A stretch of DNA of 64,000 bases, taken from Halochromatium roseum (lineage in GTDB: Bacteria > Pseudomonadota > Gammaproteobacteria > Chromatiales > Chromatiaceae). Made by a program: the position numbers and the translations under genes. Positions within the stretch are counted from its first letter, which is position 1, and each line of letters opens with the position of its first letter. Where the stretch lies: assembly GCF_016653315.1 (NCBI RefSeq), contig NZ_NHSH01000070.1:1-64000 (forward strand), in the 5' to 3' direction. A model generated the notes under the pieces. That model worked only from the letters and a program-made list of their open reading frames with translations. It ran no database searches and was not told the origin of the DNA. This document shows, one piece after another, positions 1 to 64,000 of this stretch.

Positions 1-192
1 TCAATTATTAATAGGGTCGAATTATAACTTTTCAAGGTTAAGCTGTTGTTTTGAAAAAGCTTACTGAAAGAATGCTCGTCAGGTTACTGAAAAATAAAAA
101 AATATTATTTAGTCACAAGTCTATTATCCATTGTCAGTCTCAAACTGCTCGTTACTGTTGGTTGGCGAGCACCGTCCACGCTATACCCTTAG
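1..192. other. AT-rich non-coding flank of the ISKra4-type element
   Basis: This stretch is clearly richer in A and T than the rest of the window and I see no credible gene in it. A short open frame running from here into the insertion sequence has no recognisable protein content. It is probably the old target region next to the element that begins near position 193. Confidence 0.4.
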
Positions 193-1908
193 GGGTGCAA
201 CCTGCCGAGCGCGCCGACCGGCGCAGGAGCGGCTCCACTGCGAGGGTGGACAGGCCGGGGGAGAGTGAGGCCCTTGGGCAAGGCGGTGCTCACAGGCGTA
301 GGCTGATCAGGGCAACCATCCCGTTGAACCGCCACCGCCTGAGAGACCGCCTTGCTCAGTCTACACACGTCCACGCTCACCAGCCACGGCCCTCAACTGA
401 TGCGAGCAGATGCAAGCACTCGTCAGGTTCGTTGAAACATCACTCGAGGACACACGGGCAACCCATGAGGTTGAAGAAGGCTTGTGGCGCGGGGTCTTGG
501 CCTTGGGCCACAGCCTGCTGGGGGCCTTCTTTGCCGCCAGTGGTGACGGGGATGTCGGTGAGCAGCACCGCACCGCATGGAGCAGGGACGCGTGCTCAAG
601 CGCTTGGCACCGCGCCCGCGCCCCTATCGCAGCGTGTTTGGTGACTTTCAGCTCGAGCGCTTCGTCTATGGCCAACGCGAAGGCCAAGCCATCGAGCTCA
701 TTCCCTTGGATGCGCGGTTGCAGCTGCCCGAGACCTGCACCTCCTTTCTGTTGCAGTCCTGGAACGAACGGCTGATGATCGAGCAGCCCTACGCACAAAC
801 CAACGACCTGCTCGAGCGCGTACTCGAGGTGCGCCAATCGGTGCAGACACTGGAACGTCAGCAGGCCGGGTTGAGCACCTCCGTGGACGCCTTTTGGGCG
901 CGGCGGCCAGCGCCTGAGCCGGCTTCAGCCAACACCCTCGTGGTCAACACCGTCGATGTCAAAGGGGTGGCGATGCGCGCCAGCGAGACCCGGGGGGTGG
1001 GTGGCAAGAAGAAGATGGCCCTGCTGGGCAGCGTCTACAGCATCGCCCCGTTCGTGCGCACCCCGGACGCGGTACTCGAGGCGCTGTTTGCTGAGAAGAC
1101 CTCCGTGCTCAAGCCAGCGCCAACCGCGCGTCCGAAGCCGTTGCATAAAGCCGTGCGTGCGGGCCTGATCCGCGATGCCGAGGACCACAGCGGCGAGCAA
1201 GCGCGGATGATCTTCGACTGGATGCAGTATCAAAATCGGCTGCGCAATCCCGATGGCGCGCGGCACACAGTGGTGCTCATCGATGGGCAGTGCTCGCTGT
1301 GGCAGGCTGCCGCCACCCATCTGCCGGGCGAACATGTCACCGAGATCCTCGATGTCATTCATGTCGCCGGTTATCTCTGGGAGGCCGCCGAGGTCCTTGA
1401 GGACACGCCGGAACAGTGCCGTGCCTGGGTCAAAACCGCCCTGGGTCAGGTGCTCCATGGTCAGGTCGCTGACGTCCTCACCGACCTCGATGCACAGCGC
1501 AAGCCCCGCCGGGGCCGGGCGCGCAAACGCCTCGACAGCGTGTACACCTACCTCGATGTCAACCGCCAGCGCATGGCCTACGATGCCTACCTGGAGGCCG
1601 GCTTCCCGATCGCCGCCGGTGTCATCGAAGGCGCCTGTCGGCATCTGGTCAAGGATCGGCATGGAGCGCTCCGGCATGCGCTGGACCGTCCGGGTGCCCA
1701 CGCCATGCTGCAGCTGCGCAGCGTCGCGCTCAGCGAGCTGTGGGAGCCGTTTATGGACTTTCGCATCCACAGCGAGCTGTCGCGCCTTTATGGCGATCAG
1801 GCCGCTAACGATGATCAGGCCTTGCCGATCGCTACTTGAGGGCATGGGGCAACTCGGTGGCAAAACCGCGAATCAATCACTTGGCGGCGCGCTCGGCAGG
1901 TTGCACCC
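193..1908 (+). mobile_element. ISKra4-type insertion sequence, degenerate
   Basis: The element is bounded by a perfect 24-bp inverted repeat: 193-216 (begins gggtgcaacctgccgagc) and its exact reverse complement at 1885-1908. Outside these, both ends carry a less regular extension containing CCTTAG or CTAAGG, so the true ends may lie about 10 bp further out. It encloses a transposase of the ISKra4 family that is broken by indels. No target-site duplication could be confirmed by eye. The right end lies about 20 bp from the stop codon of the following hydrolase gene, so the insertion may have trimmed that gene. Confidence 0.8.
410..1839 (+). pseudogene. ISKra4 family transposase, frameshifted
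   Basis: The long frame from 577 (420 codons) carries family hallmarks: GGKKKMALLGSVYS, a likely catalytic Asp in VVLIDGQ, DVIHVAGYLWEAAEVL, and the acidic motif GVIEGACRHLVKDR. The N-terminal part (VRFVETSLEDTRATHEVEEG onward) lies in another frame from 410 to about 570, so a frameshift separates the two. A second lesion is a compensated pair: an extra base near 1660 and a missing base near 1690. Between them the main frame reads RHGALRHALDR, while the neighbouring frame reads the expected MERSGMRWT motif. Family members are usually one continuous protein of roughly 450-480 residues, so this copy is probably inactive. Confidence 0.75.
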
Positions 1909-1926
1909 TACCTTAGTAGGTTTCCA

Positions 1927-2886
1927 TTACTTTGCGCATCCTCCAGCGGCTTTAATCGTGACATGCCCAGTTAGATTATGAAATGCCGGTTCTCGTGCTG
2001 GGTGGATCTCTACTCTAACTCGGTGGCCAGCATCTTCCAAGGCGTTTGCAAAGGCCAATTGCAGGCTGAACGGCGTGATGCTGTCCTCGGGATTACCCAG
2101 GATGATCACCAAGCGCTCTGGATCATGGGTGATGTCCTGAAGATGGTCCAAAGGATCGTAGGGATCGGCCAACCCCGTTGTGTCGAAGCCTGTTCGCGGC
2201 CGTCGCCCCTTGGCCTTGCGGAGCATCTCGGCCCGTTTGAGCAGGTCATAGGCCCCGGAGCTCAAGGTTGCGCAGCGGATGTCGGTTCGGCCTAGCGTGA
2301 GCAAGGCTGCAGCCGCTGTGGCTCCACCGCTGTGGCCCGAAAGGACGAACTGCTGGATGCCGTAGCGCTCCTTGATCCGGTCTAATGCGGCGTTCAGTGA
2401 GTGGTATTCCTTGGGCTGGCGTCGCTGATGGTGATCGCCCGAGGAGCCGTAGGTGCCGGGACGGGCGACCACCACCACTGGAATCCCCGCTCTGCGGGTT
2501 TGTCGCGCCGCGTAGCCTTCTTGCGAGGATCGGGTGTTGTTGCGGATTTGATCCACTGGTTTGCGCATGACCCGATCTCGATCTCCGTAGAATTGCGCAA
2601 TGACGACGGGCGCGTTATGGATGTCATCGCCGGGAAAGTAACGGATGCATTCCTTTCCTTCTTCGTGTTCTACCCAGACAAATGTTGGTTCATCTGGGCA
2701 CAGGTTTTTTTCCGCCGGCCTGTTCCAGTCCAGCCATGTTTTTTCCTGCTCGGTGGCTAGGGCTGGCTGCTGGCTCAGAACAACAACGCTAAAGAGCAGC
2801 AGAAGTGCCAACGGATCAGCGAAGAAGTGTCTATAGCGTTTCAGCATCAGGGATTGTCGATGGCCGTAAACGAAAAGAGCAATCAT
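1927..2886 (-). CDS. Exported alpha/beta hydrolase
   Basis: The protein is up to 319 residues, with a hydrophobic N-terminal segment (ADPLALLLLFSVVVLSQQPALA) that looks like a signal peptide, so it probably acts in the periplasm or outside the cell. An alpha/beta-hydrolase core is indicated by the nucleophile elbow GHSGG (Ser about residue 186), a likely acidic residue in NPEDSIT and a C-terminal His in NLTGH. The substrate is unknown; an esterase, lipase or peptidase role is possible. The start may be the second Met (base 2847). Either start overlaps the end of the giant upstream gene, suggesting translational coupling. The C-terminus stops just before the insertion sequence and may be slightly truncated. 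Confidence 0.75.
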   Translation of the reverse strand: MIALFVYGHRQSLMLKRYRHFFADPLALLLLFSVVVLSQQPALATEQEKTWLDWNRPAEKNLCPDEPTFVWVEHEEGKECIRYFPGDDIHNAPVVIAQFYGDRDRVMRKPVDQIRNNTRSSQEGYAARQTRRAGIPVVVVARPGTYGSSGDHHQRRQPKEYHSLNAALDRIKERYGIQQFVLSGHSGGATAAAALLTLGRTDIRCATLSSGAYDLLKRAEMLRKAKGRRPRTGFDTTGLADPYDPLDHLQDITHDPERLVIILGNPEDSITPFSLQLAFANALEDAGHRVRVEIHPAREPAFHNLTGHVTIKAAGGCAK

Positions 2887-5800
2887 TGGTTCTGTACGCT
2901 AAAAACAAGGACTCGATCAAGACCCCAGCAACGTTTCGGGCCTGCCCAACCGTTGGGAAATGATGCAAGCTGAGATCGGGGTTGGTGTTGACCTCAATGA
3001 TGCTCCAGGCTTGTTTGTCAGGCGGCAGGGAGATGTCCTCGGCAACCAGGTCGATGCCGACATGAGGCGGATCGAACACAGCCTGTCGGGCCTTGACAGC
3101 GAGGGGCGCGAAGTCGGGATGGACGCTCTCGGTGACGTCCTGGCTGGTTCCGCCAACGCCGGTGTTGGCGACGGTGTCCAGTTGCACGGTGTGCCCAGCG
3201 TCAGGAATGGCGTTTGGATTCAGCCCTTGCGCCTGTAACTGGCGAAGTACGGAAGGGCCGAGAACAATCGGACATTGGGCTAGTCCGGGGTCTCCTTCGC
3301 GCTGGAGGTTTTGGGCGTCGACCAAGGCTTGAATGCTCCGTTGGCCGTCGCCGGTGATGTGAGCGGGAAGAATGTGCGCGGCGGCGACCAAGGTATTGCC
3401 GATGATAAACAGGCGATACAGCGCACCCGGTGCGTACTCCTCGACCAGGATCATCGTCGCCTTGGTCTGGACCGCGAGCGTCCAGGCGTCGTCGAAATGC
3501 TCGCGCTGGGTGACATTGGTGGTCACGCCTCGCCCCCAGGAGCCGGATTGGGGTTTGATCACGGCGGGAACGCTCTGGCGTTGAAGATAGGCCCAAGCGG
3601 GTGCTTGTTGGTCTGCACTGAAGGCCTGGCCATTGGGCGTCGGTAAGCCAGCCGCGCGGAGCAATTGCTTCGCCCATGATTTGTGCGTGTTGGTAGCCCG
3701 CCGCGCGACGATGCGAGTGCCAGGCGACATCGTCCGGTAAAACAGGCATTGGCCATCCGCATCAGCAATGCGAGTCAGCTTCGAGGCGAGTCGCTCTGCT
3801 TTTAATCCTCGGGATCGGGCGGCATGACACAATAATTGGACTTCCAGGCGACTGTCCAGGGCGAATGCCGTGTCCGCTGCTGGAGTGAACGCAGGGGCGG
3901 GCCGGAGGCAGGGCGGTTGGTCCGAAGGCGTTTGTTGCCGAGCCGGATCAAGGGCATAGTCGAGCACCTCGTTGGACAGATCCAAGGCCAGTCCCGAGGC
4001 TGGGAAAGCGAGATCGGCGATGGCAGGCTTGCCGTCGATATCCAGAATCACCGCACTCTGGCTGGCAAGGTCGCGTTCGGGCTCCTCACAGAGCAGGGAC
4101 ACGCAAGCCAAGTGCAACCCTGGAAAACAGTGCACGGCACGTTCGGCCAATGTCAGCAGCGAGGCATGGATGGTTTCGGTCAAGGCAACCGTGTCGCTGC
4201 CGTTGGCGATGCTGGCTACATGGGACAGTAGGATGCGGGTTCCTGGATCGGGAACGGCCTCCATGGCCCATCCTGATTGCGCGAGACCCTCTTGCTGGAC
4301 CAGCGGCCATCGGCTCAGCCAGGGGTTGCTGGCTCTGCGTTTAGTGCGCGCCTGGATCAAGCCCGCAACCGTATCGCGACCATTGCCAGTCAGCGTGATC
4401 GGCATACATTCATAAGCCCCAACTGCGCGTCCGCCCAGGACCATGACTCGGACATGGCGTGCCCGATCGGTGTGTTCGGCCTGGAAACGGATAAAGAATG
4501 CTTGGGCGGCGTGCAGGTTGCCAAAGACGGTCGCTTCCTGGGTTGGCAGTCCGTTCAGGTCGAGTAATTGCTTGCTGCGGCGCTTGTCTGCGGTGATGGT
4601 CGCAGCCAGGACGGAGTGATCCGGTGAGTTGCGTCGAAAGATCGCGCTTCGTCCATGCTGGGCGATCTCGACGTACCCGGCGGGATGTCGGGTGATCTTC
4701 AGGTCGCGACGGGCCGCAGCCTGCAACAGCAGGTCTTCGGTGAAAGCGAACACGGGAGCAGGCGCCCGGGATGGCGGCGGCGCGGACCGAGAGAGGGGGG
4801 CTGGGATGCCTGAGGCTGCCTGTTCGGCATCTCCTGGTTCAGGTTGGGTCAGCAGGTGCGGGATGGCTCCAAAATCCGACGCTCGGCGAGAGCCCTTGAT
4901 CAGGATCAGGTCACCGTCCTGGGCCAGGTCATGAAGATGGCGCACCACCTCTTGGGCCTGCGAGCAGTGCGGCCCCAAGCGATCGGCGGGCAGCTGCGCG
5001 CGCAGAAAGCGCATCTCCGGGCCATGCGTGATCACCTGCTCCACGCCGGTCGCGAGCAGCGGCTCGGCCAGCTCCTCATGCAGGGATTGGGCCTGTTCGC
5101 CGAGATGGACGATACGCCCGAGCACGGCGATTTTCCGTCCTTGCGCGGGGGGCGTCGCCTCCGCCAACACCTGGAAGGCGTTGAGCATGGAGAGGACCGT
5201 GGCGTTGTAGCTGTCGTCAATAAGGGTCACGAGGCCATGGCGGAGCCTGACGCTGTGATGCCGAAGACAGCCTGCGTTGGGCTCAAAATGCCGCAACGCC
5301 TCAGCGGCGTCTGAAAGATCCTTGTCCATCGCCAGGATCACGGCCAGGGCCGCCAAGGCATTGCGGACCATGCCCGGACTGGACAGGGGCAGGGTAAAGC
5401 GAAGGCGGCCTTGCGGGGTGTCCAGCGTGATGCGATGTTCAGTCATTCGGCCCGAGCGGCGGCTGTCCACGGCGCGTATCCGCAGCTGCGCGTTGCGACT
5501 TTCACCAACGACGAGGAGTTGCTGGGCATGCTGGGCCGCCTTGCCTCGGATCTCGTCGAAATAGGGCAAGTGCTCGCCGATCACGGCCACGGCGGGTCCG
5601 GTCAGACCATCAAAGATGTGCGACTTCCAGTGTGCCGTATCGGCGACCGAGGACACGCGCCGATCGGTCTGGGACAGGCCGATTTCCGTGATCACGGAGA
5701 TGGTTGGACGCATCAGGCGGGTGACCGGTCCACGCTTCATCCAGAGCGCGCTTTGGGCGACCTCGACGATGGCGGCCCTGTGCTCGGGATGCAGGCTGGC

Positions 5801-8800
5801 GAGGAGGGCGAGGGCATCGATACGGGTGTTGTAGTTGCCCTGGGTGGCTAGGACCGGATCGCCGAGGGTCGGGGTCGGTTCGGACAGCGCGGTCAGCATC
5901 TGTTGAAGCATGGCCACAGTGGTGGACTTACCCGCCGTGCCGGTGATGGCCACGAGAGGACCCGCATAGCGTTGTCGGGCTGCCAGGCCGAGTTCCATCA
6001 AGGCTTGGATCGGATCGGCCACCTGCAAGAGCGGGAAGTCTGCGGGCAATCCGGCCACGGGTCGGGAGACCATGGCGCCGGCGCAGTGCGGGGCCAGTGT
6101 CGGGAGTGCGTCGTGGCGATCGTAATCCCGTTTGGGGCGGGTGGATTGGGCATGGCGCTGGCGTTGCGCCAGATCGTGCGCGACGAAGAAAAACGGCTTG
6201 GGCAGTCGATCGATGTAGGAGCGTTGGTAGGCGGCGGAGCGCACGAACCAGCCCTCTGGCGGTGGCACCTGCCAGGTGCCGCCGGTCACCGCTTGGAGCT
6301 GGGCCGCGGTCCAGGTCTGCCCGGGCTGGCATTCTTGGATCGAGGCCGGAAAGTCGCTGCGGTAAGAAGGTGTTGTGGTGGAAGCGGGGGCTGATTCCAG
6401 CTCGGGAATGGCCATCCGCAGCACTGGACCGAGGTAGGGCGAAACGTCGGGATGCTGCCTGGACAGAATGCCAACCTCGATGCGCAGGTCCACATTGAGC
6501 AACTGCGACATCCGAGGCGCGCGCAAACCATAGTAGTCCCGGTAAATGACACCGGGCTGCCAGCGGCTGGTTGGAGCGAGCCAGTCGCAGGGATCATGGT
6601 CCATGCGTTTGCCCCAGACCGGGATGGTGCTGGGTTGGACCGGCACCCCGCGAATGTTCAGGCGGATGTCTTCCCGGATCGGAGCCTCGCAGCTCCAGAA
6701 GCTTTCCACCCAGAGCATCTGCCGGCGGGTGATCGTCTGCGGATCGACGCGCACTCCGAGCAGCGTCAGTGGCCCGAGACGAACCGGCGCGATCCGGGCG
6801 GCTTGTGGAACCTGGTCCACAGCGCCTGCCGCCGTGGTTGACGTCATGGACGGGTCCAGAACGCTCAGGTCATAACGAGTATAGGGCGCTTGCGGTAACC
6901 GGGTCTTGATGACGCGGCGAGGTGGCGAAAGGGTGATGGCCCCGGCATTCGTCGCGTCCGATGAGACCGGCGTGCCGAACGCCGAACAAAGCGCCGTGAA
7001 CTGATCGATGGTCTTGCGGGCGTTGCGTCCGGAGCGCTGGACCGAGTAGCCAAAGCCGATACCGATCGGAATGAAGCGGATCTGTTCGACGCCGTGGGGG
7101 CTGATGTCGAGGGCAAAGAGACCGCCGCGGTGCAGGGTGTTGCGCACGGAATCAAACAGCAGGTTGCCGGCATCGTAGAGAATCGGGCGCTGTCGATAGA
7201 GCTCGATTCCCTGCAGCCAATGGGCACTGCAGCCCAGCACCGCATCGGCGCCAGCGTCGATGATGGCTCGCGCCAAAGCCCGAGTGCGCGGCTCAGGCGT
7301 GTCGGCATGATTGCGGCCCCAGTGGACGCCCACCAGAACCACGGAGGCTTGGTCGCGAATCGCGCTGATGCGAGGGGCCAGGGTCGCTCGCCAGAGGTCC
7401 GGGAGGTCTGGGTCGAGATGCGCGCTTCCCGGACTGTCCTGGGTGGCTGCGAACTGGGGCTCCGTGGCGTCGAGGCTGAACAAGGCGACGTTCAGGTTCC
7501 CGGCCCGGCGCAACACCGGTTGCAGGGCTGCCTCCAGATGGGGGCCGGTGCCGGCGTGTCCGATGCCGACAGCGTCCAGCCAGCGGCCTTGTTCCAGTAA
7601 GGCCTCGGGGCCGTAATCCCCGCTGTGATTGTTGGCTGTCGCGACGATATCGATATGTGCGCCGGTCAAGATCCGTAGCATCTCCGGTCGAGCCCGGTAG
7701 TAATAGGGTGCTTTTTTGCTTCCCTTGAAGCCCTGCTCTCCGGCGGTGGCCACCACGCATTCCAGATTGGCGATGCGCAGGTCGGCGGTGCGCAAGGCGG
7801 GAATGCCACCCAGCACGTTTTCCGCGCCAATGCTGGCGGTCCGATAATGCTGTCTTCGGCCTAGATTGATATCTCCGGCCCAGATCACCGTGGCGCGATC
7901 GGTTCGGTAGGCCGGATCTGGGCTGCTCAAGGCGGCGTGACTGGGCTTGGTCGTTGGCGAGACCTGCTGGCGGGCTGAGGTTGCAGAGCTGGATTGCGAG
8001 AGGTTTTCTCCGTCCCACAGCCTGTAATGAGCGGACTGGGCCGCTTGGGTCATCTTGGCCAAGGAGGCGGGCGCTAAATCGGTCGGGTAAACAATCAGGT
8101 TGTAGAGCGGATGTTCCACCGGTTGCCAGACCCGCAGCCAGTGGCGCCGCGCCATGAAATTGACCGCGTTGACATCTCCTTGAATGAAAGCCTTCTCCAG
8201 CGTGCGCAGAAAAAGCAGATGGCTTGGCGCGCAGTTGGCGAACGCCTCCTGGTAGCCAACCTTCCATAAAAACAACACACCGTTCATACGCACCGCGAAT
8301 TGGCCAGCGATATCCTGGCCATCGGCCTCTAAAAAGTTCCAGTCCATCCAACCATCGCGAGCGAATTGCTTGGCAGCGGCGAGATATAACGGTGGATCGC
8401 CCGGCCGAGCCTGGATCGAGCTATTGCGCTCGCCCTTCCAGCCACTGTGTTCGACGGCCATGAACCGGGCGAAGTTATCCTCAATACTCCGCGAATCCTC
8501 TCGGCAGCGATAGGTCACCAGCGTGCGTTCCTTGAGCCGGCGTTCTTGGCGAAACAGCTCACGCCGGAACTTACTGCCCAAAGTGCTCAGAAATGCGCTG
8601 AAATCATTGGGCAGCGCGATGCGATGCTCCAGACCGGATTGCCGAAACATCAGGCTGAGCCTGTCCGGATGCTGCTGAAAAGCGGCGAAGATGGGTGATG
8701 TCGAGGGTACCTGACGCCAGCGCAGAATCGGTGGACCCGAGCTCATCGCGGATAAATGACGAAAGCAGGCTTGGAGAATCGCCGCTTGATTGGAGTGCGC

Positions 8801-9151
8801 TAGCAGATCAACGCGAACGGTATGGTACTCATCGACAGGGGCGCGGAAGTGGTGCTGAGCCCTGCCAAGTCCATGCGCCCGAAATCCCCCGACTAATGGC
8901 AAGACGCCGACCAGTCTTTGACCCTGGTAGGCAAGCAGGCAGCACATCTGCTCCGTGGGGTCGAGTTTGTGGCTGTAGAAGGCCTTTAGCCAGCCGTAAC
9001 TTTGGGTGGGGTAGGCGACAGGGCATTCATGGATCAAGCGATTCCATGCGCTGGCATGCGCATCCAGTTCAAGCGGATGGGTGGCTGCGATGACCTGGAG
9101 TTCCGTGTTGGGCGATATGGATATCTCATCGCAACGCTTCATGGCCGTCAC
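2831..9151 (-). CDS. Giant fusion: FemAB/GNAT, CapA, MurF-like ligase, two ATP-grasp domains
   Basis: This 2106-residue protein shows five recognisable modules. Residues about 20-385 resemble the BioF2/FemAB-like GNAT acyltransferases (SKFRRELFRQERRL; FAVRMNGVLFLWKVGY). Residues about 418-760 are a CapA-type metallophosphoesterase-like domain (GDINLGR near 424, NLECV, ANNHSGDYG, VGVHWG). A beta-rich linker of unknown fold follows. Residues about 1040-1440 are MurF-like: P-loop GTAGKSTT near 1070, carbamylation-type Lys in TAHWKSHIF, DDSYNA near 1311, KGSRRASDFG near 1418. Residues about 1490-1735 are an ATP-grasp-like domain that lacks its nucleotide-binding segment. Residues about 1790-2090 are an intact-looking CphA-like ATP-grasp (VIKPQSGSWGRGV near 1864, IIEVNTNPD). 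There is no signal peptide. Family knowledge suggests ATP-dependent amide ligation; the product is unknown. It lies downstream of a DUF2156-SET gene. Confidence 0.85.
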   Translation of the reverse strand: MTAMKRCDEISISPNTELQVIAATHPLELDAHASAWNRLIHECPVAYPTQSYGWLKAFYSHKLDPTEQMCCLLAYQGQRLVGVLPLVGGFRAHGLGRAQHHFRAPVDEYHTVRVDLLAHSNQAAILQACFRHLSAMSSGPPILRWRQVPSTSPIFAAFQQHPDRLSLMFRQSGLEHRIALPNDFSAFLSTLGSKFRRELFRQERRLKERTLVTYRCREDSRSIEDNFARFMAVEHSGWKGERNSSIQARPGDPPLYLAAAKQFARDGWMDWNFLEADGQDIAGQFAVRMNGVLFLWKVGYQEAFANCAPSHLLFLRTLEKAFIQGDVNAVNFMARRHWLRVWQPVEHPLYNLIVYPTDLAPASLAKMTQAAQSAHYRLWDGENLSQSSSATSARQQVSPTTKPSHAALSSPDPAYRTDRATVIWAGDINLGRRQHYRTASIGAENVLGGIPALRTADLRIANLECVVATAGEQGFKGSKKAPYYYRARPEMLRILTGAHIDIVATANNHSGDYGPEALLEQGRWLDAVGIGHAGTGPHLEAALQPVLRRAGNLNVALFSLDATEPQFAATQDSPGSAHLDPDLPDLWRATLAPRISAIRDQASVVLVGVHWGRNHADTPEPRTRALARAIIDAGADAVLGCSAHWLQGIELYRQRPILYDAGNLLFDSVRNTLHRGGLFALDISPHGVEQIRFIPIGIGFGYSVQRSGRNARKTIDQFTALCSAFGTPVSSDATNAGAITLSPPRRVIKTRLPQAPYTRYDLSVLDPSMTSTTAAGAVDQVPQAARIAPVRLGPLTLLGVRVDPQTITRRQMLWVESFWSCEAPIREDIRLNIRGVPVQPSTIPVWGKRMDHDPCDWLAPTSRWQPGVIYRDYYGLRAPRMSQLLNVDLRIEVGILSRQHPDVSPYLGPVLRMAIPELESAPASTTTPSYRSDFPASIQECQPGQTWTAAQLQAVTGGTWQVPPPEGWFVRSAAYQRSYIDRLPKPFFFVAHDLAQRQRHAQSTRPKRDYDRHDALPTLAPHCAGAMVSRPVAGLPADFPLLQVADPIQALMELGLAARQRYAGPLVAITGTAGKSTTVAMLQQMLTALSEPTPTLGDPVLATQGNYNTRIDALALLASLHPEHRAAIVEVAQSALWMKRGPVTRLMRPTISVITEIGLSQTDRRVSSVADTAHWKSHIFDGLTGPAVAVIGEHLPYFDEIRGKAAQHAQQLLVVGESRNAQLRIRAVDSRRSGRMTEHRITLDTPQGRLRFTLPLSSPGMVRNALAALAVILAMDKDLSDAAEALRHFEPNAGCLRHHSVRLRHGLVTLIDDSYNATVLSMLNAFQVLAEATPPAQGRKIAVLGRIVHLGEQAQSLHEELAEPLLATGVEQVITHGPEMRFLRAQLPADRLGPHCSQAQEVVRHLHDLAQDGDLILIKGSRRASDFGAIPHLLTQPEPGDAEQAASGIPAPLSRSAPPPSRAPAPVFAFTEDLLLQAAARRDLKITRHPAGYVEIAQHGRSAIFRRNSPDHSVLAATITADKRRSKQLLDLNGLPTQEATVFGNLHAAQAFFIRFQAEHTDRARHVRVMVLGGRAVGAYECMPITLTGNGRDTVAGLIQARTKRRASNPWLSRWPLVQQEGLAQSGWAMEAVPDPGTRILLSHVASIANGSDTVALTETIHASLLTLAERAVHCFPGLHLACVSLLCEEPERDLASQSAVILDIDGKPAIADLAFPASGLALDLSNEVLDYALDPARQQTPSDQPPCLRPAPAFTPAADTAFALDSRLEVQLLCHAARSRGLKAERLASKLTRIADADGQCLFYRTMSPGTRIVARRATNTHKSWAKQLLRAAGLPTPNGQAFSADQQAPAWAYLQRQSVPAVIKPQSGSWGRGVTTNVTQREHFDDAWTLAVQTKATMILVEEYAPGALYRLFIIGNTLVAAAHILPAHITGDGQRSIQALVDAQNLQREGDPGLAQCPIVLGPSVLRQLQAQGLNPNAIPDAGHTVQLDTVANTGVGGTSQDVTESVHPDFAPLAVKARQAVFDPPHVGIDLVAEDISLPPDKQAWSIIEVNTNPDLSLHHFPTVGQARNVAGVLIESLFLAYRTNDCSFRLRPSTIPDAETL

Positions 9152-9236
9152 TCAATCAGGATTGTCGATGCATGCGTCTTTCTCGTTCTGCTGGTCTTGT
9201 GCTTGGCAGATGCGCAGGCTTGGGTATTGATTGTTA

Positions 9237-10724
9237 TTATATTCGGATAATCCCTCTGCAGTTAGCCGATTTGCAGCAGCAAGCAAATTGCGTATAAGTT
9301 TTCTTCATGTTTTTCTCTAGGTCTGCAGTCAACTCTTCGCCAGCTTTAACATTTCGTTGCGCAACGTAGTCGCCTTTCTTATTGCAATACAGGTTCGGAT
9401 CGCAGCTGTGATTGATAAAGTAGCAGATCCCTAGACTGTTGATGTCTTTCGGGGCATGGAGTCCTTTTCTGTCTTTGTAGCAGTACTGGATAAGTTTGTA
9501 ACGCGTTGCCTCATCTAATGTTTCGAACTCAGCCCAGGTAATCAATCGGGTTTCATCAAAGTATGCGTAAGGGGCGACGATTTCGTCTACCACAAAGTCG
9601 ACTAAGGCGAAAAGTCCCACTTGGCCTGGTACCATCGTTGATGGACGCAGTTCGTAACGTGCTTGGCTGTAGCGGCTTACCGGATGACGAGCCTCATTGG
9701 TGTCTGGGCTTAGGCTTCGGGTTTCCGACTCTCCAGTGTTATTGGATAGGGAGGTTGTTGCCCGAGATGCCAGCCGAGTAACCTGCTTACCCGTGTAAGC
9801 GATATGAAATCCAGTGGGTCGGAAACGTTGTTTCATTTCTCTCAGTCCGTGATCTCCTCCATCTGATCCGTCATTAACGATTTCGTAGTCCTGCATGGTT
9901 GAAATAAAATGCTGGCGTATAAAATAGCCAAGATCTGCGTTACTCGGATCAGCGATGGATAATAACAAGCATCCGACGTTTGGTCTTATTTCTCCCCCAA
10001 AGGTCAATGCGCGGACCTGTTGATTGACAAGATAGACAAAGCCATTCAAGTCACGGTTGTCGAGTTGCGGAGCAAAATGAAAAGCGTTTAGGGCATAGCG
10101 CCGCTGAAAAAACACAGAGTCCGATTGTTTTTCTTTTTGCCTCTCCCAGTCGTTAAGAAGCTGACGGCATTGTGCAGCATATTCCGGGCCGTAGGGTTGG
10201 ATGTCGATCTCCATCCGCCTGCTGGCGAGACTGATTTTGCGTCGTAGATTCTGAAACTGGGGGCCAGCTAGGCTGGAAAGTGCTTTTGGCGAAAAGAGAT
10301 ACTGCGGGTTACGCTTGGTGAGACGAAAGAGGTTTAATTGCCGCAGCTGCGGCATGTCTTGTTCGTCAATGAAATAGATCCTGGAGTTGTCCGATTGATT
10401 GAAATCAGTGCTGCGTTCCAAAGCACCAAGCAATGCCGATTCCTGATAGGGAAATGGCGGGAACGCAAGGTCCAGACGGTTCTTCCTTGCATATTGATGT
10501 CTGAACACACAGAGAGAGCCGTTGCGTTCTTCCCAAAGATAGCGAGCGCTTTGGGAGCCAAGACGGACAAAAAGCAGATAGGGGAAATAGAAGTTCCAGC
10601 CCCGCTGTTGCCCTGCGATAACTGCCTGCTTGAACCTTGGTAAATCGGTCAATTGCAGGGGGCGCAGGTCGCTGAGCAAGGGGTTGCTCATGAGCAGAGG
10701 GTTGCTCGACTGTGCTGAGAGCAC
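9237..10724 (-). CDS. DUF2156 (LPG-synthase C-like) and SET domain fusion
   Basis: The 495-residue protein has two parts. Residues about 15-315 resemble the DUF2156 / phosphatidylglycerol-lysyltransferase C-terminal fold, a GNAT-like aminoacyl or acyl transferase (MPQLRQLNLFRLTKRNPQYLFS; IVNDGSDGGDHGLREMKQRF). Residues about 355-495 are a SET methyltransferase domain with NHSCDPN at 438-444, GEELT, and a cysteine-rich tail CCCKSANCRG like a post-SET zinc site. The Tyr expected in the GEELTxDY motif is Leu here (ELTADL), so methyltransferase activity is uncertain. It lies 85 bp upstream of the giant gene on the same strand and is probably co-transcribed. Its base composition appears lower in GC than the giant gene. 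Confidence 0.75.
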   Translation of the reverse strand: MLSAQSSNPLLMSNPLLSDLRPLQLTDLPRFKQAVIAGQQRGWNFYFPYLLFVRLGSQSARYLWEERNGSLCVFRHQYARKNRLDLAFPPFPYQESALLGALERSTDFNQSDNSRIYFIDEQDMPQLRQLNLFRLTKRNPQYLFSPKALSSLAGPQFQNLRRKISLASRRMEIDIQPYGPEYAAQCRQLLNDWERQKEKQSDSVFFQRRYALNAFHFAPQLDNRDLNGFVYLVNQQVRALTFGGEIRPNVGCLLLSIADPSNADLGYFIRQHFISTMQDYEIVNDGSDGGDHGLREMKQRFRPTGFHIAYTGKQVTRLASRATTSLSNNTGESETRSLSPDTNEARHPVSRYSQARYELRPSTMVPGQVGLFALVDFVVDEIVAPYAYFDETRLITWAEFETLDEATRYKLIQYCYKDRKGLHAPKDINSLGICYFINHSCDPNLYCNKKGDYVAQRNVKAGEELTADLEKNMKKTYTQFACCCKSANCRGIIRI

Positions 10725-10886
10725 GGAGATCGGTGGTTGATGAATGGCATACAGAAGAACGGCGTCGCTATCTGCGTATGGCCTTGGCCTGCGGCCGATC
10801 TGAAGGCGTTAGTCCATCAACCCCTTTCTGTTGCTGTGCCCGTGCTGGATCGGCTTTGAAGAACGACTCAGCACGTGGTTTTACCG
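10725..10886. other. Intergenic spacer, nothing recognised
   Basis: This spacer lies upstream of the DUF2156-SET gene and after the stop of the PEP-CTERM gene, both read leftwards. I see no convincing gene, tRNA or strong terminator hairpin. Short open frames on the plus strand have no recognisable content. It may hold the promoter of the leftward biosynthetic block. Confidence 0.35.
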
Positions 10887-11939
10887 CTAGCGGCTATTCC
10901 GGCTGACTTTGCGAACCAAAAACAGACCGCTTATGAGTAGCACCAGCGTCCCGGGGGCAGGCACATCAACGGGGTCGGGATCTCCAATAAGCGTTTGGCC
11001 ACCGTTTACAGGCTGAAACAACAGGACTTGGCTTCTGTCTAGCGGGTCGCTGGATGCCATTCGTTGAAAAGTAGTATTAAGTAACTCTTCTCCATCCCGG
11101 CTTAATCCTGTAACTGAAAAATGGCCAGTGTCGAGGTCCATATCGCCGTCATAGAGGCTTTCCCAGATTCCGACCTGAATTGCGCCGCTTACTAACCAGT
11201 TAGCGGGGTTCAGCCAATTTCGGTCACCAAAATTATAAGTGCCATTTTGAACCCAGCCATCATCTTCTTCAACCCAGTAGTCAGTTTCAGCTAAAACATC
11301 ATTAAGCGCACCAAGAAAATCCAAAACGTTGTTGATGTTACCAGTGGCAGTAATTCCTGGTATTGTTGTTTCGCGAAGCTGCCACCCCTGCCTCCACCCC
11401 CGCCAGACCCTCTCAGTTTCTGTTTCGTCTTGTGTAATTTGAGTTGTCGTAGTGGGGTCGCCAGCTGCGTCATCATCAAATGCGTATACGTTGTATTCAA
11501 CGAAACCTACCGTCTCGAGATCATTGAAAATATCGAGGCAGTACAAGATGACCTGATCTTGGCTACGATAGAGCGTCGTAATGTCGAAATCTTCGTTTCC
11601 AGTAGATTGTGCTTTGCCGTCGAAAGCGCCCGCGCTTATTCCATTTTGACGCCAGTCGTTTTTATTTCTCCATTTATCAGGGTCATAATCATAATCAAAA
11701 CGAAGGTTAACGTTGTCGTAACCAATCAAGAAAGGATCTCTCGAATTTTCAGAGAAACTGAATTCAACACTCCCAACCTGTTGCATATTATCGATAGTCA
11801 ACGTCGGAGTGGCCAGTGTCGCTGTTGCGCTCAAAGCGAGTGCGAGCGTTGCGGTTCCCAATGCAACTTTCGAAATGCGGCTATTATGGGTTTTGCGGGC
11901 CTGGTCAGCCTTTTTATCATCAAGAAGTAAGTGGGCCAT
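10887..11939 (-). CDS. PEP-CTERM sorting-signal protein
   Basis: The 350-residue protein has a late N-terminal signal peptide (VALGTATLALALSATATLA, after about 24 polar residues). It ends in a typical PEP-CTERM tail: a VPAPGTL motif, a hydrophobic stretch (LVLLISGLFLV) and a basic end (RKVSRNSR). Such tails are known substrates of exosortase, which removes the tail and delivers proteins to the surface or to exopolysaccharide. The body is acidic, rich in Asp, Asn and Trp, and has no family I can name. No exosortase gene is seen in the window, so it must lie elsewhere. An AGAGAG Shine-Dalgarno-like sequence precedes the ATG. Low GC relative to the core genes suggests an accessory gene. Confidence 0.8.
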   Translation of the reverse strand: MAHLLLDDKKADQARKTHNSRISKVALGTATLALALSATATLATPTLTIDNMQQVGSVEFSFSENSRDPFLIGYDNVNLRFDYDYDPDKWRNKNDWRQNGISAGAFDGKAQSTGNEDFDITTLYRSQDQVILYCLDIFNDLETVGFVEYNVYAFDDDAAGDPTTTTQITQDETETERVWRGWRQGWQLRETTIPGITATGNINNVLDFLGALNDVLAETDYWVEEDDGWVQNGTYNFGDRNWLNPANWLVSGAIQVGIWESLYDGDMDLDTGHFSVTGLSRDGEELLNTTFQRMASSDPLDRSQVLLFQPVNGGQTLIGDPDPVDVPAPGTLVLLISGLFLVRKVSRNSR

Positions 11940-12262
11940 CGTTGTTACTCTCTAGGCGGACTCTAATTGATTGAAATGTAGTGTATTTTTTGTTTTTTGT
12001 CAATGCAAATCGCGCAGTCCCAGGGTTTTTAGGTCAACGCTCGTCGTTGAACAAGTGTTGAGACACCCTTGTCATTCTGAGGGAGTGCATGCAAGCTACC
12101 CGAGTGCATGCAAGACTAGTGCCATTTCCTAGAATAATGGCCAAGGGGATGCGCGATCGGTCCTTAGCGTGCTCAGAATGTCCATCCGTGATCCGATTAA
12201 AGCTGTCAGTGGCAGTGATTGTCACCTGACGCTGACACATCCTGCCAGCCCGGTATCCTGCC
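11940..12262. promoter_or_regulatory. Divergent intergenic region with 13-bp direct repeat
   Basis: This AT-rich region separates the leftward PEP-CTERM gene from the rightward gene starting at 12263. It holds an exact 13-bp direct repeat gagtgcatgcaag at 12083-12095 and 12102-12114, so the copies start 19 bp apart. Each copy contains the palindrome TGCATGCA. That layout suits a regulator binding two sites about two helical turns apart, but no regulator gene is nearby. I see no credible coding frame. Confidence 0.4.
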
Positions 12263-14236
12263 ATGTCTACGTCTCTCGGACTCCCTGTGGAAGCGGAAGC
12301 TCGAGCCATAGCCGCAGTGTCGACCGACTTGCCACCGCCCGTCTATCCCCTCGGAGTGCTGGAAGTGCCGGAGCGTCGTCTACCCAGCGATCATCTGACG
12401 CCTGGTGATACCACCTTGCTCGCGATGCTGCGTGCCGCGCTTCAGGCTGCTGCCCCGGATTGGGAGGCTCTTCGTGTGGCGGTCGCAGGTGCGCAGGGAT
12501 TTCGCCAACGCTGCGACCGGGTGGTGCTGATTCTCTACCAAGCCTCTGAACAGCGTCTGATGGTCGTGCGCCGTGGCGGTGGAGGGTTAGGTGAGGCCCT
12601 GGAGCAGGCGTTAAAGGCGTTGAAACAGCATCCGCGCATCGGCGCCTTTGCCGTCGCTGACCAGGAGCGTTGCCGAATCCAGCTGGACATCATCGCTCAG
12701 CCCCCTGTGCCCTGTGATATTCGTGAAATCGGTATGTCTAGAAGGGGTGCCCTGCACTTCGAGGTCGGTCTTGATGGCCTGGTGCTGGAGCGCGATGGCA
12801 AGCGTATCTACGTCCTACCGGGCGATGCCTATGTGCATTCCTACATGGGCATGAAGCAGCTGCGACGTCGCTTGACGCGGCTGTACGGCAACGATGTACT
12901 GGACGCCTACTCGTTCGCTCGCTTCACCAGCGAAAGCTACATCAGCTTTGGTGAGCGCTGGGTGCGGTTGTGGCGGGGTCATCCGCTGAACGGACCGCTC
13001 ACCCAGGCGCGGTTGGTGCAGGCAACAGAGCTGGCAGTCGACCACATCCTGAGAAATCAACAAGCCGATGGCCGCTTCCTCTACTACTACAATGCAGCGC
13101 TGGACAGCCGCCGCGACCACGAGCACCCCAACCGCGACCCCGACAGGAACCCGTTTTACAACATCGTTCGCCACAGCGGCGGTATCCTGACGGGGCTCTA
13201 CCACGCGCGCCTGACTGGGAGCGATCGGGCGCTTGCGCCGATGCGGCGTGCCATCGACTACCTACTCGCCCAGGCAAGGACCTATGAGACGCATGACGGC
13301 AGGGAGGCGCATTACATCTACTACAATCGCAAGGGCAAGCTGGGCGGTAGCGGTGTCGGACTCTATGCGCTGGCCGAACATCGCCGGCTGACGGGCGACC
13401 GTCGCTACGACGAGGCGGCGCGGCGGCTCGCCAATCACATCGCTGAGCAGATCACAGACAGCGGCGAGTTTATCTACTACAAGGTCTACTTAGACAAGGA
13501 GGTCACCGAAGCCGACAACGGGAAATACTTTTCTTTCTATTATCCAGGCGAGGCGCTATGTGGCTTAGCGGGCTACTATCTGTACATCCTAGAGGACGAG
13601 GTCGAAAAGGCGCGTCTCCTGGCCGCTGTCCATCGCGCGCTGCGCTTCCTCATCGTGGAGCGACCGCGCACCCGCGCGAGCGAATACCGCGCCTTGCCCT
13701 CGGACGCCTGGCTGATGATGGCGATGATGGAGTTTTGGGACGAACCGGCCTTTCGTCGCGATCTCTACCGGGACTTCGTCTTTACCGATGCCGATGCGAT
13801 GGTGCGGCAGATGTATACGGTTGATGATGCGCCTTATCCGGACTACGCAGGCGCCTTCTTCTACGAATTCGGCGAGTATCCTTACGCCGATGGCGCCCGT
13901 GCTGAAGGGCTCATGGCCGCCTTCACCCTTGCGCACAAGGTGGGAGATAAGGCACGCATTGCGCTTTATGGCCGTGCGTTGAGATTGCTGGCTTGGGCGA
14001 CGATGCATTTGGTCAATACCCCAGAGTCGATCTATTTTGCCGCTAACCCAGACGTTGCGCTGGGCGGCATTCGTTTTAAGTATACGCGCCAGTGGTTTCG
14101 TATTGATACCATTCAGCATGTCTGTGCCTTTTATTTGAAAATGATGCTGGACGGCCGCGTTGCTGTATCGGATGGGACTACAGCGAGCAATGAGGAGCGT
14201 GCAACATGCATCTTCGCCGATGAGCGCTCTGCCTGA
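12263..14236 (+). CDS. Uncharacterised protein with AMMECR1-like N-terminus and alpha/alpha-barrel-like C-terminus
   Basis: The 657-residue protein has no signal peptide or membrane segment. The N-terminal 240 residues (DIIAQPPVP; FEVGLDGLVLERDGKRIYVLPGD) vaguely recall the layout of AMMECR1-type domains. The remainder is a series of helical repeats rich in aromatic residues (GRFLYYYNAALDS, GGILTGLYHAR, KGKLGGSGVGLYALAEHRRL, FYYPGEALCGLAGYYLY), as in six-hairpin glycosidases and epimerases of the alpha/alpha-toroid fold. The fold suggests sugar or polysaccharide chemistry; this is inference. The following kinase-like gene starts inside its last codons, so the two probably work together. Confidence 0.6.
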   Translation: MSTSLGLPVEAEARAIAAVSTDLPPPVYPLGVLEVPERRLPSDHLTPGDTTLLAMLRAALQAAAPDWEALRVAVAGAQGFRQRCDRVVLILYQASEQRLMVVRRGGGGLGEALEQALKALKQHPRIGAFAVADQERCRIQLDIIAQPPVPCDIREIGMSRRGALHFEVGLDGLVLERDGKRIYVLPGDAYVHSYMGMKQLRRRLTRLYGNDVLDAYSFARFTSESYISFGERWVRLWRGHPLNGPLTQARLVQATELAVDHILRNQQADGRFLYYYNAALDSRRDHEHPNRDPDRNPFYNIVRHSGGILTGLYHARLTGSDRALAPMRRAIDYLLAQARTYETHDGREAHYIYYNRKGKLGGSGVGLYALAEHRRLTGDRRYDEAARRLANHIAEQITDSGEFIYYKVYLDKEVTEADNGKYFSFYYPGEALCGLAGYYLYILEDEVEKARLLAAVHRALRFLIVERPRTRASEYRALPSDAWLMMAMMEFWDEPAFRRDLYRDFVFTDADAMVRQMYTVDDAPYPDYAGAFFYEFGEYPYADGARAEGLMAAFTLAHKVGDKARIALYGRALRLLAWATMHLVNTPESIYFAANPDVALGGIRFKYTRQWFRIDTIQHVCAFYLKMMLDGRVAVSDGTTASNEERATCIFADERSA

Positions 14237-15164
14237 CGGCTTTGGCGTCGCCTGGGATCGACTCGCTAGCCTTGGCTGGCGACCTGAGCAGATTGAGTGG
14301 GTTGAGCGCCCCTCGCAAGGGGAGCGCAATCAGGTCTATCTCTTGCGCCATGCCGGCGAATCGGCAGTGATCCGGCTGCCGCACGCAAGGCCGAAGGCGG
14401 CCGATAGGCTTGTGCGCGAGTTACACAACCTCAATGCGGCCGCTGCGGCCGGTGTCACGCCGGTGCCACTGCTCGCCGATCCGACGGATGGCTTGCTGTT
14501 ACTGCCCTATCTCCATGGAGAACACCCGAAACCAGGCATGGTCACGCCAGACGCTGCCGTTCGCATGGGTCGTTGTCTCCGAAGCCTGCACCGCGATACA
14601 GCCCCATTTCGCTCTGGAACCGATATCCTGCGCCGTATTCGCCGGCGTATGGCCGGCGTTGCTGCGGAGGCCGACGAGGCCCGTCGGCATGCCGCTGGTC
14701 TGCCGAGTGTTGTCAGGGCGATGGAGCCCGTGGTGGCAACGCTGCAACGCACGGCACCCTTGCCCGTTCCCTGCCATGGCGACCTGGTGCTCGGAAACAT
14801 CATCGACAATGGCGATCGGGTTCATTTCATCGACTGGGAAACCTCCACCGCCGGCGATCCACACCAGGATATTGCCAACCTGTGCTTGAGGGCACGCCTA
14901 GAGGGCGCGCCGCGTGCTGCACTTCTCGGAACCTGCTTTGACGGTGACCCGGAGCACGCTTTGCATCAGGCGACCGCAAGGGTCAGGCTATGGGAGCCGG
15001 CTTGCGCCCTCGACAAGGCCCTCGCGTACTGGAGCAATGGGGTCCGTTCGGGCGACGTCGATCCTCGGGTCGCAGGCTGGACGCAGCGTTGCTCAGCGCT
15101 GTTGGCTGCGCCGGGGATGCGTGCTGCTCATCTTGTTCTCGATCTTGAGACGGCAGAGCTGTGA
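14220..15164 (+). CDS. APH / choline-kinase-like phosphotransferase
   Basis: The ATG at 14220 is chosen because homology-like sequence starts there (MSALPDGFGVAWDRL); it overlaps the upstream stop by 17 bp. The roughly 314-residue protein has the aminoglycoside-phosphotransferase/choline-kinase fold: an N-lobe with NQVYLLRHAGESAVIRLP, the catalytic-loop motif PCHGDLVLGNII (HGD...N) and a metal-binding Asp in HFIDWE. Family members phosphorylate small alcohols, amino sugars or antibiotics; the substrate here is unknown. Linkage to the preceding barrel protein suggests a sugar or surface-polymer substrate rather than drug resistance. Confidence 0.75.
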   Translation: MSALPDGFGVAWDRLASLGWRPEQIEWVERPSQGERNQVYLLRHAGESAVIRLPHARPKAADRLVRELHNLNAAAAAGVTPVPLLADPTDGLLLLPYLHGEHPKPGMVTPDAAVRMGRCLRSLHRDTAPFRSGTDILRRIRRRMAGVAAEADEARRHAAGLPSVVRAMEPVVATLQRTAPLPVPCHGDLVLGNIIDNGDRVHFIDWETSTAGDPHQDIANLCLRARLEGAPRAALLGTCFDGDPEHALHQATARVRLWEPACALDKALAYWSNGVRSGDVDPRVAGWTQRCSALLAAPGMRAAHLVLDLETAEL

Positions 15165-16228
15165 ACGCGCCTGAGATACTGAAAATCCTCGAACCCGCTG
15201 ATCCTGAGAAGATGATAGTAAACCCGCCAGCGTTGTTGGACCGACGTCTCTCGGTCGCTCCGATGCTAGATTGGACTGATTCGCATTACCGTTCCTTTGC
15301 GCGATTGCTGTCACGGCACACACTACTCTACACCGAGATGGTGACGACCGGCGCGCTGATCCATGGTGATCGCGCGCGCTTCTTGCGCTATGACGCGTCC
15401 GAGCATCCGCTAGCACTGCAGCTCGGCGGCTCTGATCCAGCGGAGCTGGCGCGCTGTGCGCAAATGGGTGCCGACTGGGGCTACGACGAGATCAACCTCA
15501 ATGTCGGCTGCCCATCGGACCGGGTGCAGAACGGGCGCTTCGGCGCTTGCCTGATGGCCGAGCCCGCATTAGTGGCCGACTGCGTGGCGGCGATGAAGGC
15601 GGCGGTGGCGATCCCGGTCACGGTCAAGAGCCGCATCGGCATCGACGACCGCGATCGCTACGAGGAGCTGGTCGCCTTTACCCAAGCGCTGGAGCGGGCC
15701 GGCTGCGATGCGCTGATCGTGCATGCGCGCAAGGCTTGGCTCAAGGGCTTGAGTCCGCGCGAGAACCGCGAGGTGCCACCCTTGCGCTGGGATTGGGTGA
15801 TCAGGCTCAAGCAGGATTTTCCGACGTTGCCAATGGTGCTCAACGGCGGTGTGACGCGTCTCGAGCAGGTCGAATCGCTGCTCAGCGAGCAACAGGTCGA
15901 CGGCGTGATGATCGGCCGCGAGGCCTATCAGAACCCCTGGCTGCTGGCCGATGTGGATCGGCGCCTCTTTGGTGCCGCGAATCCGGTCGCGACGCCGCGG
16001 CAGGCGTTAGACGCCTTCATCCCCTATGTTGAACGGCAACTGGCGGAAGGCGTGCCGTTGGCATCGATGACTCGGCATCTACTCGGTCTCTTTCATGCGT
16101 GCCCAGGCGCCAAGGCCTGGCGGCGCACGCTGAGCGAGCTGGCGCATCGCCCTGGGGCTGGGATTGAGGTACTGAAGGCCGCCGCTGCTCGGGTCAGGCC
16201 GCGCGAGGCCCTGCTTGCGGATGCGTGA
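15161..16228 (+). CDS. dusA: tRNA-dihydrouridine synthase A
   Basis: This FMN-dependent enzyme reduces specific uridines in the D-loop of tRNA. The TIM-barrel start RRLSVAPMLDWTD, the catalytic Cys in NVGCPSDRVQNG (about residue 117), VTVKSRIGIDD, the HARKAWLKGLSPRENR loop and MVLNGGV all fit DusA rather than DusB or DusC. A GTG at 15161 overlaps the preceding TGA (GTGA), implying coupling; an ATG at 15212 is an alternative. The length (355 codons) is slightly above typical because of the N-terminal extension. Confidence 0.92.
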   Translation: MNAPEILKILEPADPEKMIVNPPALLDRRLSVAPMLDWTDSHYRSFARLLSRHTLLYTEMVTTGALIHGDRARFLRYDASEHPLALQLGGSDPAELARCAQMGADWGYDEINLNVGCPSDRVQNGRFGACLMAEPALVADCVAAMKAAVAIPVTVKSRIGIDDRDRYEELVAFTQALERAGCDALIVHARKAWLKGLSPRENREVPPLRWDWVIRLKQDFPTLPMVLNGGVTRLEQVESLLSEQQVDGVMIGREAYQNPWLLADVDRRLFGAANPVATPRQALDAFIPYVERQLAEGVPLASMTRHLLGLFHACPGAKAWRRTLSELAHRPGAGIEVLKAAAARVRPREALLADA

Positions 16229-16321
16229 TGCCCTGATTCAGTCCGCTGGAGTGACGCGCATCCGTTCTCGTCTGCTGGCAGGAGGGCGGCACAATGCACC
16301 GGCTGGCTTGGTTCGGGCCTG

Positions 16322-17227
16322 ATGAGCTGGCTCTTGCTGACCCTGCTATGCGCCTTCAGCGTCGCCTCGGCCGATGCGGCGACCAAGGCCTGGCTGCAGG
16401 GCTTCTCGGCGCGGGAGCTGACCTTGATCCGCTTCACGCTGACCGGTGCGCTGCTCTCGCCGCTGCTGTTCTGGTTGCCGGATCTGGGTCAGTTGCCGGC
16501 GCCGTTCTGGGCCTGGCTGAGTGTCCTGGCGCCGCTCGAGATCGGCGCGATGCTGCTCTACATGGCGGCGATTCGCGATCATCCGCTGTCGTTGACCTTG
16601 CCGTATCTGGCCTTTACGCCGGTGTTCTCGATGGCGATCGCGGCGCTGGTGCTGGGCGAGCAGCTGAGTCTGGGCGGACTACTGGGTGTGCTGCTGATCG
16701 TCGCCGGGGCCTGGCTGCTCAACGTCGAGCAGGCGCGGCGCAATGACTGGCGCACCTGGCTGCGGCCGCTCGGCGCGATCCGTTGGGAGCCGGGCTCGCG
16801 GATGATGCTTGGCGTCGCGCTGCTCTATGGGTTGACCTCGACCCTCGGCAAGGTGGCTCTGCTCTATCTGCCCTCGGCCGCCTTTGGTGCCTTCTACTTT
16901 GCCGTCATTGGCCTGTTGGCGATTCCACTCCTGCTGCTGTTGCCGGTCGGCGGCGCGCGATTGTCGTTGCGCCCGGCGCTGCGGCGCTTGACTCGCCGAC
17001 CTGGCGCCGTGCTTGCCGTCGCCGCGCTCAATGGGGTCATGGTGATCACCCATTTCATGGCGCTGCGCCTGACCGAGGTGGCCTATATGATCGCGGTGAA
17101 GCGCAGCAGCCTGTTGTTCGGCATCCTCTATGGCGCGTTGTTGTTTCGCGAGCCGAATCTGGTGAGCCGCGCGCCGGGCGGGGTGCTGATGTTGGCTGGC
17201 GTCTTCGTGATTCTTTTGGCGGCCTGA
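16322..17227 (+). CDS. EamA/DMT family membrane transporter
   Basis: The 301-residue hydrophobic protein has about ten transmembrane segments in two similar halves, as expected for the drug/metabolite transporter superfamily. The first half includes LTLIRFTLTGALLSPLLFWL and LTLPYLAFTPVFSMAIAALVLGE; the second includes AYMIAVKRSSLLFGILYGAL and ends in a Gly/Leu-rich helix. Substrates in this family vary widely and cannot be predicted here. It lies 93 bp after dusA and before recC, with no clear functional link to either. Confidence 0.8.
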   Translation: MSWLLLTLLCAFSVASADAATKAWLQGFSARELTLIRFTLTGALLSPLLFWLPDLGQLPAPFWAWLSVLAPLEIGAMLLYMAAIRDHPLSLTLPYLAFTPVFSMAIAALVLGEQLSLGGLLGVLLIVAGAWLLNVEQARRNDWRTWLRPLGAIRWEPGSRMMLGVALLYGLTSTLGKVALLYLPSAAFGAFYFAVIGLLAIPLLLLLPVGGARLSLRPALRRLTRRPGAVLAVAALNGVMVITHFMALRLTEVAYMIAVKRSSLLFGILYGALLFREPNLVSRAPGGVLMLAGVFVILLAA

Positions 17228-17346
17228 GCGGTGATCGGTAGTGGGCGATTCTCGTGCCCCTCCACCGGTGACGCCCCTTGTGCGATCCTGCAACCGAGCG
17301 ACGATCCAGAGGCCGAGCACTGGCCAGTGACGAGAGGAGCACAGCG

Positions 17347-20300
17347 ATGACCGAGACAACGGATCAAGCCCGCGCCTGGCCCACCGGTTTCATGCTGATC
17401 CAAGGCAACCGGCTCGAAGCCCTGCGTGGGCTGCTCAGCGCCTGGCTCATCCGCCATCCGCTGCAGCCGCTGGAGAACGAGGTCATCCTGGTGCAGAGCA
17501 ACGGCATCGGCCAATGGCTGAAGCTCGCGCTCGCCGCTCCGCGCGCTGAAGACATCCAAGGCGATGACCCCAGGGGTCAGGATTCATCCGCCCCAGCGGA
17601 TGACCTCAGCGGCGGCTGCGGCATCGCCGCCGCCCTCGACCTGATGCTCCCGGCGCGCTTCCTCTGGCAGGCCTATCGCGCGGTGCTCGGCGACCTCCCC
17701 GAGCGCTCCGCCGATGACAAGGCACCGCTGACCTGGCGCCTGTACCGGCTACTCGGCGAGCTCGACACCCTCGCCAGCACCCCCGACGAACGCACCTGGC
17801 TCAACCCCCTACGCGGCTTCCTCAGCAGCGATGGCGACGCCCGCCGCCGCCAGCAACTGGCCGCGCGCCTCGCCGACCTCTACGACCAATACCAGGTCTA
17901 CCGCGCCGACTGGCTGAGCGCCTGGGAGCAGGGCGAGGATGTACTGATCCGCCCCAACGGCAGCCAGACCCCGATCCCCGAGGACCACCGCTGGCAACCG
18001 CTGCTCTGGCGTCGACTGCGCCAATCGCTGGACAGCGCGAGCAGGGACGCCCTTGGCAACCCAAGTGCAGACGACCTCGGCCACCCAAGCACGGGCAGGG
18101 ACAGCATCCGCCACGCCACCAGCGGCTCAAGCCACCTCGGCGGCGCCACCACCGACGCCAGCCGCGCCCAGATCCACCAACGCTTCCTCGCCCAGGCCAA
18201 GACCCTGAGCTGGGCCACCCGACCCAGCGAACTGCCCCGTCGGGTCATCGTCTTCGGCATCTCCTCACTGCCCCGCCAGACCATCGAGGTCCTTGAGGCC
18301 ATCGCCCCGATCGCCCAGGTCATGCTCTTCGTGCACAACCCCAGCCAGCACTACTGGGGCGACCTAGTCGAAGGCCGCGAACTGTTCCGCCGCGCCTATC
18401 AGCGCACCGCCCAGCGCAAGGTTCCCGAGGCGATCGATGAGGCCGAGCTGCATCTGCATGGCCATCCGCTGCTCGCTGCTTGGGGCAAGCAGGGCCGCGA
18501 CTACATCCGCCTGCTCGACGAACACGACGAGCGCGGCACCTACGAGGCCCAGTTCGCCCAGCACGACCTCAAGATCGACCTGTTCGAGTCCCCGCTCGAC
18601 GCCAGCGATCCGCACAACCCCACGCTGCTACAACAACTCCAAGACGACATCCTCGAGCTGCGCCCACTGCACGAACGGCGCGCACTCGCCACCGCCATCG
18701 ATCCACGCCAGGACCGCAGCCTCAGCTTCCTCATCGCCCACGGCCCGCAACGCGAGGTCGAGATCCTCCACGACCAACTGCTCGACGCCTTCGCCAGCGC
18801 CAAGCAAGCCGGTACAGCGCTGCATCCGCGCGACATCCTGGTGATGGTGCCCGACATCAGCGTCTATGCCCCGCACATCGAGGCCGTGTTCGGGCGCCTG
18901 GAGCGCGATGATCCACGCCGCATCCCGTTTCAGATCACCGACCAATCGCCCCGCCAGCGTGATCCGCTGCTGATCGGCGTCGAGACCCTGCTCAACCTGC
19001 CGCAGTCGCGCTTCGCCGTCAGCGACCTGCTCGATCTGCTCGAGATCCCCGCGCTACGCGCCCGCATCGGCCTCAGCGAGACCGACCTGCCCAGGCTGCG
19101 CCCCTGGATCGAGGGCGCCAAGATCCGCTGGGGCCTCGACGCCGCGCAACGCGCCGGCCTCGACCTGCCCGGGCTCGAACAAAACAGCTGGCACTTCGGC
19201 CTCAAACGCCTGCTGCTCGGTTTCGCCAACGGTGGCAGCGCGGCCTGGCAGGGCATCGAGCCCTTCGATGAGATCGGCGGCCTCGACGCCGCCCTGATCG
19301 GCCCCTTGGCCCAGCTGCTCGACAGCCTCGGCGAGAGCTGGCGTCTGCTGCAACAGCCGCGCACCCCGGCGGCCTGGAGCACGCTGCTCGCCGAGCGCCT
19401 TGAGGCCCTGTTCCTGGCCAGCAGCGAGGCCGACGAGCGCGCGCTTGCGCAACTGCGCCAAGCCCTCGAGCAATGGCTACTCGACGCCACCGACGGCGGT
19501 CTTGAGGACGAACCGCTGCCGCTCGAGGTGGTGCGCGACAGCCTGCTGCCCAGCCTCGACACACCGACCCTGAGCCAGCGCTTCCTCGCTGGTGCGGTCA
19601 ACTTCGCCACCCTGATGCCGATGCGCGCGATCCCGTTCCGGCAGATCTGGCTGCTCGGCATGAACGACGGCGACTACCCGCGCAGCCGCCGGCCGACTGA
19701 TTTCGATCTGATGGCCAACGACTACCGCCCCGGCGATCGCTCCCGGCGCGAGGATGACCGCTACCTGTTCCTCGAAGCCCTGCTCGCCGCGCGCGAACGC
19801 CTGGTGATCAGTTGGGTCGGGCGCAGCCTGCGCGATGACTCCGAGCGCCCACCCTCGGTGCTGGTCGGGCAGTTGCGCGATCATCTGCAGGCCGGTTGGC
19901 GGCTGGCTCCAGAGGCTGCCGGGGCCGCCTCCGACACCTCGGGCCAGGCCCTGCTCGCGGCGCTGACCCGCAGCCATCCGTTGCAGCCGTTCAGCCGGCG
20001 CTACTTCGAGCCCGGGCGCGACCCACGGCTGTTCACCTATGCCGATGAGTGGCGCAGGCTCTATGCGGACGCGACAGCGGCCGATGGCGCGGACGTGACA
20101 GCGGCCACTGACGCCGCCGCGCCGGCGCCCCTGTTCCCGGAACGCCCACCGAGACTCTCGCCCCCGACCTTCGACGGGCCGATCAGCCTGCAGAGGCTGG
20201 GCCGCTTTCTGCGCCATCCGCTGCGCACCTTCTATACCCAACGCCTGGCCCTGCACCTGGAGCGCGAGGCCGAGACCGCGCTCGATGAGGAGCCGTTCGA

Positions 20301-21147
20301 CCTCGATGCGCTACAGCGCTGGGGACTGCGTGACGCCATCTTGCAGCGCGTCGAACGCCAACTCGTGGCGCAGCCTGGGATCGCCAGCGAGACCTGTCTG
20401 CAGCAGGCGGTCGATCGGCTCGCGCGGGCTGGCGAATTGCCGCTTGCCCCCTTTGATGCCCACTGGCGTGACGACTTGCGGGCTCAGTTCGCGACAGCCC
20501 TGCAACGCTATCGCGCGCTGCTGGCCGCGTATCCAACCGCGGTGCCGATCCGCGCCCTGAGCCTCAGCGCCGGCGATCTGCTGCTCGAAGACAGCCTCAC
20601 CGGGCTGCGCGCCAACGCGCAAGGCGAGCGGCTGCAACTGCGATTGCAGGCCAGCGAGTTGATCAAGAAGGATCAGCTCAGTTGGTCTCACCTGGTTACG
20701 CACTGGCCGCGGCATCTGGCCGCTCAGCACGAGGCGCCGACCCGCACCTGTCTGCTCGGCCCTGGCAGCGAGGTCTGGTTGCCGGCGCTCGATTGGCAGG
20801 ATCGGGCGAGCGAGGAGGGGGGTTGCGAGGAGGGCGAACAGGCGGGAGCGGCAACGCTTCTGGAGTCGCTGATGCTGGGCTATGTCGAGGCACTGACCCA
20901 GCCCCTGCCACTGGCCTGCAAGACCGCGTTCGGGGTGTTGCGTGACAAAAGCAAGGAAAAGGGCGCTAAGCCTGCCGAAGACTACGAGGGCAATGATCGC
21001 TATCGCGGCGAGCGCGATGCGCATGTCGGCTACGCACGCTTCTGGCCCGACTTCGCCACGCTAAGCGCTGCCGAGGGGTTTGACGCGCTGATCGAGCGAC
21101 TCTATGGCCCACTCTATCAACAGGCCATCACCCATCAGGCGCTTTGA
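17347..21147 (+). CDS. recC: Exodeoxyribonuclease V gamma subunit
   Basis: RecC is the non-catalytic subunit of the RecBCD helicase-nuclease, which splits the duplex and recognises Chi. The ATG at 17347 is preferred: GAGGAG lies 8 bp upstream and the family N-terminus follows (GFMLIQGNRLEALRGLL; QSNGIGQWLKLALA). Other family landmarks are VIVFGISSLPRQTIEVLEA, ILVMVPDISVYAPHIEAVFG and IWLLGMNDGDYPR. At 1266 residues it is longer than the E. coli protein, partly from low-complexity inserts near residues 75-95 and 235-275. Its stop overlaps the start of recB. Confidence 0.92.
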   Translation: MTETTDQARAWPTGFMLIQGNRLEALRGLLSAWLIRHPLQPLENEVILVQSNGIGQWLKLALAAPRAEDIQGDDPRGQDSSAPADDLSGGCGIAAALDLMLPARFLWQAYRAVLGDLPERSADDKAPLTWRLYRLLGELDTLASTPDERTWLNPLRGFLSSDGDARRRQQLAARLADLYDQYQVYRADWLSAWEQGEDVLIRPNGSQTPIPEDHRWQPLLWRRLRQSLDSASRDALGNPSADDLGHPSTGRDSIRHATSGSSHLGGATTDASRAQIHQRFLAQAKTLSWATRPSELPRRVIVFGISSLPRQTIEVLEAIAPIAQVMLFVHNPSQHYWGDLVEGRELFRRAYQRTAQRKVPEAIDEAELHLHGHPLLAAWGKQGRDYIRLLDEHDERGTYEAQFAQHDLKIDLFESPLDASDPHNPTLLQQLQDDILELRPLHERRALATAIDPRQDRSLSFLIAHGPQREVEILHDQLLDAFASAKQAGTALHPRDILVMVPDISVYAPHIEAVFGRLERDDPRRIPFQITDQSPRQRDPLLIGVETLLNLPQSRFAVSDLLDLLEIPALRARIGLSETDLPRLRPWIEGAKIRWGLDAAQRAGLDLPGLEQNSWHFGLKRLLLGFANGGSAAWQGIEPFDEIGGLDAALIGPLAQLLDSLGESWRLLQQPRTPAAWSTLLAERLEALFLASSEADERALAQLRQALEQWLLDATDGGLEDEPLPLEVVRDSLLPSLDTPTLSQRFLAGAVNFATLMPMRAIPFRQIWLLGMNDGDYPRSRRPTDFDLMANDYRPGDRSRREDDRYLFLEALLAARERLVISWVGRSLRDDSERPPSVLVGQLRDHLQAGWRLAPEAAGAASDTSGQALLAALTRSHPLQPFSRRYFEPGRDPRLFTYADEWRRLYADATAADGADVTAATDAAAPAPLFPERPPRLSPPTFDGPISLQRLGRFLRHPLRTFYTQRLALHLEREAETALDEEPFDLDALQRWGLRDAILQRVERQLVAQPGIASETCLQQAVDRLARAGELPLAPFDAHWRDDLRAQFATALQRYRALLAAYPTAVPIRALSLSAGDLLLEDSLTGLRANAQGERLQLRLQASELIKKDQLSWSHLVTHWPRHLAAQHEAPTRTCLLGPGSEVWLPALDWQDRASEEGGCEEGEQAGAATLLESLMLGYVEALTQPLPLACKTAFGVLRDKSKEKGAKPAEDYEGNDRYRGERDAHVGYARFWPDFATLSAAEGFDALIERLYGPLYQQAITHQAL

Positions 21148-24100
21148 CGATCGCTGCCGCAACAGCCTCCAATGGCGCGTCCAAGCCCAAGGCTGGAAAC
21201 GAGGTCATGCACAAGCGCAAGCCAGACCATGAGGCCAGGCGCAAACCTGAGTCTAAGCTCAATCGTAAAACCGATCCCGAAGCCGAGAACCCGCCCATGC
21301 CAGCCGCCACGACCACCCTGGACCCGCTCCACTTCCCGCTCTGGGGCAGCCGGCTCATCGAGGCCAGCGCGGGCACCGGCAAGACCTTTACCCTGGCGCT
21401 GCTCTACATCCGCCTGGTGCTCGGCCATGGCCGCACCGGCGAGGCGGCCACCGCCTTTGCGCGGCCATTGACCCCACCGGAGATCCTGGTGGTGACCTTC
21501 ACTGATGCTGCGACCAAGGAGTTGCGCGAGCGCATCCGTGCGCGTCTGGTCGAGGCTGCCGAGCTGTTCTCGCAGCCGGTGCCGACCCAGACCCAGACCC
21601 AGACTCATACCCAGACCGCCGAGCCTGACCCAGTCATAACAGCGGCATCCGAATCAGCAGGGTCCACCGCTCCCGCTCCAGCAACACAAGCAGCGTCGCC
21701 CAACGATCCGCTGCAGGCCCTGCGTCAGGACTACCCAGCCGAGCACTGGCCAGCCTGCGCCCACCGCCTGCGCTTGGCCGCCGAGTGGATGGACGAGGCG
21801 ATGATCGCCACCATCCACGGCTGGTGTCAGCGCATGCTGCACGAGCATGCCTTTGCCACCGGCGGGCTGTTCGAGCGCATCCTGGTCACCGATCAGAGCG
21901 AGCTGATCGCCGAGACCCTGCGCGACTACTGGCGCAAGCACTGCTATGGCCGTCCGCTCGCCGAGGCGCGCTGCATCCGTGAGGTCGCCACCTCGCCCGA
22001 GGTGCTGCAAGGCAAGCTCCGCGAATGGCTCCAACGCCGCGATGCCCAGCTCTGCTTCAAGGGCCAGCCGCTTGATGGCGACTGCCTGCAGACGGCATTG
22101 GCGACACGGATCGGACAGCGTGAGGCTGAGGACGAGGCGCGCAGGATCTGGCGTGAGGATCGCGAGGCGATTGAGAAACAACTCCGCGCGCTGCGTTCCA
22201 ACCTCGACGGTAGAGTGCATGGCAGTGCCAATCCAGCGGGATTCGACCAGGTCTTGGCGAAGATCGGGGCTTGGTCGGAGGGCGCCGATGCGCCAACGCA
22301 GCTCCCGCATTTCGCTCGAGGCGCATTCGCTTTCAAGAAAAAGGCCCCGGTCCAGACCGCGCCCGAGCATCCCGTCTACGACGCCCTGGCCAGCTGGCAG
22401 CAGACCCTGCAAGCCGCCGATGCCAGCAAGCCCAATGCGCCACCCTCACTCGAGGCCTGCCTGCTCGCCCACGCCGCGCACTGGCTCGCCGAAGAGCTAC
22501 CGCGGCGCCTGCGCATCCGCGCCGAGATGGGCTTCGATGAACTACTCAGCGAACTGGACGCCGCGCTGACCCCCGCCGATGACAGCCCCAGCGCCCAGAC
22601 CCAAGCTGCCGCGCTCGCGGCGACCATCCGCCGACAGTTCCCGGTCGCGCTGATCGATGAGTTCCAGGACACCGACCCGATCCAGTACCGGATCTTCGAT
22701 GCCATCTATCAGGTCGCCGCCAACGATCCCAACACCGCCCTGGTCATGATCGGCGACCCCAAGCAGTCGATCTATGCCTTTCGCGGCGCCGACATCCACG
22801 CCTATCTGGCCGCGCGTCAGGCCACCACGGGACGTCACGCGACCCTGGCGACCAACTTCCGCTCCACCGAAGCGATGGTTGACGCCTGCAACCGCTTCTT
22901 CGGCCATGCCGAGGCCCAACCGCGCGCGGCCTTCCGCTTTGCGGCGGATCGGGCTGCGGCGCCGAACGCGGATGCCGATGCCGTCCCAGAGGCCAAACCA
23001 GCAGCAGGGCCAGCGACCAAGGTCGCCACCCAGCCAGCCCCCGAGAACCCGATCCCCTATGTGACGATCACCGCCAACGGCCGTGATCAAACCCTGCTCA
23101 TCGACGGCGCACCGGCCACCGCACTGACCTGCTGGACCCTCGAGCCCCCTGAGGGTACCGCCGCGACCGCACCGGATGACTATCTGCAACGGATGGCCAC
23201 CGCCACCGCTGCCGAGATCGCCCGCTGGTTGGCTCAGGCCACCGCCCCTGAGCCACGCACCGGCTTCGCCCCAACCGGCAGCGGGCAGGTCACCCAACCA
23301 CTCAAACCCAGCGACATCGCCATCCTGGTGAGCAAGGGCAAGGAGGCCGCGGTGATGCGCCAGGCCCTCGCCGCGCTGCGCATCAACAGCGTCTACCTCT
23401 CCGATCGCGACTCGGTGTTCCAGACCCAAGAGGCGGCCGATCTGCTGCACTGGCTCAAGGCCTGCGCCGCGCCGACCGACGAGGGCCTGGTGCGCGCCGC
23501 GCTCGGCACCAATACCCTAGCCATCCCGCTCGAGGAACTGGCCCGACTGCAAGAGGACGAGCTGGACTGGGAGACGCAGGTGATGCGCTTCCTCGGCTAT
23601 CAGCGCACCTGGCAGCGCCAAGGCGTGCTCGCCATGCTGCGCCGGCTGCTGCACGAGCAGCACCTGCCCGCCCGACTACTGCAGCGCGCCAATGGCGAGC
23701 GCGTGCTCACCAACCTGCTGCATCTGGCCGAATGGCTGCAGCAGTCTGCCACGGCCCTCGATGGCGAGCAGGCGTTGATCCGCCATCTGAGCACGCATCT
23801 GGACCTCGGCGGCGAGGAGTTCATCGTTCGCTTGGAGAGCGATGCCGAGCTGGTCCAGGTGATCACCATCCATAAGTCCAAAGGGCTCGAATACCCACTG
23901 GTGCTGCTGCCGTTCATCTGTAGCTGGAGAAAGATCGATGGACACAGCAGGCAGGTGCCGACGCGATTGGCTGCCGGAGAGGCGGGCGGTGCAGCGGGTT
24001 CTCGCGCGCTGGAGGTGGCGGGCAATAAGGCCTTCCAGGCCGCCTGGGATAACGCCGATGACGAGCGCCTCAGCGAGGACATGCGCAAGCTCTACGTCGC

Positions 24101-25664
24101 ACTCACCCGCGCCCGGCATGCGGCCTGGCTCGGGATCACGCCGCTGAGTCGCAAAAGCAAGGAACCGAAGTTGCACGAATCCGCAATCGGCCATGTGCTC
24201 AAGGGCGGACGGCCGTTCACCAATGCCGCTGAGGTCTGGGACGCCCTCGCGCAGCTCAAGGGCGACGGCGACGACATCGCCATCCAGGCGCTGCCAACGA
24301 CGCCCGCGCAGCCCCTAGCGACGGCGACCGACACCCTGCTCGAGCCGGCCCGTTCGCCCAGCCATGGCCGCTTCGAGCCCTGGTGGATCGCCAGCTACTC
24401 GGCGCTAACCGTCGGCGCGGCTCAGGTTGCCGCCGAGTTCGATGGGCCGGGATCTGAGCCAAGCGCGGGCGATACGGCCGAGCAGGAGACGGCGCTGGAG
24501 GAGTCGAGCCTGGAGACGGGCTTGACGTCGGCGATGACCGGCATCCTCAGCAGCGCGCTGACCAGCGAGCCCGCAGGGCCTGGCACCGGCGAAAGCGACG
24601 CAGCAGGCGATGCAGAAGGGCAAGCCCAAACCGAGGGAGAGGTCAACAGCGGCCAATCCGGCGATCAGGCCAGTGGCCAACCCAGCGACCAATCCAACGA
24701 CCAACCCAGCGACCCGGCTAACAAGCGCCTTGATCACCACCCCGTCGTAGCCAGCCGCCCGAGCGGCAGCGACAACAGCAACGGCGAGTGCTCTCCGGGC
24801 CAGGCGCGCGCCACCAGCCGCGACAACCAAGCCACCCCGGGCTCGCTACACGCTCTGCCACGCGGCAGCCGCTACGGTACCTTCCTGCACGGTCTGCTGG
24901 AATGGGCCGCGCGGTTACCGCTAACCCAAGACCCGCAAGATCCCCAAGGCCAGCCCCGGCGTGGCTTCGCCGCCGCCGCGCATGTGCCGGCGCTGCGTCA
25001 GGACCTGCTCGCGCGGCGCTGCCAACTGCGCGGTCTCACCGACTGGATTGGCCCCTTGGATCAGTGGCTCGAGCATCTGCTCACCACCCCTTGGACGCTC
25101 TCTGGATTGGCACCGCCACAGGGGCCAGCGCCAACCCTACGGTTGGAAGACCTGGCACCCAGCCAAGTCCAGGTCGAGCTGGAGTTTTGGATCACCAGCG
25201 ACGGCGTCAAGACCGCCACCCTCGATCGCCTGGTGCAAGCCCACTGCCTCCCCGGCGCAGCGCGTCCGCAGCTGCGCCCGAATCAACTCGACGGCCTGCT
25301 CAAGGGCTTCATCGACCTGGTCTTCGAGCACCAAGGGCGCTACTACCTGCTCGACTGGAAATCGAACTGGCTCGGCCCCGACGACAGCGCCTACACCGAC
25401 GAGGCGATGCGCACGGCGATCCTCGCGCACCGCTACGATCTGCAATACGCGCTCTATCTGCTCGCCCTGCATCGGCTGTTGCGCGCCCGGCTGCCCAACT
25501 ATCAGATCGAGCAGCATCTGGGCGGTGCCCTCTATGTGTTCCTGCGCGGCTATCAGGCGCCGACCCAGGGACTGTTCATGGCCAAGCCCAGCCGCGCCTT
25601 GATCAGGGGGCTGGATCGGCTGTTCAACGGGCGGCCGCTGACGACGCAACTGGAGGTGGCCTGA
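21144..25664 (+). CDS. recB: Exodeoxyribonuclease V beta subunit
   Basis: RecB supplies a 3'-5' UvrD-like helicase and the nuclease of RecBCD. Walker A is ASAGTGKT (residues 74-81 from the TTG start), motif II is LIDEFQDTDPIQY near 503, and the nuclease motif LLDWKSNW has its Asp/Lys near 1404/1406. The TTG at 21144 overlaps the recC stop (TTGA). The ATG at 21297 (MPAATTTLDPLHF) fits the usual family start better and may be the true one. At up to 1506 residues it is unusually long; an insert of about 130 residues near 1100-1230, rich in Gln, Ser, Asp and Pro, separates the helicase and nuclease domains. Confidence 0.92.
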   Translation: MTIAAATASNGASKPKAGNEVMHKRKPDHEARRKPESKLNRKTDPEAENPPMPAATTTLDPLHFPLWGSRLIEASAGTGKTFTLALLYIRLVLGHGRTGEAATAFARPLTPPEILVVTFTDAATKELRERIRARLVEAAELFSQPVPTQTQTQTHTQTAEPDPVITAASESAGSTAPAPATQAASPNDPLQALRQDYPAEHWPACAHRLRLAAEWMDEAMIATIHGWCQRMLHEHAFATGGLFERILVTDQSELIAETLRDYWRKHCYGRPLAEARCIREVATSPEVLQGKLREWLQRRDAQLCFKGQPLDGDCLQTALATRIGQREAEDEARRIWREDREAIEKQLRALRSNLDGRVHGSANPAGFDQVLAKIGAWSEGADAPTQLPHFARGAFAFKKKAPVQTAPEHPVYDALASWQQTLQAADASKPNAPPSLEACLLAHAAHWLAEELPRRLRIRAEMGFDELLSELDAALTPADDSPSAQTQAAALAATIRRQFPVALIDEFQDTDPIQYRIFDAIYQVAANDPNTALVMIGDPKQSIYAFRGADIHAYLAARQATTGRHATLATNFRSTEAMVDACNRFFGHAEAQPRAAFRFAADRAAAPNADADAVPEAKPAAGPATKVATQPAPENPIPYVTITANGRDQTLLIDGAPATALTCWTLEPPEGTAATAPDDYLQRMATATAAEIARWLAQATAPEPRTGFAPTGSGQVTQPLKPSDIAILVSKGKEAAVMRQALAALRINSVYLSDRDSVFQTQEAADLLHWLKACAAPTDEGLVRAALGTNTLAIPLEELARLQEDELDWETQVMRFLGYQRTWQRQGVLAMLRRLLHEQHLPARLLQRANGERVLTNLLHLAEWLQQSATALDGEQALIRHLSTHLDLGGEEFIVRLESDAELVQVITIHKSKGLEYPLVLLPFICSWRKIDGHSRQVPTRLAAGEAGGAAGSRALEVAGNKAFQAAWDNADDERLSEDMRKLYVALTRARHAAWLGITPLSRKSKEPKLHESAIGHVLKGGRPFTNAAEVWDALAQLKGDGDDIAIQALPTTPAQPLATATDTLLEPARSPSHGRFEPWWIASYSALTVGAAQVAAEFDGPGSEPSAGDTAEQETALEESSLETGLTSAMTGILSSALTSEPAGPGTGESDAAGDAEGQAQTEGEVNSGQSGDQASGQPSDQSNDQPSDPANKRLDHHPVVASRPSGSDNSNGECSPGQARATSRDNQATPGSLHALPRGSRYGTFLHGLLEWAARLPLTQDPQDPQGQPRRGFAAAAHVPALRQDLLARRCQLRGLTDWIGPLDQWLEHLLTTPWTLSGLAPPQGPAPTLRLEDLAPSQVQVELEFWITSDGVKTATLDRLVQAHCLPGAARPQLRPNQLDGLLKGFIDLVFEHQGRYYLLDWKSNWLGPDDSAYTDEAMRTAILAHRYDLQYALYLLALHRLLRARLPNYQIEQHLGGALYVFLRGYQAPTQGLFMAKPSRALIRGLDRLFNGRPLTTQLEVA

Positions 25665-28183
25665 TGGCCGGATCATCGATGCATTCCCCAGGCACCCTCG
25701 CGCCGCAAGGTTCTGCACCCGCCGAGGGTTCAGGGCCTATCTCGAGCGCTGAAATCGCGCTGAGCGCAGACGCCGCGCCAAGCCATGACGGGCATTCATC
25801 CGCACAAGCAGGCCCACAGGCAGCAGCCCCACAGGCAGCTGGCGCCCAGGCAGCACAGCCGACGAGCAAGACCGCGTCCAGCAACAATAGCCGCCAGCCC
25901 CTCGGCAGCCAGGACCTCTTGGCACGCCTTGGCAACTGGGTCGAGGCCGGTGCTCTGCGGGCAGTGGATCTGGCCTTCACGCGCTTCATCGCCGAGGAGG
26001 CTGGAGTCATGGACGCCGACGTCCTGCTCGCCATTGCCCTGACCAGCGAGCGCAATGGTCATGGCCATGTCTGCCTCGATCTGGATCGGGCATTGAAGGC
26101 ACCGGAGCGGCTGCTCAGCCGGCTGCGCGATGACACCGACCTGAGCCCCCAAGTCCGCGAGGAATTGCGCGAGCAACTGGCGGCACTGGATCTGGAGGAC
26201 TGGGTGAGGCGGCTCGCCAATGCCCAGAGCGTCATCGCCCTGATGATCAATGAGATGACCGGCGTCGGGCATGGCGCTGATCCGATCGCCCCCGAAGCCA
26301 AGGGCATGGCGAAAGACCCCGCGAGACGCGAGCCAGCGCTTGCCGAGCACGCGGGCAGTCCCTTGGTGCTCGCGGGCAGCGCTGAGCGGCCACTGCTCTA
26401 TCTGCGCCGCTATTGGCAGTACGAGCAGCGCATTCGTGCCGGCATTCAGGCGCGACTGGCTGCGCCGGTCGCGGTCGATATGGCCAGGCTCGACGGCTAC
26501 CTTGATGCGCTGTTTGGCTGCTCAGCAGGTCCACAGACCACGCAAGCCTCAGAAGACCAAGCGTCCTCTGAACAGCCAGAGGAACCCGACTGCCAGCGCA
26601 TCGCCTGCGAGCGCGCGGCGAGCCGTCGCTTCTTCATCATCACGGGTGGACCCGGCACCGGCAAGACCACCACCGTCGTGCGCCTGCTGGCCGTGCTGCA
26701 GCGTTTGGCGACGCCGAACGATGAGTGCGATGACACGCCTTCCTTCGCATCGCTGCGCATCGAGTTGGCGGCCCCGACCGGCAAGGCCGCAGCGCGCCTG
26801 ACCGAGTCGATCGCCGGGCAACGGCATCAGCTGCCGGGTGGTGCGGAGGCTTGGGGACCGATCCCCACCCAGGTCAAGACCCTGCATCGGCTGCTCGGCA
26901 CCATCCCGAACAGCCGCCATTTCCGCCATCATGCCGCCAACCCACTACCGGCTGATGTGGTGGTGGTCGATGAGGCCTCGATGGTCGATGTCGAGTTGAT
27001 GGCGGATCTGCTCGATGCCTTGCGACCCGATGCGCGGCTGATCCTGCTGGGCGATAAGGATCAGCTCAGTTCGGTGGAGGCCGGTGCGGTGCTGGGTGAT
27101 CTTTGTCAGCCGTCCGTGTCGCCGGCCCTGCCGTGCAGCCTGGACACCGGCTCCGGCCTTGGGCAGGCCATTGTCATCCTGTCGCACAGTTACCGGTTCA
27201 GCCAGGAAGGCGGTATCGGTGCACTGGCCAGTCTGGTCAATCAGGGCGGGGTCGTCGAGAGGAAGGAGCAGTCGCATCAGGAGGATCGATCAGACCAAGA
27301 GGGACGATTTGGCCAAAAGCAGCAACTGCGCAAGCCAGTAGCCTCAACCTTTGATTCAACCTCCAACCCAGTTCAGGACGTCCTGGATCTGTTCAATGCC
27401 AAGCAAGACCCCGCGCTGGGTATCATCGACGCCCAAGTGATCAGCGATCCGGAGAATACCGCTTTCAGCCGCTTGATGGCCGAGGCCTTTGGGGCGAAGG
27501 ACAGCTTCTTACACCAGTTGCGCCATCAGGCGCCACCAGCAGATGCCGATCAGGCGGTCTTCGATCAGTGGGCAACGGAGATCTTGAAAGCCCAGAAGCG
27601 CTTCCAACTGCTGACCCCGCTGCGTCAGGGTGTCTGGGGCGTCGAAGGGCTCAACCCGCGCATCATCGCGCTGCTGAGACAGCGCGGATGGCTAGGAGAG
27701 GCGGCAGGCGAGGGCGATCGGGCGACGGCGCCACGGCAATGGTTTTCGGGTCGCCCGGTGCTCGTCACCCGCAATGACTACAGCCTGAATCTGATGAATG
27801 GCGATATCGGCATCACCTTGTCGGTGCCGGCACCGGTGAGGGGCGGCCAGGCGCGGGGGACGACCTCGATGACGACATCGATGCTACGGGTTGCCTTTCC
27901 GACGGCAGAGGGCGGGGTGCGTTGGGTGCTACCGAGTCGCTTGCAGGCGGTGGAAACGGTGTTTGCAATGACCGTCCATAAGGCCCAAGGCTCAGAGTTC
28001 GAGCATACCGCGCTGATCCTGCCGGATAGGCCCAATCCGGTGCTGACTCGCGAGCTGCTCTATACCGCGATTACCCGCGCTAAGAAGCGCTTTACGCTGC
28101 TCTACAGCCAGGAGGCGGTGCTCGGGGCTGCTCTTGCAGGCCGTGTCGAGCGGGCTAGCGGGTTGCAAGGGGAGTGGGTCTAA
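25664..28183 (+). CDS. recD: Exodeoxyribonuclease V alpha subunit
   Basis: RecD is the fast 5'-3' helicase of RecBCD. The ATG at 25664 overlaps the recB stop (TGATG) and GGAGG lies just upstream, so the 839-residue reading is well supported; the same frame stays open further upstream inside recB but that part is not coding. Motifs include Walker A GGPGTGKTTT near 328, VVVDEASMVD near 432, LLGDKDQLSSVEAGAVLGDL, TVHKAQGSEFEH near 769 and LLYTAITRAKK. The first 75 residues are Ala/Gln/Ser-rich and probably disordered. A second charged, Gln-rich insert lies near 530-570. Confidence 0.93.
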   Translation: MAGSSMHSPGTLAPQGSAPAEGSGPISSAEIALSADAAPSHDGHSSAQAGPQAAAPQAAGAQAAQPTSKTASSNNSRQPLGSQDLLARLGNWVEAGALRAVDLAFTRFIAEEAGVMDADVLLAIALTSERNGHGHVCLDLDRALKAPERLLSRLRDDTDLSPQVREELREQLAALDLEDWVRRLANAQSVIALMINEMTGVGHGADPIAPEAKGMAKDPARREPALAEHAGSPLVLAGSAERPLLYLRRYWQYEQRIRAGIQARLAAPVAVDMARLDGYLDALFGCSAGPQTTQASEDQASSEQPEEPDCQRIACERAASRRFFIITGGPGTGKTTTVVRLLAVLQRLATPNDECDDTPSFASLRIELAAPTGKAAARLTESIAGQRHQLPGGAEAWGPIPTQVKTLHRLLGTIPNSRHFRHHAANPLPADVVVVDEASMVDVELMADLLDALRPDARLILLGDKDQLSSVEAGAVLGDLCQPSVSPALPCSLDTGSGLGQAIVILSHSYRFSQEGGIGALASLVNQGGVVERKEQSHQEDRSDQEGRFGQKQQLRKPVASTFDSTSNPVQDVLDLFNAKQDPALGIIDAQVISDPENTAFSRLMAEAFGAKDSFLHQLRHQAPPADADQAVFDQWATEILKAQKRFQLLTPLRQGVWGVEGLNPRIIALLRQRGWLGEAAGEGDRATAPRQWFSGRPVLVTRNDYSLNLMNGDIGITLSVPAPVRGGQARGTTSMTTSMLRVAFPTAEGGVRWVLPSRLQAVETVFAMTVHKAQGSEFEHTALILPDRPNPVLTRELLYTAITRAKKRFTLLYSQEAVLGAALAGRVERASGLQGEWV

Positions 28184-28210
28184 GCACCTAAAACGGTCAG
28201 ACGCCCATCC

Positions 28211-28345
28211 ATGACCGTCTTCATCCACACCAGCGATTGGCAGATCGGCAAGCCCTACGGCAAGGGACGATATCCGGCAACGGCGGAATCGTGCCGGTCT
28301 GCTCAATGCGATCGTTGAGAGACTCCCAAAAAGAGATGCCCGACT
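28211..28345 (+). pseudogene. Remnant of an SbcD-like DNA exonuclease gene
   Basis: An ATG at 28211 opens a frame reading MTVFIHTSDWQIGKPYGKGR and stops after about 35 codons. FIHTSDWQIGKPYG is the characteristic N-terminus of SbcD/Mre11-type metallophosphoesterases, including the first metal-ligand motif DxQ(x)G. After that point the reading frame appears to shift (a LLNAIVERLPKR-like sequence lies in another frame) and the rest of the gene is absent. I read it as a dead 5' fragment between recD and the glycosylase gene. Confidence 0.55.
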
Positions 28346-28387
28346 TGCGGCTGGTCGTCCATCAATGAGATCGTTTGGGGGATCTCA

Positions 28388-28420
28388 TTGGAGATCTCTT
28401 GGAGATCGCTTGGAGATCGC
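28388..28420. repeat. 11-bp tandem repeat, three copies
   Basis: Three head-to-tail copies of ttggagatcgc lie at 28388-28398 (final bases tc in place of gc), 28399-28409 and 28410-28420, with a degenerate further unit upstream. They lie directly before the glycosylase start at 28450 and could affect its expression or be slippage products. Confidence 0.7.
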
Positions 28421-28449
28421 TTGCTGCAGCACAAAAGACTGATCGCGGA

Positions 28450-28980
28450 ATGGGCACCATCGAGTCTGAGCTGAAAACGGCGTTCCCACCGGTTGTTGGC
28501 CCTGCCGCACGCGTGCTGATCCTGGGCTCGATGCCGGGCGAGGCGTCATTGCGGCAGCAGCAGTATTACGGTCATCCGCGCAACGCCTTTTGGCCGATCC
28601 TTGGCGAGCTGCTTGGGATACCGCCACAGGCGAGCTACGCCGAGCGTTGTGCGGCGCTGGTTGGGCATGGAATCGCGCTCTGGGATGTGATCGCGGCTTG
28701 CGAACGCCCAGGGAGTCTCGATCAGGCGATTCGGCCAGAGACGGTTCGCGTTAACGACTTCGGTGCCTTCTTCGATGCCTCTCCAGGGATTGTTCAGGTC
28801 GTCTTCAATGGCGGCACGGCCGAACGCGAGTATCGGCGGCGGGTCCTTCCCGGCCTGAAGCTTCCACACCGCGAGATTGCACGGCATCGGCTGCCTTCGA
28901 CCAGTCCGGCACATGCCGCACTGCGGTTCGAGCAGAAGCGAGCGGCCTGGCGCTCTCTTCTCGACTGGCTAGCGGTATAG
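28450..28980 (+). CDS. Hypoxanthine (deoxyinosine)-DNA glycosylase, UDG superfamily
   Basis: The 176-residue protein fits the uracil-DNA-glycosylase superfamily branch that removes deaminated adenine. It has ILGSMPGEASLRQQQYYGHPRNAFW near the N-terminus, VVFNGGTAE in the middle and LPSTSPAHA at the C-terminal loop. These match the family annotated as DNA-deoxyinosine glycosylase. The ATG at 28450 is chosen because homology begins there; the upstream in-frame part is encoded by the tandem repeats. It fits the repair theme of the neighbourhood, following recBCD. Confidence 0.85.
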   Translation: MGTIESELKTAFPPVVGPAARVLILGSMPGEASLRQQQYYGHPRNAFWPILGELLGIPPQASYAERCAALVGHGIALWDVIAACERPGSLDQAIRPETVRVNDFGAFFDASPGIVQVVFNGGTAEREYRRRVLPGLKLPHREIARHRLPSTSPAHAALRFEQKRAAWRSLLDWLAV

Positions 28981-29148
28981 ATCCGAGTGGTTAAACGGCT
29001 CAAGGGCTGTTTACCCCGCTTCCAAGCGCGCTGATCGCGATGCTGTATCTACCGTCGCGAACAGGCGTCGTTAACCACGTGGTTAACCATCAGTGCTCGC
29101 GGTGCAATGTTATCGGATCTGCATTCTCGTTCGAGGCTTTCAGCTTGA
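28981..29148. promoter_or_regulatory. Convergent intergenic region with perfect 18-bp palindrome
   Basis: The glycosylase gene and dinB converge on this spacer. It holds a perfect 18-bp palindrome at 29070-29087 (gttaaccacgtggttaac), and a related half-site gtggttaaac occurs near 28987. The palindrome could bind a dimeric regulator; there is no T-run after it, so a simple terminator is unlikely. Confidence 0.45.
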
Positions 29149-30345
29149 TCAAGGCCGCCGCATCCCGCGCTGAATGAGTCCATCGCCGAGCTTGTCTCTG
29201 ATTGCATCGAGTGTCTGATCCAGCTTGTCAGTGGTCAGCGTTGAGGGCTGCGGTTCGCTGGCCGCGAAGAGATCGGGCTGTGTTGGACAGGCCGCCGGCT
29301 CCCAGCCGGAGAGACCAACCCCGATGAGCCGTACCGGTCGACCGCGCCAAGGACTTGACGCGAACAGCTCCCAGGCGGTCTGAAAGATCAGCTGGTCGCT
29401 CGCCGTGCGCTGGCTCAGGGTTCGCGAACGGCTGTGGGTCTCGAAGGGCTGCAGACGCAGTTTGAGCGTCACTAGTGCACCTGCAAGAGCCTGATGTCGG
29501 GCGAGGTAGCCGACCTCCTGAGCGGCCCAGTGCAGGGTCTCGCGCAGCTGCTGCTCATCGGTGACATCCTCGCCAAAGGTGGTCTCCTTCGAGATCGATT
29601 GCCGCTGCGTCACCGGCTGCACCGCGTCGTCGGCGATGCCGCGCGCCTGCAGATGCAGCGCCGTGCCGGAGCGCGCGCCCAAGGCCTGACGCAGGCGCTC
29701 GAGGGGCTGATGCCGGACATCGCCAACCGTCTTCAGGCCCATCGCCAGCAAACGCGGCTCGGTCTTGCTGCCAACCCCACGCAGCACCGAGATCGGCATC
29801 GGGTCCAAGAACGCCTGCACCTGCTCCGCTTCGACCACGCGCAGCCCATCTGGCTTGCTCGCCTCAGAGGCCAGTTTGGCGATCAATCGATTGGGTCCGA
29901 TGCCGACCGATGCGGTCAGCCCGGTGTTGGACTGGATCAGCGTCTTCGCGCGCTCGGCGATGCGCTCGGGCGGACCGATCAGGCGCTCCAGTCCGGAGAC
30001 ATCGAGATAGGCCTCATCAATGGAGACCTGCTCGATGAGCGGCGAGAGCTGCTGTAGCAGGCGCATGATCTGCTGCGAGACCTCGGCATAGCGCGCCATG
30101 TCGGGCCGTCGATAGATGGTCTCCGGTGGCAGCCGGCGCGCCGCCTGGGCGATCGGCATCGCCGAATGCACGCCATAGCGTCGGGCCTCATACGAGCAGG
30201 TGGCCACCACTCCGCGACCACCGGGTTGCGCGCCGACGACCAGCGGGCGACCGCGCCAGTCGGGATGATCGCGCTGCTCGATCGCCGCATAGAAGGCGTC
30301 GAGATCCAGGTGCATGATCAGGCGGCCGGGATGATGCGTTGGCAT
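29149..30345 (-). CDS. dinB: DNA polymerase IV (Y family)
   Basis: DinB is an error-prone polymerase that copies past lesions. The palm shows MHLDLDAFYAAIEQRD and SIDEAYLD, carrying the catalytic acidic residues; VGIGPNRLIAKLASEASKPDG and VLRGVGSKTEPRL follow, then a little-finger domain with SISKETTFGED. I take the Met at base 30345 as the start because the 26 codons upstream (to 30423) are encoded by a 20-bp tandem repeat and are not seen in the family. A recognisable beta-clamp-binding C-terminus is not obvious (it ends GLIQRGMRRP). Confidence 0.9.
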   Translation of the reverse strand: MPTHHPGRLIMHLDLDAFYAAIEQRDHPDWRGRPLVVGAQPGGRGVVATCSYEARRYGVHSAMPIAQAARRLPPETIYRRPDMARYAEVSQQIMRLLQQLSPLIEQVSIDEAYLDVSGLERLIGPPERIAERAKTLIQSNTGLTASVGIGPNRLIAKLASEASKPDGLRVVEAEQVQAFLDPMPISVLRGVGSKTEPRLLAMGLKTVGDVRHQPLERLRQALGARSGTALHLQARGIADDAVQPVTQRQSISKETTFGEDVTDEQQLRETLHWAAQEVGYLARHQALAGALVTLKLRLQPFETHSRSRTLSQRTASDQLIFQTAWELFASSPWRGRPVRLIGVGLSGWEPAACPTQPDLFAASEPQPSTLTTDKLDQTLDAIRDKLGDGLIQRGMRRP

Positions 30346-30392
30346 TGGGTCTGATGCGTTTGCATTGGATCTGATGCGTTGGCATTGGATCG
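30333..30392. repeat. 20-bp tandem repeat, three copies, at the dinB start
   Basis: Three near-identical copies of gatgcgttggcattggatct occur at 30333-30352, 30353-30372 and 30373-30392, with single-base differences. They cover the 5' end and possible start codons of dinB, giving in-frame ATG choices 20-bp units apart but in different frames. Loss or gain of units could alter translation initiation. Confidence 0.75.
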
Positions 30393-30456
30393 GTGGTCTT
30401 GTCGTCTGGTCCTGCCAGGTCACACAGGCGTCTTTCTAGCAGTTCTTCTGGGAGGG

Positions 30457-31074
30457 TCAGAGACGATAGTCTGCGAGCCGGTCGGTGGGAACCTCAGGGT
30501 CGGAGTAGAAGAACCGATGGTCTTCACCGAGGACCGACTCGATCACGTCGAGCGGATCATCGCCTTGTTTCAGTCGGCGGGAACTCTCGTGGATCAGGCT
30601 GAACGGGCCGGAGAGATCATCGCCTTGGCGCAGACGGCGCGTATCGCGGATTACGTGCCGCACCGCGTTGATGCTTGAGTTCATGCGGTCGATCCGTTTC
30701 TGCTTCTCGGCGATGAAGGTCGTCAAGCGTTCGAGCAGGCGTGCCGAATCCTGCCAGATCTCGTTGAGCGTGCGGATGCGCTGGAGGATCAGCTCCTCCC
30801 CGAGGGTGCCGGCAACGGCGTCGGTATCGACGAGGACGCCATTGGCGAGCACGAAGAACAGGGTCCAATCCTCGGTTGGACTCTCGGTCTCCCGATAGAC
30901 GAATCGGCCGTCTTCATCGATGCGTCGCTGATCGAAGTACACCCGCAAGCCCGGAGCGGCGCCGCTGACAAGATCGCCAACGCGATAGGTCTTCAAGACG
31001 CAGTCGAAGCGCTTGGTTTGAGCCTCGACCTCGCGGTTACCAAGCGGGACTAGGAAGCTGTCGAACATGCCCAT
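30457..31074 (-). CDS. Unknown protein linked to McrBC-like system
   Basis: I do not recognise this 205-residue protein. It is soluble and charged, begins MGMFDSFLVPLGNREVEAQTKRFDC, and has a helical, possibly coiled-coil stretch around 105-150 (NEIWQDSARLLERLTTFIAEKQKRI). It starts 33 bp after the McrC-like gene on the same strand, so it probably belongs to the same transcript. An accessory role, such as sensing, modulation or immunity for the restriction pair, is inference from position only. Confidence 0.6.
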   Translation of the reverse strand: MGMFDSFLVPLGNREVEAQTKRFDCVLKTYRVGDLVSGAAPGLRVYFDQRRIDEDGRFVYRETESPTEDWTLFFVLANGVLVDTDAVAGTLGEELILQRIRTLNEIWQDSARLLERLTTFIAEKQKRIDRMNSSINAVRHVIRDTRRLRQGDDLSGPFSLIHESSRRLKQGDDPLDVIESVLGEDHRFFYSDPEVPTDRLADYRL

Positions 31075-31107
31075 GATGATGTGGTGTCCTGTGCAAAAGC
31101 GATGGGG

Positions 31108-32538
31108 TTAGCCGCGGTCTTCTGAGCGCCCGAGTAACTTGCGCCAGCTGCTGAGTGCACGGTCGCGTTGGCTTGGCGACCGAAAACCAAAGGGCAACCC
31201 GGCCAGTATCAATCGAATCCGCCGTCGTCCTGAGGCGAGTGTTGCAAGGGTGGCATGCGGGCGACGCTCATCACCGAGATCACCAAGTTGAGGATAGGCC
31301 AAAACGCTATCGATCTGGTCTGTCGAACTGAGGGCCGAGTAGGCAAGCGCTTGGTGCAGATCGGCGCGATGTGCATCGCGCACCGCGTCTTTCAGGCCGT
31401 TCCAACCATAGCGGGCGAGCAGGCTGAGGTGGGCTTTGTATTTGGCATCGACCCAGATCATGCGCTCCGCACTGCGCAGCCCAGTGTCCGGGATCAGTGC
31501 GCCCATTGAACTCAGACTTCCCTGCCAGTTGAGACGCTGTTGGACCTCGCTTGCCCCAACCCAGCTGAGGCCAAGTTGTGGTGCCAAGTCCCGAACAAAG
31601 GCCGCCACCCAGGCCTCCCAGACTTGGTCCGCTTCGAGATCCCAGGCCAGGCCATCGAGGCTGTGGGCGCCGCCCAGCCCACGTTCTTCTGCGATCCAGC
31701 TCATCGCTTGCAAGGCGTCCGCGAGCCAAGCTGAGCCTGTCTGAGGCTGATTCCAGGGCGAGGGTCGCTGGCTGGGGCCAGGGCCGAGATCATGATTCAA
31801 CAGCCGAATGCGTTCGCTGAGCGCACGCGCAGGTGGCGCGTCCCGTTGCTGTGCCAGATCCTGCTCCAGCCGGGCCAGGGTCCAGCGGATGGCCGATAGC
31901 AGCTGCGGATCATCATCGAGGTCCGGGAAGCTGCAGGGTAGCCGGCTCCATTGGCCATTGGCGAGCTGGCGCTGAGTCCACTGCGTCCACTCGATCCGGC
32001 CGCGGGGGCTGGTGCGGACCTCGGTGCGCTCGACAAAGCCGCGTCGGAGAGAGCGCAGCAGGGCCTCGAGGCGGTTCAGGACCGGCGCGGCGAGGAGCCA
32101 GGGCGGGACCTCGCGCGCCGAACCTGGAACCAGTGGGGCCTGGCCGAGACGCGGCTCAACGGCAAAGCCGGTCGCTTGCAACACCGCACCCAATGCCGAC
32201 CAGCGAAAACGCGGCTCGACCAACAGGCCCGCCGCGACCCGACGGGTTGCCGGCGAGACCAAGGGCACCGCACCGATGTGGCTGCCGGGGTGGACCAGCA
32301 GACGCACACCACCACGGGTCTCGACCTCGGTGCGCAGATTGAGCCGACGCAGCTGGGTCTCATTGGCCTGCAGAAAACCATCGATCCAACGATCTCCTGC
32401 AGCGCCGACGGCGGCGGGTTCGATTCGCATGGGGTCGCCATGATCGACCAGCCGAAACAGCGACCGGGCGCTCAACGGCGGGGGTCGGGTCAGTTCTCCG
32501 CGGGCCTTCGGTTTCTGCGCGCCGCGCCGGGCCGGCAT
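31108..32538 (-). CDS. McrC-like restriction endonuclease subunit
   Basis: The ATG at 32538 overlaps the stop of the McrB-like gene (TAATG), so the two are translationally coupled; the frame is open further upstream but that part lies inside the McrB-like gene. The 476-residue protein has an N-terminal region resembling McrC adaptors (GFLQANETQLRRLNLRTEVE, RIEWTQW) and a C-terminal PD-(D/E)xK nuclease core, LIPDTGLRSAERMIWVDAKYK. In McrBC systems McrC joins a ring of McrB GTPases and cuts modified DNA. The adjacent ATPase supports this role. Confidence 0.8.
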   Translation of the reverse strand: MPARRGAQKPKARGELTRPPPLSARSLFRLVDHGDPMRIEPAAVGAAGDRWIDGFLQANETQLRRLNLRTEVETRGGVRLLVHPGSHIGAVPLVSPATRRVAAGLLVEPRFRWSALGAVLQATGFAVEPRLGQAPLVPGSAREVPPWLLAAPVLNRLEALLRSLRRGFVERTEVRTSPRGRIEWTQWTQRQLANGQWSRLPCSFPDLDDDPQLLSAIRWTLARLEQDLAQQRDAPPARALSERIRLLNHDLGPGPSQRPSPWNQPQTGSAWLADALQAMSWIAEERGLGGAHSLDGLAWDLEADQVWEAWVAAFVRDLAPQLGLSWVGASEVQQRLNWQGSLSSMGALIPDTGLRSAERMIWVDAKYKAHLSLLARYGWNGLKDAVRDAHRADLHQALAYSALSSTDQIDSVLAYPQLGDLGDERRPHATLATLASGRRRIRLILAGLPFGFRSPSQRDRALSSWRKLLGRSEDRG

Positions 32539-34001
32539 TAGCGCAGCCCCATCAAGGTCGAGCTGATCCGGTCGCTGAGGCCAGCGATGGCCTCGGTGGC
32601 GCCGCCGCAGAGGCGCTCGTCGAGGTAGTCGCGCAACAGCGGCAAGAGTTCCAGTTCGAGGCGTCGGGCGACTCGGGCTGGGCGGTCGGTGGGGTCTAGG
32701 TCGGGCCTTGGATCGAGAAAGTAGGCATGGCCAGGCACCAGCCACAGCGTTTCGTCGTCGGCATATTCGGCGAAGCTGTGAATGCAGTCTGAGAACAGCC
32801 GGACAGCGAAATCCACGCCCTCGGCGGCCACGACCTCCAGGTCCGGCCAGACTGGGATGAAGGCGAAGCGGCGGCGGATCGCGAGGTCCATGCGCGCGAT
32901 GCTGCGGTCGGCGGTGTTGCGGGTGCCGAGCACCAACAGGTTGGGCGAGAGTTCCAGCTCGGGCGGATGACCGTCGGGGACCTGCGGCAGGCGCACTCGC
33001 CGCGGTGCCTCACCGACCTCGAACAGCATCACCGCCTCACCGAGCACCCGGCCGAGATCGGCGCGATTGATCTCGTCGATCAGCAGGACATGGGGTGCTG
33101 TGGCAGCGGCCTGGTTCGCATGCAGCAAGTCGCCGGCCCGCACCTCGAAGGCCAGCCCATTGGAAGCCGGGCGCGGGAAGAGGCCGACGATGAAATCCTC
33201 GTAGGTGCGGGCTGGATGAAACTGGACCTGAGTCACACCGCCAATCTGTTCCGCCAAGCGGATGGCCCAGCGTGTCTTGCCGGTGCCGGGAGGACCTTCG
33301 AGGATCAGAAACCGCCGCTCTTTCAATAGGCTGAGGACGTGCGTTTCATCGAAGCTGGGGAAGATGGCGCCGGCAATGTCTTGCTGCCGCTTATCCCAAC
33401 GGGTTCGCGCCTTGCCGGTCAGTGGTGTACCGTGTTCGGCAAAGAAGAGATCGAGCAGATCCTCGACGGCGTTGGCGTCTGCGCTGGTCTGCACTGGGAT
33501 CGCGGCATAGATGACCTGGCCATAGGTCTTGAGCGCAGGCTCGGCGGCTGGCCAGTCGGCGCTGAGGGTCTCGGGGACGCGGCTATTGAGGTCGAGGAGA
33601 TCGGGTTTGACCCATAGCCGGCCCTGATGCAGCGCTCGGAGAGCGCGCAGCCGTCGACCGTGACCTGGTCTGCCGAGAATATGGCTGTCAGCCCCGAACC
33701 CGTCGGTTCCGATGACGAGCACCGCGATGCTGCCGCCGGCTCCGGGGAACCAGACGAAGGAGGTGCCTTGATAGGCACCGGAGGTGGGGTTGTCGGCGGT
33801 TATCCAGCCGGCGTAGGAGGCGGCCTCTTCCTTCTTCTGTAGATTCGCGCGGAGTTGGTAGCGATCTTTATGATGAGCCGCGCCGTGGTAACGCTCGGTA
33901 TAGACCGCTGCCATGAGTTCGCGCGCCTGGTTCGGGTCGCCCATGCCCGACCAGTCTCGTCCAGCACGCATGGCGTCGATGAGTTGTTGGAAGGCGGTCA
34001 T
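32538..34001 (-). CDS. McrB-like AAA+ ATPase
   Basis: The 487-residue protein has a C-terminal AAA+ module: Walker A EGPPGTGKT, Walker B LLIDEINRADLGRVLGE, and the McrB-type sensor GTRNTADRSIARMDLAIRRRF. The N-terminal 195 residues (ARELMAAVYTERYHGAAHHK; GTSFVWFPGAGGSIAVLVIGTDG) differ from the known E. coli McrB DNA-recognition domain and probably determine the target. It starts only 6 bp after the purC stop, so it may be transcribed from the purC promoter. It is coupled to the McrC-like gene by a TAATG overlap. Confidence 0.8.
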   Translation of the reverse strand: MTAFQQLIDAMRAGRDWSGMGDPNQARELMAAVYTERYHGAAHHKDRYQLRANLQKKEEAASYAGWITADNPTSGAYQGTSFVWFPGAGGSIAVLVIGTDGFGADSHILGRPGHGRRLRALRALHQGRLWVKPDLLDLNSRVPETLSADWPAAEPALKTYGQVIYAAIPVQTSADANAVEDLLDLFFAEHGTPLTGKARTRWDKRQQDIAGAIFPSFDETHVLSLLKERRFLILEGPPGTGKTRWAIRLAEQIGGVTQVQFHPARTYEDFIVGLFPRPASNGLAFEVRAGDLLHANQAAATAPHVLLIDEINRADLGRVLGEAVMLFEVGEAPRRVRLPQVPDGHPPELELSPNLLVLGTRNTADRSIARMDLAIRRRFAFIPVWPDLEVVAAEGVDFAVRLFSDCIHSFAEYADDETLWLVPGHAYFLDPRPDLDPTDRPARVARRLELELLPLLRDYLDERLCGGATEAIAGLSDRISSTLMGLR

Positions 34002-34007
34002 GCGCTC

Positions 34008-34889
34008 TCAACCCAGCAAACGCCGCTCCGCCTCCGCATACTTCGCCGCAGTCTGGGCAATGATGGCCTCTGGCAGCATCGGTCCAGGCGGGGTCTTGTC
34101 CCAGTCCAGGGTCTCGAGATAATCGCGCACGAACTGCTTGTCGAAGCTTGGTGGGCTGCTGCCGGGCTGGTACTGGTCGACCGGCCAGAAGCGCGAGGAG
34201 TCTGGGGTCAGCACCTCGTCGATCAGGTGCAGGCGGCCCTCGGCATCAAGGCCAAATTCAAACTTGGTGTCGGCGATGATGATGCCGCGCTCAAGGGCAT
34301 AGGCGGCGCTTTCCTGATAGATGCGCAGGCTGATCGCGCGGACTTGCTCGGCAAGCTCGGCGCCGATGCGCTCGGCGGCGCCGGCGAAGTCGATGTTCTG
34401 GTCATGGTCGCCGATCGCGGCCTTGGTCGAGGGGGTGAAGATCGGCTCTGGCAGGCGATCGGCCTGGCGTAGCCCGGCTGGCAGCGCGATACCGCTGACC
34501 GCGCCGCTGGCCTGATAGTCCTTCCAGCCCGAGCCGATCAGATAGCCGCGCACGATCGCCTCGATGGGCAGCGGGCGCAGCTTGCGCACCAGCATGGCGC
34601 GATCGCCGAGCGCTCGACGCTGCTCGGGATCGGTGACGAAGGTCTCGACGGGCAGCTCGGCCAGTTGGTTGGGGATGATTCCAGCCGTGCGCGCGAGCCA
34701 GAAGCGGCTGACGCGGCTGAGCACCTCGCCCTTGCCGGGGATCGGCTGCGGCAGCACCACATCGAAGGCGGAGAGCCGATCGCTGGTGACGATGAGCAGA
34801 TGCTCATCACCGGCGGCGTAGAGATCGCGGACCTTGCCGCGGCTGAGTAGCGGCAGCTCGCTGAGTTCGGAGTGGTAGAGGCTGGTCAT
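34008..34889 (-). CDS. purC: Phosphoribosylaminoimidazole-succinocarboxamide synthase
   Basis: PurC (SAICAR synthase) joins aspartate to CAIR in purine synthesis using ATP. The family N-terminus [34 protein letters not shown], the [16 protein letters not shown] segment, [12 protein letters not shown] and [14 protein letters not shown] are all present. The 293-residue length fits the longer bacterial form. The restriction genes that follow 6 bp downstream on the same strand are an unusual partner. Confidence 0.95.
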
Positions 34890-35070
34890 CGGGTTTGTCG
34901 CTCAATCAGTTAAGCTGCAGACTATACCAGTCTGCCCTAGGTCGGAACGATGGTAACCCTCAAGTAGCCTGCATTTTCCAGGGTGTCGATGCGCCATGAA
35001 CGGTACCCTGAGGTGAGCCCTTCATCGTCCGGGTGGCGATGCGCCCTGTACCTTAGCGTGAAGCAGAATC
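34890..35070. promoter_or_regulatory. Divergent promoter region of purC and the DUF4160 gene
   Basis: Upstream of purC the minus strand shows a TATAGT-like -10 at 34921-34926 inside a small inverted repeat at 34918-34934 (cagact, 5-base centre, agtctg). A good -35 at standard spacing is not evident. Further right, two imperfect copies of a unit containing cgatgcgcc (near 34988 and 35036) precede the DUF4160 gene. Confidence 0.3.
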
Positions 35071-35304
35071 ATGCCAAAACGCTATGAGTACCTTGGTCTG
35101 TTGGTGATGTTCTACGCCAATGAGCACGAGCCTGTGCATGTCCACGGCAAGGCTCAAGGCCGTGAGGCACGCGCAGAGATCATTCTCGTCAATGGTCAGG
35201 TGACAGAGGTGCTGTTTAGCGATGTCGGTGGCCGCCCGCCATTAAAGCCAACCGAGCGGCGGAATTTTGAGGCCCTTGTACGTGCCCGAGCGGAGGAATT
35301 GTGA
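35071..35304 (+). CDS. DUF4160 family protein
   Basis: The 77-residue protein matches the DUF4160 pattern: an N-terminal FYANEHEPVHVHGK segment followed by REARAEIIL and a charged tail (PLKPTERRNFEALVRARAEEL). DUF4160 genes are commonly paired with DUF2442 genes in small accessory modules suspected to be toxin-antitoxin-like; function is not established. Here a DUF2442 gene follows after a short coupled frame. Confidence 0.75.
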   Translation: MPKRYEYLGLLVMFYANEHEPVHVHGKAQGREARAEIILVNGQVTEVLFSDVGGRPPLKPTERRNFEALVRARAEEL

Positions 35305-35375
35305 CCAAGTGGATCGACTTTTTCGTGCTGCACAAATCGGTTCGGCCCGAGCACATCAGTGGGAGACTGAAATGA
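35301..35375 (+). CDS. Possible 24-residue coupled small frame
   Basis: A GTG at 35301 overlaps the DUF4160 stop (GTGA) and the frame ends in a TGA overlapping the DUF2442 start (ATGA). The encoded peptide begins MTKWIDFFVLHKSV. Overlap at both ends is suggestive of coupled translation, but its short length and lack of known relatives leave it uncertain; it may merely carry ribosomes to the next gene. Confidence 0.3.
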   Translation: MTKWIDFFVLHKSVRPEHISGRLK

Positions 35376-35654
35376 CCGCAGAGATCATCAACATCCTCTC
35401 AGCCGAGCAGGTGGCTCCCTACTGTCTGCATCTGCGTTTTGATGATGGTACAGAGCAAGTCGTCGACTTCAAGCCTTTCCTCAGCCGGGCGGTGCATCCT
35501 GACCTTCGCGCTTGGCTGCAGCCGGAGAGGTTTGCTCGTTTCCGCCTTGAATATGGGGGGGCTGGTCTGGGGGGATTACGAGCTTTGTTTTCCGATGATC
35601 GATCTGTATCACAACGACATTGCTCATCGGGCCTGCACCGAGCGTGCAGCCTGA
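35372..35654 (+). pseudogene. DUF2442 gene with frameshift in a G7 run
   Basis: A Shine-Dalgarno-like GGGAG precedes the ATG at 35372. The protein begins MTAEIINILSAEQVAPYCLHLRF and reads as a DUF2442 domain to FRLEYGG. It then meets a run of seven G at 35555-35561. The expected continuation LVWGDYELCFPMIDLYHNDI lies in the next frame; six G would restore a protein of about 93 residues. The gene is therefore either inactivated, phase-variable by slippage, or affected by a sequencing error. Confidence 0.75.
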
Positions 35655-35805
35655 AGCATGGGATAAAGCCTGCAGGAAGGGGCAAGCTTGCGGCCAACTC
35701 CGGCTTCCAATTGTCGCTAAGCAGCCGTCCATTTTCTACTTCCCGATTCTTGCCGGACAGTGGCGCTCAAATCTTGTCACAAATCGTCGCCTCGGTCGTC
35801 GGAGC

Positions 35806-37002
35806 CTACTCATCATGCAGCGCCGCCACCGGGTCGAGTGCAGCGGCGCGCAGGGCAGGGAGCACGCCGGCGAGCAGGCCGATGCTGGCGGCGGTGACCT
35901 CGGCGATGAGCACGAAATCCCAGGCGGTGTGGGTCGGTAGTGCTGGTACCAGCAGGCCGATGAGCCAGGCGCCGCCGGCACCGATGATCAGCCCCGCTAG
36001 GCCGCCGAGCAGCGCCAGTAGTAGGGCTTCGAGCAGGAACAGGCCCATGATCTGGTCGCGGCTGGCACCGAGCGCGCGCAACAGACCAATCTCGGCACGG
36101 CGCTCGCGCACGGCGATGGTCATGATGGTGAGGATGCCGATGCCGCCGACCGCGAGCGAGATCGCACCGAGCGCGCCAACGACCAAGGTCAGCACATTGA
36201 GCACCGAGCCCAACACCTCGAGCATCTGATCCTGGGTGGTGATGCTGAAGTCTTCATGCTGGTGGCGGCGGATCAGCAGCTCGCGCACGCGCTCGGCCAC
36301 CGCGCTGCTATCGGCGGCGCGATCGTAGAGCAGGTCGATCTCCATCAGCCCGTCGCGGTCGAACATCGCCAGCGCCCGCTGCACCGGGATGAAGACCGTA
36401 TCGTCGAGATCGAAGCCGAGCATCTGGCCCTTGCGCGCCATGACTCCGATGACGCGGAACGGCTCGCCGCCAACGCGGATGCGCGCGCCCAAGGGTGAGT
36501 GGCTGCCGAAGAGTTCCTCGCTCAGCGTGGCACCGAGCACGGCGAACGGCCGGCCGCCACCGCTGTCCTCGGGCAGAAAGCGGCCGATCGCCGGGCGCAT
36601 GGCCCAGATCTCGGGCACCTTGGGGCCGGCGCCGAAGACCAGGGTACGCCGGCTGCGACCGCCAGCCTCGACCGCGGCATTGCCCTGCACCACCGCCACC
36701 ACGGCCTCGACATCGGGCACCTGCTCGAGCGCATCGGCGTCGGCCAGGCTGAGCGGGCGCACGGTTGAGAGCATGGCGCCAGACAGGCCCAGGGTGCTGG
36801 TCTTGCCGGGTGTGACCGCGATCAGGTTGGTGCCGAATTGGCTGAACTCGGCGAGTACGAAGCGGTGGATGCCTTCACCGATCGCGGTGAGCAGCACGAC
36901 GGTGGCGACGCCGATGGCGATGCCGGTGATCGTCAGCAGACTGCGCCCGCGCTGGGCGCGCACGGCGGTCAGGACATAGGTGGCGACATCGGGCGCTCTC
37001 AC
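35806..37002 (-). CDS. MacB/FtsX-like ABC transporter permease (second permease)
   Basis: The 398-residue protein starts at a GTG (MRAPDVATYVLTAVRAQRGRSLLTITGIAIGVA). It has the MacB layout: one N-terminal membrane helix, a periplasmic domain of about 200 residues (FAVLGATLSEELFGSHSPLGARIRVGG), then three C-terminal helices with the conserved RRAEIGLLRALGASRDQIMGLFLLEALLLALLGGLAG coupling region. It presumably pairs with the ATPase and fusion protein encoded at 44.6-46.5 kb, or with the first permease as a heterodimer. It is separated from that permease by a broken JAB-like gene. Confidence 0.8.
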   Translation of the reverse strand: MRAPDVATYVLTAVRAQRGRSLLTITGIAIGVATVVLLTAIGEGIHRFVLAEFSQFGTNLIAVTPGKTSTLGLSGAMLSTVRPLSLADADALEQVPDVEAVVAVVQGNAAVEAGGRSRRTLVFGAGPKVPEIWAMRPAIGRFLPEDSGGGRPFAVLGATLSEELFGSHSPLGARIRVGGEPFRVIGVMARKGQMLGFDLDDTVFIPVQRALAMFDRDGLMEIDLLYDRAADSSAVAERVRELLIRRHQHEDFSITTQDQMLEVLGSVLNVLTLVVGALGAISLAVGGIGILTIMTIAVRERRAEIGLLRALGASRDQIMGLFLLEALLLALLGGLAGLIIGAGGAWLIGLLVPALPTHTAWDFVLIAEVTAASIGLLAGVLPALRAAALDPVAALHDE

Positions 37003-37207
37003 TTCGATGGTGTCGCAATGACGATCGAAACAATTGACTTTCGCTCGTGATCAACAGCTGCAAGATCGGTATCGAAGTCAGCCACCCGGCGGCGGTCGAA
37101 CACCCCATCCTGCGCATCATCTCTCGCTGCTCATGCCTGAGAATGAAAGCCTGCTCAGGCGCACCGGTATCTAACTGCTGATCGACGCAGGCCAGCTTGC
37201 CGATGGC
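37003..37207. other. Spacer without a recognised gene
   Basis: The stretch between the permease start and the next small gene has only short open frames with no recognisable content. It may hold the permease promoter, now that the exporter operon is interrupted. Confidence 0.3.
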
Positions 37208-37411
37208 TCAAGCAACCTCCCGCCGACCCGCTTCATGCAGCGCTTTGAGCTGCTGCAGCGTTTCTTCCGCAAAATGCAGCGCATCAGCGGCCTCGAATCG
37301 GTCTGGAAAGCGGGCAACTTCATCACGCATCTTGTCACGAAAAACCTCCCAATCTGCCAGCTCTAGGCTTGAAGGCTCCTCGTAGATATACATCATCTGT
37401 CTATCCGCCAT
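37208..37411 (-). CDS. Small hypothetical protein next to JAB-like gene
   Basis: The 67-residue acidic protein begins MADRQMMYIYEEPSSLELADWEVF and contains a helical region (RFEAADALHFAEETLQQLKALHEAG). I do not recognise a family. Its start overlaps the end of a frame encoding the C-terminal part of the broken JAB-like gene (VLQWRIDR), on the same strand, so the two may have formed an operon. Confidence 0.45.
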   Translation of the reverse strand: MADRQMMYIYEEPSSLELADWEVFRDKMRDEVARFPDRFEAADALHFAEETLQQLKALHEAGRREVA

Positions 37412-38012
37412 TGCAACACCCTCTTAGCCATGTCAATCACAGCGTCAGTATTCGCGGAGTACTGAATCTGCCCCTGTTTCGTCATCAGCAAGGCCATCGC
37501 AACCTGCCATAACCCTGCTCGCGTCGTCGCCTCATCGACTTCACCTTACTTCACCGCCTTCACAATGGCTGTTGTGATTTGAGCAAAGGCGTCGTCAACA
37601 GCCGCGCGAGCCTCCAGAAGCGTTCGTGCTTTTCCAGATCGCTCGGCACTAAACCAGCCTCCGCGGTGTCCGTGGGCGTCTACGCGCGAAATGTCGCGCG
37701 GGTCAGCAACAATAACAAGTCTTGCCGGCTCAAGCTGTCACCAAGCGGGTGGTTGTGATGAACCACCACCATGCCAGACGCGTTCTCAAACTCAGGCACC
37801 TTGAGCCTGTCGCTGTGAGACCCGCCAAACTCGACCGAGCGCCCATCCATAAACACCGCCACGGCATGCTCGCGCCCATCGGCCTTGCCTTTTCTGACAA
37901 CAAGATCGCGTGCTTCGTTGTGTCCAGCACCCAGATCAACGGGTGTTAGATCGCCGGCCAGCAAGGCTAATTCTTCAGAGTGCAATATCGGCACGATCAC
38001 CGCCCTCAACAC
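37401..38012 (-). pseudogene. JAB/MPN-type metallopeptidase-like gene, broken
   Basis: Reading leftwards from a GTG at 38012, the frame gives MLRAVIVPILHSEEL and then VVVHHNHPLGDSLSRQDL, a HxHP...S..D pattern of JAB metallopeptidases. At about 37690 the frame stops, while the adjacent frame continues sensibly (ADPRDISRVDAHGHRGGWF, then LEARAAVDDAFAQITTAI). An in-frame TAA follows near 37548, after which coding-like sequence resumes (GLWQVAMALLMTKQGQIQYS). One frameshift and one stop thus break the gene. Its role is unknown. Confidence 0.5.
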
Positions 38013-38217
38013 CTAATCCGGTATCCCGCTGGCCGCACCACATTGAATATCTCCAGCTAATCAGTCCCATGAGTATGGTATCCGTCTTCGCCTTGCTGCT
38101 CGTTACCTTGGCTACCATCTTCGGCTCCAGCGTACGTACGCAGTTAAGCTGCGCCTACATTCTTGTGCGGCTGGAGGCGATTGGCCTTGGCGTCGAGTAG
38201 CAGCGCAGTCAGCAAGC
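38013..38217. other. Spacer without a recognised gene
   Basis: I see no gene, RNA or convincing terminator between the JAB-like fragment and the first permease. Short frames here lack recognisable content. Confidence 0.3.
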
Positions 38218-39435
38218 TCAACGCCCAGACAGCGCGACCACGGGATCGAGCCGTGCCGCGCGCAGTGCTGGCAGCAGGCCAAACAGGAGCCCGCTCCCCA
38301 CCGAGACCAATCCGGCGGCCAGCGGTGCCCAGGGCGGCACTTGGAGCTGAAAGCCGGTCAGCTGCAGATTGAGCTGGAGATTGACGGCGTCGATGCCCAG
38401 ATAGGCCAGCGCGATCCCGCTCAGCGCGCCGGCTCCGGCGAGCAACAGTGCTTCGGTGAGAAATAGCTGCACCAGATCCCGCTCACGCGCGCCCAGCGCC
38501 TTGAGCAGGCCGACCTCGGCGGTGCGTTGCGCCACCGAGACCAGCATCACATTCATGATCAGCACCCCGGCCACCAGCAGGCTGATGGCGGCGATGCCGG
38601 CCACCGCCAGCGTCAGGGCGCCGAGGATGCGGTCGAAGGTGCCGAGCAATGCATCCTGGGTGATGACGGTGACATCGTCCTCGCCCTCGTGACGCTCGCG
38701 AATGATACGTCGGATGTCATCGGCGGCGGCCTCAAGCGCGGCCGGGCCGCTCGCCTGCGCCAGGATGCGGAACAGCGAGGGGTTGTCGAACAGGGCCTGC
38801 GCGGCGCTGACCGGGATGATGGCGGAGTCGGCGAGATTGCTGCCGAGCGAGACCCCGCTCGCCTGCAGCAGGCCGATGATGCGGAAGCGACGGTCGCCGA
38901 TGCGCAGGCGTTGGCCGATCGGGCTTTGGTTGCCGAACAGCGCCTCGGCCAGGGTTTGGCCGATAACGGCGGTGGGCACGGCCCGCTCCGGATCACCCGG
39001 CGGCAGAAAACGACCCGCGGCCAGGCTGAGATGGCGCACCTCGAGGAAATCCGCCGTGGTGCCGATGATGGTCACCTCGCGCTCCAGACTGCGATAGGAG
39101 ACCGGCGCCTCCCCGGCCGCGAGTGGGGCAACCCGCTCGATGAGCGGTGAGCGCAGCAGCGCCAGGGCATCGTGCAGGGTCAGGTCGCGGGGCGTCTCGC
39201 CGAGCAGCGGCGGCGCGCCACCGCGGGTCTCGTTGCGACCAGGCATGACGATCAACAGCTGGGTGCCGAGCCCGCTGAATTCGTCGAGCACGTAGTGGCG
39301 CGCGCCTTCGCCCAGCGCGGACAGGACCACCACGGCGGCGCTGCCGAGCGCCACCGCCAGCAGGGTCAGCCAGCTGCGGGTGGCATGGGCGGTCAGCGTG
39401 CGCGTCGCGCTGCTCAGGATGTCAGCGAGGCGCAT
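38218..39435 (-). CDS. MacB/FtsX-like ABC transporter permease (first permease)
   Basis: The ATG at 39435 gives a 405-residue permease starting MRLADILSSATRTLTAHATRSWLTLLAVALG. It has a single N-terminal helix, a large periplasmic domain (VIGQTLAEALFGNQSPIGQRLRIGDRRFRIIG) and three C-terminal helices with AEVGLLKALGARERDLVQLFLTEALLLAGAGALSG. The longer open frame to 39540 encodes part of an ABC-ATPase remnant, not permease. Next to the intact ATPase at 44.6 kb there is a second, truncated copy of this permease start, which shows that the gene originally followed that ATPase. Confidence 0.82.
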   Translation of the reverse strand: MRLADILSSATRTLTAHATRSWLTLLAVALGSAAVVVLSALGEGARHYVLDEFSGLGTQLLIVMPGRNETRGGAPPLLGETPRDLTLHDALALLRSPLIERVAPLAAGEAPVSYRSLEREVTIIGTTADFLEVRHLSLAAGRFLPPGDPERAVPTAVIGQTLAEALFGNQSPIGQRLRIGDRRFRIIGLLQASGVSLGSNLADSAIIPVSAAQALFDNPSLFRILAQASGPAALEAAADDIRRIIRERHEGEDDVTVITQDALLGTFDRILGALTLAVAGIAAISLLVAGVLIMNVMLVSVAQRTAEVGLLKALGARERDLVQLFLTEALLLAGAGALSGIALAYLGIDAVNLQLNLQLTGFQLQVPPWAPLAAGLVSVGSGLLFGLLPALRAARLDPVVALSGR

Positions 39436-39580
39436 CGCCGAGGACGGCTCCGTCGTCCATCTGGATGCGCCGTGGCGCGCCGCCAGGGTCTCGGTCAACC
39501 GCGCTTGGCGCGGCTTGAGTGGCCTGCTGGCCAGGATCAACGGCGGCGCGACGTTCTCGATGGCGGTCAGCTCGCATTGC
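39422..39580 (-). pseudogene. Internally deleted ABC ATPase remnant
   Basis: The minus strand carries two pieces of the ATPase encoded at 44624-45310: LILASRPLKPRQARLTETLA (bases about 39490-39560), and the C-terminus RRIQMDDGAVLGDAPR ending at 39422. The roughly 225 bp that would encode the signature and Walker B motifs are missing. The start codon of the permease overlaps its end by 14 bp, exactly as at the intact ATPase copy. It marks one edge of an insertion into the exporter operon. Confidence 0.75.
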
Positions 39581-40092
39581 TGTTATCACTCGGTCAATGC
39601 TAAGCATCACACTAGCAGACATCAAAATCAGAGGCCACAAGGCTTTCTGTCAGTGACGACCCTATCTCGGCCTAGTCCCCTTAGGCTCGTTTGGATTTCC
39701 TATCCGTTTCTATCCGTTATAATTTGGCCCAGCACCATCCAGCACAATGATCCACCGGAGATCATGATGTCAGCCGAACCTCAACCGCATCTCTGTTCCT
39801 AAAAACCTAAACAAAATTGCTTATGCAGCTTTTAGGCATTTCGCTCTCCGTTGATAACACCCTTGCGGGTGAGCAACTGGAGTCCTGGTTGAGCAGTCCC
39901 AACCGAATGGCCGGTCAACACCGGCAACATGGGCAGTTTCAGCCGTCGAAACCCAGCTTGCGCCATAAAAATTGCCTCGGCGTTCATCCTGAACAGAGAA
40001 CAACCTTGCGATTCGACTTCGACTCTGACCATGGAATGCGAAACCTTCGCGCTTGTAGATAACCTATCTACAGTAGAAAATTTTGATAAAAA
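39581..40092. other. Non-coding stretch at the island edge
   Basis: About 500 bp without a convincing gene. A minus-strand frame at 39832-40032 (FRMNAEAIFMAQAGFRRLKLP) may be a relic of some coding sequence, but I cannot assign it. AT content rises toward the Uma2 start at 40093. Confidence 0.35.
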
Positions 40093-40677
40093 ATGAATGA
40101 AAAATCAAGAACTGTTTTTTGCTCCTTCGACGACTGGCTCGCCATTGAGCGAACCGCCACCGATCAGCGCTGCGAATACGTCGCCGGTGAGGTCTTTGCG
40201 ATGGTCGGCGGCAGCGAGGAGCATAACCTCATCACGCTCAATGTCAGCGCCGAGCTTCGCAACCAACTCAAGGGCCGACCCTGTCGCGTCTACCCAAGTG
40301 ATATGAAGGTCCATATCGCCGCCGCCGAGGTGGGGGCCTATCCGGATGTGATGGTGATCTGCGGCGAGCGCGACTTCCACGACGGATGGCGCGACGTCGT
40401 CACCAATCCAACGCTGATCGTCGAAGTGCTCTCGGACTCCACCGAAGCCTATGATCGCGGCGACAAGTTCCGCTACTACCGAAGCCTGCCAAGCCTGCAA
40501 GCTTATCTGCTGCTGTCGCAGGATCGGATACAGGCCGAGCTATTCATCCGTCAGTCGGACGGAACCTGGATTCTGAGCACCTATCAGGAGTCCTCGGAAT
40601 CCATCCCGCTCTCCGTGATCGAGGCCGAGTTGTCGCTGGCCGAGGTCTACGACAAGGTGGAAGGGATCAGCGGTTAG
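40093..40677 (+). CDS. Uma2 family (DUF820) putative endonuclease
   Basis: The 194-residue protein has the PD-(D/E)xK-like pattern of the Uma2 family: RCEYVAGEVFAM near the start, YPDVMVICG, LIVEVLSDST and DRGDKFRYYRSL. Uma2 genes are abundant in cyanobacteria and purple sulfur bacteria, often in many copies; their function is not settled, although they are annotated as restriction endonuclease-like. The 3' 417 bp are repeated almost exactly at 44132-44548 as a truncated copy. Confidence 0.85.
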   Translation: MNEKSRTVFCSFDDWLAIERTATDQRCEYVAGEVFAMVGGSEEHNLITLNVSAELRNQLKGRPCRVYPSDMKVHIAAAEVGAYPDVMVICGERDFHDGWRDVVTNPTLIVEVLSDSTEAYDRGDKFRYYRSLPSLQAYLLLSQDRIQAELFIRQSDGTWILSTYQESSESIPLSVIEAELSLAEVYDKVEGISG

Positions 40678-40720
40678 GGTTTACCCGCGAATCCCGCTAC
40701 AGCGAGACCAGCAAACCAAG

Positions 40721-41272
40721 ATGGAAGCCGTCGAGCTAAAGACCGTTCATGACCTACTGCAGCACTCAGAGGAGCGCGTGGAATTGATCGGCGGAGACAT
40801 TGTGCGACGGCCAATGACGCGGTTCGCGCATGCACGGGTGCAGAGCAAGACCGATCGCACCCTTGGCCCCTTCGCCGACGATACCAGTCCGAGGGGCTGG
40901 TGGATCCTGACCGACGTCAGCGTCGCCTACGAACCCCACGAGTGTCCCTCTCACGATTTGGCCGGCTGGCGTCGCGAACGGTTGCCCAAGCCACTCGACG
41001 GCGTCATCGACCTGCCGCCGGACTGGGTCTGCGAGATCGTCTCGCCAGGCCATGAGAAGAAGGACAGGATCACCATCCCACTGCTCTTGCAGCGTCATCG
41101 CGTCCCTTGGTTTTGGCTGATCTGGCCCGAGCAGCGAACGCTGATCGCGCACGCGTTAGAAGACGGCGGCTATCGGGTGGTTGCAAGGCTCACGGCGACG
41201 GATCGCAAGCCCGTGCGGGTGCCGCCCTTTGAGGCCATGGCGCTCGACTTGGCGGGGATCTTTGAAGGATAG
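40721..41272 (+). CDS. Uma2 family (DUF820) protein, second type
   Basis: The 183-residue protein is a different Uma2 subtype from its neighbour (LLQHSEERVELIGGDIVRRPMTRFAHA; DLPPDWVCEIVSPGHEKKDR; VPWFWLIWPEQRTLIAH). It has the WVCEIVSP core strand, but the Lys usually found after DR is replaced in DRITIP, so catalytic competence is uncertain. It follows the first Uma2 gene by 43 bp and could be co-transcribed. Confidence 0.8.
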   Translation: MEAVELKTVHDLLQHSEERVELIGGDIVRRPMTRFAHARVQSKTDRTLGPFADDTSPRGWWILTDVSVAYEPHECPSHDLAGWRRERLPKPLDGVIDLPPDWVCEIVSPGHEKKDRITIPLLLQRHRVPWFWLIWPEQRTLIAHALEDGGYRVVARLTATDRKPVRVPPFEAMALDLAGIFEG

Positions 41273-41274
41273 CG

Positions 41275-41457
41275 GGCCTGCCGTGCTGCGAGTTGTTGTT
41301 TGAAATGGGCTTTGCCTTTGAGCAGCCACAGGGGGAGCGCGAACAGCCAGAGCGGGTTGCGTTTCAGGAGCAGCAGCAGGGATTGGATCAGCAGATCGGT
41401 GTGGATCAGGGTGCTATCCAGATCCACGCACAGCGGGCGCGTCTGCAAGGCCGTCAT
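41275..41457 (-). pseudogene. 5' fragment of a HAD-type phosphatase gene
   Basis: The minus strand encodes MTALQTRPLCVDLDSTLIHT, followed by a hydrophobic stretch (LLLLLKRNPLWLFALPLWLLKGKAHFKQQ). DLDSTL is the HAD superfamily nucleophile motif, and this arrangement resembles the N-terminus of HAD-UbiA prenyltransferase fusions. Homology stops within about 60 residues at the Uma2 gene end, so only the 5' end remains. Confidence 0.6.
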
Positions 41458-41527
41458 GCGTTTGCGTCTCCGTGCAGGTGTCGTCGTGTTCCGGTGAGTT
41501 CCAGCCAGCCCGGATGTAGGTCGCTGC

Positions 41528-41837
41528 TCATGGCGGTATGAGCCAATCTTCGATTCTGAGGTTTGGAACGCGGGAAAATTCATCGACATTATTCGTTACG
41601 ACGGTCACCCCGTGCGTCAAACCAATCGCGGCAATCTGAATGTCATAGGGGCCGATTGGAGTACCTTGGCGCGCCAGATAGGCGCGCAACTCGCCACAGC
41701 GAAAAGCGGCTTCGTCGTCGAAAGGCTGCGTTGCAAGGCTGCTGAAGAAGGCAATCAAGGCGGCTTGGTTTTCCTTCACTCGCTGACTTTTGCAGGCGCC
41801 ATACCAAAGCTCGGCTTTTACGGGGCTACATATCGAT
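41528..41837 (-). pseudogene. N-terminally truncated VapC-type PIN toxin
   Basis: The minus-strand frame reads LSICSPVKAELWYGACKSQRVKENQAALIAFF, then GTPIGPYDIQIAAIGLTHGVTVVTNNVDEF, which is the C-terminal two thirds of a VapC/PIN-domain RNase. The N-terminal strand with the first catalytic Asp is missing: similarity ends at about 41837, at the junction with the next gene. A GTG at 41779 could start an 83-residue product, but this would lack part of the active site. No VapB antitoxin is visible. Confidence 0.7.
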
Positions 41838-41839
41838 AG

Positions 41840-42127
41840 ATGACAAAGCAGAGATCCAGCCTGCTTTCGCTTGATGAGATCAAGACCTCAGCAGCCCGCT
41901 ACGCTTCAAAGGCCGCCTGGCTACGCGGAGATCCAGCCGCCTACCAAGCCGCGAAGCGTCGGGGCCTGTTCGACGAGGTCTGCGGCCACATGCCGCCCAC
42001 TCCATTAAAACTCTCTCTTGAGGATCTGATCGCTTTCGCCGCACCTCACCAGACCCGAGGTGACTGGCAGAAAGCGGACCAAAGCGCTTACGTCTGCGCC
42101 TATCGTCGTGGTGTCCTCGATGTGGTC
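41840..42127 (+). pseudogene. Fragment with two homing-endonuclease-associated-like repeats
   Basis: The ATG at 41840 begins MTKQRSSLLSLDEIKTSAARY. Two related repeats of about 45 residues follow: AARYASKAAWLRGDPAAYQA and, in parallel, FAAPHQTRGDWQKADQSAYV, each ending in a GLFDEV or GVLDVV motif. Such repeats occur in phage and zinc-finger endonuclease-like proteins. The frame then runs directly into IS3 transposase sequence at about 42128, so this is the 5' part of a gene cut by the insertion sequence. Confidence 0.55.
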
Positions 42128-42742
42128 ATCCGTTTGGAGCATGGGTTTGCCTACCTGGTCGCGGTGGTGGATTGGTACTCGCGACGAGTGCTGACCTGGT
42201 GGCTGTCCAACAGCCTGGAAGCGGGGGCTGCAGGGACTGCCTGGAAGAGGCGCTGCGTCGCCACGGCAAGCCTAAGATCTTCAATATTGACTAGGGGTTG
42301 CAGTTCACGAGCGATGCCTTCACGTGGGTTCTGCTAGACGCCGGGATCGCCATCATTATGGGCAGACGGGGACGCGCGCTGGCCAACCTCTTCGTCGAGC
42401 GGCTGTGGCGCAGCGTGAAGTTCGAGGACATCTCCTTCAAGGGCTACGCCACCGTGCCTGAGGCACAGCTGGGGCTCACCGAGTACTTCACCTTCTACAA
42501 CGGAGGGCGGCCGCACCAAGGGTTGGGAAACCTCACCCCCGATGCGTTGTACAGTACGGGGGGAGGTGGCGTTGCCAGGATCGTGGATCGTTTTGGCTCG
42601 GCCGCAGGTTCGTCCCACGGATGCGCTACGCTCCGCCGGCGACGAACCTGCGGCCGAGCCGGGGAAGTGCCAAGGCGCTGCATTTAAAGCAACCGAAGCA
42701 GCTTAAACCCAGGACAAAACTGTCCTGGACATATGGGGTCCA
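42128..42742 (+). mobile_element. IS3 family element remnant with inactivated transposase
   Basis: The C-terminal integrase part of an IS3-type OrfB is recognisable: IRLEHGFAYLVAVVDWYSRRVLTWWLSNSLEAG, then in another frame CLEEALRRHGKPKIFNID. A TAG stop (base 42292) replaces the usual residue of D(Q)GxQFTS. The sequence continues to FVERLWRSVKFEDISFKGYATV and HQGLGNLTPDALY. At the right end, ggggtcca near 42735-42742 fits an IS3-type terminal repeat (TGGACCCC outward). The left end and OrfA are absent. At least one frameshift and one stop make it inactive. Confidence 0.7.
42595..42660. repeat. 20-bp perfect inverted repeat (hairpin) near IS3 end
   Basis: ggctcggccgcaggttcgtc at 42595-42614 is exactly inverted at 42641-42660, with a 26-nt loop. 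It would form a strong hairpin in DNA or RNA. It lies between the transposase end and the putative terminal repeat. It could act as a transcription block or as part of the element's end, or be a separate REP-like insertion. Confidence 0.75.
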
Positions 42743-42756
42743 CTTTAGCCTTCGTC

Positions 42757-43203
42757 TTAGCCCGCGACAGAGCGGCATTCAGCAGGGACAATATTCAGGC
42801 AATCTTCCGCGTTTGTAGTGCATTCCCAGATAACTGAATCATCAGCATTCATAGTTGGCGTAAGAATGATCTCACAAGCAGCCGTATCGCCAGCTCCTTG
42901 TGTTGAAGTAACCGTGATGGCTCCCGTAGTATCGTCGCAAGAAGATGAAGTGACATTATCAGTTGCAGTCGCTAAATTTGTATAGCCTGCGCAATTTCCA
43001 GTAGCGGCAATTGAACCGGCGTTGGCTATGTTTTCACTTATGGTAGCTTTAGCCGATGCGGCTGCAACGAGAGCTTCAGACACACGAGCACGCTTAGTAA
43101 AATCCTGATAAGCCGGCAATGCAATAGCCGCCAAAATGCCAATGATCGCAACAACGATCATAAGCTCGATCAAGGTAAATCCAGCCTGTTGCTTTTTTTT
43201 CAT
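42757..43203 (-). CDS. Type IV major pilin
   Basis: The 148-residue protein has a classic class-III signal: a short basic leader (MKKKQQAG), cleavage after Gly8, then [25 protein letters not shown] with Glu at +5 of the mature protein. The C-terminal part has four or more Cys able to form disulfides (a CEI...CTTNAEDC...ECRS pattern), as in major pilins of the PilA/PilE type. A sigma-54-like promoter lies upstream at 43282-43297. Assembly genes (pilB, pilC, pilD) are not in the window. It stands alone inside an accessory island. Confidence 0.9.
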
Positions 43204-43281
43204 GGAATGTATCTCCGAGTGATAGTGAACAGGAACCGTCTGGCCAAGAAGGAAGGCGTTGCTGGTCCCGATGTTGATTTA

Positions 43282-43297
43282 AGCGATTTCTGTGCCA
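43282..43297 (-). promoter_or_regulatory. Sigma-54-type promoter of the pilin gene
   Basis: The minus strand reads tggcacagaaatcgct, matching the TGGCAC(N5)TTGC(A/T) consensus except for one base of the -12 element (TCGC for TTGC). It lies about 80 bp upstream of the pilin start, leaving a leader of roughly 65-70 nt. Pilin genes in Gammaproteobacteria are commonly driven by RpoN with PilR, so position and sequence agree. Confidence 0.7.
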
Positions 43298-43382
43298 TCA
43301 CTTGGCGTTTCTGAAAGTTATTGATTTATATAAACTCATTCTTCTTGAGAGTTTGAAAGGCGTATTACTGTCATACCTTTAC

Positions 43383-43424
43383 AGGTGTGACATGTGGGCT
43401 GATGTCACACCTCTAAAGATGTGA
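43383..43424. promoter_or_regulatory. Inverted repeat plus third half-site, putative operator
   Basis: aggtgtgacat at 43383-43393 is exactly inverted at 43402-43412 (atgtcacacct), with an 8-bp centre, and a related half-site gatgtgaca follows at about 43418. The group lies between the divergent pilin and HTH/Sel1 genes, about 90 bp upstream of the latter. It looks like a binding site for a dimeric regulator. Confidence 0.5.
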
Positions 43425-43513
43425 CAAACGGTGAAGGACTGGAAGCATCACGACGTTGCTGGCTATCATGATCCGAAGACATCTACCTATTTCGACCAAC
43501 CCAGGATTCCCCC

Positions 43514-44089
43514 ATGCCATCGATTAGTTTAAGCACGGCAAGCGCTGTTACTGGACTGACTCGGCGCACGCTGTGGCGCTATATTCATGGCGGCCGACTG
43601 AAACCGTTAGAGGAAACCTCGCAAGGGAACAAGACACAATTGGAACTGGCGGAGGTTGTGGCGCTGTGTGATGCTCCACTGGGGCAGGAAGACGAAGCCC
43701 TCGTCCTAGCTGCCGATGCTGGAGATCCTAAGGCACAGTGCGAACTAGGAATCTGGATGCTCGAACTCAAGCGCCCGAGAATCGCTCGCGACTGGTTCGC
43801 GAAAGCTGCACGGGCTGGACACGCAGATGCGATGTGTTATCTAGGGCGTGATCTGTTACTCGGTGATGGCGGCATCTATGACCAAGACGAGGGGATGCGC
43901 TGGCTACATCAGGCGGATGCGTTGAAGTTTCCGCTGGCTGTAGCGTTGGTTGAAGCGCTGCATCAGCCGAGCGGACGAGATGCGCGAAGGGCGAACGAAG
44001 AGCGGGTATTACGAGCCCTGATCGATAAGGTCGAGCGCAGGGTGTTGCGTGAGGCGCTGGAAGCAACAGCAAATCCCCCTACCGTCTAG
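43514..44089 (+). CDS. HTH plus Sel1-repeat protein divergent from pilin
   Basis: The 191-residue protein starts with a MerR/excisionase-like helix-turn-helix (STASAVTGLTRRTLWRYIHGGRLKPL), followed by Sel1-type repeats (LAADAGDPKAQCELGIWML; WFAKAARAGHADAMCYLGRDLLLGDGG). Sel1 repeats bind partner proteins. The combination suggests a regulator or adaptor. Its position opposite the pilin, with an inverted repeat between them, makes control of pilin expression a reasonable guess, but this is inference. Confidence 0.7.
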   Translation: MPSISLSTASAVTGLTRRTLWRYIHGGRLKPLEETSQGNKTQLELAEVVALCDAPLGQEDEALVLAADAGDPKAQCELGIWMLELKRPRIARDWFAKAARAGHADAMCYLGRDLLLGDGGIYDQDEGMRWLHQADALKFPLAVALVEALHQPSGRDARRANEERVLRALIDKVERRVLREALEATANPPTV

Positions 44090-44131
44090 ACTGCCGCTCT
44101 GAAGCAGATGGAGATGTTTGGCGAAATCAGC

Positions 44132-44547
44132 ACCAACTCAAGGGCCGACCCTGTCGCGTCTACCCAAGTGACATGAAGGTTCATATCGCCACCGCCGAGG
44201 TGGGGGCCTATCCCGATGTGGTGGTGATCTGCGGCGAGCGCGACTTCCACGACGGACGGCGCGACGTCGTCACCAATCCGACGCTGATCGTCGAAGTGCT
44301 CTCGGACTCCACCGAAGCCTATGATCGCGGCGACAAGTTCCGCTACTACCGAAGCCTGCCAAGCCTGCAAGCCTATCTGCTGCTGTCGCAGGATCGGATA
44401 CAGGCCGAGCTATTCATCCGTCAGTCGGACGGAACCTGGCGTCTTAGCACCTATCAGGAGTCCTCCGAATCCATCCCGCTCTCGGTGATCGAGGCCGAGT
44501 TGTCGCTGGCCGAGGTCTACGACAAGGTGGAAGGGATCAGCGGTTAG
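44132..44547 (+). pseudogene. 5'-truncated Uma2 gene copy
   Basis: This is the 3' part of a Uma2 gene nearly identical to the one at 40093-40677, missing the first 56 or so codons. An internal ATG at 44173 could give a 124-residue protein (MKVHIATAEVGAYPDVVVICG) that still includes LIVEVLSDST and DRGDKFRYY. The N-terminal strands are lost, so a functional product is doubtful. Confidence 0.7.
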
Positions 44548-44548
44548 G
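44132..44548 (+). repeat. 417-bp direct repeat of the Uma2 gene 3' end
   Basis: This copy matches 40262-40678 at a constant offset of 3870 bp, with about 15 mismatches by eye (roughly 96% identity) and no gaps. It begins abruptly at accaactcaaggg and ends one base after the stop codon. The two copies flank the VapC, IS3, pilin and Sel1 segment and could recombine to delete or amplify it. Confidence 0.85.
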
Positions 44549-44564
44549 ACTCGGGGCCGGTCTC

Positions 44565-44637
44565 AGCCGCGGGTCGCATGGCATGGGCGGCCTGCGTTCG
44601 TGTCGCGCTCGCTGCTCAGAATGTCAGCGAGACGCAT
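44565..44637 (-). pseudogene. Duplicated 5' end of the exporter permease
   Basis: The minus strand restarts MRLADILSS at base 44637, overlapping the ATPase stop by 14 bp, then diverges after about 10-20 codons. It matches the start of the intact permease at 39435 and its upstream ATPase tail. It marks the right edge of the segment that split the exporter operon. Confidence 0.7.
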
Positions 44638-45310
44638 CGCCGAGGATGGCTCCGTCGTCCATCTGGATGCGCCGTTGGGCGCGCTCGCCGAGGCTGGCAT
44701 CGTGGGTGACGACGACCAGAGTCAGCCCCTTGGCGTTGAGCGCCTCCAGGGTCGCGATCACCTCCTCGCCGGAGGCGCGGTCGAGATTGCCGGTGGGCTC
44801 GTCGGCCAGGATCAGGTCGGGCTCGGTGACCGTGGCGCGGGCGATGGCGACGCGCTGGCGCTGGCCGCCAGAGAGCTGGTCGGGACGATGGTTGGCACGG
44901 TCGCCAAGACCCAGCGCCGCCAGGGTCTCGGTCACCCGTGCTCGGCGCGGCTTGACTGGCCTACTGGCCAGGATCAAGGGCAGCTCGACGTTCTCGAAGG
45001 CGGTCAGCCGCGGGATCAGATGAAAGGCCTGGAAGACGAAGCCGATGCGCTCACGGCGCAGCCGGGCGCGCTGTTCTTCGTTGAGGCGCGTGGTCTCGGT
45101 GCCGTCGAAGCGATACTGTCCGGCATCGGGCCGGTCGAGCAGGCCGAGGATGTTGAGCAAGGTGCTCTTGCCAGAGCCTGATGGGCCCATCACCGCCACA
45201 TAATCGCCCGCGGTTAGTTCCAGATCGACCGCGCGCAGAGCATGCACTTGTTCGTCACCGACCTGGAACTGGCGCTCGATGCCGATGAGTTGGATCATCC
45301 GTTCGAGCAC
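44624..45310 (-). CDS. ABC transporter ATPase (MacB/LolD-like)
   Basis: The 228-residue nucleotide-binding protein has Walker A GPSGSGKST (residues 42-50), Q-loop FVFQAFHLIPRLTAFENVELPL, signature LSGGQRQRVAIARA, Walker B LILADEPTGNLD and a switch His in VVVTHD. It belongs to the LolD/MacB family, which powers FtsX-type permeases from the cytoplasmic side. It begins 6 bp after the fusion-protein gene. The permease that should follow is now about 5 kb away. Confidence 0.93.
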   Translation of the reverse strand: MLERMIQLIGIERQFQVGDEQVHALRAVDLELTAGDYVAVMGPSGSGKSTLLNILGLLDRPDAGQYRFDGTETTRLNEEQRARLRRERIGFVFQAFHLIPRLTAFENVELPLILASRPVKPRRARVTETLAALGLGDRANHRPDQLSGGQRQRVAIARATVTEPDLILADEPTGNLDRASGEEVIATLEALNAKGLTLVVVTHDASLGERAQRRIQMDDGAILGDASR

Positions 45311-45316
45311 CTGAGT

Positions 45317-46474
45317 TCAATCATCATCGGCGACCGCGGCGGCTCCAGGCGCAACGCCCTCGCGGCCAAGTGAAAGCACGACTTGCTCGCCGACGCCGAG
45401 GCCGGAGACGACCTCGGTCTGCTCCCAGTTGCCGAGTCCGGTCTTGATCGCGCGCTCGGCAAGGACGCCGTCGGCGAGCAGCAGCACGCTAGCGGTCTCG
45501 CCGGCGCGGATCGCCGCGGTCGGGATACGCAGGACGTCCTGATGGCGATCAATGATGATCTCGACATCGGCGCTGTAGCCGGCCAGCAGCGCCCGGTCGG
45601 CGGGCGGCTCGGCGATCACCACCTCGACCTCGACGGTGCGCGCCTGCTTCTCCTGATCCAGCACATAGGGCGCGATGCGGCGCAGGGTTCCGGCGAGCAC
45701 CTGATCGCCGAAGGCATCGAGCGTGACGCGGGCATCCAGGCCGAGGCGGACCTTGGCGGCATCGACCTCGTCGATCGGTGCCGAGATGTAGAAGCAGGCA
45801 TCATCGATCAGGTCCACCGCCGGCGGGGTCGGGATGCCGGGCGGGGAAGGGGTGACGTACTCGTTCAGCTCGCCAGAGACCTCGGCGACGACGCCGGCGA
45901 AGGGGGCGGTCAGGCGCGTGCGCTCCAGCTCGGCCTGCGCGACGCCGATCCGCGCCTTGCTGACCAGCGCCGAGGCCCGCGCCGCTTCGCAATCCGCGCG
46001 CCCGGCCTGAGCGGCGGTGATGGCGCGGTCGAGGGCCTCCTCGGAGGTCATGTTGCGCGCCTCCAGCTTGACCTGGCGCGCCGCCTCGCGCTCGGCCTGA
46101 TCGGCCTTGAGGCAGGCGGCCAGCGAGCGGGCCTCGGCGGCCTCGGCCTCGCGCTCGGCCAGGGTGACGCGGGCCTGCAGATCCTGATTCCAGAGTTCGA
46201 GCAGCAGTTGCCCGGCCTCAACGCGGTCGCCTTCGTGCACGGCCAGCGTCTCGATCTGGCCGCCGGTGCCAGGTGCCAGCCGCGCCCGTCGGCAGGCCTT
46301 GACGGTGCCCGCGCGGGTATTGGCGACCACCTCCTCGACCAGTCCGCGCTCGACGCCCTGCACCCGCACCGCGATCGGCCGTGGCCGCGAGAGCAGCCAC
46401 CAACCGCCGATCGCGGTCGCCAGCATGAGGAGTGTCAATAGGGCTCGAACGGGGATGCGCATGGGTGGCTGCAA
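45317..46474 (-). CDS. HlyD/MacA-type membrane fusion protein
   Basis: The 385-residue periplasmic adaptor has an N-terminal anchor (PVRALLTLLMLATAIGGWWLLS), a lipoyl-like half (GTGGQIETLAVHEGDRVEAGQLLLELWNQDL), a helical hairpin rich in Ala/Glu/Arg (residues about 100-180), the second lipoyl half (LTAPFAGVVAEVSGEL) and a beta-barrel region. It would link the inner-membrane ABC transporter to an outer-membrane channel. Either Met1 or Met5 may be the start. It is the first gene of the exporter operon. Confidence 0.88.
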   Translation of the reverse strand: MQPPMRIPVRALLTLLMLATAIGGWWLLSRPRPIAVRVQGVERGLVEEVVANTRAGTVKACRRARLAPGTGGQIETLAVHEGDRVEAGQLLLELWNQDLQARVTLAEREAEAAEARSLAACLKADQAEREAARQVKLEARNMTSEEALDRAITAAQAGRADCEAARASALVSKARIGVAQAELERTRLTAPFAGVVAEVSGELNEYVTPSPPGIPTPPAVDLIDDACFYISAPIDEVDAAKVRLGLDARVTLDAFGDQVLAGTLRRIAPYVLDQEKQARTVEVEVVIAEPPADRALLAGYSADVEIIIDRHQDVLRIPTAAIRAGETASVLLLADGVLAERAIKTGLGNWEQTEVVSGLGVGEQVVLSLGREGVAPGAAAVADDD

Positions 46475-46482
46475 CCGCCACC

Positions 46483-47328
46483 TCAGTCCCGGAGGTCGTC
46501 CGGGTCAATGCCGAGTTCGCGCAGCTTTGCGGCCATGACCTTGGCGCGCTGGGTTTCGGTTTCGGCCCGCTGGGCCTCTGCCTCGGCCCGCAGTCGGTCG
46601 CGCTGCCAGCCGGGCAGCACGAAGTCGGCATAGACCGGATCATCGAGCAGCATGGCGTCTTCGGGGCGGCGCAGCAGATCGGCGACCCGGAACTGAAAGC
46701 CGGGGAGGACAGCGGATGCGATGATGCCATCAACCTCAGGGATGGGGCGGTAGCGTCCGGATGCGGGCTCGCGACGGTAGAAGGCTCGTAGCTCGGGGTC
46801 GGCATGCAGGATGTAGTATTCAGGCACGCCGGCGGCGGCATATTCGCGCTTCTTCTGGCGGGTGTCGCGCTCGATGTCGGCCCGCTTAAGGTCTGATAGG
46901 GCCTCGATGCAGAGGTCGTAGATGCCGCGGTAGGACGTGTCCTGCAGCAGCAGCGGCTTGGGGTTGGCGTTGTGGACCACGGCCATGTCGGGGCGGCGAA
47001 TGACGGTACCGGTAGGCAGTGTCAGGCGGAAGCCCATGTCCAGGCCAGTGAGCGCGGCGATCGGGCGGCTCGCCACGAAGGTGGCAAGCAGCCTCAGCAG
47101 CCAGGCATAGATGAGAAAGGTTTCCTGATTCGACACCGGCTTCTCCTCGAGTATGCCGTTGTTCCATTCGTAGCAGATCTCTGATTGACCGTAGTAGTCG
47201 CGCCAGTAGACCTCCTCCGAGACACGGCGGCCGGCCTCGGAAGGGGAGCTGAAATCAAGGTCGCTCGGTAGCAACCGCTCGGCCGTTGTCGGTGAGCGCT
47301 GGGGGTGGGCAAGGGCTTGGTCTGACAT
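46483..47328 (-). CDS. Uma2 family (DUF820) protein with charged C-terminal tail
   Basis: The ATG at 47328 (MSDQALAHPQRSP) is preferred over one 126 bp upstream because it follows a GGCGAG-like Shine-Dalgarno and starts near the domain. The 281-residue protein has YWRDYYGQSEICYEWNNG, RRPDMAVVHNANP, CIEALSDLKRADIERDTRQKKREYAAAGVPEYYIL, giving the PD...E...K pattern of Uma2. The tail (RLRAEAEAQRAETETQRAK) is a short heptad-like helix seen in the longer Uma2 subtype. It ends 8 bp before the fusion-protein gene. Confidence 0.82.
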   Translation of the reverse strand: MSDQALAHPQRSPTTAERLLPSDLDFSSPSEAGRRVSEEVYWRDYYGQSEICYEWNNGILEEKPVSNQETFLIYAWLLRLLATFVASRPIAALTGLDMGFRLTLPTGTVIRRPDMAVVHNANPKPLLLQDTSYRGIYDLCIEALSDLKRADIERDTRQKKREYAAAGVPEYYILHADPELRAFYRREPASGRYRPIPEVDGIIASAVLPGFQFRVADLLRRPEDAMLLDDPVYADFVLPGWQRDRLRAEAEAQRAETETQRAKVMAAKLRELGIDPDDLRD

Positions 47329-47529
47329 GGCATCTCGCCTCGCTGGAGCGGATTCGGTCATCAGGGTTGGAAACCCTATCACGGTCGCCGCAGAATCGGC
47401 GACGACAACCGCTGCATTGGTTCTTCTACTGCGTCGGTCCTTCTCTAGGGGCATCCTGATCTATATCCTGGGGTCTCTTTAACCATAGCTCCAAGCCCTC
47501 CTTGACTTACTGACTTACGCGCGAAGCCT

Positions 47530-48027
47530 ATGACCAATACTTCGACCAACGACCTAGCCAGGGACGTCGCGGCAAGCCCCTTCCTGCAGGCCTTTCGCGG
47601 TAGCTTCACATCAGCCTTGCGCTGGAGCGATCTAGACGCGCTCTGGATGCGACTGCGCACCGATGCCAAGGGTGGTTGGTACCTCTATGCCATCGGCGAG
47701 CCGCCGCCGGAGGCCCCAGCCGATCAGGCGATGGTGGAGCGCTTCATCGATGAGATCGATGCCTTGCTGCGCCGCGAGCACGATGAGCGCCTGTGCGGCA
47801 TCGTCTACGCCGACGACCTGCGCATCCCGAGTCTGGTGAAGATCTACGATCCCAATAATCTTGGCGTGGCTTGCGGCTCGAGTAGCCATCCGCCACTGCC
47901 GGGCTGGGTGATGAGCAAGTTGCCGCCGGTCGATCTGCCGGCGACCCAATTGGTGCCGAAAAGCCGTCGGCGCTGGTGGCAGGGGTTGTTCGGGGGCACT
48001 AAGGGGGTACCTAAGGGGGGCACCTAA
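47530..48027 (+). CDS. Conserved-looking hypothetical protein
   Basis: The 165-residue soluble protein has no family I can name. It contains SALRWSDLDALWMRLRTDAKGGWYLY, an acidic helix with RREHDERLCGIVYADD, and SLVKIYDPNNLGVACGSSSHPPLPGWVMSKLPP, a pattern that looks conserved rather than random. The C-terminal GGTKGVPKGGT is encoded by a short G-rich tandem repeat that runs over the stop codon. No operon partner is evident. Confidence 0.65.
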   Translation: MTNTSTNDLARDVAASPFLQAFRGSFTSALRWSDLDALWMRLRTDAKGGWYLYAIGEPPPEAPADQAMVERFIDEIDALLRREHDERLCGIVYADDLRIPSLVKIYDPNNLGVACGSSSHPPLPGWVMSKLPPVDLPATQLVPKSRRRWWQGLFGGTKGVPKGGT

Positions 48028-48034
48028 GGGGGCA
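47992..48034. repeat. G-rich tandem repeat across a stop codon
   Basis: Units of 11-13 bp resembling gggggcacctaa are repeated about three and a half times. They encode the last residues of the preceding gene, and the stop codon (TAA, 48025-48027) is part of a unit, so unit changes would alter the C-terminus. Confidence 0.6.
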
Positions 48035-48304
48035 ACGAGCTGAGCCGATCGCAGGCTGGTCAATCGACCTGATTGCCGGATCAATCAAGCTAAGGCCGGT
48101 TCTGGTCAGCCTCGTATCCTGTGCTCAAAGATGGTGCTTCTGGGGCTAGCCTGGTGCTGTCTCATGATCCTTACACGTCCTTAGCGTTTCGGTTCGCTAT
48201 ACTCGCCGATTCAAGTGTCGGGCAGGCTTGGCCGCGGCTGTTCACACCCGTCGATCTCACTTGCTGATTCTCACTTGCTGATCTCACCAATTTGGAGGCG
48301 CCTC
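48028..48304. promoter_or_regulatory. Upstream region of ridA
   Basis: No gene is seen here. The region ends in a strong ribosome-binding site (ggagg at 48293-48297) 7 bp before the ridA ATG. A short repeat of tcacttgctgat occurs near 48257-48281. No clear -35/-10 pair stands out. Confidence 0.35.
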
Positions 48305-48691
48305 ATGGCCAAACAGATCATCCATAGCGAACAGGCGCCGGCCGCGATCGGCCCCTATTCGCAAGCGGTGCGTGCCGGTGATACCGTTTTCCTCTCCGGC
48401 CAGATCCCGCTGGTGCCAGGAACGGGTGAGCTGGTGACCGGCGACATCCAGATGCAGGCTCGGCAGGTGTTCAGCAACCTGGCGGCGGTGGCTGAGGCGG
48501 CAGGCGGCGACCTTGGCGATTTGGTCAAGCTCAACATCTTTCTCACCGATCTTGCACATTTTCCATTGGTCAACGAGGTGATGACGGAGATCTTCGACGA
48601 GCCTTATCCAGCGCGTGCGGCGATCGGAGTAGCGGCCCTACCTAAAGGCGCTGAGATCGAGATGGATGCGATTATGGTCCTCGGCGACTGA
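48305..48691 (+). CDS. ridA: Reactive imine/enamine deaminase
   Basis: RidA (YjgF family) hydrolyses reactive 2-aminoacrylate and similar intermediates. The 128-residue protein shows [34 protein letters not shown], a [22 protein letters not shown] helix and the C-terminal [22 protein letters not shown] motif with the conserved Arg. The ATG at 48305 follows a perfect GGAGG. It is followed 13 bp later by mltB. Confidence 0.95.
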
Positions 48692-48704
48692 TCTGGAGCA
48701 TCCC

Positions 48705-49964
48705 ATGCGATTACCATTTCTTCTCCCGCTCCCACTGATGCTTCTGCTGACACTCGCCTTTGCACTGCTTTTAATCAGTGGTTGCAGTTCCAGTCCGAGC
48801 AAGCAGGCGGCTAGCTCGGGCGCCAGGCTCTCCCCTGACCTGAAGCTGAGCAGTCCTAGTCCTCAGGCAACCTCATTTGCCGGTGTGCGCCAGGCCTCGT
48901 TCAGCTCAGTTGATGACGCTGGGGCTGCCGGTGACGCCGGGGCTGCGAGCAGATCTGCTGTGGGCGGCGTCGCTCGTGGTGACTTCGCCGGACGCGCCGA
49001 TGTCGATCGGTTTGTTGCGCGCATGGCGTCGAAAGGATTGGATCGCGCCCAGGTGGTGCGCACCCTCGAGCGCGCCGAGCATGATCCCTCGATCATCCGA
49101 TACATGGATAAACAGTGGCGCCCAGCCTCGGGTCCGACCGGAGCCTGGACGCGCTACCGCAGCCGCCACATCACGCCGGCGATGCTCGACAAGGGCAGTG
49201 CCTTTTGGACGCGGCATGCCAGGACGCTCGATCAGGCCTCGCGCAAATACGGTGTGCCGCCTGAATACATCGTCGCCATCATCGGCATCGAGACGCGCTG
49301 GGGTGGCTTCATGGGCACGCATCGCATCATCGATGCCCTGGCAACCCTGGCCTTCGACTATCCGCGCCGTGCCGATTACTTCCAGGACGAGCTGGCGCAC
49401 TATTTGTTAATGGCCGAGGATCAGGGGTTCGACCCATTGCAGCCGGAGGGGTCCTTTGCGGGTGCGATGGGGCTGGGGCAGTTCATGCCCTCAAGCTGGC
49501 ATGACTATGCGGTCGATTTCGATGGCGATGGCCGGCGCGATCTCTGGAACCCAGTAGACGCGATCGGCAGCGTTGCGCGCTACTTCAATGCCCATGGTTG
49601 GCAGCCGGGCGCGGCTGTGGTCGCGCGGGCGAGCGGTGGTGCGGGGCTACCCTGGTCGACCGATACCGGCTTCAAGACCAACTACTCTGTGGCCAATCTC
49701 AAGGCGAAGGGGATTCAGCCCGCGGTGGCGCTGCCCGACCAACGTCAGGTGAGTCTGTTGCGCTTGGATGCGGCCGGCGGTCTTGAATACTGGGTCGGCT
49801 TCGAGAATTTCTATGTCATCACCCGTTACAACAACAGCACCTATTATGCGATGACGGTGCACCAACTGGCGCAGGCGCTGCGCGCGCGGCGTGGCCTCAA
49901 ACAGCCGACCTTGCGCATGACCGATCAGCCTGGCTCGGGCGCCTCAGCTGCTCCCGCCGGCTGA
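48705..49964 (+). CDS. mltB: Membrane-bound lytic murein transglycosylase B
   Basis: The 419-residue lipoprotein has a signal peptide ending in a lipobox (LLISGC), so it is anchored, probably in the outer membrane. The transglycosylase domain includes YIVAIIGIETRWGGFMGTHR with the catalytic Glu near 196, GSFAGAMGLGQFMPSSWHDYAVDFDGDG and NNSTYYAMTVHQLAQAL. It cleaves peptidoglycan glycan strands to 1,6-anhydro ends. A Ser/Ala-rich linker of about 70 residues follows the lipobox. Confidence 0.92.
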   Translation: MRLPFLLPLPLMLLLTLAFALLLISGCSSSPSKQAASSGARLSPDLKLSSPSPQATSFAGVRQASFSSVDDAGAAGDAGAASRSAVGGVARGDFAGRADVDRFVARMASKGLDRAQVVRTLERAEHDPSIIRYMDKQWRPASGPTGAWTRYRSRHITPAMLDKGSAFWTRHARTLDQASRKYGVPPEYIVAIIGIETRWGGFMGTHRIIDALATLAFDYPRRADYFQDELAHYLLMAEDQGFDPLQPEGSFAGAMGLGQFMPSSWHDYAVDFDGDGRRDLWNPVDAIGSVARYFNAHGWQPGAAVVARASGGAGLPWSTDTGFKTNYSVANLKAKGIQPAVALPDQRQVSLLRLDAAGGLEYWVGFENFYVITRYNNSTYYAMTVHQLAQALRARRGLKQPTLRMTDQPGSGASAAPAG

Positions 49965-49985
49965 CGGACGAGGCCCAATCCGCTC

Positions 49986-52166
49986 TTGGACCAGATCCCG
50001 GTTGAGCAGCTCAAGGGCGTCGGGCCGCGCATCTCCGAGCGGCTGCAGCGGCTCGGCATCCTGACGCTGCAGGATCTGCTCTTCCATCTGCCGCTGCGCT
50101 ATCAGGACCGCACTCGGCTGCGGCCGCTGGCTGACTTAGTCATCCATGAGGAGGTATTGGTCGAAGGGGAGGTCGTCGATGCCCAGATCGCTCAGGGCCG
50201 GCGGCGCTCGCTGAAGATCCGCATCGAGGACGGCCGCGGTGCCCTGTTGCTGCGGTTTTTCTACTTCACCCGCACTCAGATCGAAGCGATGCGTCCGGGG
50301 CGGCGGCTGCGCTGCTTCGGTGAGGTCCGTCAAGGGCCGCAGATGTTGGAGATGGTGCATCCGGAGCTGCAGTCGCTGGAGCAGCCGGCGGGTCAAACGG
50401 ATGGCTCGGCGACTGGTCCGGAATCGGGCTCGGCGAGCGGTTCAGCCATTGACCCGACGACTGGTCAAGCGGTTAGTGCGCCAGCGAATCCGGAGCCGGC
50501 TGGCCGACTGACTCCGATCTATCCAGCCACCGAGGGTCTGCAGCAGACCAGTCTGCGCGCACTCACCGATCAGGCCCTCGATCGCCTGCAGCACGATTCT
50601 GCTGCGCTCAAGGACTGGATTCCCACCAGCCTGACAGCGCCACTTCAGCTACCCGCGCTTGCCAACGCCTTGCTCCTGCTCCATCGACCGCCCGCCGATG
50701 CAGGCGCTGAGCTGACGACGGCGCTGCTCGAGCGCAGCCATCCGGCCTTCCAACGCCTGGCCTTCGACGAGATGTTGGCGCATCAGCTGGCCTTGCGGCG
50801 GCTGCGCCGGGCGCGCGGTGCGCAACGTGCTCCGGTGCTGCGGGGCGATAACTCACTGCGCGAGCGGCTGCGGGCGCAGCTGCCCTTCCAGCTCACGGGC
50901 GCTCAGCAGCGCGTGTTGGATGAGATCGCCGCGGATCTGGAGCAACCGCGGCCGATGATGCGGCTGCTGCTCGGCGATGTCGGCTCCGGCAAGACGGTGG
51001 TCGCGGCGATGGCCGCGCTGCAGGTGCTTGAGGCCGGACATCAGGTCGCGCTGATGGCGCCGACTGAGCTGCTTTCCGAGCAGCATCTGCAGAGTCTGCA
51101 GCAGTGGCTGGAGCCGCTGCGGATCGAGCTGGCTTGGCTCTCCGGGCGGCACTCGGGCAGTGAGCGCGCGCTGATCCTTGAGCGCATCGCCGATGGCCAG
51201 GCGCGGGTGGTGGTTGGCACCCACGCGCTGTTTCAGGCCGAGGTGCGCTTCGCCGAGCTTGGGCTGGTGATCATCGATGAACAGCACCGCTTTGGGGTGC
51301 ATCAGCGCCTGAGCCTGCGCGAGAAGGGCGAGCGTGATGGCGCGATTCCGCACCAACTGATCATGACCGCCACCCCGATCCCGCGCTCGCTTGCGATGTC
51401 GGCCTATGGCGACCTGGATCTGTCTGAGATCGATGAGCTTCCGCCGGGGCGCAAACCGATCGCCACAGTCGCGGTCCCGGACAGTCGACGCGATGAGGTG
51501 ATTGAGCGCGTCCATGCGGGCTGCCGAGAAGGGCGTCAGACGTACTGGGTGTGCACCCTGGTCGAGGAGTCCGATGCGCTGCAGGCGCAAGCCGCCGAGG
51601 ATGCCGCCGCCGATCTGCGCGAGCGGTTGCCGGGGCTGCGCATTGGCTTGGTGCATGGTCGGATCAAGGCGCAGGAGCGGGCGTCGGTGATGGCGGCATT
51701 CAAGGCTGGCGAGCTGGATCTGCTGGTGGCGACGACGGTGATCGAGGTCGGCGTGGATGTACCCAACGCCAGCTTGATGATCATCGAGAATCCGGAACGG
51801 CTCGGCTTGGCGCAGCTGCATCAGCTGCGGGGTCGCGTTGGTCGCGGCAGCATCGACAGTGTTTGCTTGCTGCTGTACCACCCGCCGCTGACGCGCGCGG
51901 CCCGTGAGCGGCTGGATATCCTACGCCGCGAGGCGAGTGGCTTTCGTATTGCCGAGGCCGATCTGCGCATGCGTGGTGCCGGTGAGGTGTTGGGAACCCG
52001 CCAGGCGGGCGCGATTCAGTTTCGGCTGGCGGACCCGATGCGAGATGCCGCGCTCGCGCTCGCGGCACGGCACGCGGCCGATCGGTTGCTCGTGGACTGG
52101 CCTGATCATGTCGAGCCGCTGATTCGGCGTTGGCTCGGCCGTCGTGACGATTACGGCCATGTCTAA
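49986..52166 (+). CDS. recG: ATP-dependent DNA helicase RecG
   Basis: RecG remodels stalled forks and Holliday junctions. The TTG at 49986 starts VEQLKGVGPRISERLQRLGI, the usual N-terminal wedge region; no better ATG is available. The helicase core has GDVGSGKTVVA near 331, MAPTELLSEQH, VIIDEQHRFGV near 429, MTATPIPRSL, VHGRIKAQER and QLHQLRGRVGRG. A low-complexity Gly/Ser/Pro-rich insert of about 35 residues lies within the N-terminal domain near 135-170. At 726 residues it is a little longer than the E. coli protein. Confidence 0.94.
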   Translation: MDQIPVEQLKGVGPRISERLQRLGILTLQDLLFHLPLRYQDRTRLRPLADLVIHEEVLVEGEVVDAQIAQGRRRSLKIRIEDGRGALLLRFFYFTRTQIEAMRPGRRLRCFGEVRQGPQMLEMVHPELQSLEQPAGQTDGSATGPESGSASGSAIDPTTGQAVSAPANPEPAGRLTPIYPATEGLQQTSLRALTDQALDRLQHDSAALKDWIPTSLTAPLQLPALANALLLLHRPPADAGAELTTALLERSHPAFQRLAFDEMLAHQLALRRLRRARGAQRAPVLRGDNSLRERLRAQLPFQLTGAQQRVLDEIAADLEQPRPMMRLLLGDVGSGKTVVAAMAALQVLEAGHQVALMAPTELLSEQHLQSLQQWLEPLRIELAWLSGRHSGSERALILERIADGQARVVVGTHALFQAEVRFAELGLVIIDEQHRFGVHQRLSLREKGERDGAIPHQLIMTATPIPRSLAMSAYGDLDLSEIDELPPGRKPIATVAVPDSRRDEVIERVHAGCREGRQTYWVCTLVEESDALQAQAAEDAAADLRERLPGLRIGLVHGRIKAQERASVMAAFKAGELDLLVATTVIEVGVDVPNASLMIIENPERLGLAQLHQLRGRVGRGSIDSVCLLLYHPPLTRAARERLDILRREASGFRIAEADLRMRGAGEVLGTRQAGAIQFRLADPMRDAALALAARHAADRLLVDWPDHVEPLIRRWLGRRDDYGHV

Positions 52167-52360
52167 GCGGACCATGTCTGAGCGGGCTATCTCCAACCGG
52201 AACCGCATCTCCAACCTTCGTGGCCGTAGGCGCTATGCGATAATTATGGGTCCGAGACGTCCGCGCCCTTTGTTGCTGGCTGATGTCTCTTTTGTTCATC
52301 ACAGGTCATCGGCCTAGCTAGGCTGTGGTCTGCACTTGTCAGAGACCATCGAAGCATCGA

Positions 52361-53323
52361 ATGAGCGTTCGCGAGACCAAGATCAGCAAGCCGGGTGAGC
52401 TGCCGGTAGCGGTAGCGGCGGCATCGACATCGAGTCCAGGCCCGGCATCATCCCCTGACTGGCGTGTCCGGCTCGATGCCTACGTCCGCTTGATCCGGCT
52501 TAATAAACCGATCGGCATCTTCCTCCTGATGTGGCCCGCGCTCTGGGCACTCTGGCTTGCCGGCGAGGGCCATCCGCCCTGGCAGGTAGCCATCATCTTC
52601 GTACTCGGTGTGGTGCTGATGCGTTCCGCCGGCTGTGCGATCAACGATTTTGCCGATCGCCACCTCGATGGCCATGTCGCCCGCACCAACGCGCGACCGC
52701 TGGCGCAGGGGCTGATCAGCCCCGCTGAGGCCGTCGCGCTGTTCTTGCTGCTGAGTCTCGCCTCCTTTGGTCTGGTGCTGTTCCTGAATTGGCAAACCAT
52801 CGCGATGTCGGTGGTGGCGGTGACGCTGGCGATGATCTATCCGTTCATGAAGCGCTTCACCCATGTACCGCAGCTGTTCCTGGGGGCGGCCTTCGGCTGG
52901 GCGGTGCCGATGGCCTTCACCGCCATCCAGGAGACCATCCCGCTCTATGCCTGGGTGCTGTTCGTCGCCACGGTGATCTGGGCGCTGATCTATGACACCG
53001 AATATGCGATGGTCGACCGGGAGGACGATCTGAAGATCGGCATCAAGTCGAGCGCGATCCTCTTCGGCCGTTGGGATCGGTTGATCGTTGGCCTGCTGCA
53101 GTTGCTGATGCTGCTGATCCTGGTCTGGGTGGGGCTGCAAGCGGGTCGTGGCATGGCCTTTTTCATCGGCCTTGCAGTGGCCGCGAGTCTCTCCATCTAT
53201 CAGCAATGGCTGATCCGCGCGCGCGTGCCCAAACGCTGTTTTGAGGCCTTTCTGAATAACAACTACTTTGGCATGGCCGTCTTCATTGGTTTGGTGATCG
53301 ACTACCTTCTGAACCCAGCCTAA
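52361..53323 (+). CDS. ubiA: 4-hydroxybenzoate polyprenyltransferase
   Basis: UbiA attaches the prenyl tail to 4-hydroxybenzoate in ubiquinone synthesis, in the inner membrane. The protein starts at the ATG at 52361 and has 320 residues with about eight or nine membrane segments. The two Asp-rich motifs that bind prenyl diphosphate and Mg are NDFADRHLDGHVARTNARPL (from residue 94) and DTEYAMVDREDD. The first 30 residues before the membrane domain are a flexible Ser/Pro/Ala-rich tail. Confidence 0.94.
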   Translation: MSVRETKISKPGELPVAVAAASTSSPGPASSPDWRVRLDAYVRLIRLNKPIGIFLLMWPALWALWLAGEGHPPWQVAIIFVLGVVLMRSAGCAINDFADRHLDGHVARTNARPLAQGLISPAEAVALFLLLSLASFGLVLFLNWQTIAMSVVAVTLAMIYPFMKRFTHVPQLFLGAAFGWAVPMAFTAIQETIPLYAWVLFVATVIWALIYDTEYAMVDREDDLKIGIKSSAILFGRWDRLIVGLLQLLMLLILVWVGLQAGRGMAFFIGLAVAASLSIYQQWLIRARVPKRCFEAFLNNNYFGMAVFIGLVIDYLLNPA

Positions 53324-53421
53324 GGCCCTTTCCAGCAATGCTCGCACCATAGGGCGTGAGCTTGATGGACCCTATACTGAAAACGACTGAAATAACGACT
53401 GAAATCATCTGGAGGAGCATC

Positions 53422-54096
53422 ATGTCTGCGCGATCCATCATCCAGCAGCGCCTGTCTCGGTCGATCTTGCTTATGGCGCTGTTGGCTGCGTTCCTGCTGC
53501 TCGGGCCGCTCGGCTCCGCGCTGGCGGCGGCGAGCTTTGACGAGGGCATTGAATACAAGCGGGTTGCTGAGCCGCAGCGCCTAGAACCTGGCGATGATGT
53601 CGAGGTGTTAGAGCTGTTCTGGTATGGCTGTCCGCACTGTTATCAGCTGGAGCCGACCATAGAGCGTTGGCTCGAGAACAAGCCGGACGGCGTCAGCTTT
53701 CGGCGCCTGCCGGCGGCTGCCTCCAGTCGCTGGATTCCGCATGCCAAGGCCTATTTCGCGGCTGAGCAGCTCGGTGAGTTGGAGAAGTTGCATGAGCCAC
53801 TGTTCAAGGCGTTGCATGAGCAGCGACGCAAGGTCTTTAGCGACGAGGAGTTGATCGCCTTTGCCGCCGAGCAAGGGATCGATGAGGAGGCCTTTCGCGA
53901 AGCCTATCAGTCGTTTCCGGTCGATATGAAGGTGCGGCAGTCGGCCGACTTGGTGCGTCGTTATCAGCTCTCGGGGGTGCCTGCGATCGTCGTCAACGGA
54001 ACCTATATCACGGGCGTGACCGAAGCTGGCGGGCGCGATCAGCTGTTTGAACTCGTCGACATCCTGGTCGCGAAAGAGCAGGCCGCAGGCGATTGA
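53422..54096 (+). CDS. dsbA: Periplasmic thiol:disulfide oxidoreductase DsbA
   Basis: DsbA introduces disulfide bonds into exported proteins. The ATG at 53422 follows ggaggag. A signal peptide (LLMALLAAFLLLGPLGSALAAA) precedes a thioredoxin fold with active site CPHC (residues 70-73, in LFWYGCPHCYQLEP) and the cis-Pro loop SGVPAIVVNGTYI. The 224-residue length is standard. It probably matures the Cys-containing pilin and other exported proteins encoded in this genome. Confidence 0.94.
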   Translation: MSARSIIQQRLSRSILLMALLAAFLLLGPLGSALAAASFDEGIEYKRVAEPQRLEPGDDVEVLELFWYGCPHCYQLEPTIERWLENKPDGVSFRRLPAAASSRWIPHAKAYFAAEQLGELEKLHEPLFKALHEQRRKVFSDEELIAFAAEQGIDEEAFREAYQSFPVDMKVRQSADLVRRYQLSGVPAIVVNGTYITGVTEAGGRDQLFELVDILVAKEQAAGD

Positions 54097-54170
54097 GGTG
54101 TCGATATCTAAGGTCGCCTAAGGTCCGCTCGGCGAGCGATTGGTGAGGTGCTGGCCAGGCTCGATTGATC

Positions 54171-54707
54171 TCAAGTGGCGGCGTTTTCAGCTGCCGGTTG
54201 ATCGATCCGTATCGCATCCGGATTCGGAAAGCGCTCGACGACCCAGGCAGGTAGCTTCGCCTGACTGGCGTTATAGAGTGCATCGGACTCGACGATGATC
54301 AGCACCAAGACAGTGACCATCACTGGCAAGATGCCGATACCAGCAACAAGCGCGATGGCGGCTTCCTTCATCATCCCGCCATAGACGTGGCCAACCCAAC
54401 CGAGGAGTATGGCGACCATCAGCAGTGACAGCATGCCGATGAAGATTCGGCTGCGGCGCGCGCAGACCTGCCAATGGCACATCACATACCAGGGGTCTCG
54501 GCCGATTGAGCGGCGCGCGCGCCAGAGCGAATAGCTGAGGATCGAGAAGGAGATCGCCGGGATGATCGCCATCACCCAGGGAAAGCTGCCGGCAATGCCG
54601 CCGGCTGCGACGGCCATTAGGATGTGGTTACCGATGAGATTGGTGAGGAAGATCTCGTGCGGGATGTTGGCCTGCTTGATCTCGCGGTCGCTGACTTCAA
54701 AGCGCAT
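54171..54707 (-). CDS. Four-helix inner-membrane protein of unknown function
   Basis: The 178-residue protein begins MRFEVSDREIKQANIPHEIF and has about four hydrophobic segments (near 25-43, 45-62, 88-110 and 116-141) separated by basic loops (WRARRSIGRDPWYVMCHWQVCARRSR). I know of no defined family. Its place between dsbA and the next hypothetical gene gives no functional hint. Confidence 0.7.
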   Translation of the reverse strand: MRFEVSDREIKQANIPHEIFLTNLIGNHILMAVAAGGIAGSFPWVMAIIPAISFSILSYSLWRARRSIGRDPWYVMCHWQVCARRSRIFIGMLSLLMVAILLGWVGHVYGGMMKEAAIALVAGIGILPVMVTVLVLIIVESDALYNASQAKLPAWVVERFPNPDAIRIDQPAAENAAT

Positions 54708-54826
54708 AGGGGGCTCGACGGACTCGGGGTAATCGCCAGATCATAGAAGGCTCGGCGAACGCTGTCACGCCGTGCAAGTCACCGGATGCTCCGCGAGCGA
54801 GATGATAGCGCTTGGTTGTCTGCTCG

Positions 54827-55237
54827 CTAGAGATACCGCCGCCAATGCTCGGGTCGCGGGTCGCGGCAACCGTGCTCCAGGTTTTCCCAGCGTTTCGCGA
54901 ACACGCGCTTGGTCGAGTTGCTGTCGCTGCGAGCGCAGCCGTGGTTCTCGCGATAAGTGCCTTCGGTGTAGTAGTAGAGCGAGCGTCTGAGCTTGAAGAT
55001 CAGGGCGCCGTCGAGATGCAGGCCGAGTTCAGCGAGGGCGTCGTTGATCTCCTCGAGACAGGTACGCTGCAGATCGTAGGTCAGGTCCAAGACGATCGGC
55101 GACAGCGGCTCGGCACGCAGCACACCATCGACATCCGCCAAAAAGGTCGCGGCGGTGCTGGCGTCGTTCCGCTCCGGGTGCAGATCACGAAAATGGATCT
55201 GACGTTGTTTGATGCGATCGGGGTCGGGTGTTTCCAT
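54827..55237 (-). CDS. Small hypothetical protein
   Basis: The ATG at 55237 (METPDPDRIKQRQIHFRDL) gives 136 residues; the longer frame to 55330 overlaps prmC and is less likely. It contains ADVDGVLRAEPLSPIVLDLTYDLQRTCLEEINDALAELGLHLD, which looks like a conserved alpha/beta fold, but I cannot name it. It follows prmC by 32 bp on the same strand and may be co-transcribed. Confidence 0.55.
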   Translation of the reverse strand: METPDPDRIKQRQIHFRDLHPERNDASTAATFLADVDGVLRAEPLSPIVLDLTYDLQRTCLEEINDALAELGLHLDGALIFKLRRSLYYYTEGTYRENHGCARSDSNSTKRVFAKRWENLEHGCRDPRPEHWRRYL

Positions 55238-55269
55238 AGGGAGAGTATGCTTAATCCAGGGGTCGGTGA

Positions 55270-56172
55270 TCAAGGTCTGGGTGAGCGAGATGTCGGTGAG
55301 CGAGATGTCCGTGCAGTCCGGCCGTCGCATCCGCAGGTCACGCGTTCCTGACCCGCAAGATCACGCAGGGTTTCAATGGCCGCGAAACCCTGTGTTTTCA
55401 TTAGCCCGCGTAGGCTCGGACCTTGGTCCCAGCCGTGCTCGATGGCGAGCAGGCCACCGGGCCTGAGACAGCGCGCGGCATCGGTGATGATGCAGCGAAT
55501 GGCGTTCAGACCATCGCCGCCTGAGATCAGTGCGGCAACCGGTTCGAAGCGGACATCTCCTTCGACGAGGTGGGGATCATCGGGACGCACATAGGGTGGG
55601 TTGCTGAGGATGGCATCGATCGACGCTGCGCCCAATGTGCTCGACCAGTCGCCACGGATCAGCTTGAGATTGTCGAGCTGAAGCTCAGCGGCATTGAAGG
55701 CGGCAACGGCGAGGGCAGCGGCGTCACGCTCGATGCCGAGCAAGGTCCAGTGCGGACGCTCACGAGCCAGTGCGGCGGCGATCGCGCCGCTGCCGGTGCC
55801 GAGGTCGGCGATCTGTAGCGCGGCCGATGCCGGCAGTCGCTCGAGCGCTTGCTCGACCAGGGTCTCGGTCTCCGGGCGCGGGATCAGCGTTGCCGGGCTG
55901 ACGCGCAGCTCGAGGCTCCAGAATTCACGCCGTCCGAGCAGGTATGCGATCGGCTCGCCGGCGAGGCGACGTACGATCAACTGCTCAAATTGCTGTTGCT
56001 GGGCTGCGCTCAGGCAGGTCTCTGGCCAGGCGATCAACTGGGTGCGGTCGAGTCCCGCGGCTGCACCCAGTAGCAGGTCGGCCTCGAGCCCCGCGCTGTC
56101 GTAGCCGGCGGCGGCCAGGCGCGTGCTGGCAGAGCGGCGCAGCTCGGCGATGCAGACGAGCGGTGCACTCAT
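55270..56172 (-). CDS. prmC: Release-factor glutamine N5-methyltransferase
   Basis: PrmC (HemK) methylates the Gln of the GGQ motif in release factors RF1 and RF2. The 300-residue protein has an N-terminal helical domain and a SAM-binding Rossmann domain with LIPRPETETLVEQAL, IADLGTGSGAIAAALA and the catalytic ILSNPPYV. The last 20 residues (TARTSRSPTSRSPRP) look like an atypical, possibly read-on tail. It follows prfA, its substrate gene, as in many Gammaproteobacteria; a 172-bp gap separates them. Confidence 0.93.
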   Translation of the reverse strand: MSAPLVCIAELRRSASTRLAAAGYDSAGLEADLLLGAAAGLDRTQLIAWPETCLSAAQQQQFEQLIVRRLAGEPIAYLLGRREFWSLELRVSPATLIPRPETETLVEQALERLPASAALQIADLGTGSGAIAAALARERPHWTLLGIERDAAALAVAAFNAAELQLDNLKLIRGDWSSTLGAASIDAILSNPPYVRPDDPHLVEGDVRFEPVAALISGGDGLNAIRCIITDAARCLRPGGLLAIEHGWDQGPSLRGLMKTQGFAAIETLRDLAGQERVTCGCDGRTARTSRSPTSRSPRP

Positions 56173-56344
56173 TACCAGCGAATCCTCTTGATGTCGGGCA
56201 GGTCAGTCGTCGTTAAGGCGGTTTTCGGCAATCGCCTCAGTCGCTGTCCAGGGGTGACGTCCTGGTTGTCGCCAGACAGCGGCGTTCGCGTCATCACTCC
56301 AGACGCTGCAGCGCTTGTTTCAGGGTATGCAGTGCGCGATCCGG

Positions 56345-57424
56345 TCAGGCCGTGGTCAGCTCGGCGAGCAGATCGGCCTGGTGTTCGCGCTGCAGCGGTT
56401 CGACGACTTGGTCTAGGTTCCCCATCATCACCTCATCGAGCTTGTAGAGCGTTAGATTGATGCGGTGATCGGTGAGCCGGTTCTGCGGGAAATTGTAGGT
56501 GCGGATGCGCTCGGAGCGGTCGCCGCTGCCGACCTGCAGCCGGCGCGAGGCGCTTTGCTCTGCGGCCTGCTCTTCTCGCGCGGCAGAGAGCAGCTTGGCC
56601 TGCAGCAAGGCCAAGGCCTTGGCGCGGTTCTTGTGTTGCGAGCGCTCGTCCTGGCATTCGACGACGATACCGCTTGGCAGGTGGGTCAGGCGCACCGCGG
56701 AATCGGTCTTGTTGACGTGCTGGCCACCGGCGCCGGAGGCGCGATAGGTATCGACGCGCAGATCGTTGGCATCGATGTTGATCTCGTCGACCGAGTCGAC
56801 CTCGGGGAGGATCGCTACGGTACAGGCCGAGGTGTGGATGCGGCCCTGGGACTCGGTCTCGGGCACGCGCTGGACGCGGTGGGCGCCGGACTCGAACTTG
56901 AGCCGCGAATAGACACCGCTGCCGCTGATGCGCACCGCGACCTCTTTGTAGCCGCCCATCTCGCCCTCGCTGGCGCTGATGATCTCGTGGCGCCAGCCGA
57001 GCAGTTCTCCATAGCGCAGATACATGCGCAGCAGGTCGCCGGCGAACAGGGCCGCCTCGGCGCCGCCGGTGCCGGCGCGGATCTCGAGATAGATGTTGCG
57101 ATGGTCGTTCGGGTCGGGTGGGATCAGCAGCCGATTGAGCTCGGGCTCGAGCTGTTCACGCCGCTGCTCGGCTGCGTCGAGTTCTTCGCGGGCCAGCTCG
57201 GCCATCTCCTTGTCGCTGAGCATCTCACGCGCCGCGTCGATCTCGGCCTCGAGGTCGAGATAACGCTGCCAGCAGCCGATGACCGGCTCTAGCTGTGAGT
57301 ACTCGCGGCCGAGATCGCGAAAGCGGTTTTGATCCGACTGCACCTCGGGCTCGGCCAACAGGGCGGTGATCTCAGAAAAGCGTTCGGCGAGCCGATCGAG
57401 CTTGCCCCGAATGGATGCATTCAT
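56345..57424 (-). CDS. prfA: Peptide chain release factor 1
   Basis: RF1 ends translation at UAA and UAG. The 359-residue protein carries the codon-recognition PxT motif ([20 protein letters not shown]), the catalytic GGQ ([12 protein letters not shown], near 229-231) and the family N-terminal coiled coil. Its ATG overlaps the hemA stop (TGATG), so it is translationally coupled to hemA, as in E. coli. Confidence 0.96.
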
Positions 57425-58698
57425 CAGTGACCGGTATCTTGACCCTGCGAGAGCTGGAACAGCTCATTCGCCGCCTCCAGCAGCTCCGATTGGCCTTCGC
57501 GACCGGCTTGGCGCAAGCGCACACTGGGCTCGTGCAAAAGCTTGTTGGTGAGCACATGGGCGAGGTGGCGCATGACCTCCTGGGGGGGCTTGCCGGCCGC
57601 CAACTGGCGGGCTGCCCGGGAGTAGGCCTCGTCGCGAATGCACTCGGCGCGGGCGCGGTAATCCTGGATCAGTGAGACCGCGTCGAGCGAGCGCACCCAG
57701 GCCATGAATTCGTCGCAGTGCAGGTCGATGATCTCGACGGCTTGCTCAGCAGCGTGGTTGCGTGAGCGCATCCCCTCGTCGACCACGCCCTGAAGGTCGT
57801 CGACCGTGTAGAGGTAGATGTCGCGCAGCTGGCCGACCTCGGGTTCGATGTCGCGCGGCACGGCAATGTCGACCATGAACATGGGTCGATGTCGGCGTTG
57901 CTTGAGCGCCCGCTCGACCGTGCCTTTGCCGAGCACTGGCAGTGGGCTGGCGGTCGATGAGACGACGATATCGGCCTCGGGTAGATGGCTGGCCAGCTCG
58001 GTCAGGGCGATGGCATAACCGTCGAATTGAACGGCCAAACGATGCGCGCGTTCGACCGTGCGGTTGGCGACGATGATGCGGCCGATGCCGTGCTGATGCA
58101 GATGGCGAGCGGCGAGTTCGACGGTCTCGCCGGCGCCGATCAACAGCGCGGTCTGTTTGCTGAGGTCGCTGAAGATCTGCCGCGCTAAGCTGACCGCGGC
58201 GAAGGCGACCGAGACCGGACTGCTGCCGATGGCGGTATCGGTGCGCACCTGCTTGGCGACCGCGAAGGTGCATTGGAACAGGCGTCCTAGGAGCCGGCCG
58301 CTGCCGCCGACCTCGCAGGCGGTCTTGAAGGCCGCCTTGACTTGGCCGAGGATCTGAGGCTCGCCGAGGACCATCGAGTCGAGGCCGCAGGCGACCTTGT
58401 AGAGATGATGAACGGCCTCGCGATCTTTGTGCACGTAGAGGTGTTGCGCGAAGAGCTGGGGCTCGATGCCGTGAAAGCTGCCGAGCCAATTGCGCAACGG
58501 GGTTTCGATATCGCGCGTGTCGGCCGCGCAATAGATCTCGGTGCGGTTACAGGTCGAGAGGATAATCGCCTCATCGGCGGGGCTTTGTTCGAGCAGCGTG
58601 CGCAAGGCGGCAACGATGACATCGGGCCCGAAGGTCAGGCGCTCGCGGATGTCGACGGGTGCCGTCTTATGGTTGAGTCCGAGTACGATCAGTGGCAT
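57424..58698 (-). CDS. hemA: Glutamyl-tRNA reductase
   Basis: HemA makes glutamate-1-semialdehyde from Glu-tRNA, the first committed step of tetrapyrrole synthesis, which in a phototroph also feeds bacteriochlorophyll. The ATG at 58698 ([21 protein letters not shown]) matches the family start; a 62-codon upstream extension is not expected. The catalytic Cys50 lies in [31 protein letters not shown] follows, and the NADPH site is [16 protein letters not shown]. Length is 424 residues. Confidence 0.95.
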
Positions 58699-58870
58699 GG
58701 CGGAGATAGAGGGCTTAGCCGGTTGTTGCGTTTGCCCCGCTCCGCGTAACGGCGATGGCGGTGCTTTGGGGCCGCGAGTGGTTGCTTTCCGCGATAGGAA
58801 CTGCATGAGTATACTGCGATCGAAACGAATACCCGGCTGATCGCGGTCAACCATCTGCCTGCACTCCTCT

Positions 58871-60643
58871 ATGCGCATACACACACGATTCCTGCTGCTC
58901 CTGACGCCCTTGCTCGCACTGGTCGCGTTGGTCAGTCATGCTGATCAGTCTGCTCCGCCCAAGTTACAACCCGCTGCGCCAGGCTCAGTCAACGCCTCGG
59001 CATCGGTACAAGCCGTTTCGGTAGCCGGCCAGCGGCCGCCGCAGGAACTCAGCTCCGATCTCGTCTATACCGCATTGGTTGCCGAGGTTGCCTTGCAGCG
59101 GGGCGACTATGATGCGGCCTTCGAGCATTTTCTAGCGGCAGCTCAATTGGCCCAGGAGCCTAGCCTTGCTGAGCGCGCCGTGCGCTCGGCGTTGAATACC
59201 GAGCGCCCGGAAGCTGCGCGTCAGGCGCTGGATCTCTGGACCGAACTCGAGCCCGATGCTTCCAAAGCCCATCAGTTGTCGGCCTTTCTTGCGCTGGAGG
59301 CTGGCAACCGGAGTCTTGCCATGGCTTCGCTGCAGCGCGTGATCGAGCTGGGCGGTGTGCCTGGTCAAGGCTATTTGCAGGCGGCGCAAATCCTCGGGCG
59401 CGTGCCTGATCCGGGCGATCGTTTGGCGTTGATGCGCGAGTTGGTCGATGCGCTTGACGCCGATAGCGATCCGGATGCCCAGTTTGCGTTAGCGACGCTG
59501 GCCGCGGCCGCCGGCGAAAATGATGCAGCGATGCGGCTCGCCGAGCGGGCGTCGGTGTTGCGGCCGGGCTGGACTGATCCGAAGCTGTTCTTAGTCCGTC
59601 TTTTGGTAGGGATGGAACAGTCAGAGCAGGCGCAGGCGGCGCTCGAGCGCTACATCATCCAGGCGCCCGACGATGCTGAGCTGAAGTTGATGAAGGCCCA
59701 GTTGCACATGGATGCCGATGAGTCAGAGCAGGCACTGGCGGTGTTCAATGAGCTGCTCGAGAGCACGCCCGAGCGTCCAGACGTTCTGTTTGCCGCTGCG
59801 GTTCTCGCGCTCGACATCCGCGACTTGGATGCGGCTCGGGATTATCTGGAGGTGTTGAAGCGGCTCGGCGAACGGCCAAACGATGTCGCTTTCTTGCTCG
59901 GGCAGGTCGAGGAGCAAGCGGGCAATCGCGAGGCCGCGCTGGGGCTCTACGACGAGGTACGGGGGCAAAATCGGGTCAATGCTCAGGTCAGGATTGCTCG
60001 GCTGCACGCCAAGGATGGAGACGTTCGGCGCGCGCGTGAGCTGTTTCAACAATTGCGCGACCAATATCCCGGTCAATCCTCGGCCTTCTATTTGATCGAG
60101 GGTGAGATGTTGCGCGACCAGGGCTTAGAGCAACAGGCGCTCGGCGTCTATGACCTGGCCCTCGATAAAGAGCCCGACAATGCCGACCTGCTCTACGCCC
60201 GTGCGATGTTGGCCGTTGGGATGGGGCAGGTCGCCTCGCTGGAGCGCGATTTGCGTCGGATCTTGATCGCTGATCCTGATCATGTCGACGCCCTCAATGC
60301 ACTCGGCTACACGCTGGCGGATCGAACCGATCGCTTTGATGCGGCGGCATCCCTGATCGAGCGCGCGTTGCAGCTCCGCCCAGATGATCCCGCGATCCTC
60401 GACAGCATGGGCTGGGTGCTCTATCGCAAAGGCCAGCCTGAGAAGGCCGAGGGTTTTCTGCGCCAGGCTTTAGAGCACGGCTTCGATGCGGAGATTGCGG
60501 CGCACTTGGGTGAGGTGCTGTGGACGCTCGGGCGGCAGGACGAGGCGCGAGCGGTTTGGCGGCACGCGCTCGATGAGGCCCCGGATCACGAGTACTTGCT
60601 GCGCGTGCTGAGTCGTTTTCGCTTTTCGCACACAGACAACTGA
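58871..60643 (+). CDS. Exported tetratricopeptide-repeat protein
   Basis: The 590-residue protein starts with a signal peptide (FLLLLTPLLALVALVSHA) and is otherwise a chain of about 12-14 TPR-like helical hairpins (GDYDAAFEHFLAAAQLAQEPSLAERAV; HVDALNALGYTLADRTDRFDAAASLIERAL; GWVLYRKGQPEKAEGFLRQAL). It probably acts as a periplasmic scaffold in envelope assembly. It diverges from hemA and its stop overlaps the ispE start. Many gammaproteobacteria have lolB at this place; relatives often carry both. Confidence 0.85.
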   Translation: MRIHTRFLLLLTPLLALVALVSHADQSAPPKLQPAAPGSVNASASVQAVSVAGQRPPQELSSDLVYTALVAEVALQRGDYDAAFEHFLAAAQLAQEPSLAERAVRSALNTERPEAARQALDLWTELEPDASKAHQLSAFLALEAGNRSLAMASLQRVIELGGVPGQGYLQAAQILGRVPDPGDRLALMRELVDALDADSDPDAQFALATLAAAAGENDAAMRLAERASVLRPGWTDPKLFLVRLLVGMEQSEQAQAALERYIIQAPDDAELKLMKAQLHMDADESEQALAVFNELLESTPERPDVLFAAAVLALDIRDLDAARDYLEVLKRLGERPNDVAFLLGQVEEQAGNREAALGLYDEVRGQNRVNAQVRIARLHAKDGDVRRARELFQQLRDQYPGQSSAFYLIEGEMLRDQGLEQQALGVYDLALDKEPDNADLLYARAMLAVGMGQVASLERDLRRILIADPDHVDALNALGYTLADRTDRFDAAASLIERALQLRPDDPAILDSMGWVLYRKGQPEKAEGFLRQALEHGFDAEIAAHLGEVLWTLGRQDEARAVWRHALDEAPDHEYLLRVLSRFRFSHTDN

Positions 60644-61512
60644 TGGCGATCCTGGTGCCAGTGTTGACCCCCAGACCGGATACCGATGGCGCCTGGCTGG
60701 CGCCTGCGAAGCTGAACCTGATGCTACGGGTGCTCGGGCGCCGCGCTGATGGCTATCATCGATTACAGACGGTGTTTCAGTTTGTCGATCGCTGCGATCG
60801 GCTGTACTTCGAGCAGCGCCCCGATGCAAGGATCGAGCGGCTCGAGGGGCCGGCAGCGGTGCCGCCGGAGCAGGACTTGGTGGTGCGCGCCGCGCATGCG
60901 CTGGCAGAGGCTACGGGTTGTCGCTCCGGCATCAGCATCCGCGTCGATAAACATCTGCCGATGGGCGGTGGGCTCGGGGGTGGAAGCTCGGATGCGGCGA
61001 CCACGCTGCACGCGCTGAACCAACTCTGGGGCACTGGGCTGTCGGTTGAGCGGCTCGCTGAGATTGGTCTGCGGCTTGGGGCCGACGTGCCGGTCTTCGT
61101 TCGCGGTGCTGCGGCTTGGGGCGAGGGGGTCGGAGAGACCTTGGTGCCGGTCGAGCTGCCAACGCCTTGGTATCTGGTGTTAGCGCCGCCCTGTCATGTT
61201 GCGACTGCAGCCGTGTTTGGTCATCCGGGATTGACAAGAGACTCGGCGCCAATCACACTAGCGGACTTTCTTCGCGGCAATGCCGTTAACGACTGTCTGC
61301 TGACTGTACTCGACCAGTACCCTATCGTCAGACAGGTGTTCAATTGGCTTGCTGATCGCGCTGAAGCAAAGCTTACTGGAACTGGAGCCTGCCTATTTGC
61401 GGCGTTGCCGAGTCAGTCTGAGGCTGATCAGTTGCTCGCTGAGGTTCCGGACGAGATTCCGGCCTTCGTTGCCCGCGGTCGAAATCGGTCTCCGCTGTTT
61501 GGCGTCGCTTAA
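60643..61512 (+). CDS. ispE: 4-diphosphocytidyl-2-C-methylerythritol kinase
   Basis: IspE phosphorylates CDP-methylerythritol in the MEP pathway for isoprenoids (quinone tails, and carotenoids in a phototroph). The 289-residue GHMP kinase shows APAKLNLMLRVLGRRADGYHRL and the phosphate-binding PMGGGLGGGSSDAATTL loop, with TGTGACLFA near the end. The ATG overlaps the TPR gene stop (TGATG). Confidence 0.95.
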   Translation: MAILVPVLTPRPDTDGAWLAPAKLNLMLRVLGRRADGYHRLQTVFQFVDRCDRLYFEQRPDARIERLEGPAAVPPEQDLVVRAAHALAEATGCRSGISIRVDKHLPMGGGLGGGSSDAATTLHALNQLWGTGLSVERLAEIGLRLGADVPVFVRGAAAWGEGVGETLVPVELPTPWYLVLAPPCHVATAAVFGHPGLTRDSAPITLADFLRGNAVNDCLLTVLDQYPIVRQVFNWLADRAEAKLTGTGACLFAALPSQSEADQLLAEVPDEIPAFVARGRNRSPLFGVA

Positions 61513-61560
61513 ACATGCAGAGCCAGTAGACGTAAAGCCGACGAAGCTGGGTCGATCCAT

Positions 61561-61635
61561 TGGGGCGTCGCCAAGCGGTAAGGCACTGGGTTTTGATCCC
61601 AGCATTCCCAGGTTCGAATCCTGGCGCCCCAGCCA
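61561..61635 (+). tRNA. tRNA-Gln (anticodon UUG)
   Basis: The acceptor stem pairs TGGGGCG with CGCCCCA, the anticodon stem CTGGG/CCCAG holds the loop TTTTGAT with anticodon TTG, and the T-arm is CCAGG-TTCGAAT-CCTGG. The CCA end is encoded (61633-61635). It lies between ispE and prs, the common gammaproteobacterial position. Confidence 0.96.
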
Positions 61636-61693
61636 CACTTCACCAAGCCGAGAGTGGCCATAAACGGTGCCGCTTGAGACCAAAGGACAATCC

Positions 61694-62647
61694 GTGCAGG
61701 CCAGTGCCATGATGGTGTTCTCCGGGAATGCCAACCCGGCGCTTGCCGCTGAGATCTGCGCTCATCTTGGGCTGCCGCTGGGCAAGGCCGTTGTGGGCCA
61801 GTTCAGCGACGGCGAGGTGATGACGGAGATCCAAGAGAACGTGCGTGGGCGCGATATCTTCATCGTGCAACCGACCTGTGCGCCGACCAACGATAATCTC
61901 CTCGAACTCCTGGTGATGATCGATGCGCTGCGCTGGGCCTCGGCCAAGCGCATCACCGCGGTGATCCCTTATTTTGGCTACGCGCGCCAGGATCGACGTC
62001 CGCGCTCGGCCCGCGTGCCAATTACCGCTCGCCTCGTCGCCAAGATGATCGGCTCCGCGGGCGCTGATCGCGTATTGACCGTCGATCTGCACGCTGACCA
62101 GATCCAGGGCTTCTTCGACATCCCGGTCGATAATGTCTATGCCTCGCCGATCTTGCTTGGCGACGTGTGGCGGCAAAAGCACGAGAACCTGATGGTGGTG
62201 TCACCCGATGTCGGTGGCGTGGTGCGTGCGCGGGCCTTGGCGAAGCGGCTTGACGACGCTGACCTTGCCATCATCGACAAGCGTCGCCCGCGCGCCAATG
62301 AGGCCAAGGTGATGAATATCATCGGTGATGTCCGCGGTCGCTCCTGCGTGCTCGTCGATGATCTGGTCGATACTGCCGGTACGCTGTGCCAGGCGGCCGC
62401 GGCCTTGAAGGCCCAGGGCGCATCCCGGGTTCAGGCGTACTGCACGCATCCGGTGCTGTCGGGACCCGCGGTCGATAATATCGCTGTCTCGGCGCTCGAT
62501 GAATTGGTGGTGACGAACACCATCCCGCTGCGCCCGGAGGCAAGTGATTGTCCAAAGATTCGGCAGCTGGGTATTGGCGAGCTGCTCGCCGAGACCATGC
62601 GTCGGGTCTCGAATGAAGAGTCGGTGAGTTCATTGTTCGTCGACTGA
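61694..62647 (+). CDS. prs: Ribose-phosphate pyrophosphokinase
   Basis: Prs makes PRPP for nucleotide, His and Trp synthesis. The GTG at 61694 is preferred: AAAGGA lies about 6 bp upstream and the length (317 residues) equals the usual size; a GTG at 61667 is an alternative. Family landmarks are [28 protein letters not shown], the catalytic loop and PRPP site [14 protein letters not shown], and [18 protein letters not shown]. Confidence 0.96.
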
Positions 62648-62732
62648 TCAAGGCTGGCGGATATCGCGCGCTGCCACCTGGTTGCAGAAGCCTTGCTGCA
62701 CGCTACGCGGACGGTCCGCATTGATCCTTTTG

Positions 62733-62766
62733 GCGCCGGCATCTGGTCGCGGATGCCGGCGTTTTG
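62733..62766 (+). terminator. Rho-independent terminator after prs
   Basis: The stem cgccggcatc (62734-62743) is exactly inverted as gatgccggcg (62752-62761), with an 8-nt loop, followed by tttt. It ends the prs transcript; rplY starts 30 bp later and would need its own promoter or readthrough. Confidence 0.85.
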
Positions 62767-62795
62767 TTGTCGTTGTTTAATCTGGAGACTCAGTC

Positions 62796-63428
62796 ATGAG
62801 TGATCTGTTAGAAGTCGTGGCACAACCGAGGAGCGATACGGGGAAGGGTGCGAGCCGCCGCCTGCGTCGCACGGGGCTGGTGCCTGGAATCGTCTACGGC
62901 GCTAATGCCGAGCCGATGATGATCTCGGTGCGTCATAACGAACTCGAGCGCCAGCTTGATCATGAGGTGTTCTATTCCAGCCTCCTCGATCTGAAGCTCG
63001 GCGATCAGACGACCAAGGTTGTGCTCAAAGACCTTCAGCGCCATCCGGCGAAGCCATTCCTGCTACATGTCGATTTTCTGCGCGTGAGTAGCGACGAGAA
63101 GCTGCGCTTGACGATCCCGATCCACTTCCTTAACGAGCAGAGCTGTCCTGGCGTCAAGCTCGGCGGGAAGGTTTCGCACAGCGTCACTGAGATCGAGGTG
63201 AGCTGCTTGCCGGCCGACCTGCCGGAGTATTTGGCCGTCGACATGGCAGAGATGAACCAAGGCGATATCATCCATGTCTCCGAGCTGAAGCTGCCACCCA
63301 AGGTCGAGCTCACTCACTCACTTGACCCTGAGACGCCGGTGGTGATGATCTACGCGCCGCAGGCCGAGAGCACGGGCGAAGAGGGCGCTGATGACGCCGA
63401 GGGTGGCGGCGAGACGGCTACGAATTGA
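62796..63428 (+). CDS. rplY: 50S ribosomal protein L25 (long CTC form)
   Basis: L25 binds 5S rRNA. The 210-residue protein is the long form with an N-terminal 5S-binding domain (RSDTGKGASRRLRRTGLVPGIVYGANAEP; KVVLKDLQRHPAKPFLLHVDFLRV) and the C-terminal TL5-like beta domain (PADLPEYLAVDMAEMNQGDIIHVSELKLP). The acidic, Gly-rich tail after residue 190 is usual. A ctggaga sequence precedes the ATG. Confidence 0.94.
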   Translation: MSDLLEVVAQPRSDTGKGASRRLRRTGLVPGIVYGANAEPMMISVRHNELERQLDHEVFYSSLLDLKLGDQTTKVVLKDLQRHPAKPFLLHVDFLRVSSDEKLRLTIPIHFLNEQSCPGVKLGGKVSHSVTEIEVSCLPADLPEYLAVDMAEMNQGDIIHVSELKLPPKVELTHSLDPETPVVMIYAPQAESTGEEGADDAEGGGETATN

Positions 63429-63529
63429 TCGCCAAGACTCGGTGAGGGAGATCGCGGGCGCGCTGTTCCACGAACCGCCCGCAATCGAGCAGATGATCCA
63501 TTCGCCCAACCATCAGCCGATTCATTCGC

Positions 63530-64000
63530 ATGTCGGACAGTGGCATCCAACTCATTGTCGGTCTCGGTAATCCCGGCGCCCAGTATGCTGGCACGCGTCA
63601 CAATGCCGGCTATTGCCTCGTCGAACGGATCGCGGAGCGCTCAGCAGTCGAGTTGCGGCCCGAGGCCAAGTTTTATGGTCTGATGGGGCGCGTCAATCAC
63701 CCTGAAGGCGATCTTCGGCTGCTAAAGCCGACCACCTTCATGAACCACAGTGGGCGCTCGGTCGCTGCGGTTTGTCGCTATTTCGATCTTGAGCCGAGTC
63801 GCGTGTTGATCGCCTATGACGAGCTGGACCTCCCGGTTGGCACCGTCAAGCTGAAGCAGGGCGGAGGGCACGCTGGTCACAACGGGATACGCGACAGCAT
63901 CGCGGCGCTCGGCAGCCGCGACTTCTGGAGGCTACGCATTGGCATCGGTCATCCGGGCAGTAAGGAGCAGGTGATTGGCTATGTGCTGAGCCATCCGTCG
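63530..64000 (+). CDS. pth: Peptidyl-tRNA hydrolase, 5' part
   Basis: Pth frees tRNA from prematurely released peptidyl-tRNA. The ATG at 63530 starts MSDSGIQLIVGLGNPGAQYAGTRHNAGY with the catalytic His in TRHNAGY; LLKPTTFMNHSGRSV and the catalytic Asp region IAYDELDLPVGTVKLKQGGGHAGHNGIRDS follow. The gene runs off the window end after 157 codons of an expected 190 or so. Confidence 0.94.
   Translation, partial: MSDSGIQLIVGLGNPGAQYAGTRHNAGYCLVERIAERSAVELRPEAKFYGLMGRVNHPEGDLRLLKPTTFMNHSGRSVAAVCRYFDLEPSRVLIAYDELDLPVGTVKLKQGGGHAGHNGIRDSIAALGSRDFWRLRIGIGHPGSKEQVIGYVLSHPS

Follow-up and report, generated by a model that had tools for sequence, protein, structure and literature searches.

Peptide systems that rely on amide ligases without NRPS modules draw on GNAT, Mur and ATP-grasp ligase classes (Aravind, de Souza and Iyer 2010, PMC2922099), the same classes that we find in the protein described here; the accessible part of that paper does not mention a CapA-MurF fusion. 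Like our protein, CphA1 and CphA2 carry an ATP-grasp and a Mur ligase in one chain, which in CphA1 is arranged as N-G-M, with the ATP-grasp before the Mur domain (PMC9427784). The polyglutamate synthases PgsBCA and CapBCA likewise pair a CapA-family protein with a Mur-type amide ligase. In Bacillus subtilis, the D/L ratio of polyglutamate is 75/25 with pgsBCA and 5/95 without pgsA, and PgsA has been suggested to act via a racemase or a conformational change (PMC6029982). The C-terminal Trp epimerase of a lasso peptide, MslH (PDB 8GQ9/8ITG), shares the calcineurin fold with our CapA module and, judged by sequence, apparently also its Glu/Asn/His metal ligands and both His/Asp dyads, and MurF and MurE-MurF fusions share with our ligase module the fold, the P-loop, the MurF lysine and the DDSYNA motif. 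Among the open papers returned by a literature search, including PMC2922099, PMC6029982, PMC8939145 and PMC9427784, no title or abstract names the fusion.

The window analysed here is a 64,000-nucleotide stretch from the purple sulfur bacterium Halochromatium roseum. Its minus-strand ORF at 2831-9151, with a GTG start and an ATG at codon 4, encodes a single 2106-aa protein, confirming the uninterrupted frame that had been proposed. From the N- to the C-terminus the chain comprises a GNAT module, a CapA module, a beta-sandwich, a MurF-like ligase, ATP-grasp 1 and ATP-grasp 2. The original prediction of five modules in one chain was thus right about the fusion and wrong about the count, which is six, the beta-sandwich having been missed. 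Its GNAT, CapA and MurF-like assignments were borne out by Pfam (Acetyltransf_6, PGA_cap, Mur_ligase_M/C), and these matches within one ORF support the idea that parts acting in separate amide-ligation steps have been fused. A relative of 2264 aa in Lamprobacter modestohalophilus matches residues 1-2103 (best segment, 71%) and ends in a fused SET domain. Because this full-length relative has the identical module order, an assembly join of separate genes can be rejected, as also argued by the 58 one-gene cores described below. The window protein has lost the C-terminal SET domain relative to the Lamprobacter version, keeping a remnant at 2843-2887 (minus strand) that matches the first 15 residues of that domain, with no more SET match further downstream.

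The CapA module (residues 411-735; 6947-7921, minus strand) is a predicted peptide epimerase with a calcineurin fold. PGA_cap/CapA (PF09587) matched residues 421-667 well over its cut-off (E 3e-58, 197.7 bits against 27), and its best fold match in the AF2 model was MslH, with Z 39 and 28% identity across 316-317 aligned residues. Activity of MslH requires Asp11, Glu44, Asn87, His88, Asp91, His259, His261 and His295 (PMC10406935). Seven of these eight are kept in the window, namely E464, N508, H509, D512, H610 and H644 by alignment and D427 by motif only, whereas the eighth, His261, is replaced by G612. The MslH model NF038314 scored 80.4 bits, below its curated cut-off of 700, and the window module further differs from MslH in being fused to ligases. 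In the earlier description, "CapA-type metallophosphoesterase-like", the CapA part stood; the module is better read as epimerase-like, both the nearest fold and the nearest solved structure being the peptide epimerase. One alternative takes CapA for an ordinary metallophosphoesterase, or for a scaffold without catalysis, in a protein whose activity is that of a ligase alone. YmdB-type phosphodiesterases have most of the conserved residues in common with it (PMC10406935), and the MslH-type set is also mostly kept in two stand-alone CapA proteins, so its presence does not prove epimerisation; the suggestion that PgsA works via a racemase or a conformational change (PMC6029982) also speaks for this alternative. 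Against it stand the top fold match to MslH and the metal site: MslH is unable to hold the second metal of YmdB-type enzymes, partly for want of YmdB Asn40 (PMC10406935), and in the window C465 follows E464, leaving no Asn at that place, and S642, two places before H644, occupies the position of YmdB His175; counterparts of both YmdB residues are thus lacking, as they are in MslH, with the equivalences read from numbering. On balance we consider a ligase-only protein rather unlikely.

The MurF-like ligase (residues ~942-1437; 4841-6328, minus strand) was recognised by Pfam, NCBIfam and fold matching. Mur_ligase_M covered residues 1069-1271 (E 2e-22) and Mur_ligase_C residues 1307-1422 (E 2e-14), NCBIfam murF (TIGR01143) matched residues 1023-1423 with 207 bits, below its curated cut-off of 288.6, and the AF2 model gave a fold match to MurF with Z 36 over 444 residues. 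The intact-looking motifs reported earlier are all present: the P-loop GTAGKST with K1075, DDSYNA at 1312, and K1176 in HWKSHIF, which aligns with the lysine of MurF AKGEIF that we take to be the carbamylated one. A MurF His that presumably binds metal aligns with Gln (SQT). We compared 32 fused Mur domains with 19 housekeeping MurF in a midpoint-rooted tree, from which the MurF of the genome itself was left out. All 19 housekeeping sequences formed one clade (100/100) containing no fused domain, and the window domain fell into a separate 23-row clade of fused domains (100/99). The other nine fused domains, five first and four second domains, were placed with MurF by the midpoint rooting, with a long-branch warning applying to the second domains. 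Recent capture of a housekeeping MurF is thus not supported for the window domain, and the genome carries a separate MurF-like gene. By its sequence the module appears to be a dedicated ligase, distinct from the sampled housekeeping MurF.

There are further differences from the described systems. Unlike PgsBCA, the protein has a MurF-like Mur domain, everything in one chain and no hydrophobic segment by Kyte-Doolittle count. The nine window proteins scanned (577-17227, on a contig that begins with the window, so that the far side is out of view) gave no PgsC-type Pfam match, and PgsB was absent from the best 25 of 30 NCBIfam matches. Compared with CphA1, the order is reversed, the Mur domain (942-1437) preceding ATP-grasp 2 (1774-2085), the Mur domain is MurF-like, and CapA, beta-sandwich and GNAT modules are added.

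Between CapA and the ligase lies the previously overlooked beta-sandwich (residues ~781-915; 6407-6811, minus strand), defined by AF2 secondary structure and an alignment of 14 sequences, in which WGxxMDHDPCDWxxPTxxWxPG is conserved and MDHDPCDW (residues 850-857; 6581-6604, minus strand) is invariant. Pfam gave no match to this domain even at E 5. The fold-match lists of the AF2 core model were filled by Mur and CapA matches, and the relative placing of the domains is unsure, since the pTM of that model is 0.56.

Two ATP-grasp domains had been claimed, of which the second was upheld. ATP-grasp 2 (residues 1774-2085; 2897-3832, minus strand) is CphA-like: the cyanophycin synthetase models NF010623 and TIGR02068 gave 298.5 and 284.4 bits, below their cut-offs of 877 and 850, and two weak Pfam ATP-grasp matches within 1822-1926 also stayed below cut-off. 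By alignment and spacing, K1866, D2034 and E2053 correspond to CphA Lys261, Asp431 and Glu450, so that the lysine and metal carboxylates are kept, whereas W1872 replaces His267, a residue linked to acyl phosphate stabilisation (PMC9427784). ATP-grasp 1 (residues 1461-1765; 3857-4771, minus strand) is degenerate. About 47 residues that would carry the lysine/glycine loop for ATP binding are missing, the metal Asp is replaced by Ser, ILDIDGKP stands where ATP-grasp 2 has IIEVNTNP, and Pfam gave no ATP-grasp match even at E 5; from these losses the module looks dead. At the other end, the GNAT/FemAB-like acyltransferase module (residues 1-395; 7967-9151, minus strand) contains Acetyltransf_6 at 193-333 (E 4e-18, 66.5 bits, over the cut-off of 22). 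It is 91% identical to its Lamprobacter counterpart and was present in two of eight genomes of the genus, its own included (E 1e-20).

We next asked how widely the architecture is distributed. The exact module order was seen in only two genomes, both of one genus, whereas the CapA-beta-MurF core is scattered more widely. In 65 loci picked by peptide patterns taken from the window protein, with genes called by a codon-bias ORF caller rather than taken from curated annotation, CapA, beta and MurF lay in one gene in 58, spanning at least 15 named genera, usually with an N-terminal (alpha/alpha)6 barrel before CapA. The remaining seven had no gene call holding CapA, beta and Mur together, some of them being cut by contig or locus ends. 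In L058, a single 1083-aa gene comprises the barrel, CapA and the start of the beta domain, so that the barrel is not a separate gene there. Within the phylum, the core, and likewise the beta domain, occurred in 3 of 398 sampled genomes. The core appears older than the exact six-module order and is scattered, though rare, and it constitutes a bacterial family for which we found no description in the open literature. In Sphingobium (L052), a 4-bp overlap links the core gene to the double ATP-grasp gene, and a hydrolase gene follows after 3 bp; in the window, core and ATP-grasps form one ORF and the hydrolase gene comes next, a collinearity that suggests how the fusion could have arisen. The older arrangement would have been barrel-CapA-beta-MurF, accompanied by genes for ATP-grasp and hydrolase; the window lineage would have joined the ATP-grasp gene to the 3' end and exchanged the barrel for GNAT, retaining the barrel as the gene at 12263-14236.

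Taken together, we tentatively favour the reading of the protein as a dedicated soluble amide-ligase/epimerase machine that makes, without NRPS modules, a peptide-like compound containing an inverted residue. The MurF-like domain would convert a carboxyl group into an acyl phosphate and join it to an amino acid or short peptide; CapA may then abstract the alpha-proton from the residue just placed at the C-terminus and return a proton on the opposite face, which would turn it into a D residue, to which the CphA-like ATP-grasp could add a further residue. The degenerate ATP-grasp 1 and the beta-sandwich may hold the growing chain, and the N-terminal GNAT could acylate or aminoacylate it. The domain and fold matches, the kept ligase and MslH-type residues, the D/L effect of pgsA, the tree position of the Mur domain and the dN/dS values speak for this reading; against it count the lack of specificity of the MslH-type residue set, G612, the Gln and Trp at the MurF and CphA His positions, the losses in ATP-grasp 1 and of SET, the neighbouring insertion sequence, the nine fused Mur domains near MurF and the seven loci without a one-gene core. 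A bolder and more doubtful generalisation is that CapA-beta-MurF proteins are one-chain ligase/epimerases, in which each cycle has the MurF-like domain join an L residue and CapA invert it, that they define a class of pseudomonadotal D-residue peptides not yet described, and that CapA/PgsA is the maker of D residues in polyglutamate synthesis. This idea joins three facts: the CapA-like MslH is an epimerase, deletion of pgsA leaves nearly all L-polyglutamate, and CapA is fused to a Mur ligase in at least 15 named genera. Should the window CapA prove to be an epimerase, a soluble protein would be at hand for direct tests of what CapA/PgsA does. With its invariant motif in an unannotated domain and its adjoining exporters in several lineages, the core family also points towards peptide products of a kind not yet explored.

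The genes around the core bear on two further explanations, with family labels resting on one or a few scanned members; the transglutaminase label of family F20 was given by position beside the scanned gene of L002. One explanation holds that the system tailors carbohydrates or muropeptides, modifying a glycopeptide (a UDP-sugar peptide or lipid-linked sugar), where the barrel would work on the sugar part and the peptide would be the target of the MurF-like domain. The barrel of the relatives folds like cellobiose 2-epimerases and GH76 enzymes, the N-terminal barrel of L002 giving a cellobiose 2-epimerase-type (alpha/alpha)6 match with Z 30 over 322 residues (rmsd 2.8), and the barrel alignment contains invariant residues. 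The same fold also occurs in non-sugar enzymes (squalene cyclases), and the barrel is found away from the core (G449, and a second copy in G002). In the window lineage it lies outside the fused protein, as a separate, divergent gene (12263-14236, plus strand; hmmsearch E 2.7e-20 when searched alone and 2.5e-17 among the proteins of the locus; alignment A2) whose cellobiose 2-epimerase-type fold is assigned by homology only. In 20 Variovorax loci a family adjoining core and hydrolase is an aldose 1-epimerase (one member scanned), but this family was seen in Variovorax only. The MurF fold match starts at MurF residue 9 and therefore includes the N-terminal domain, which in MurF binds the UDP-substrate. 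Weighing these points, we regard tailoring as unlikely.

A second explanation turns on the upstream genes, an LPG_synthase_C-SET protein (9237-10724, minus strand) and a possible PEP-CTERM-type secreted protein (10887-11939, minus strand): together with the GNAT module, such an operon might tag an exosortase-sorted protein or its lipid anchor with amino acids or methyl groups. Both genes lie directly upstream in both genomes with the fused protein, both genomes have an exosortase, LPG_C-SET was found in 2 of 74 searched genomes, again these two, and the Lamprobacter protein ends in the SET domain. The PEP-CTERM motif, however, is below cut-off, the two families occur in only these two among 66 neighbourhoods, and the fused protein has no hydrophobic segment, while PEP-CTERM sorting takes place at the envelope. 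Surface tagging therefore seems quite improbable to us.

Also counting towards the ligase/epimerase reading is the conserved neighbour on the other side, an alpha/beta hydrolase with one N-terminal hydrophobic segment (1927-2886, minus strand), which, given its signal-like N-terminus, may act on the exported product. In 33 of 65 loci its gene follows the core immediately, frequently overlapping it by 4 bp; in L003 and L052 it comes behind the ATP-grasp genes. A search of the Lamprobacter genome did not find it. Several lineages have type I exporters beside the core. In 20 core-bearing genomes, about one per genus and chosen after the neighbourhoods were known, LssB-type exporters gave 17 matches over cut-off, of which 7 lay inside the fetched loci against about 0.07 expected (calculated from the 17 matches with loci of about 20 kb in genomes of about 4.65 Mb; contigs were matched by coordinates, not name); an eighth, in the L048 genome, abuts its locus by inference. 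At E 1e-120, neither the window genome nor Lamprobacter yielded such an exporter, which, like the hydrolase not found in Lamprobacter, counts against the reading. Owing to the signal-like hydrolase N-terminus and the adjoining exporters, a storage-compound role, one of the earlier suggestions, is weakly disfavoured. Promoter- and terminator-like sites were not in excess in an operon scan, and a defence system was rejected, PADLOC giving no match for five proteins.

Finally, the fusion could be drifting toward a pseudogene. The loss of about 47 residues in ATP-grasp 1, the SET remnant and the nearby insertion sequence, which occupies 193-1908, is bounded 18 bp from the hydrolase gene and has perfect inverted repeats of 24 nt, would fit such decay. 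Set against this are 2106 codons without a stop and dN/dS values between window and Lamprobacter of 0.21-0.23 for GNAT, CapA, beta and Mur, 0.25 for ATP-grasp 1 and 0.17 for ATP-grasp 2, those for beta and both ATP-grasps being rough because dS exceeds 1. We thus judge decay of the gene highly improbable. The metal Asp of ATP-grasp 1 is Ser in Lamprobacter too, and the degeneration of this module therefore began before the split of the two lineages.

The interval 2831–9151 given in the original prediction lies on the minus strand and forms a single open reading frame of 2106 codons, with no internal stops. It encodes a GNAT module (Acetyltransf_6, residues 1–395), a CapA module (411–735), a beta-sandwich (~781–915, seven strands in the predicted model), a MurF-like ligase (~942–1437, Z 36 to MurF across 444 residues) and two ATP-grasp modules (1461–1765 and 1774–2085). 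The beta-sandwich had no Pfam match even at E 5, and its motif WG..MDHDPCDW..P...W is invariant across 14 diverse alignment rows. Among 55 genomes searched, own included, one further genome of the same genus, G002, holds a full-length relative. In a genome-contig scan, the Lamprobacter modestohalophilus locus L001, which we take to belong to the G002 genome, aligned with residues 1–2103; the main match in most of the other 64 loci covered residues 420–1436, with the ATP-grasp part additionally matched in L003 and Sphingobium L052. The exact module order has thus been seen in two genomes of one genus, that of the window and that of Lamprobacter.

CapA, beta-sandwich and MurF-like ligase together form a core that occupies one called gene at 58 of 65 loci, in at least 15 named genera by their titles. 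This core is rare, since the profile of its beta-sandwich region (alignment A3) is present in 3 of 398 sampled phylum genomes, own included. Four cores of ~2060–2390 residues (L009, L010, L038, L004) carry two tandem Mur domains. By script count, 55 of the 65 loci fuse a barrel to the core (56 with L058, which fell short of the length limit), and the barrel is a separate gene in L034 and L063. A barrel above 100 bits was absent from seven of the 65 loci, including L001 (divergent barrel, 55 bits) and some cut loci. The modelled barrel of Microbulbifer L002 (22 sequences, pLDDT 91) adopts an (alpha/alpha)6 fold, and its residues 196–550 match cellobiose 2-epimerases at Z 30. That the substrate of the fused protein bears a sugar is nevertheless unlikely in our judgement. 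In the window, gene 12263–14236 is a divergent barrel homologue (main domain 55 bits, E 2.7e-20 against a single target; 24% identity to the L002 barrel in alignment A2). The ~190 residues ahead of the barrel (L002, 8300–8869; window, 12263–12830) form a distinct alpha/beta region, which in the window copy may, judged by eye, resemble the AMMECR1 fold. In locus L109 (G002, contig C107, 4138–5220), a barrel homologue adjoins an ORF starting with DSDADG repeats.

In our tentative reading, to which we give somewhat less than an even chance, the fused protein would combine amide-ligase and epimerase activities to make a peptide-like compound; the carboxyl and amine used, polymerisation and the roles of GNAT, beta-sandwich and ATP-grasp 1 we can only infer. 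For an AF2 model of residues 396–1450 (29 sequences, mean pLDDT 86, pTM 0.56), the lasso-peptide C-terminal epimerase MslH tops the re-ranked fold list (Z 39, rmsd 2.4–2.5, 28% identity); the original Foldseek ranking places MurF chains first and MslH from rank 11. According to PMC10406935, the MslH metal ligands are Glu44, Asn87, His259 and His261, and its dyads His88/Asp91 and His295/Asp11. Against these, alignment places E464, N508, H610, G612, H509/D512 and H644 of the window CapA, and a motif places D427. The set is not epimerase-specific, since metal-site residues of the phosphodiesterase YmdB correspond to most of these positions (PMC10406935), and two stand-alone CapA proteins of relatives (L068, L069) carry most of them. 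A non-epimerase CapA module is a rather unlikely alternative. Its two-metal phosphoesterase form is disfavoured because equivalents of YmdB Asn40 and His175, inferred from the numbering in that paper, are missing (C465, S642). B. subtilis polyglutamate has a D/L ratio of 75/25 with pgsBCA versus 5/95 with pgsBC alone, for which the authors propose a racemase link or conformational change, not epimerisation (PMC6029982). In our view, PgsA itself might be the polyglutamate epimerase. The fused protein fell outside MurF, CphA and the MslH equivalog in membership tests, though parts resemble each, and no description of it was found among the open-access papers searched.

Relative to Lamprobacter, ATP-grasp 1 of the window is missing ~47 residues with the ATP-binding loop; its metal Asp is Ser in both proteins, and its metal Glu, kept in Lamprobacter, is replaced by Asp in the window. 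For ATP-grasp 2, the nearest PDB sequences are cyanophycin synthetases; TeCphA1 relies on Lys261, His267, Asp431 and Glu450 (PMC9427784), to which K1866, W1872, D2034 and E2053 correspond by alignment and spacing. A SET domain closes the Lamprobacter protein; in the window, no more of it was found than 15 residues matching its beginning. Double ATP-grasp genes of family F17 adjoin the core in 11 loci, the scanned Microbulbifer member containing an acylphosphatase domain, and in Sphingobium L052 core, ATP-grasp and hydrolase genes are adjacent. The family of the alpha/beta hydrolase gene (1927–2886, minus strand) is present in 36 of 66 neighbourhoods, window included, and lies immediately downstream of the core at 33 of 65 loci. 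Double ATP-grasp genes stand beside the core in Microbulbifer clusters (L002, L006, L007, L008, L021, L035, L036, L041, L047, L051); seven Microbulbifer loci of these clusters also have a 2OG-Fe(II) oxygenase, and some a transglutaminase-like protein, so labelled from its gene position, together with a type I exporter. Such clusters are candidate peptide-product clusters.

Across the 66 neighbourhoods, the HlyD, LssB-type ABC and TolC families occur with counts of 20, 20 and 18. Above the cut-off, 17 LssB-type matches occurred in 15 of 20 core-bearing genomes and none in 14 control genomes; seven lay inside fetched loci (L002, L010, L011, L033, L034, L045, L052) versus ~0.07 expected. LssB-type export is not general, because neither the window genome nor Lamprobacter has such an exporter at E 1e-120.

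In a midpoint-rooted Mur tree (51 rows, IQ-TREE, LG+C20), 19 housekeeping MurF sequences form one clade (support 100/100), and the window/Lamprobacter pair lies inside a 23-row clade of fused Mur domains (100/99). The remaining nine fused rows, which include four long-branched second Mur domains, share their side of the root with MurF. Comparison of the window with Lamprobacter gives a dN/dS of 0.22 for GNAT, 0.21 for CapA, 0.23 for the beta-sandwich, 0.21 for Mur, 0.25 for ATP-grasp 1 and 0.17 for ATP-grasp 2, with respective dS values of 0.29, 0.71, 1.02, 0.91, 1.40 and 1.28. Neighbouring genes show dS of 0.12 (LPG_C-SET), 0.62 (PEP-CTERM-like), 0.17 (barrel), 0.47 (dusA) and 0.22 (EamA). 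Given module values of 0.71–1.40 versus 0.12–0.62 in neighbours, the 3' part of the fused gene has diverged far more than the sequence around it, as though it had been exchanged or were evolving faster.

Next to the fused gene lies a low-G+C pair (9237–11939, minus strand), the LPG_C-SET gene (9237–10724, G+C 0.49) and the PEP-CTERM-like gene (10887–11939, 0.48), the modules ranging from 0.58 to 0.66; LPG_C-SET was found in two of 74 genomes searched, own included. That the fused protein serves surface-protein tagging seems to us quite improbable. On the other flank, an insertion sequence (193–1908; ISKra4-family transposase; perfect 24-nt terminal inverted repeats at 193–216 and 1885–1908) ends 18 bp from the hydrolase gene. 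Farther along, RecC-like and UvrD-type genes stand in a row (17278–25664), the latter probably RecB.
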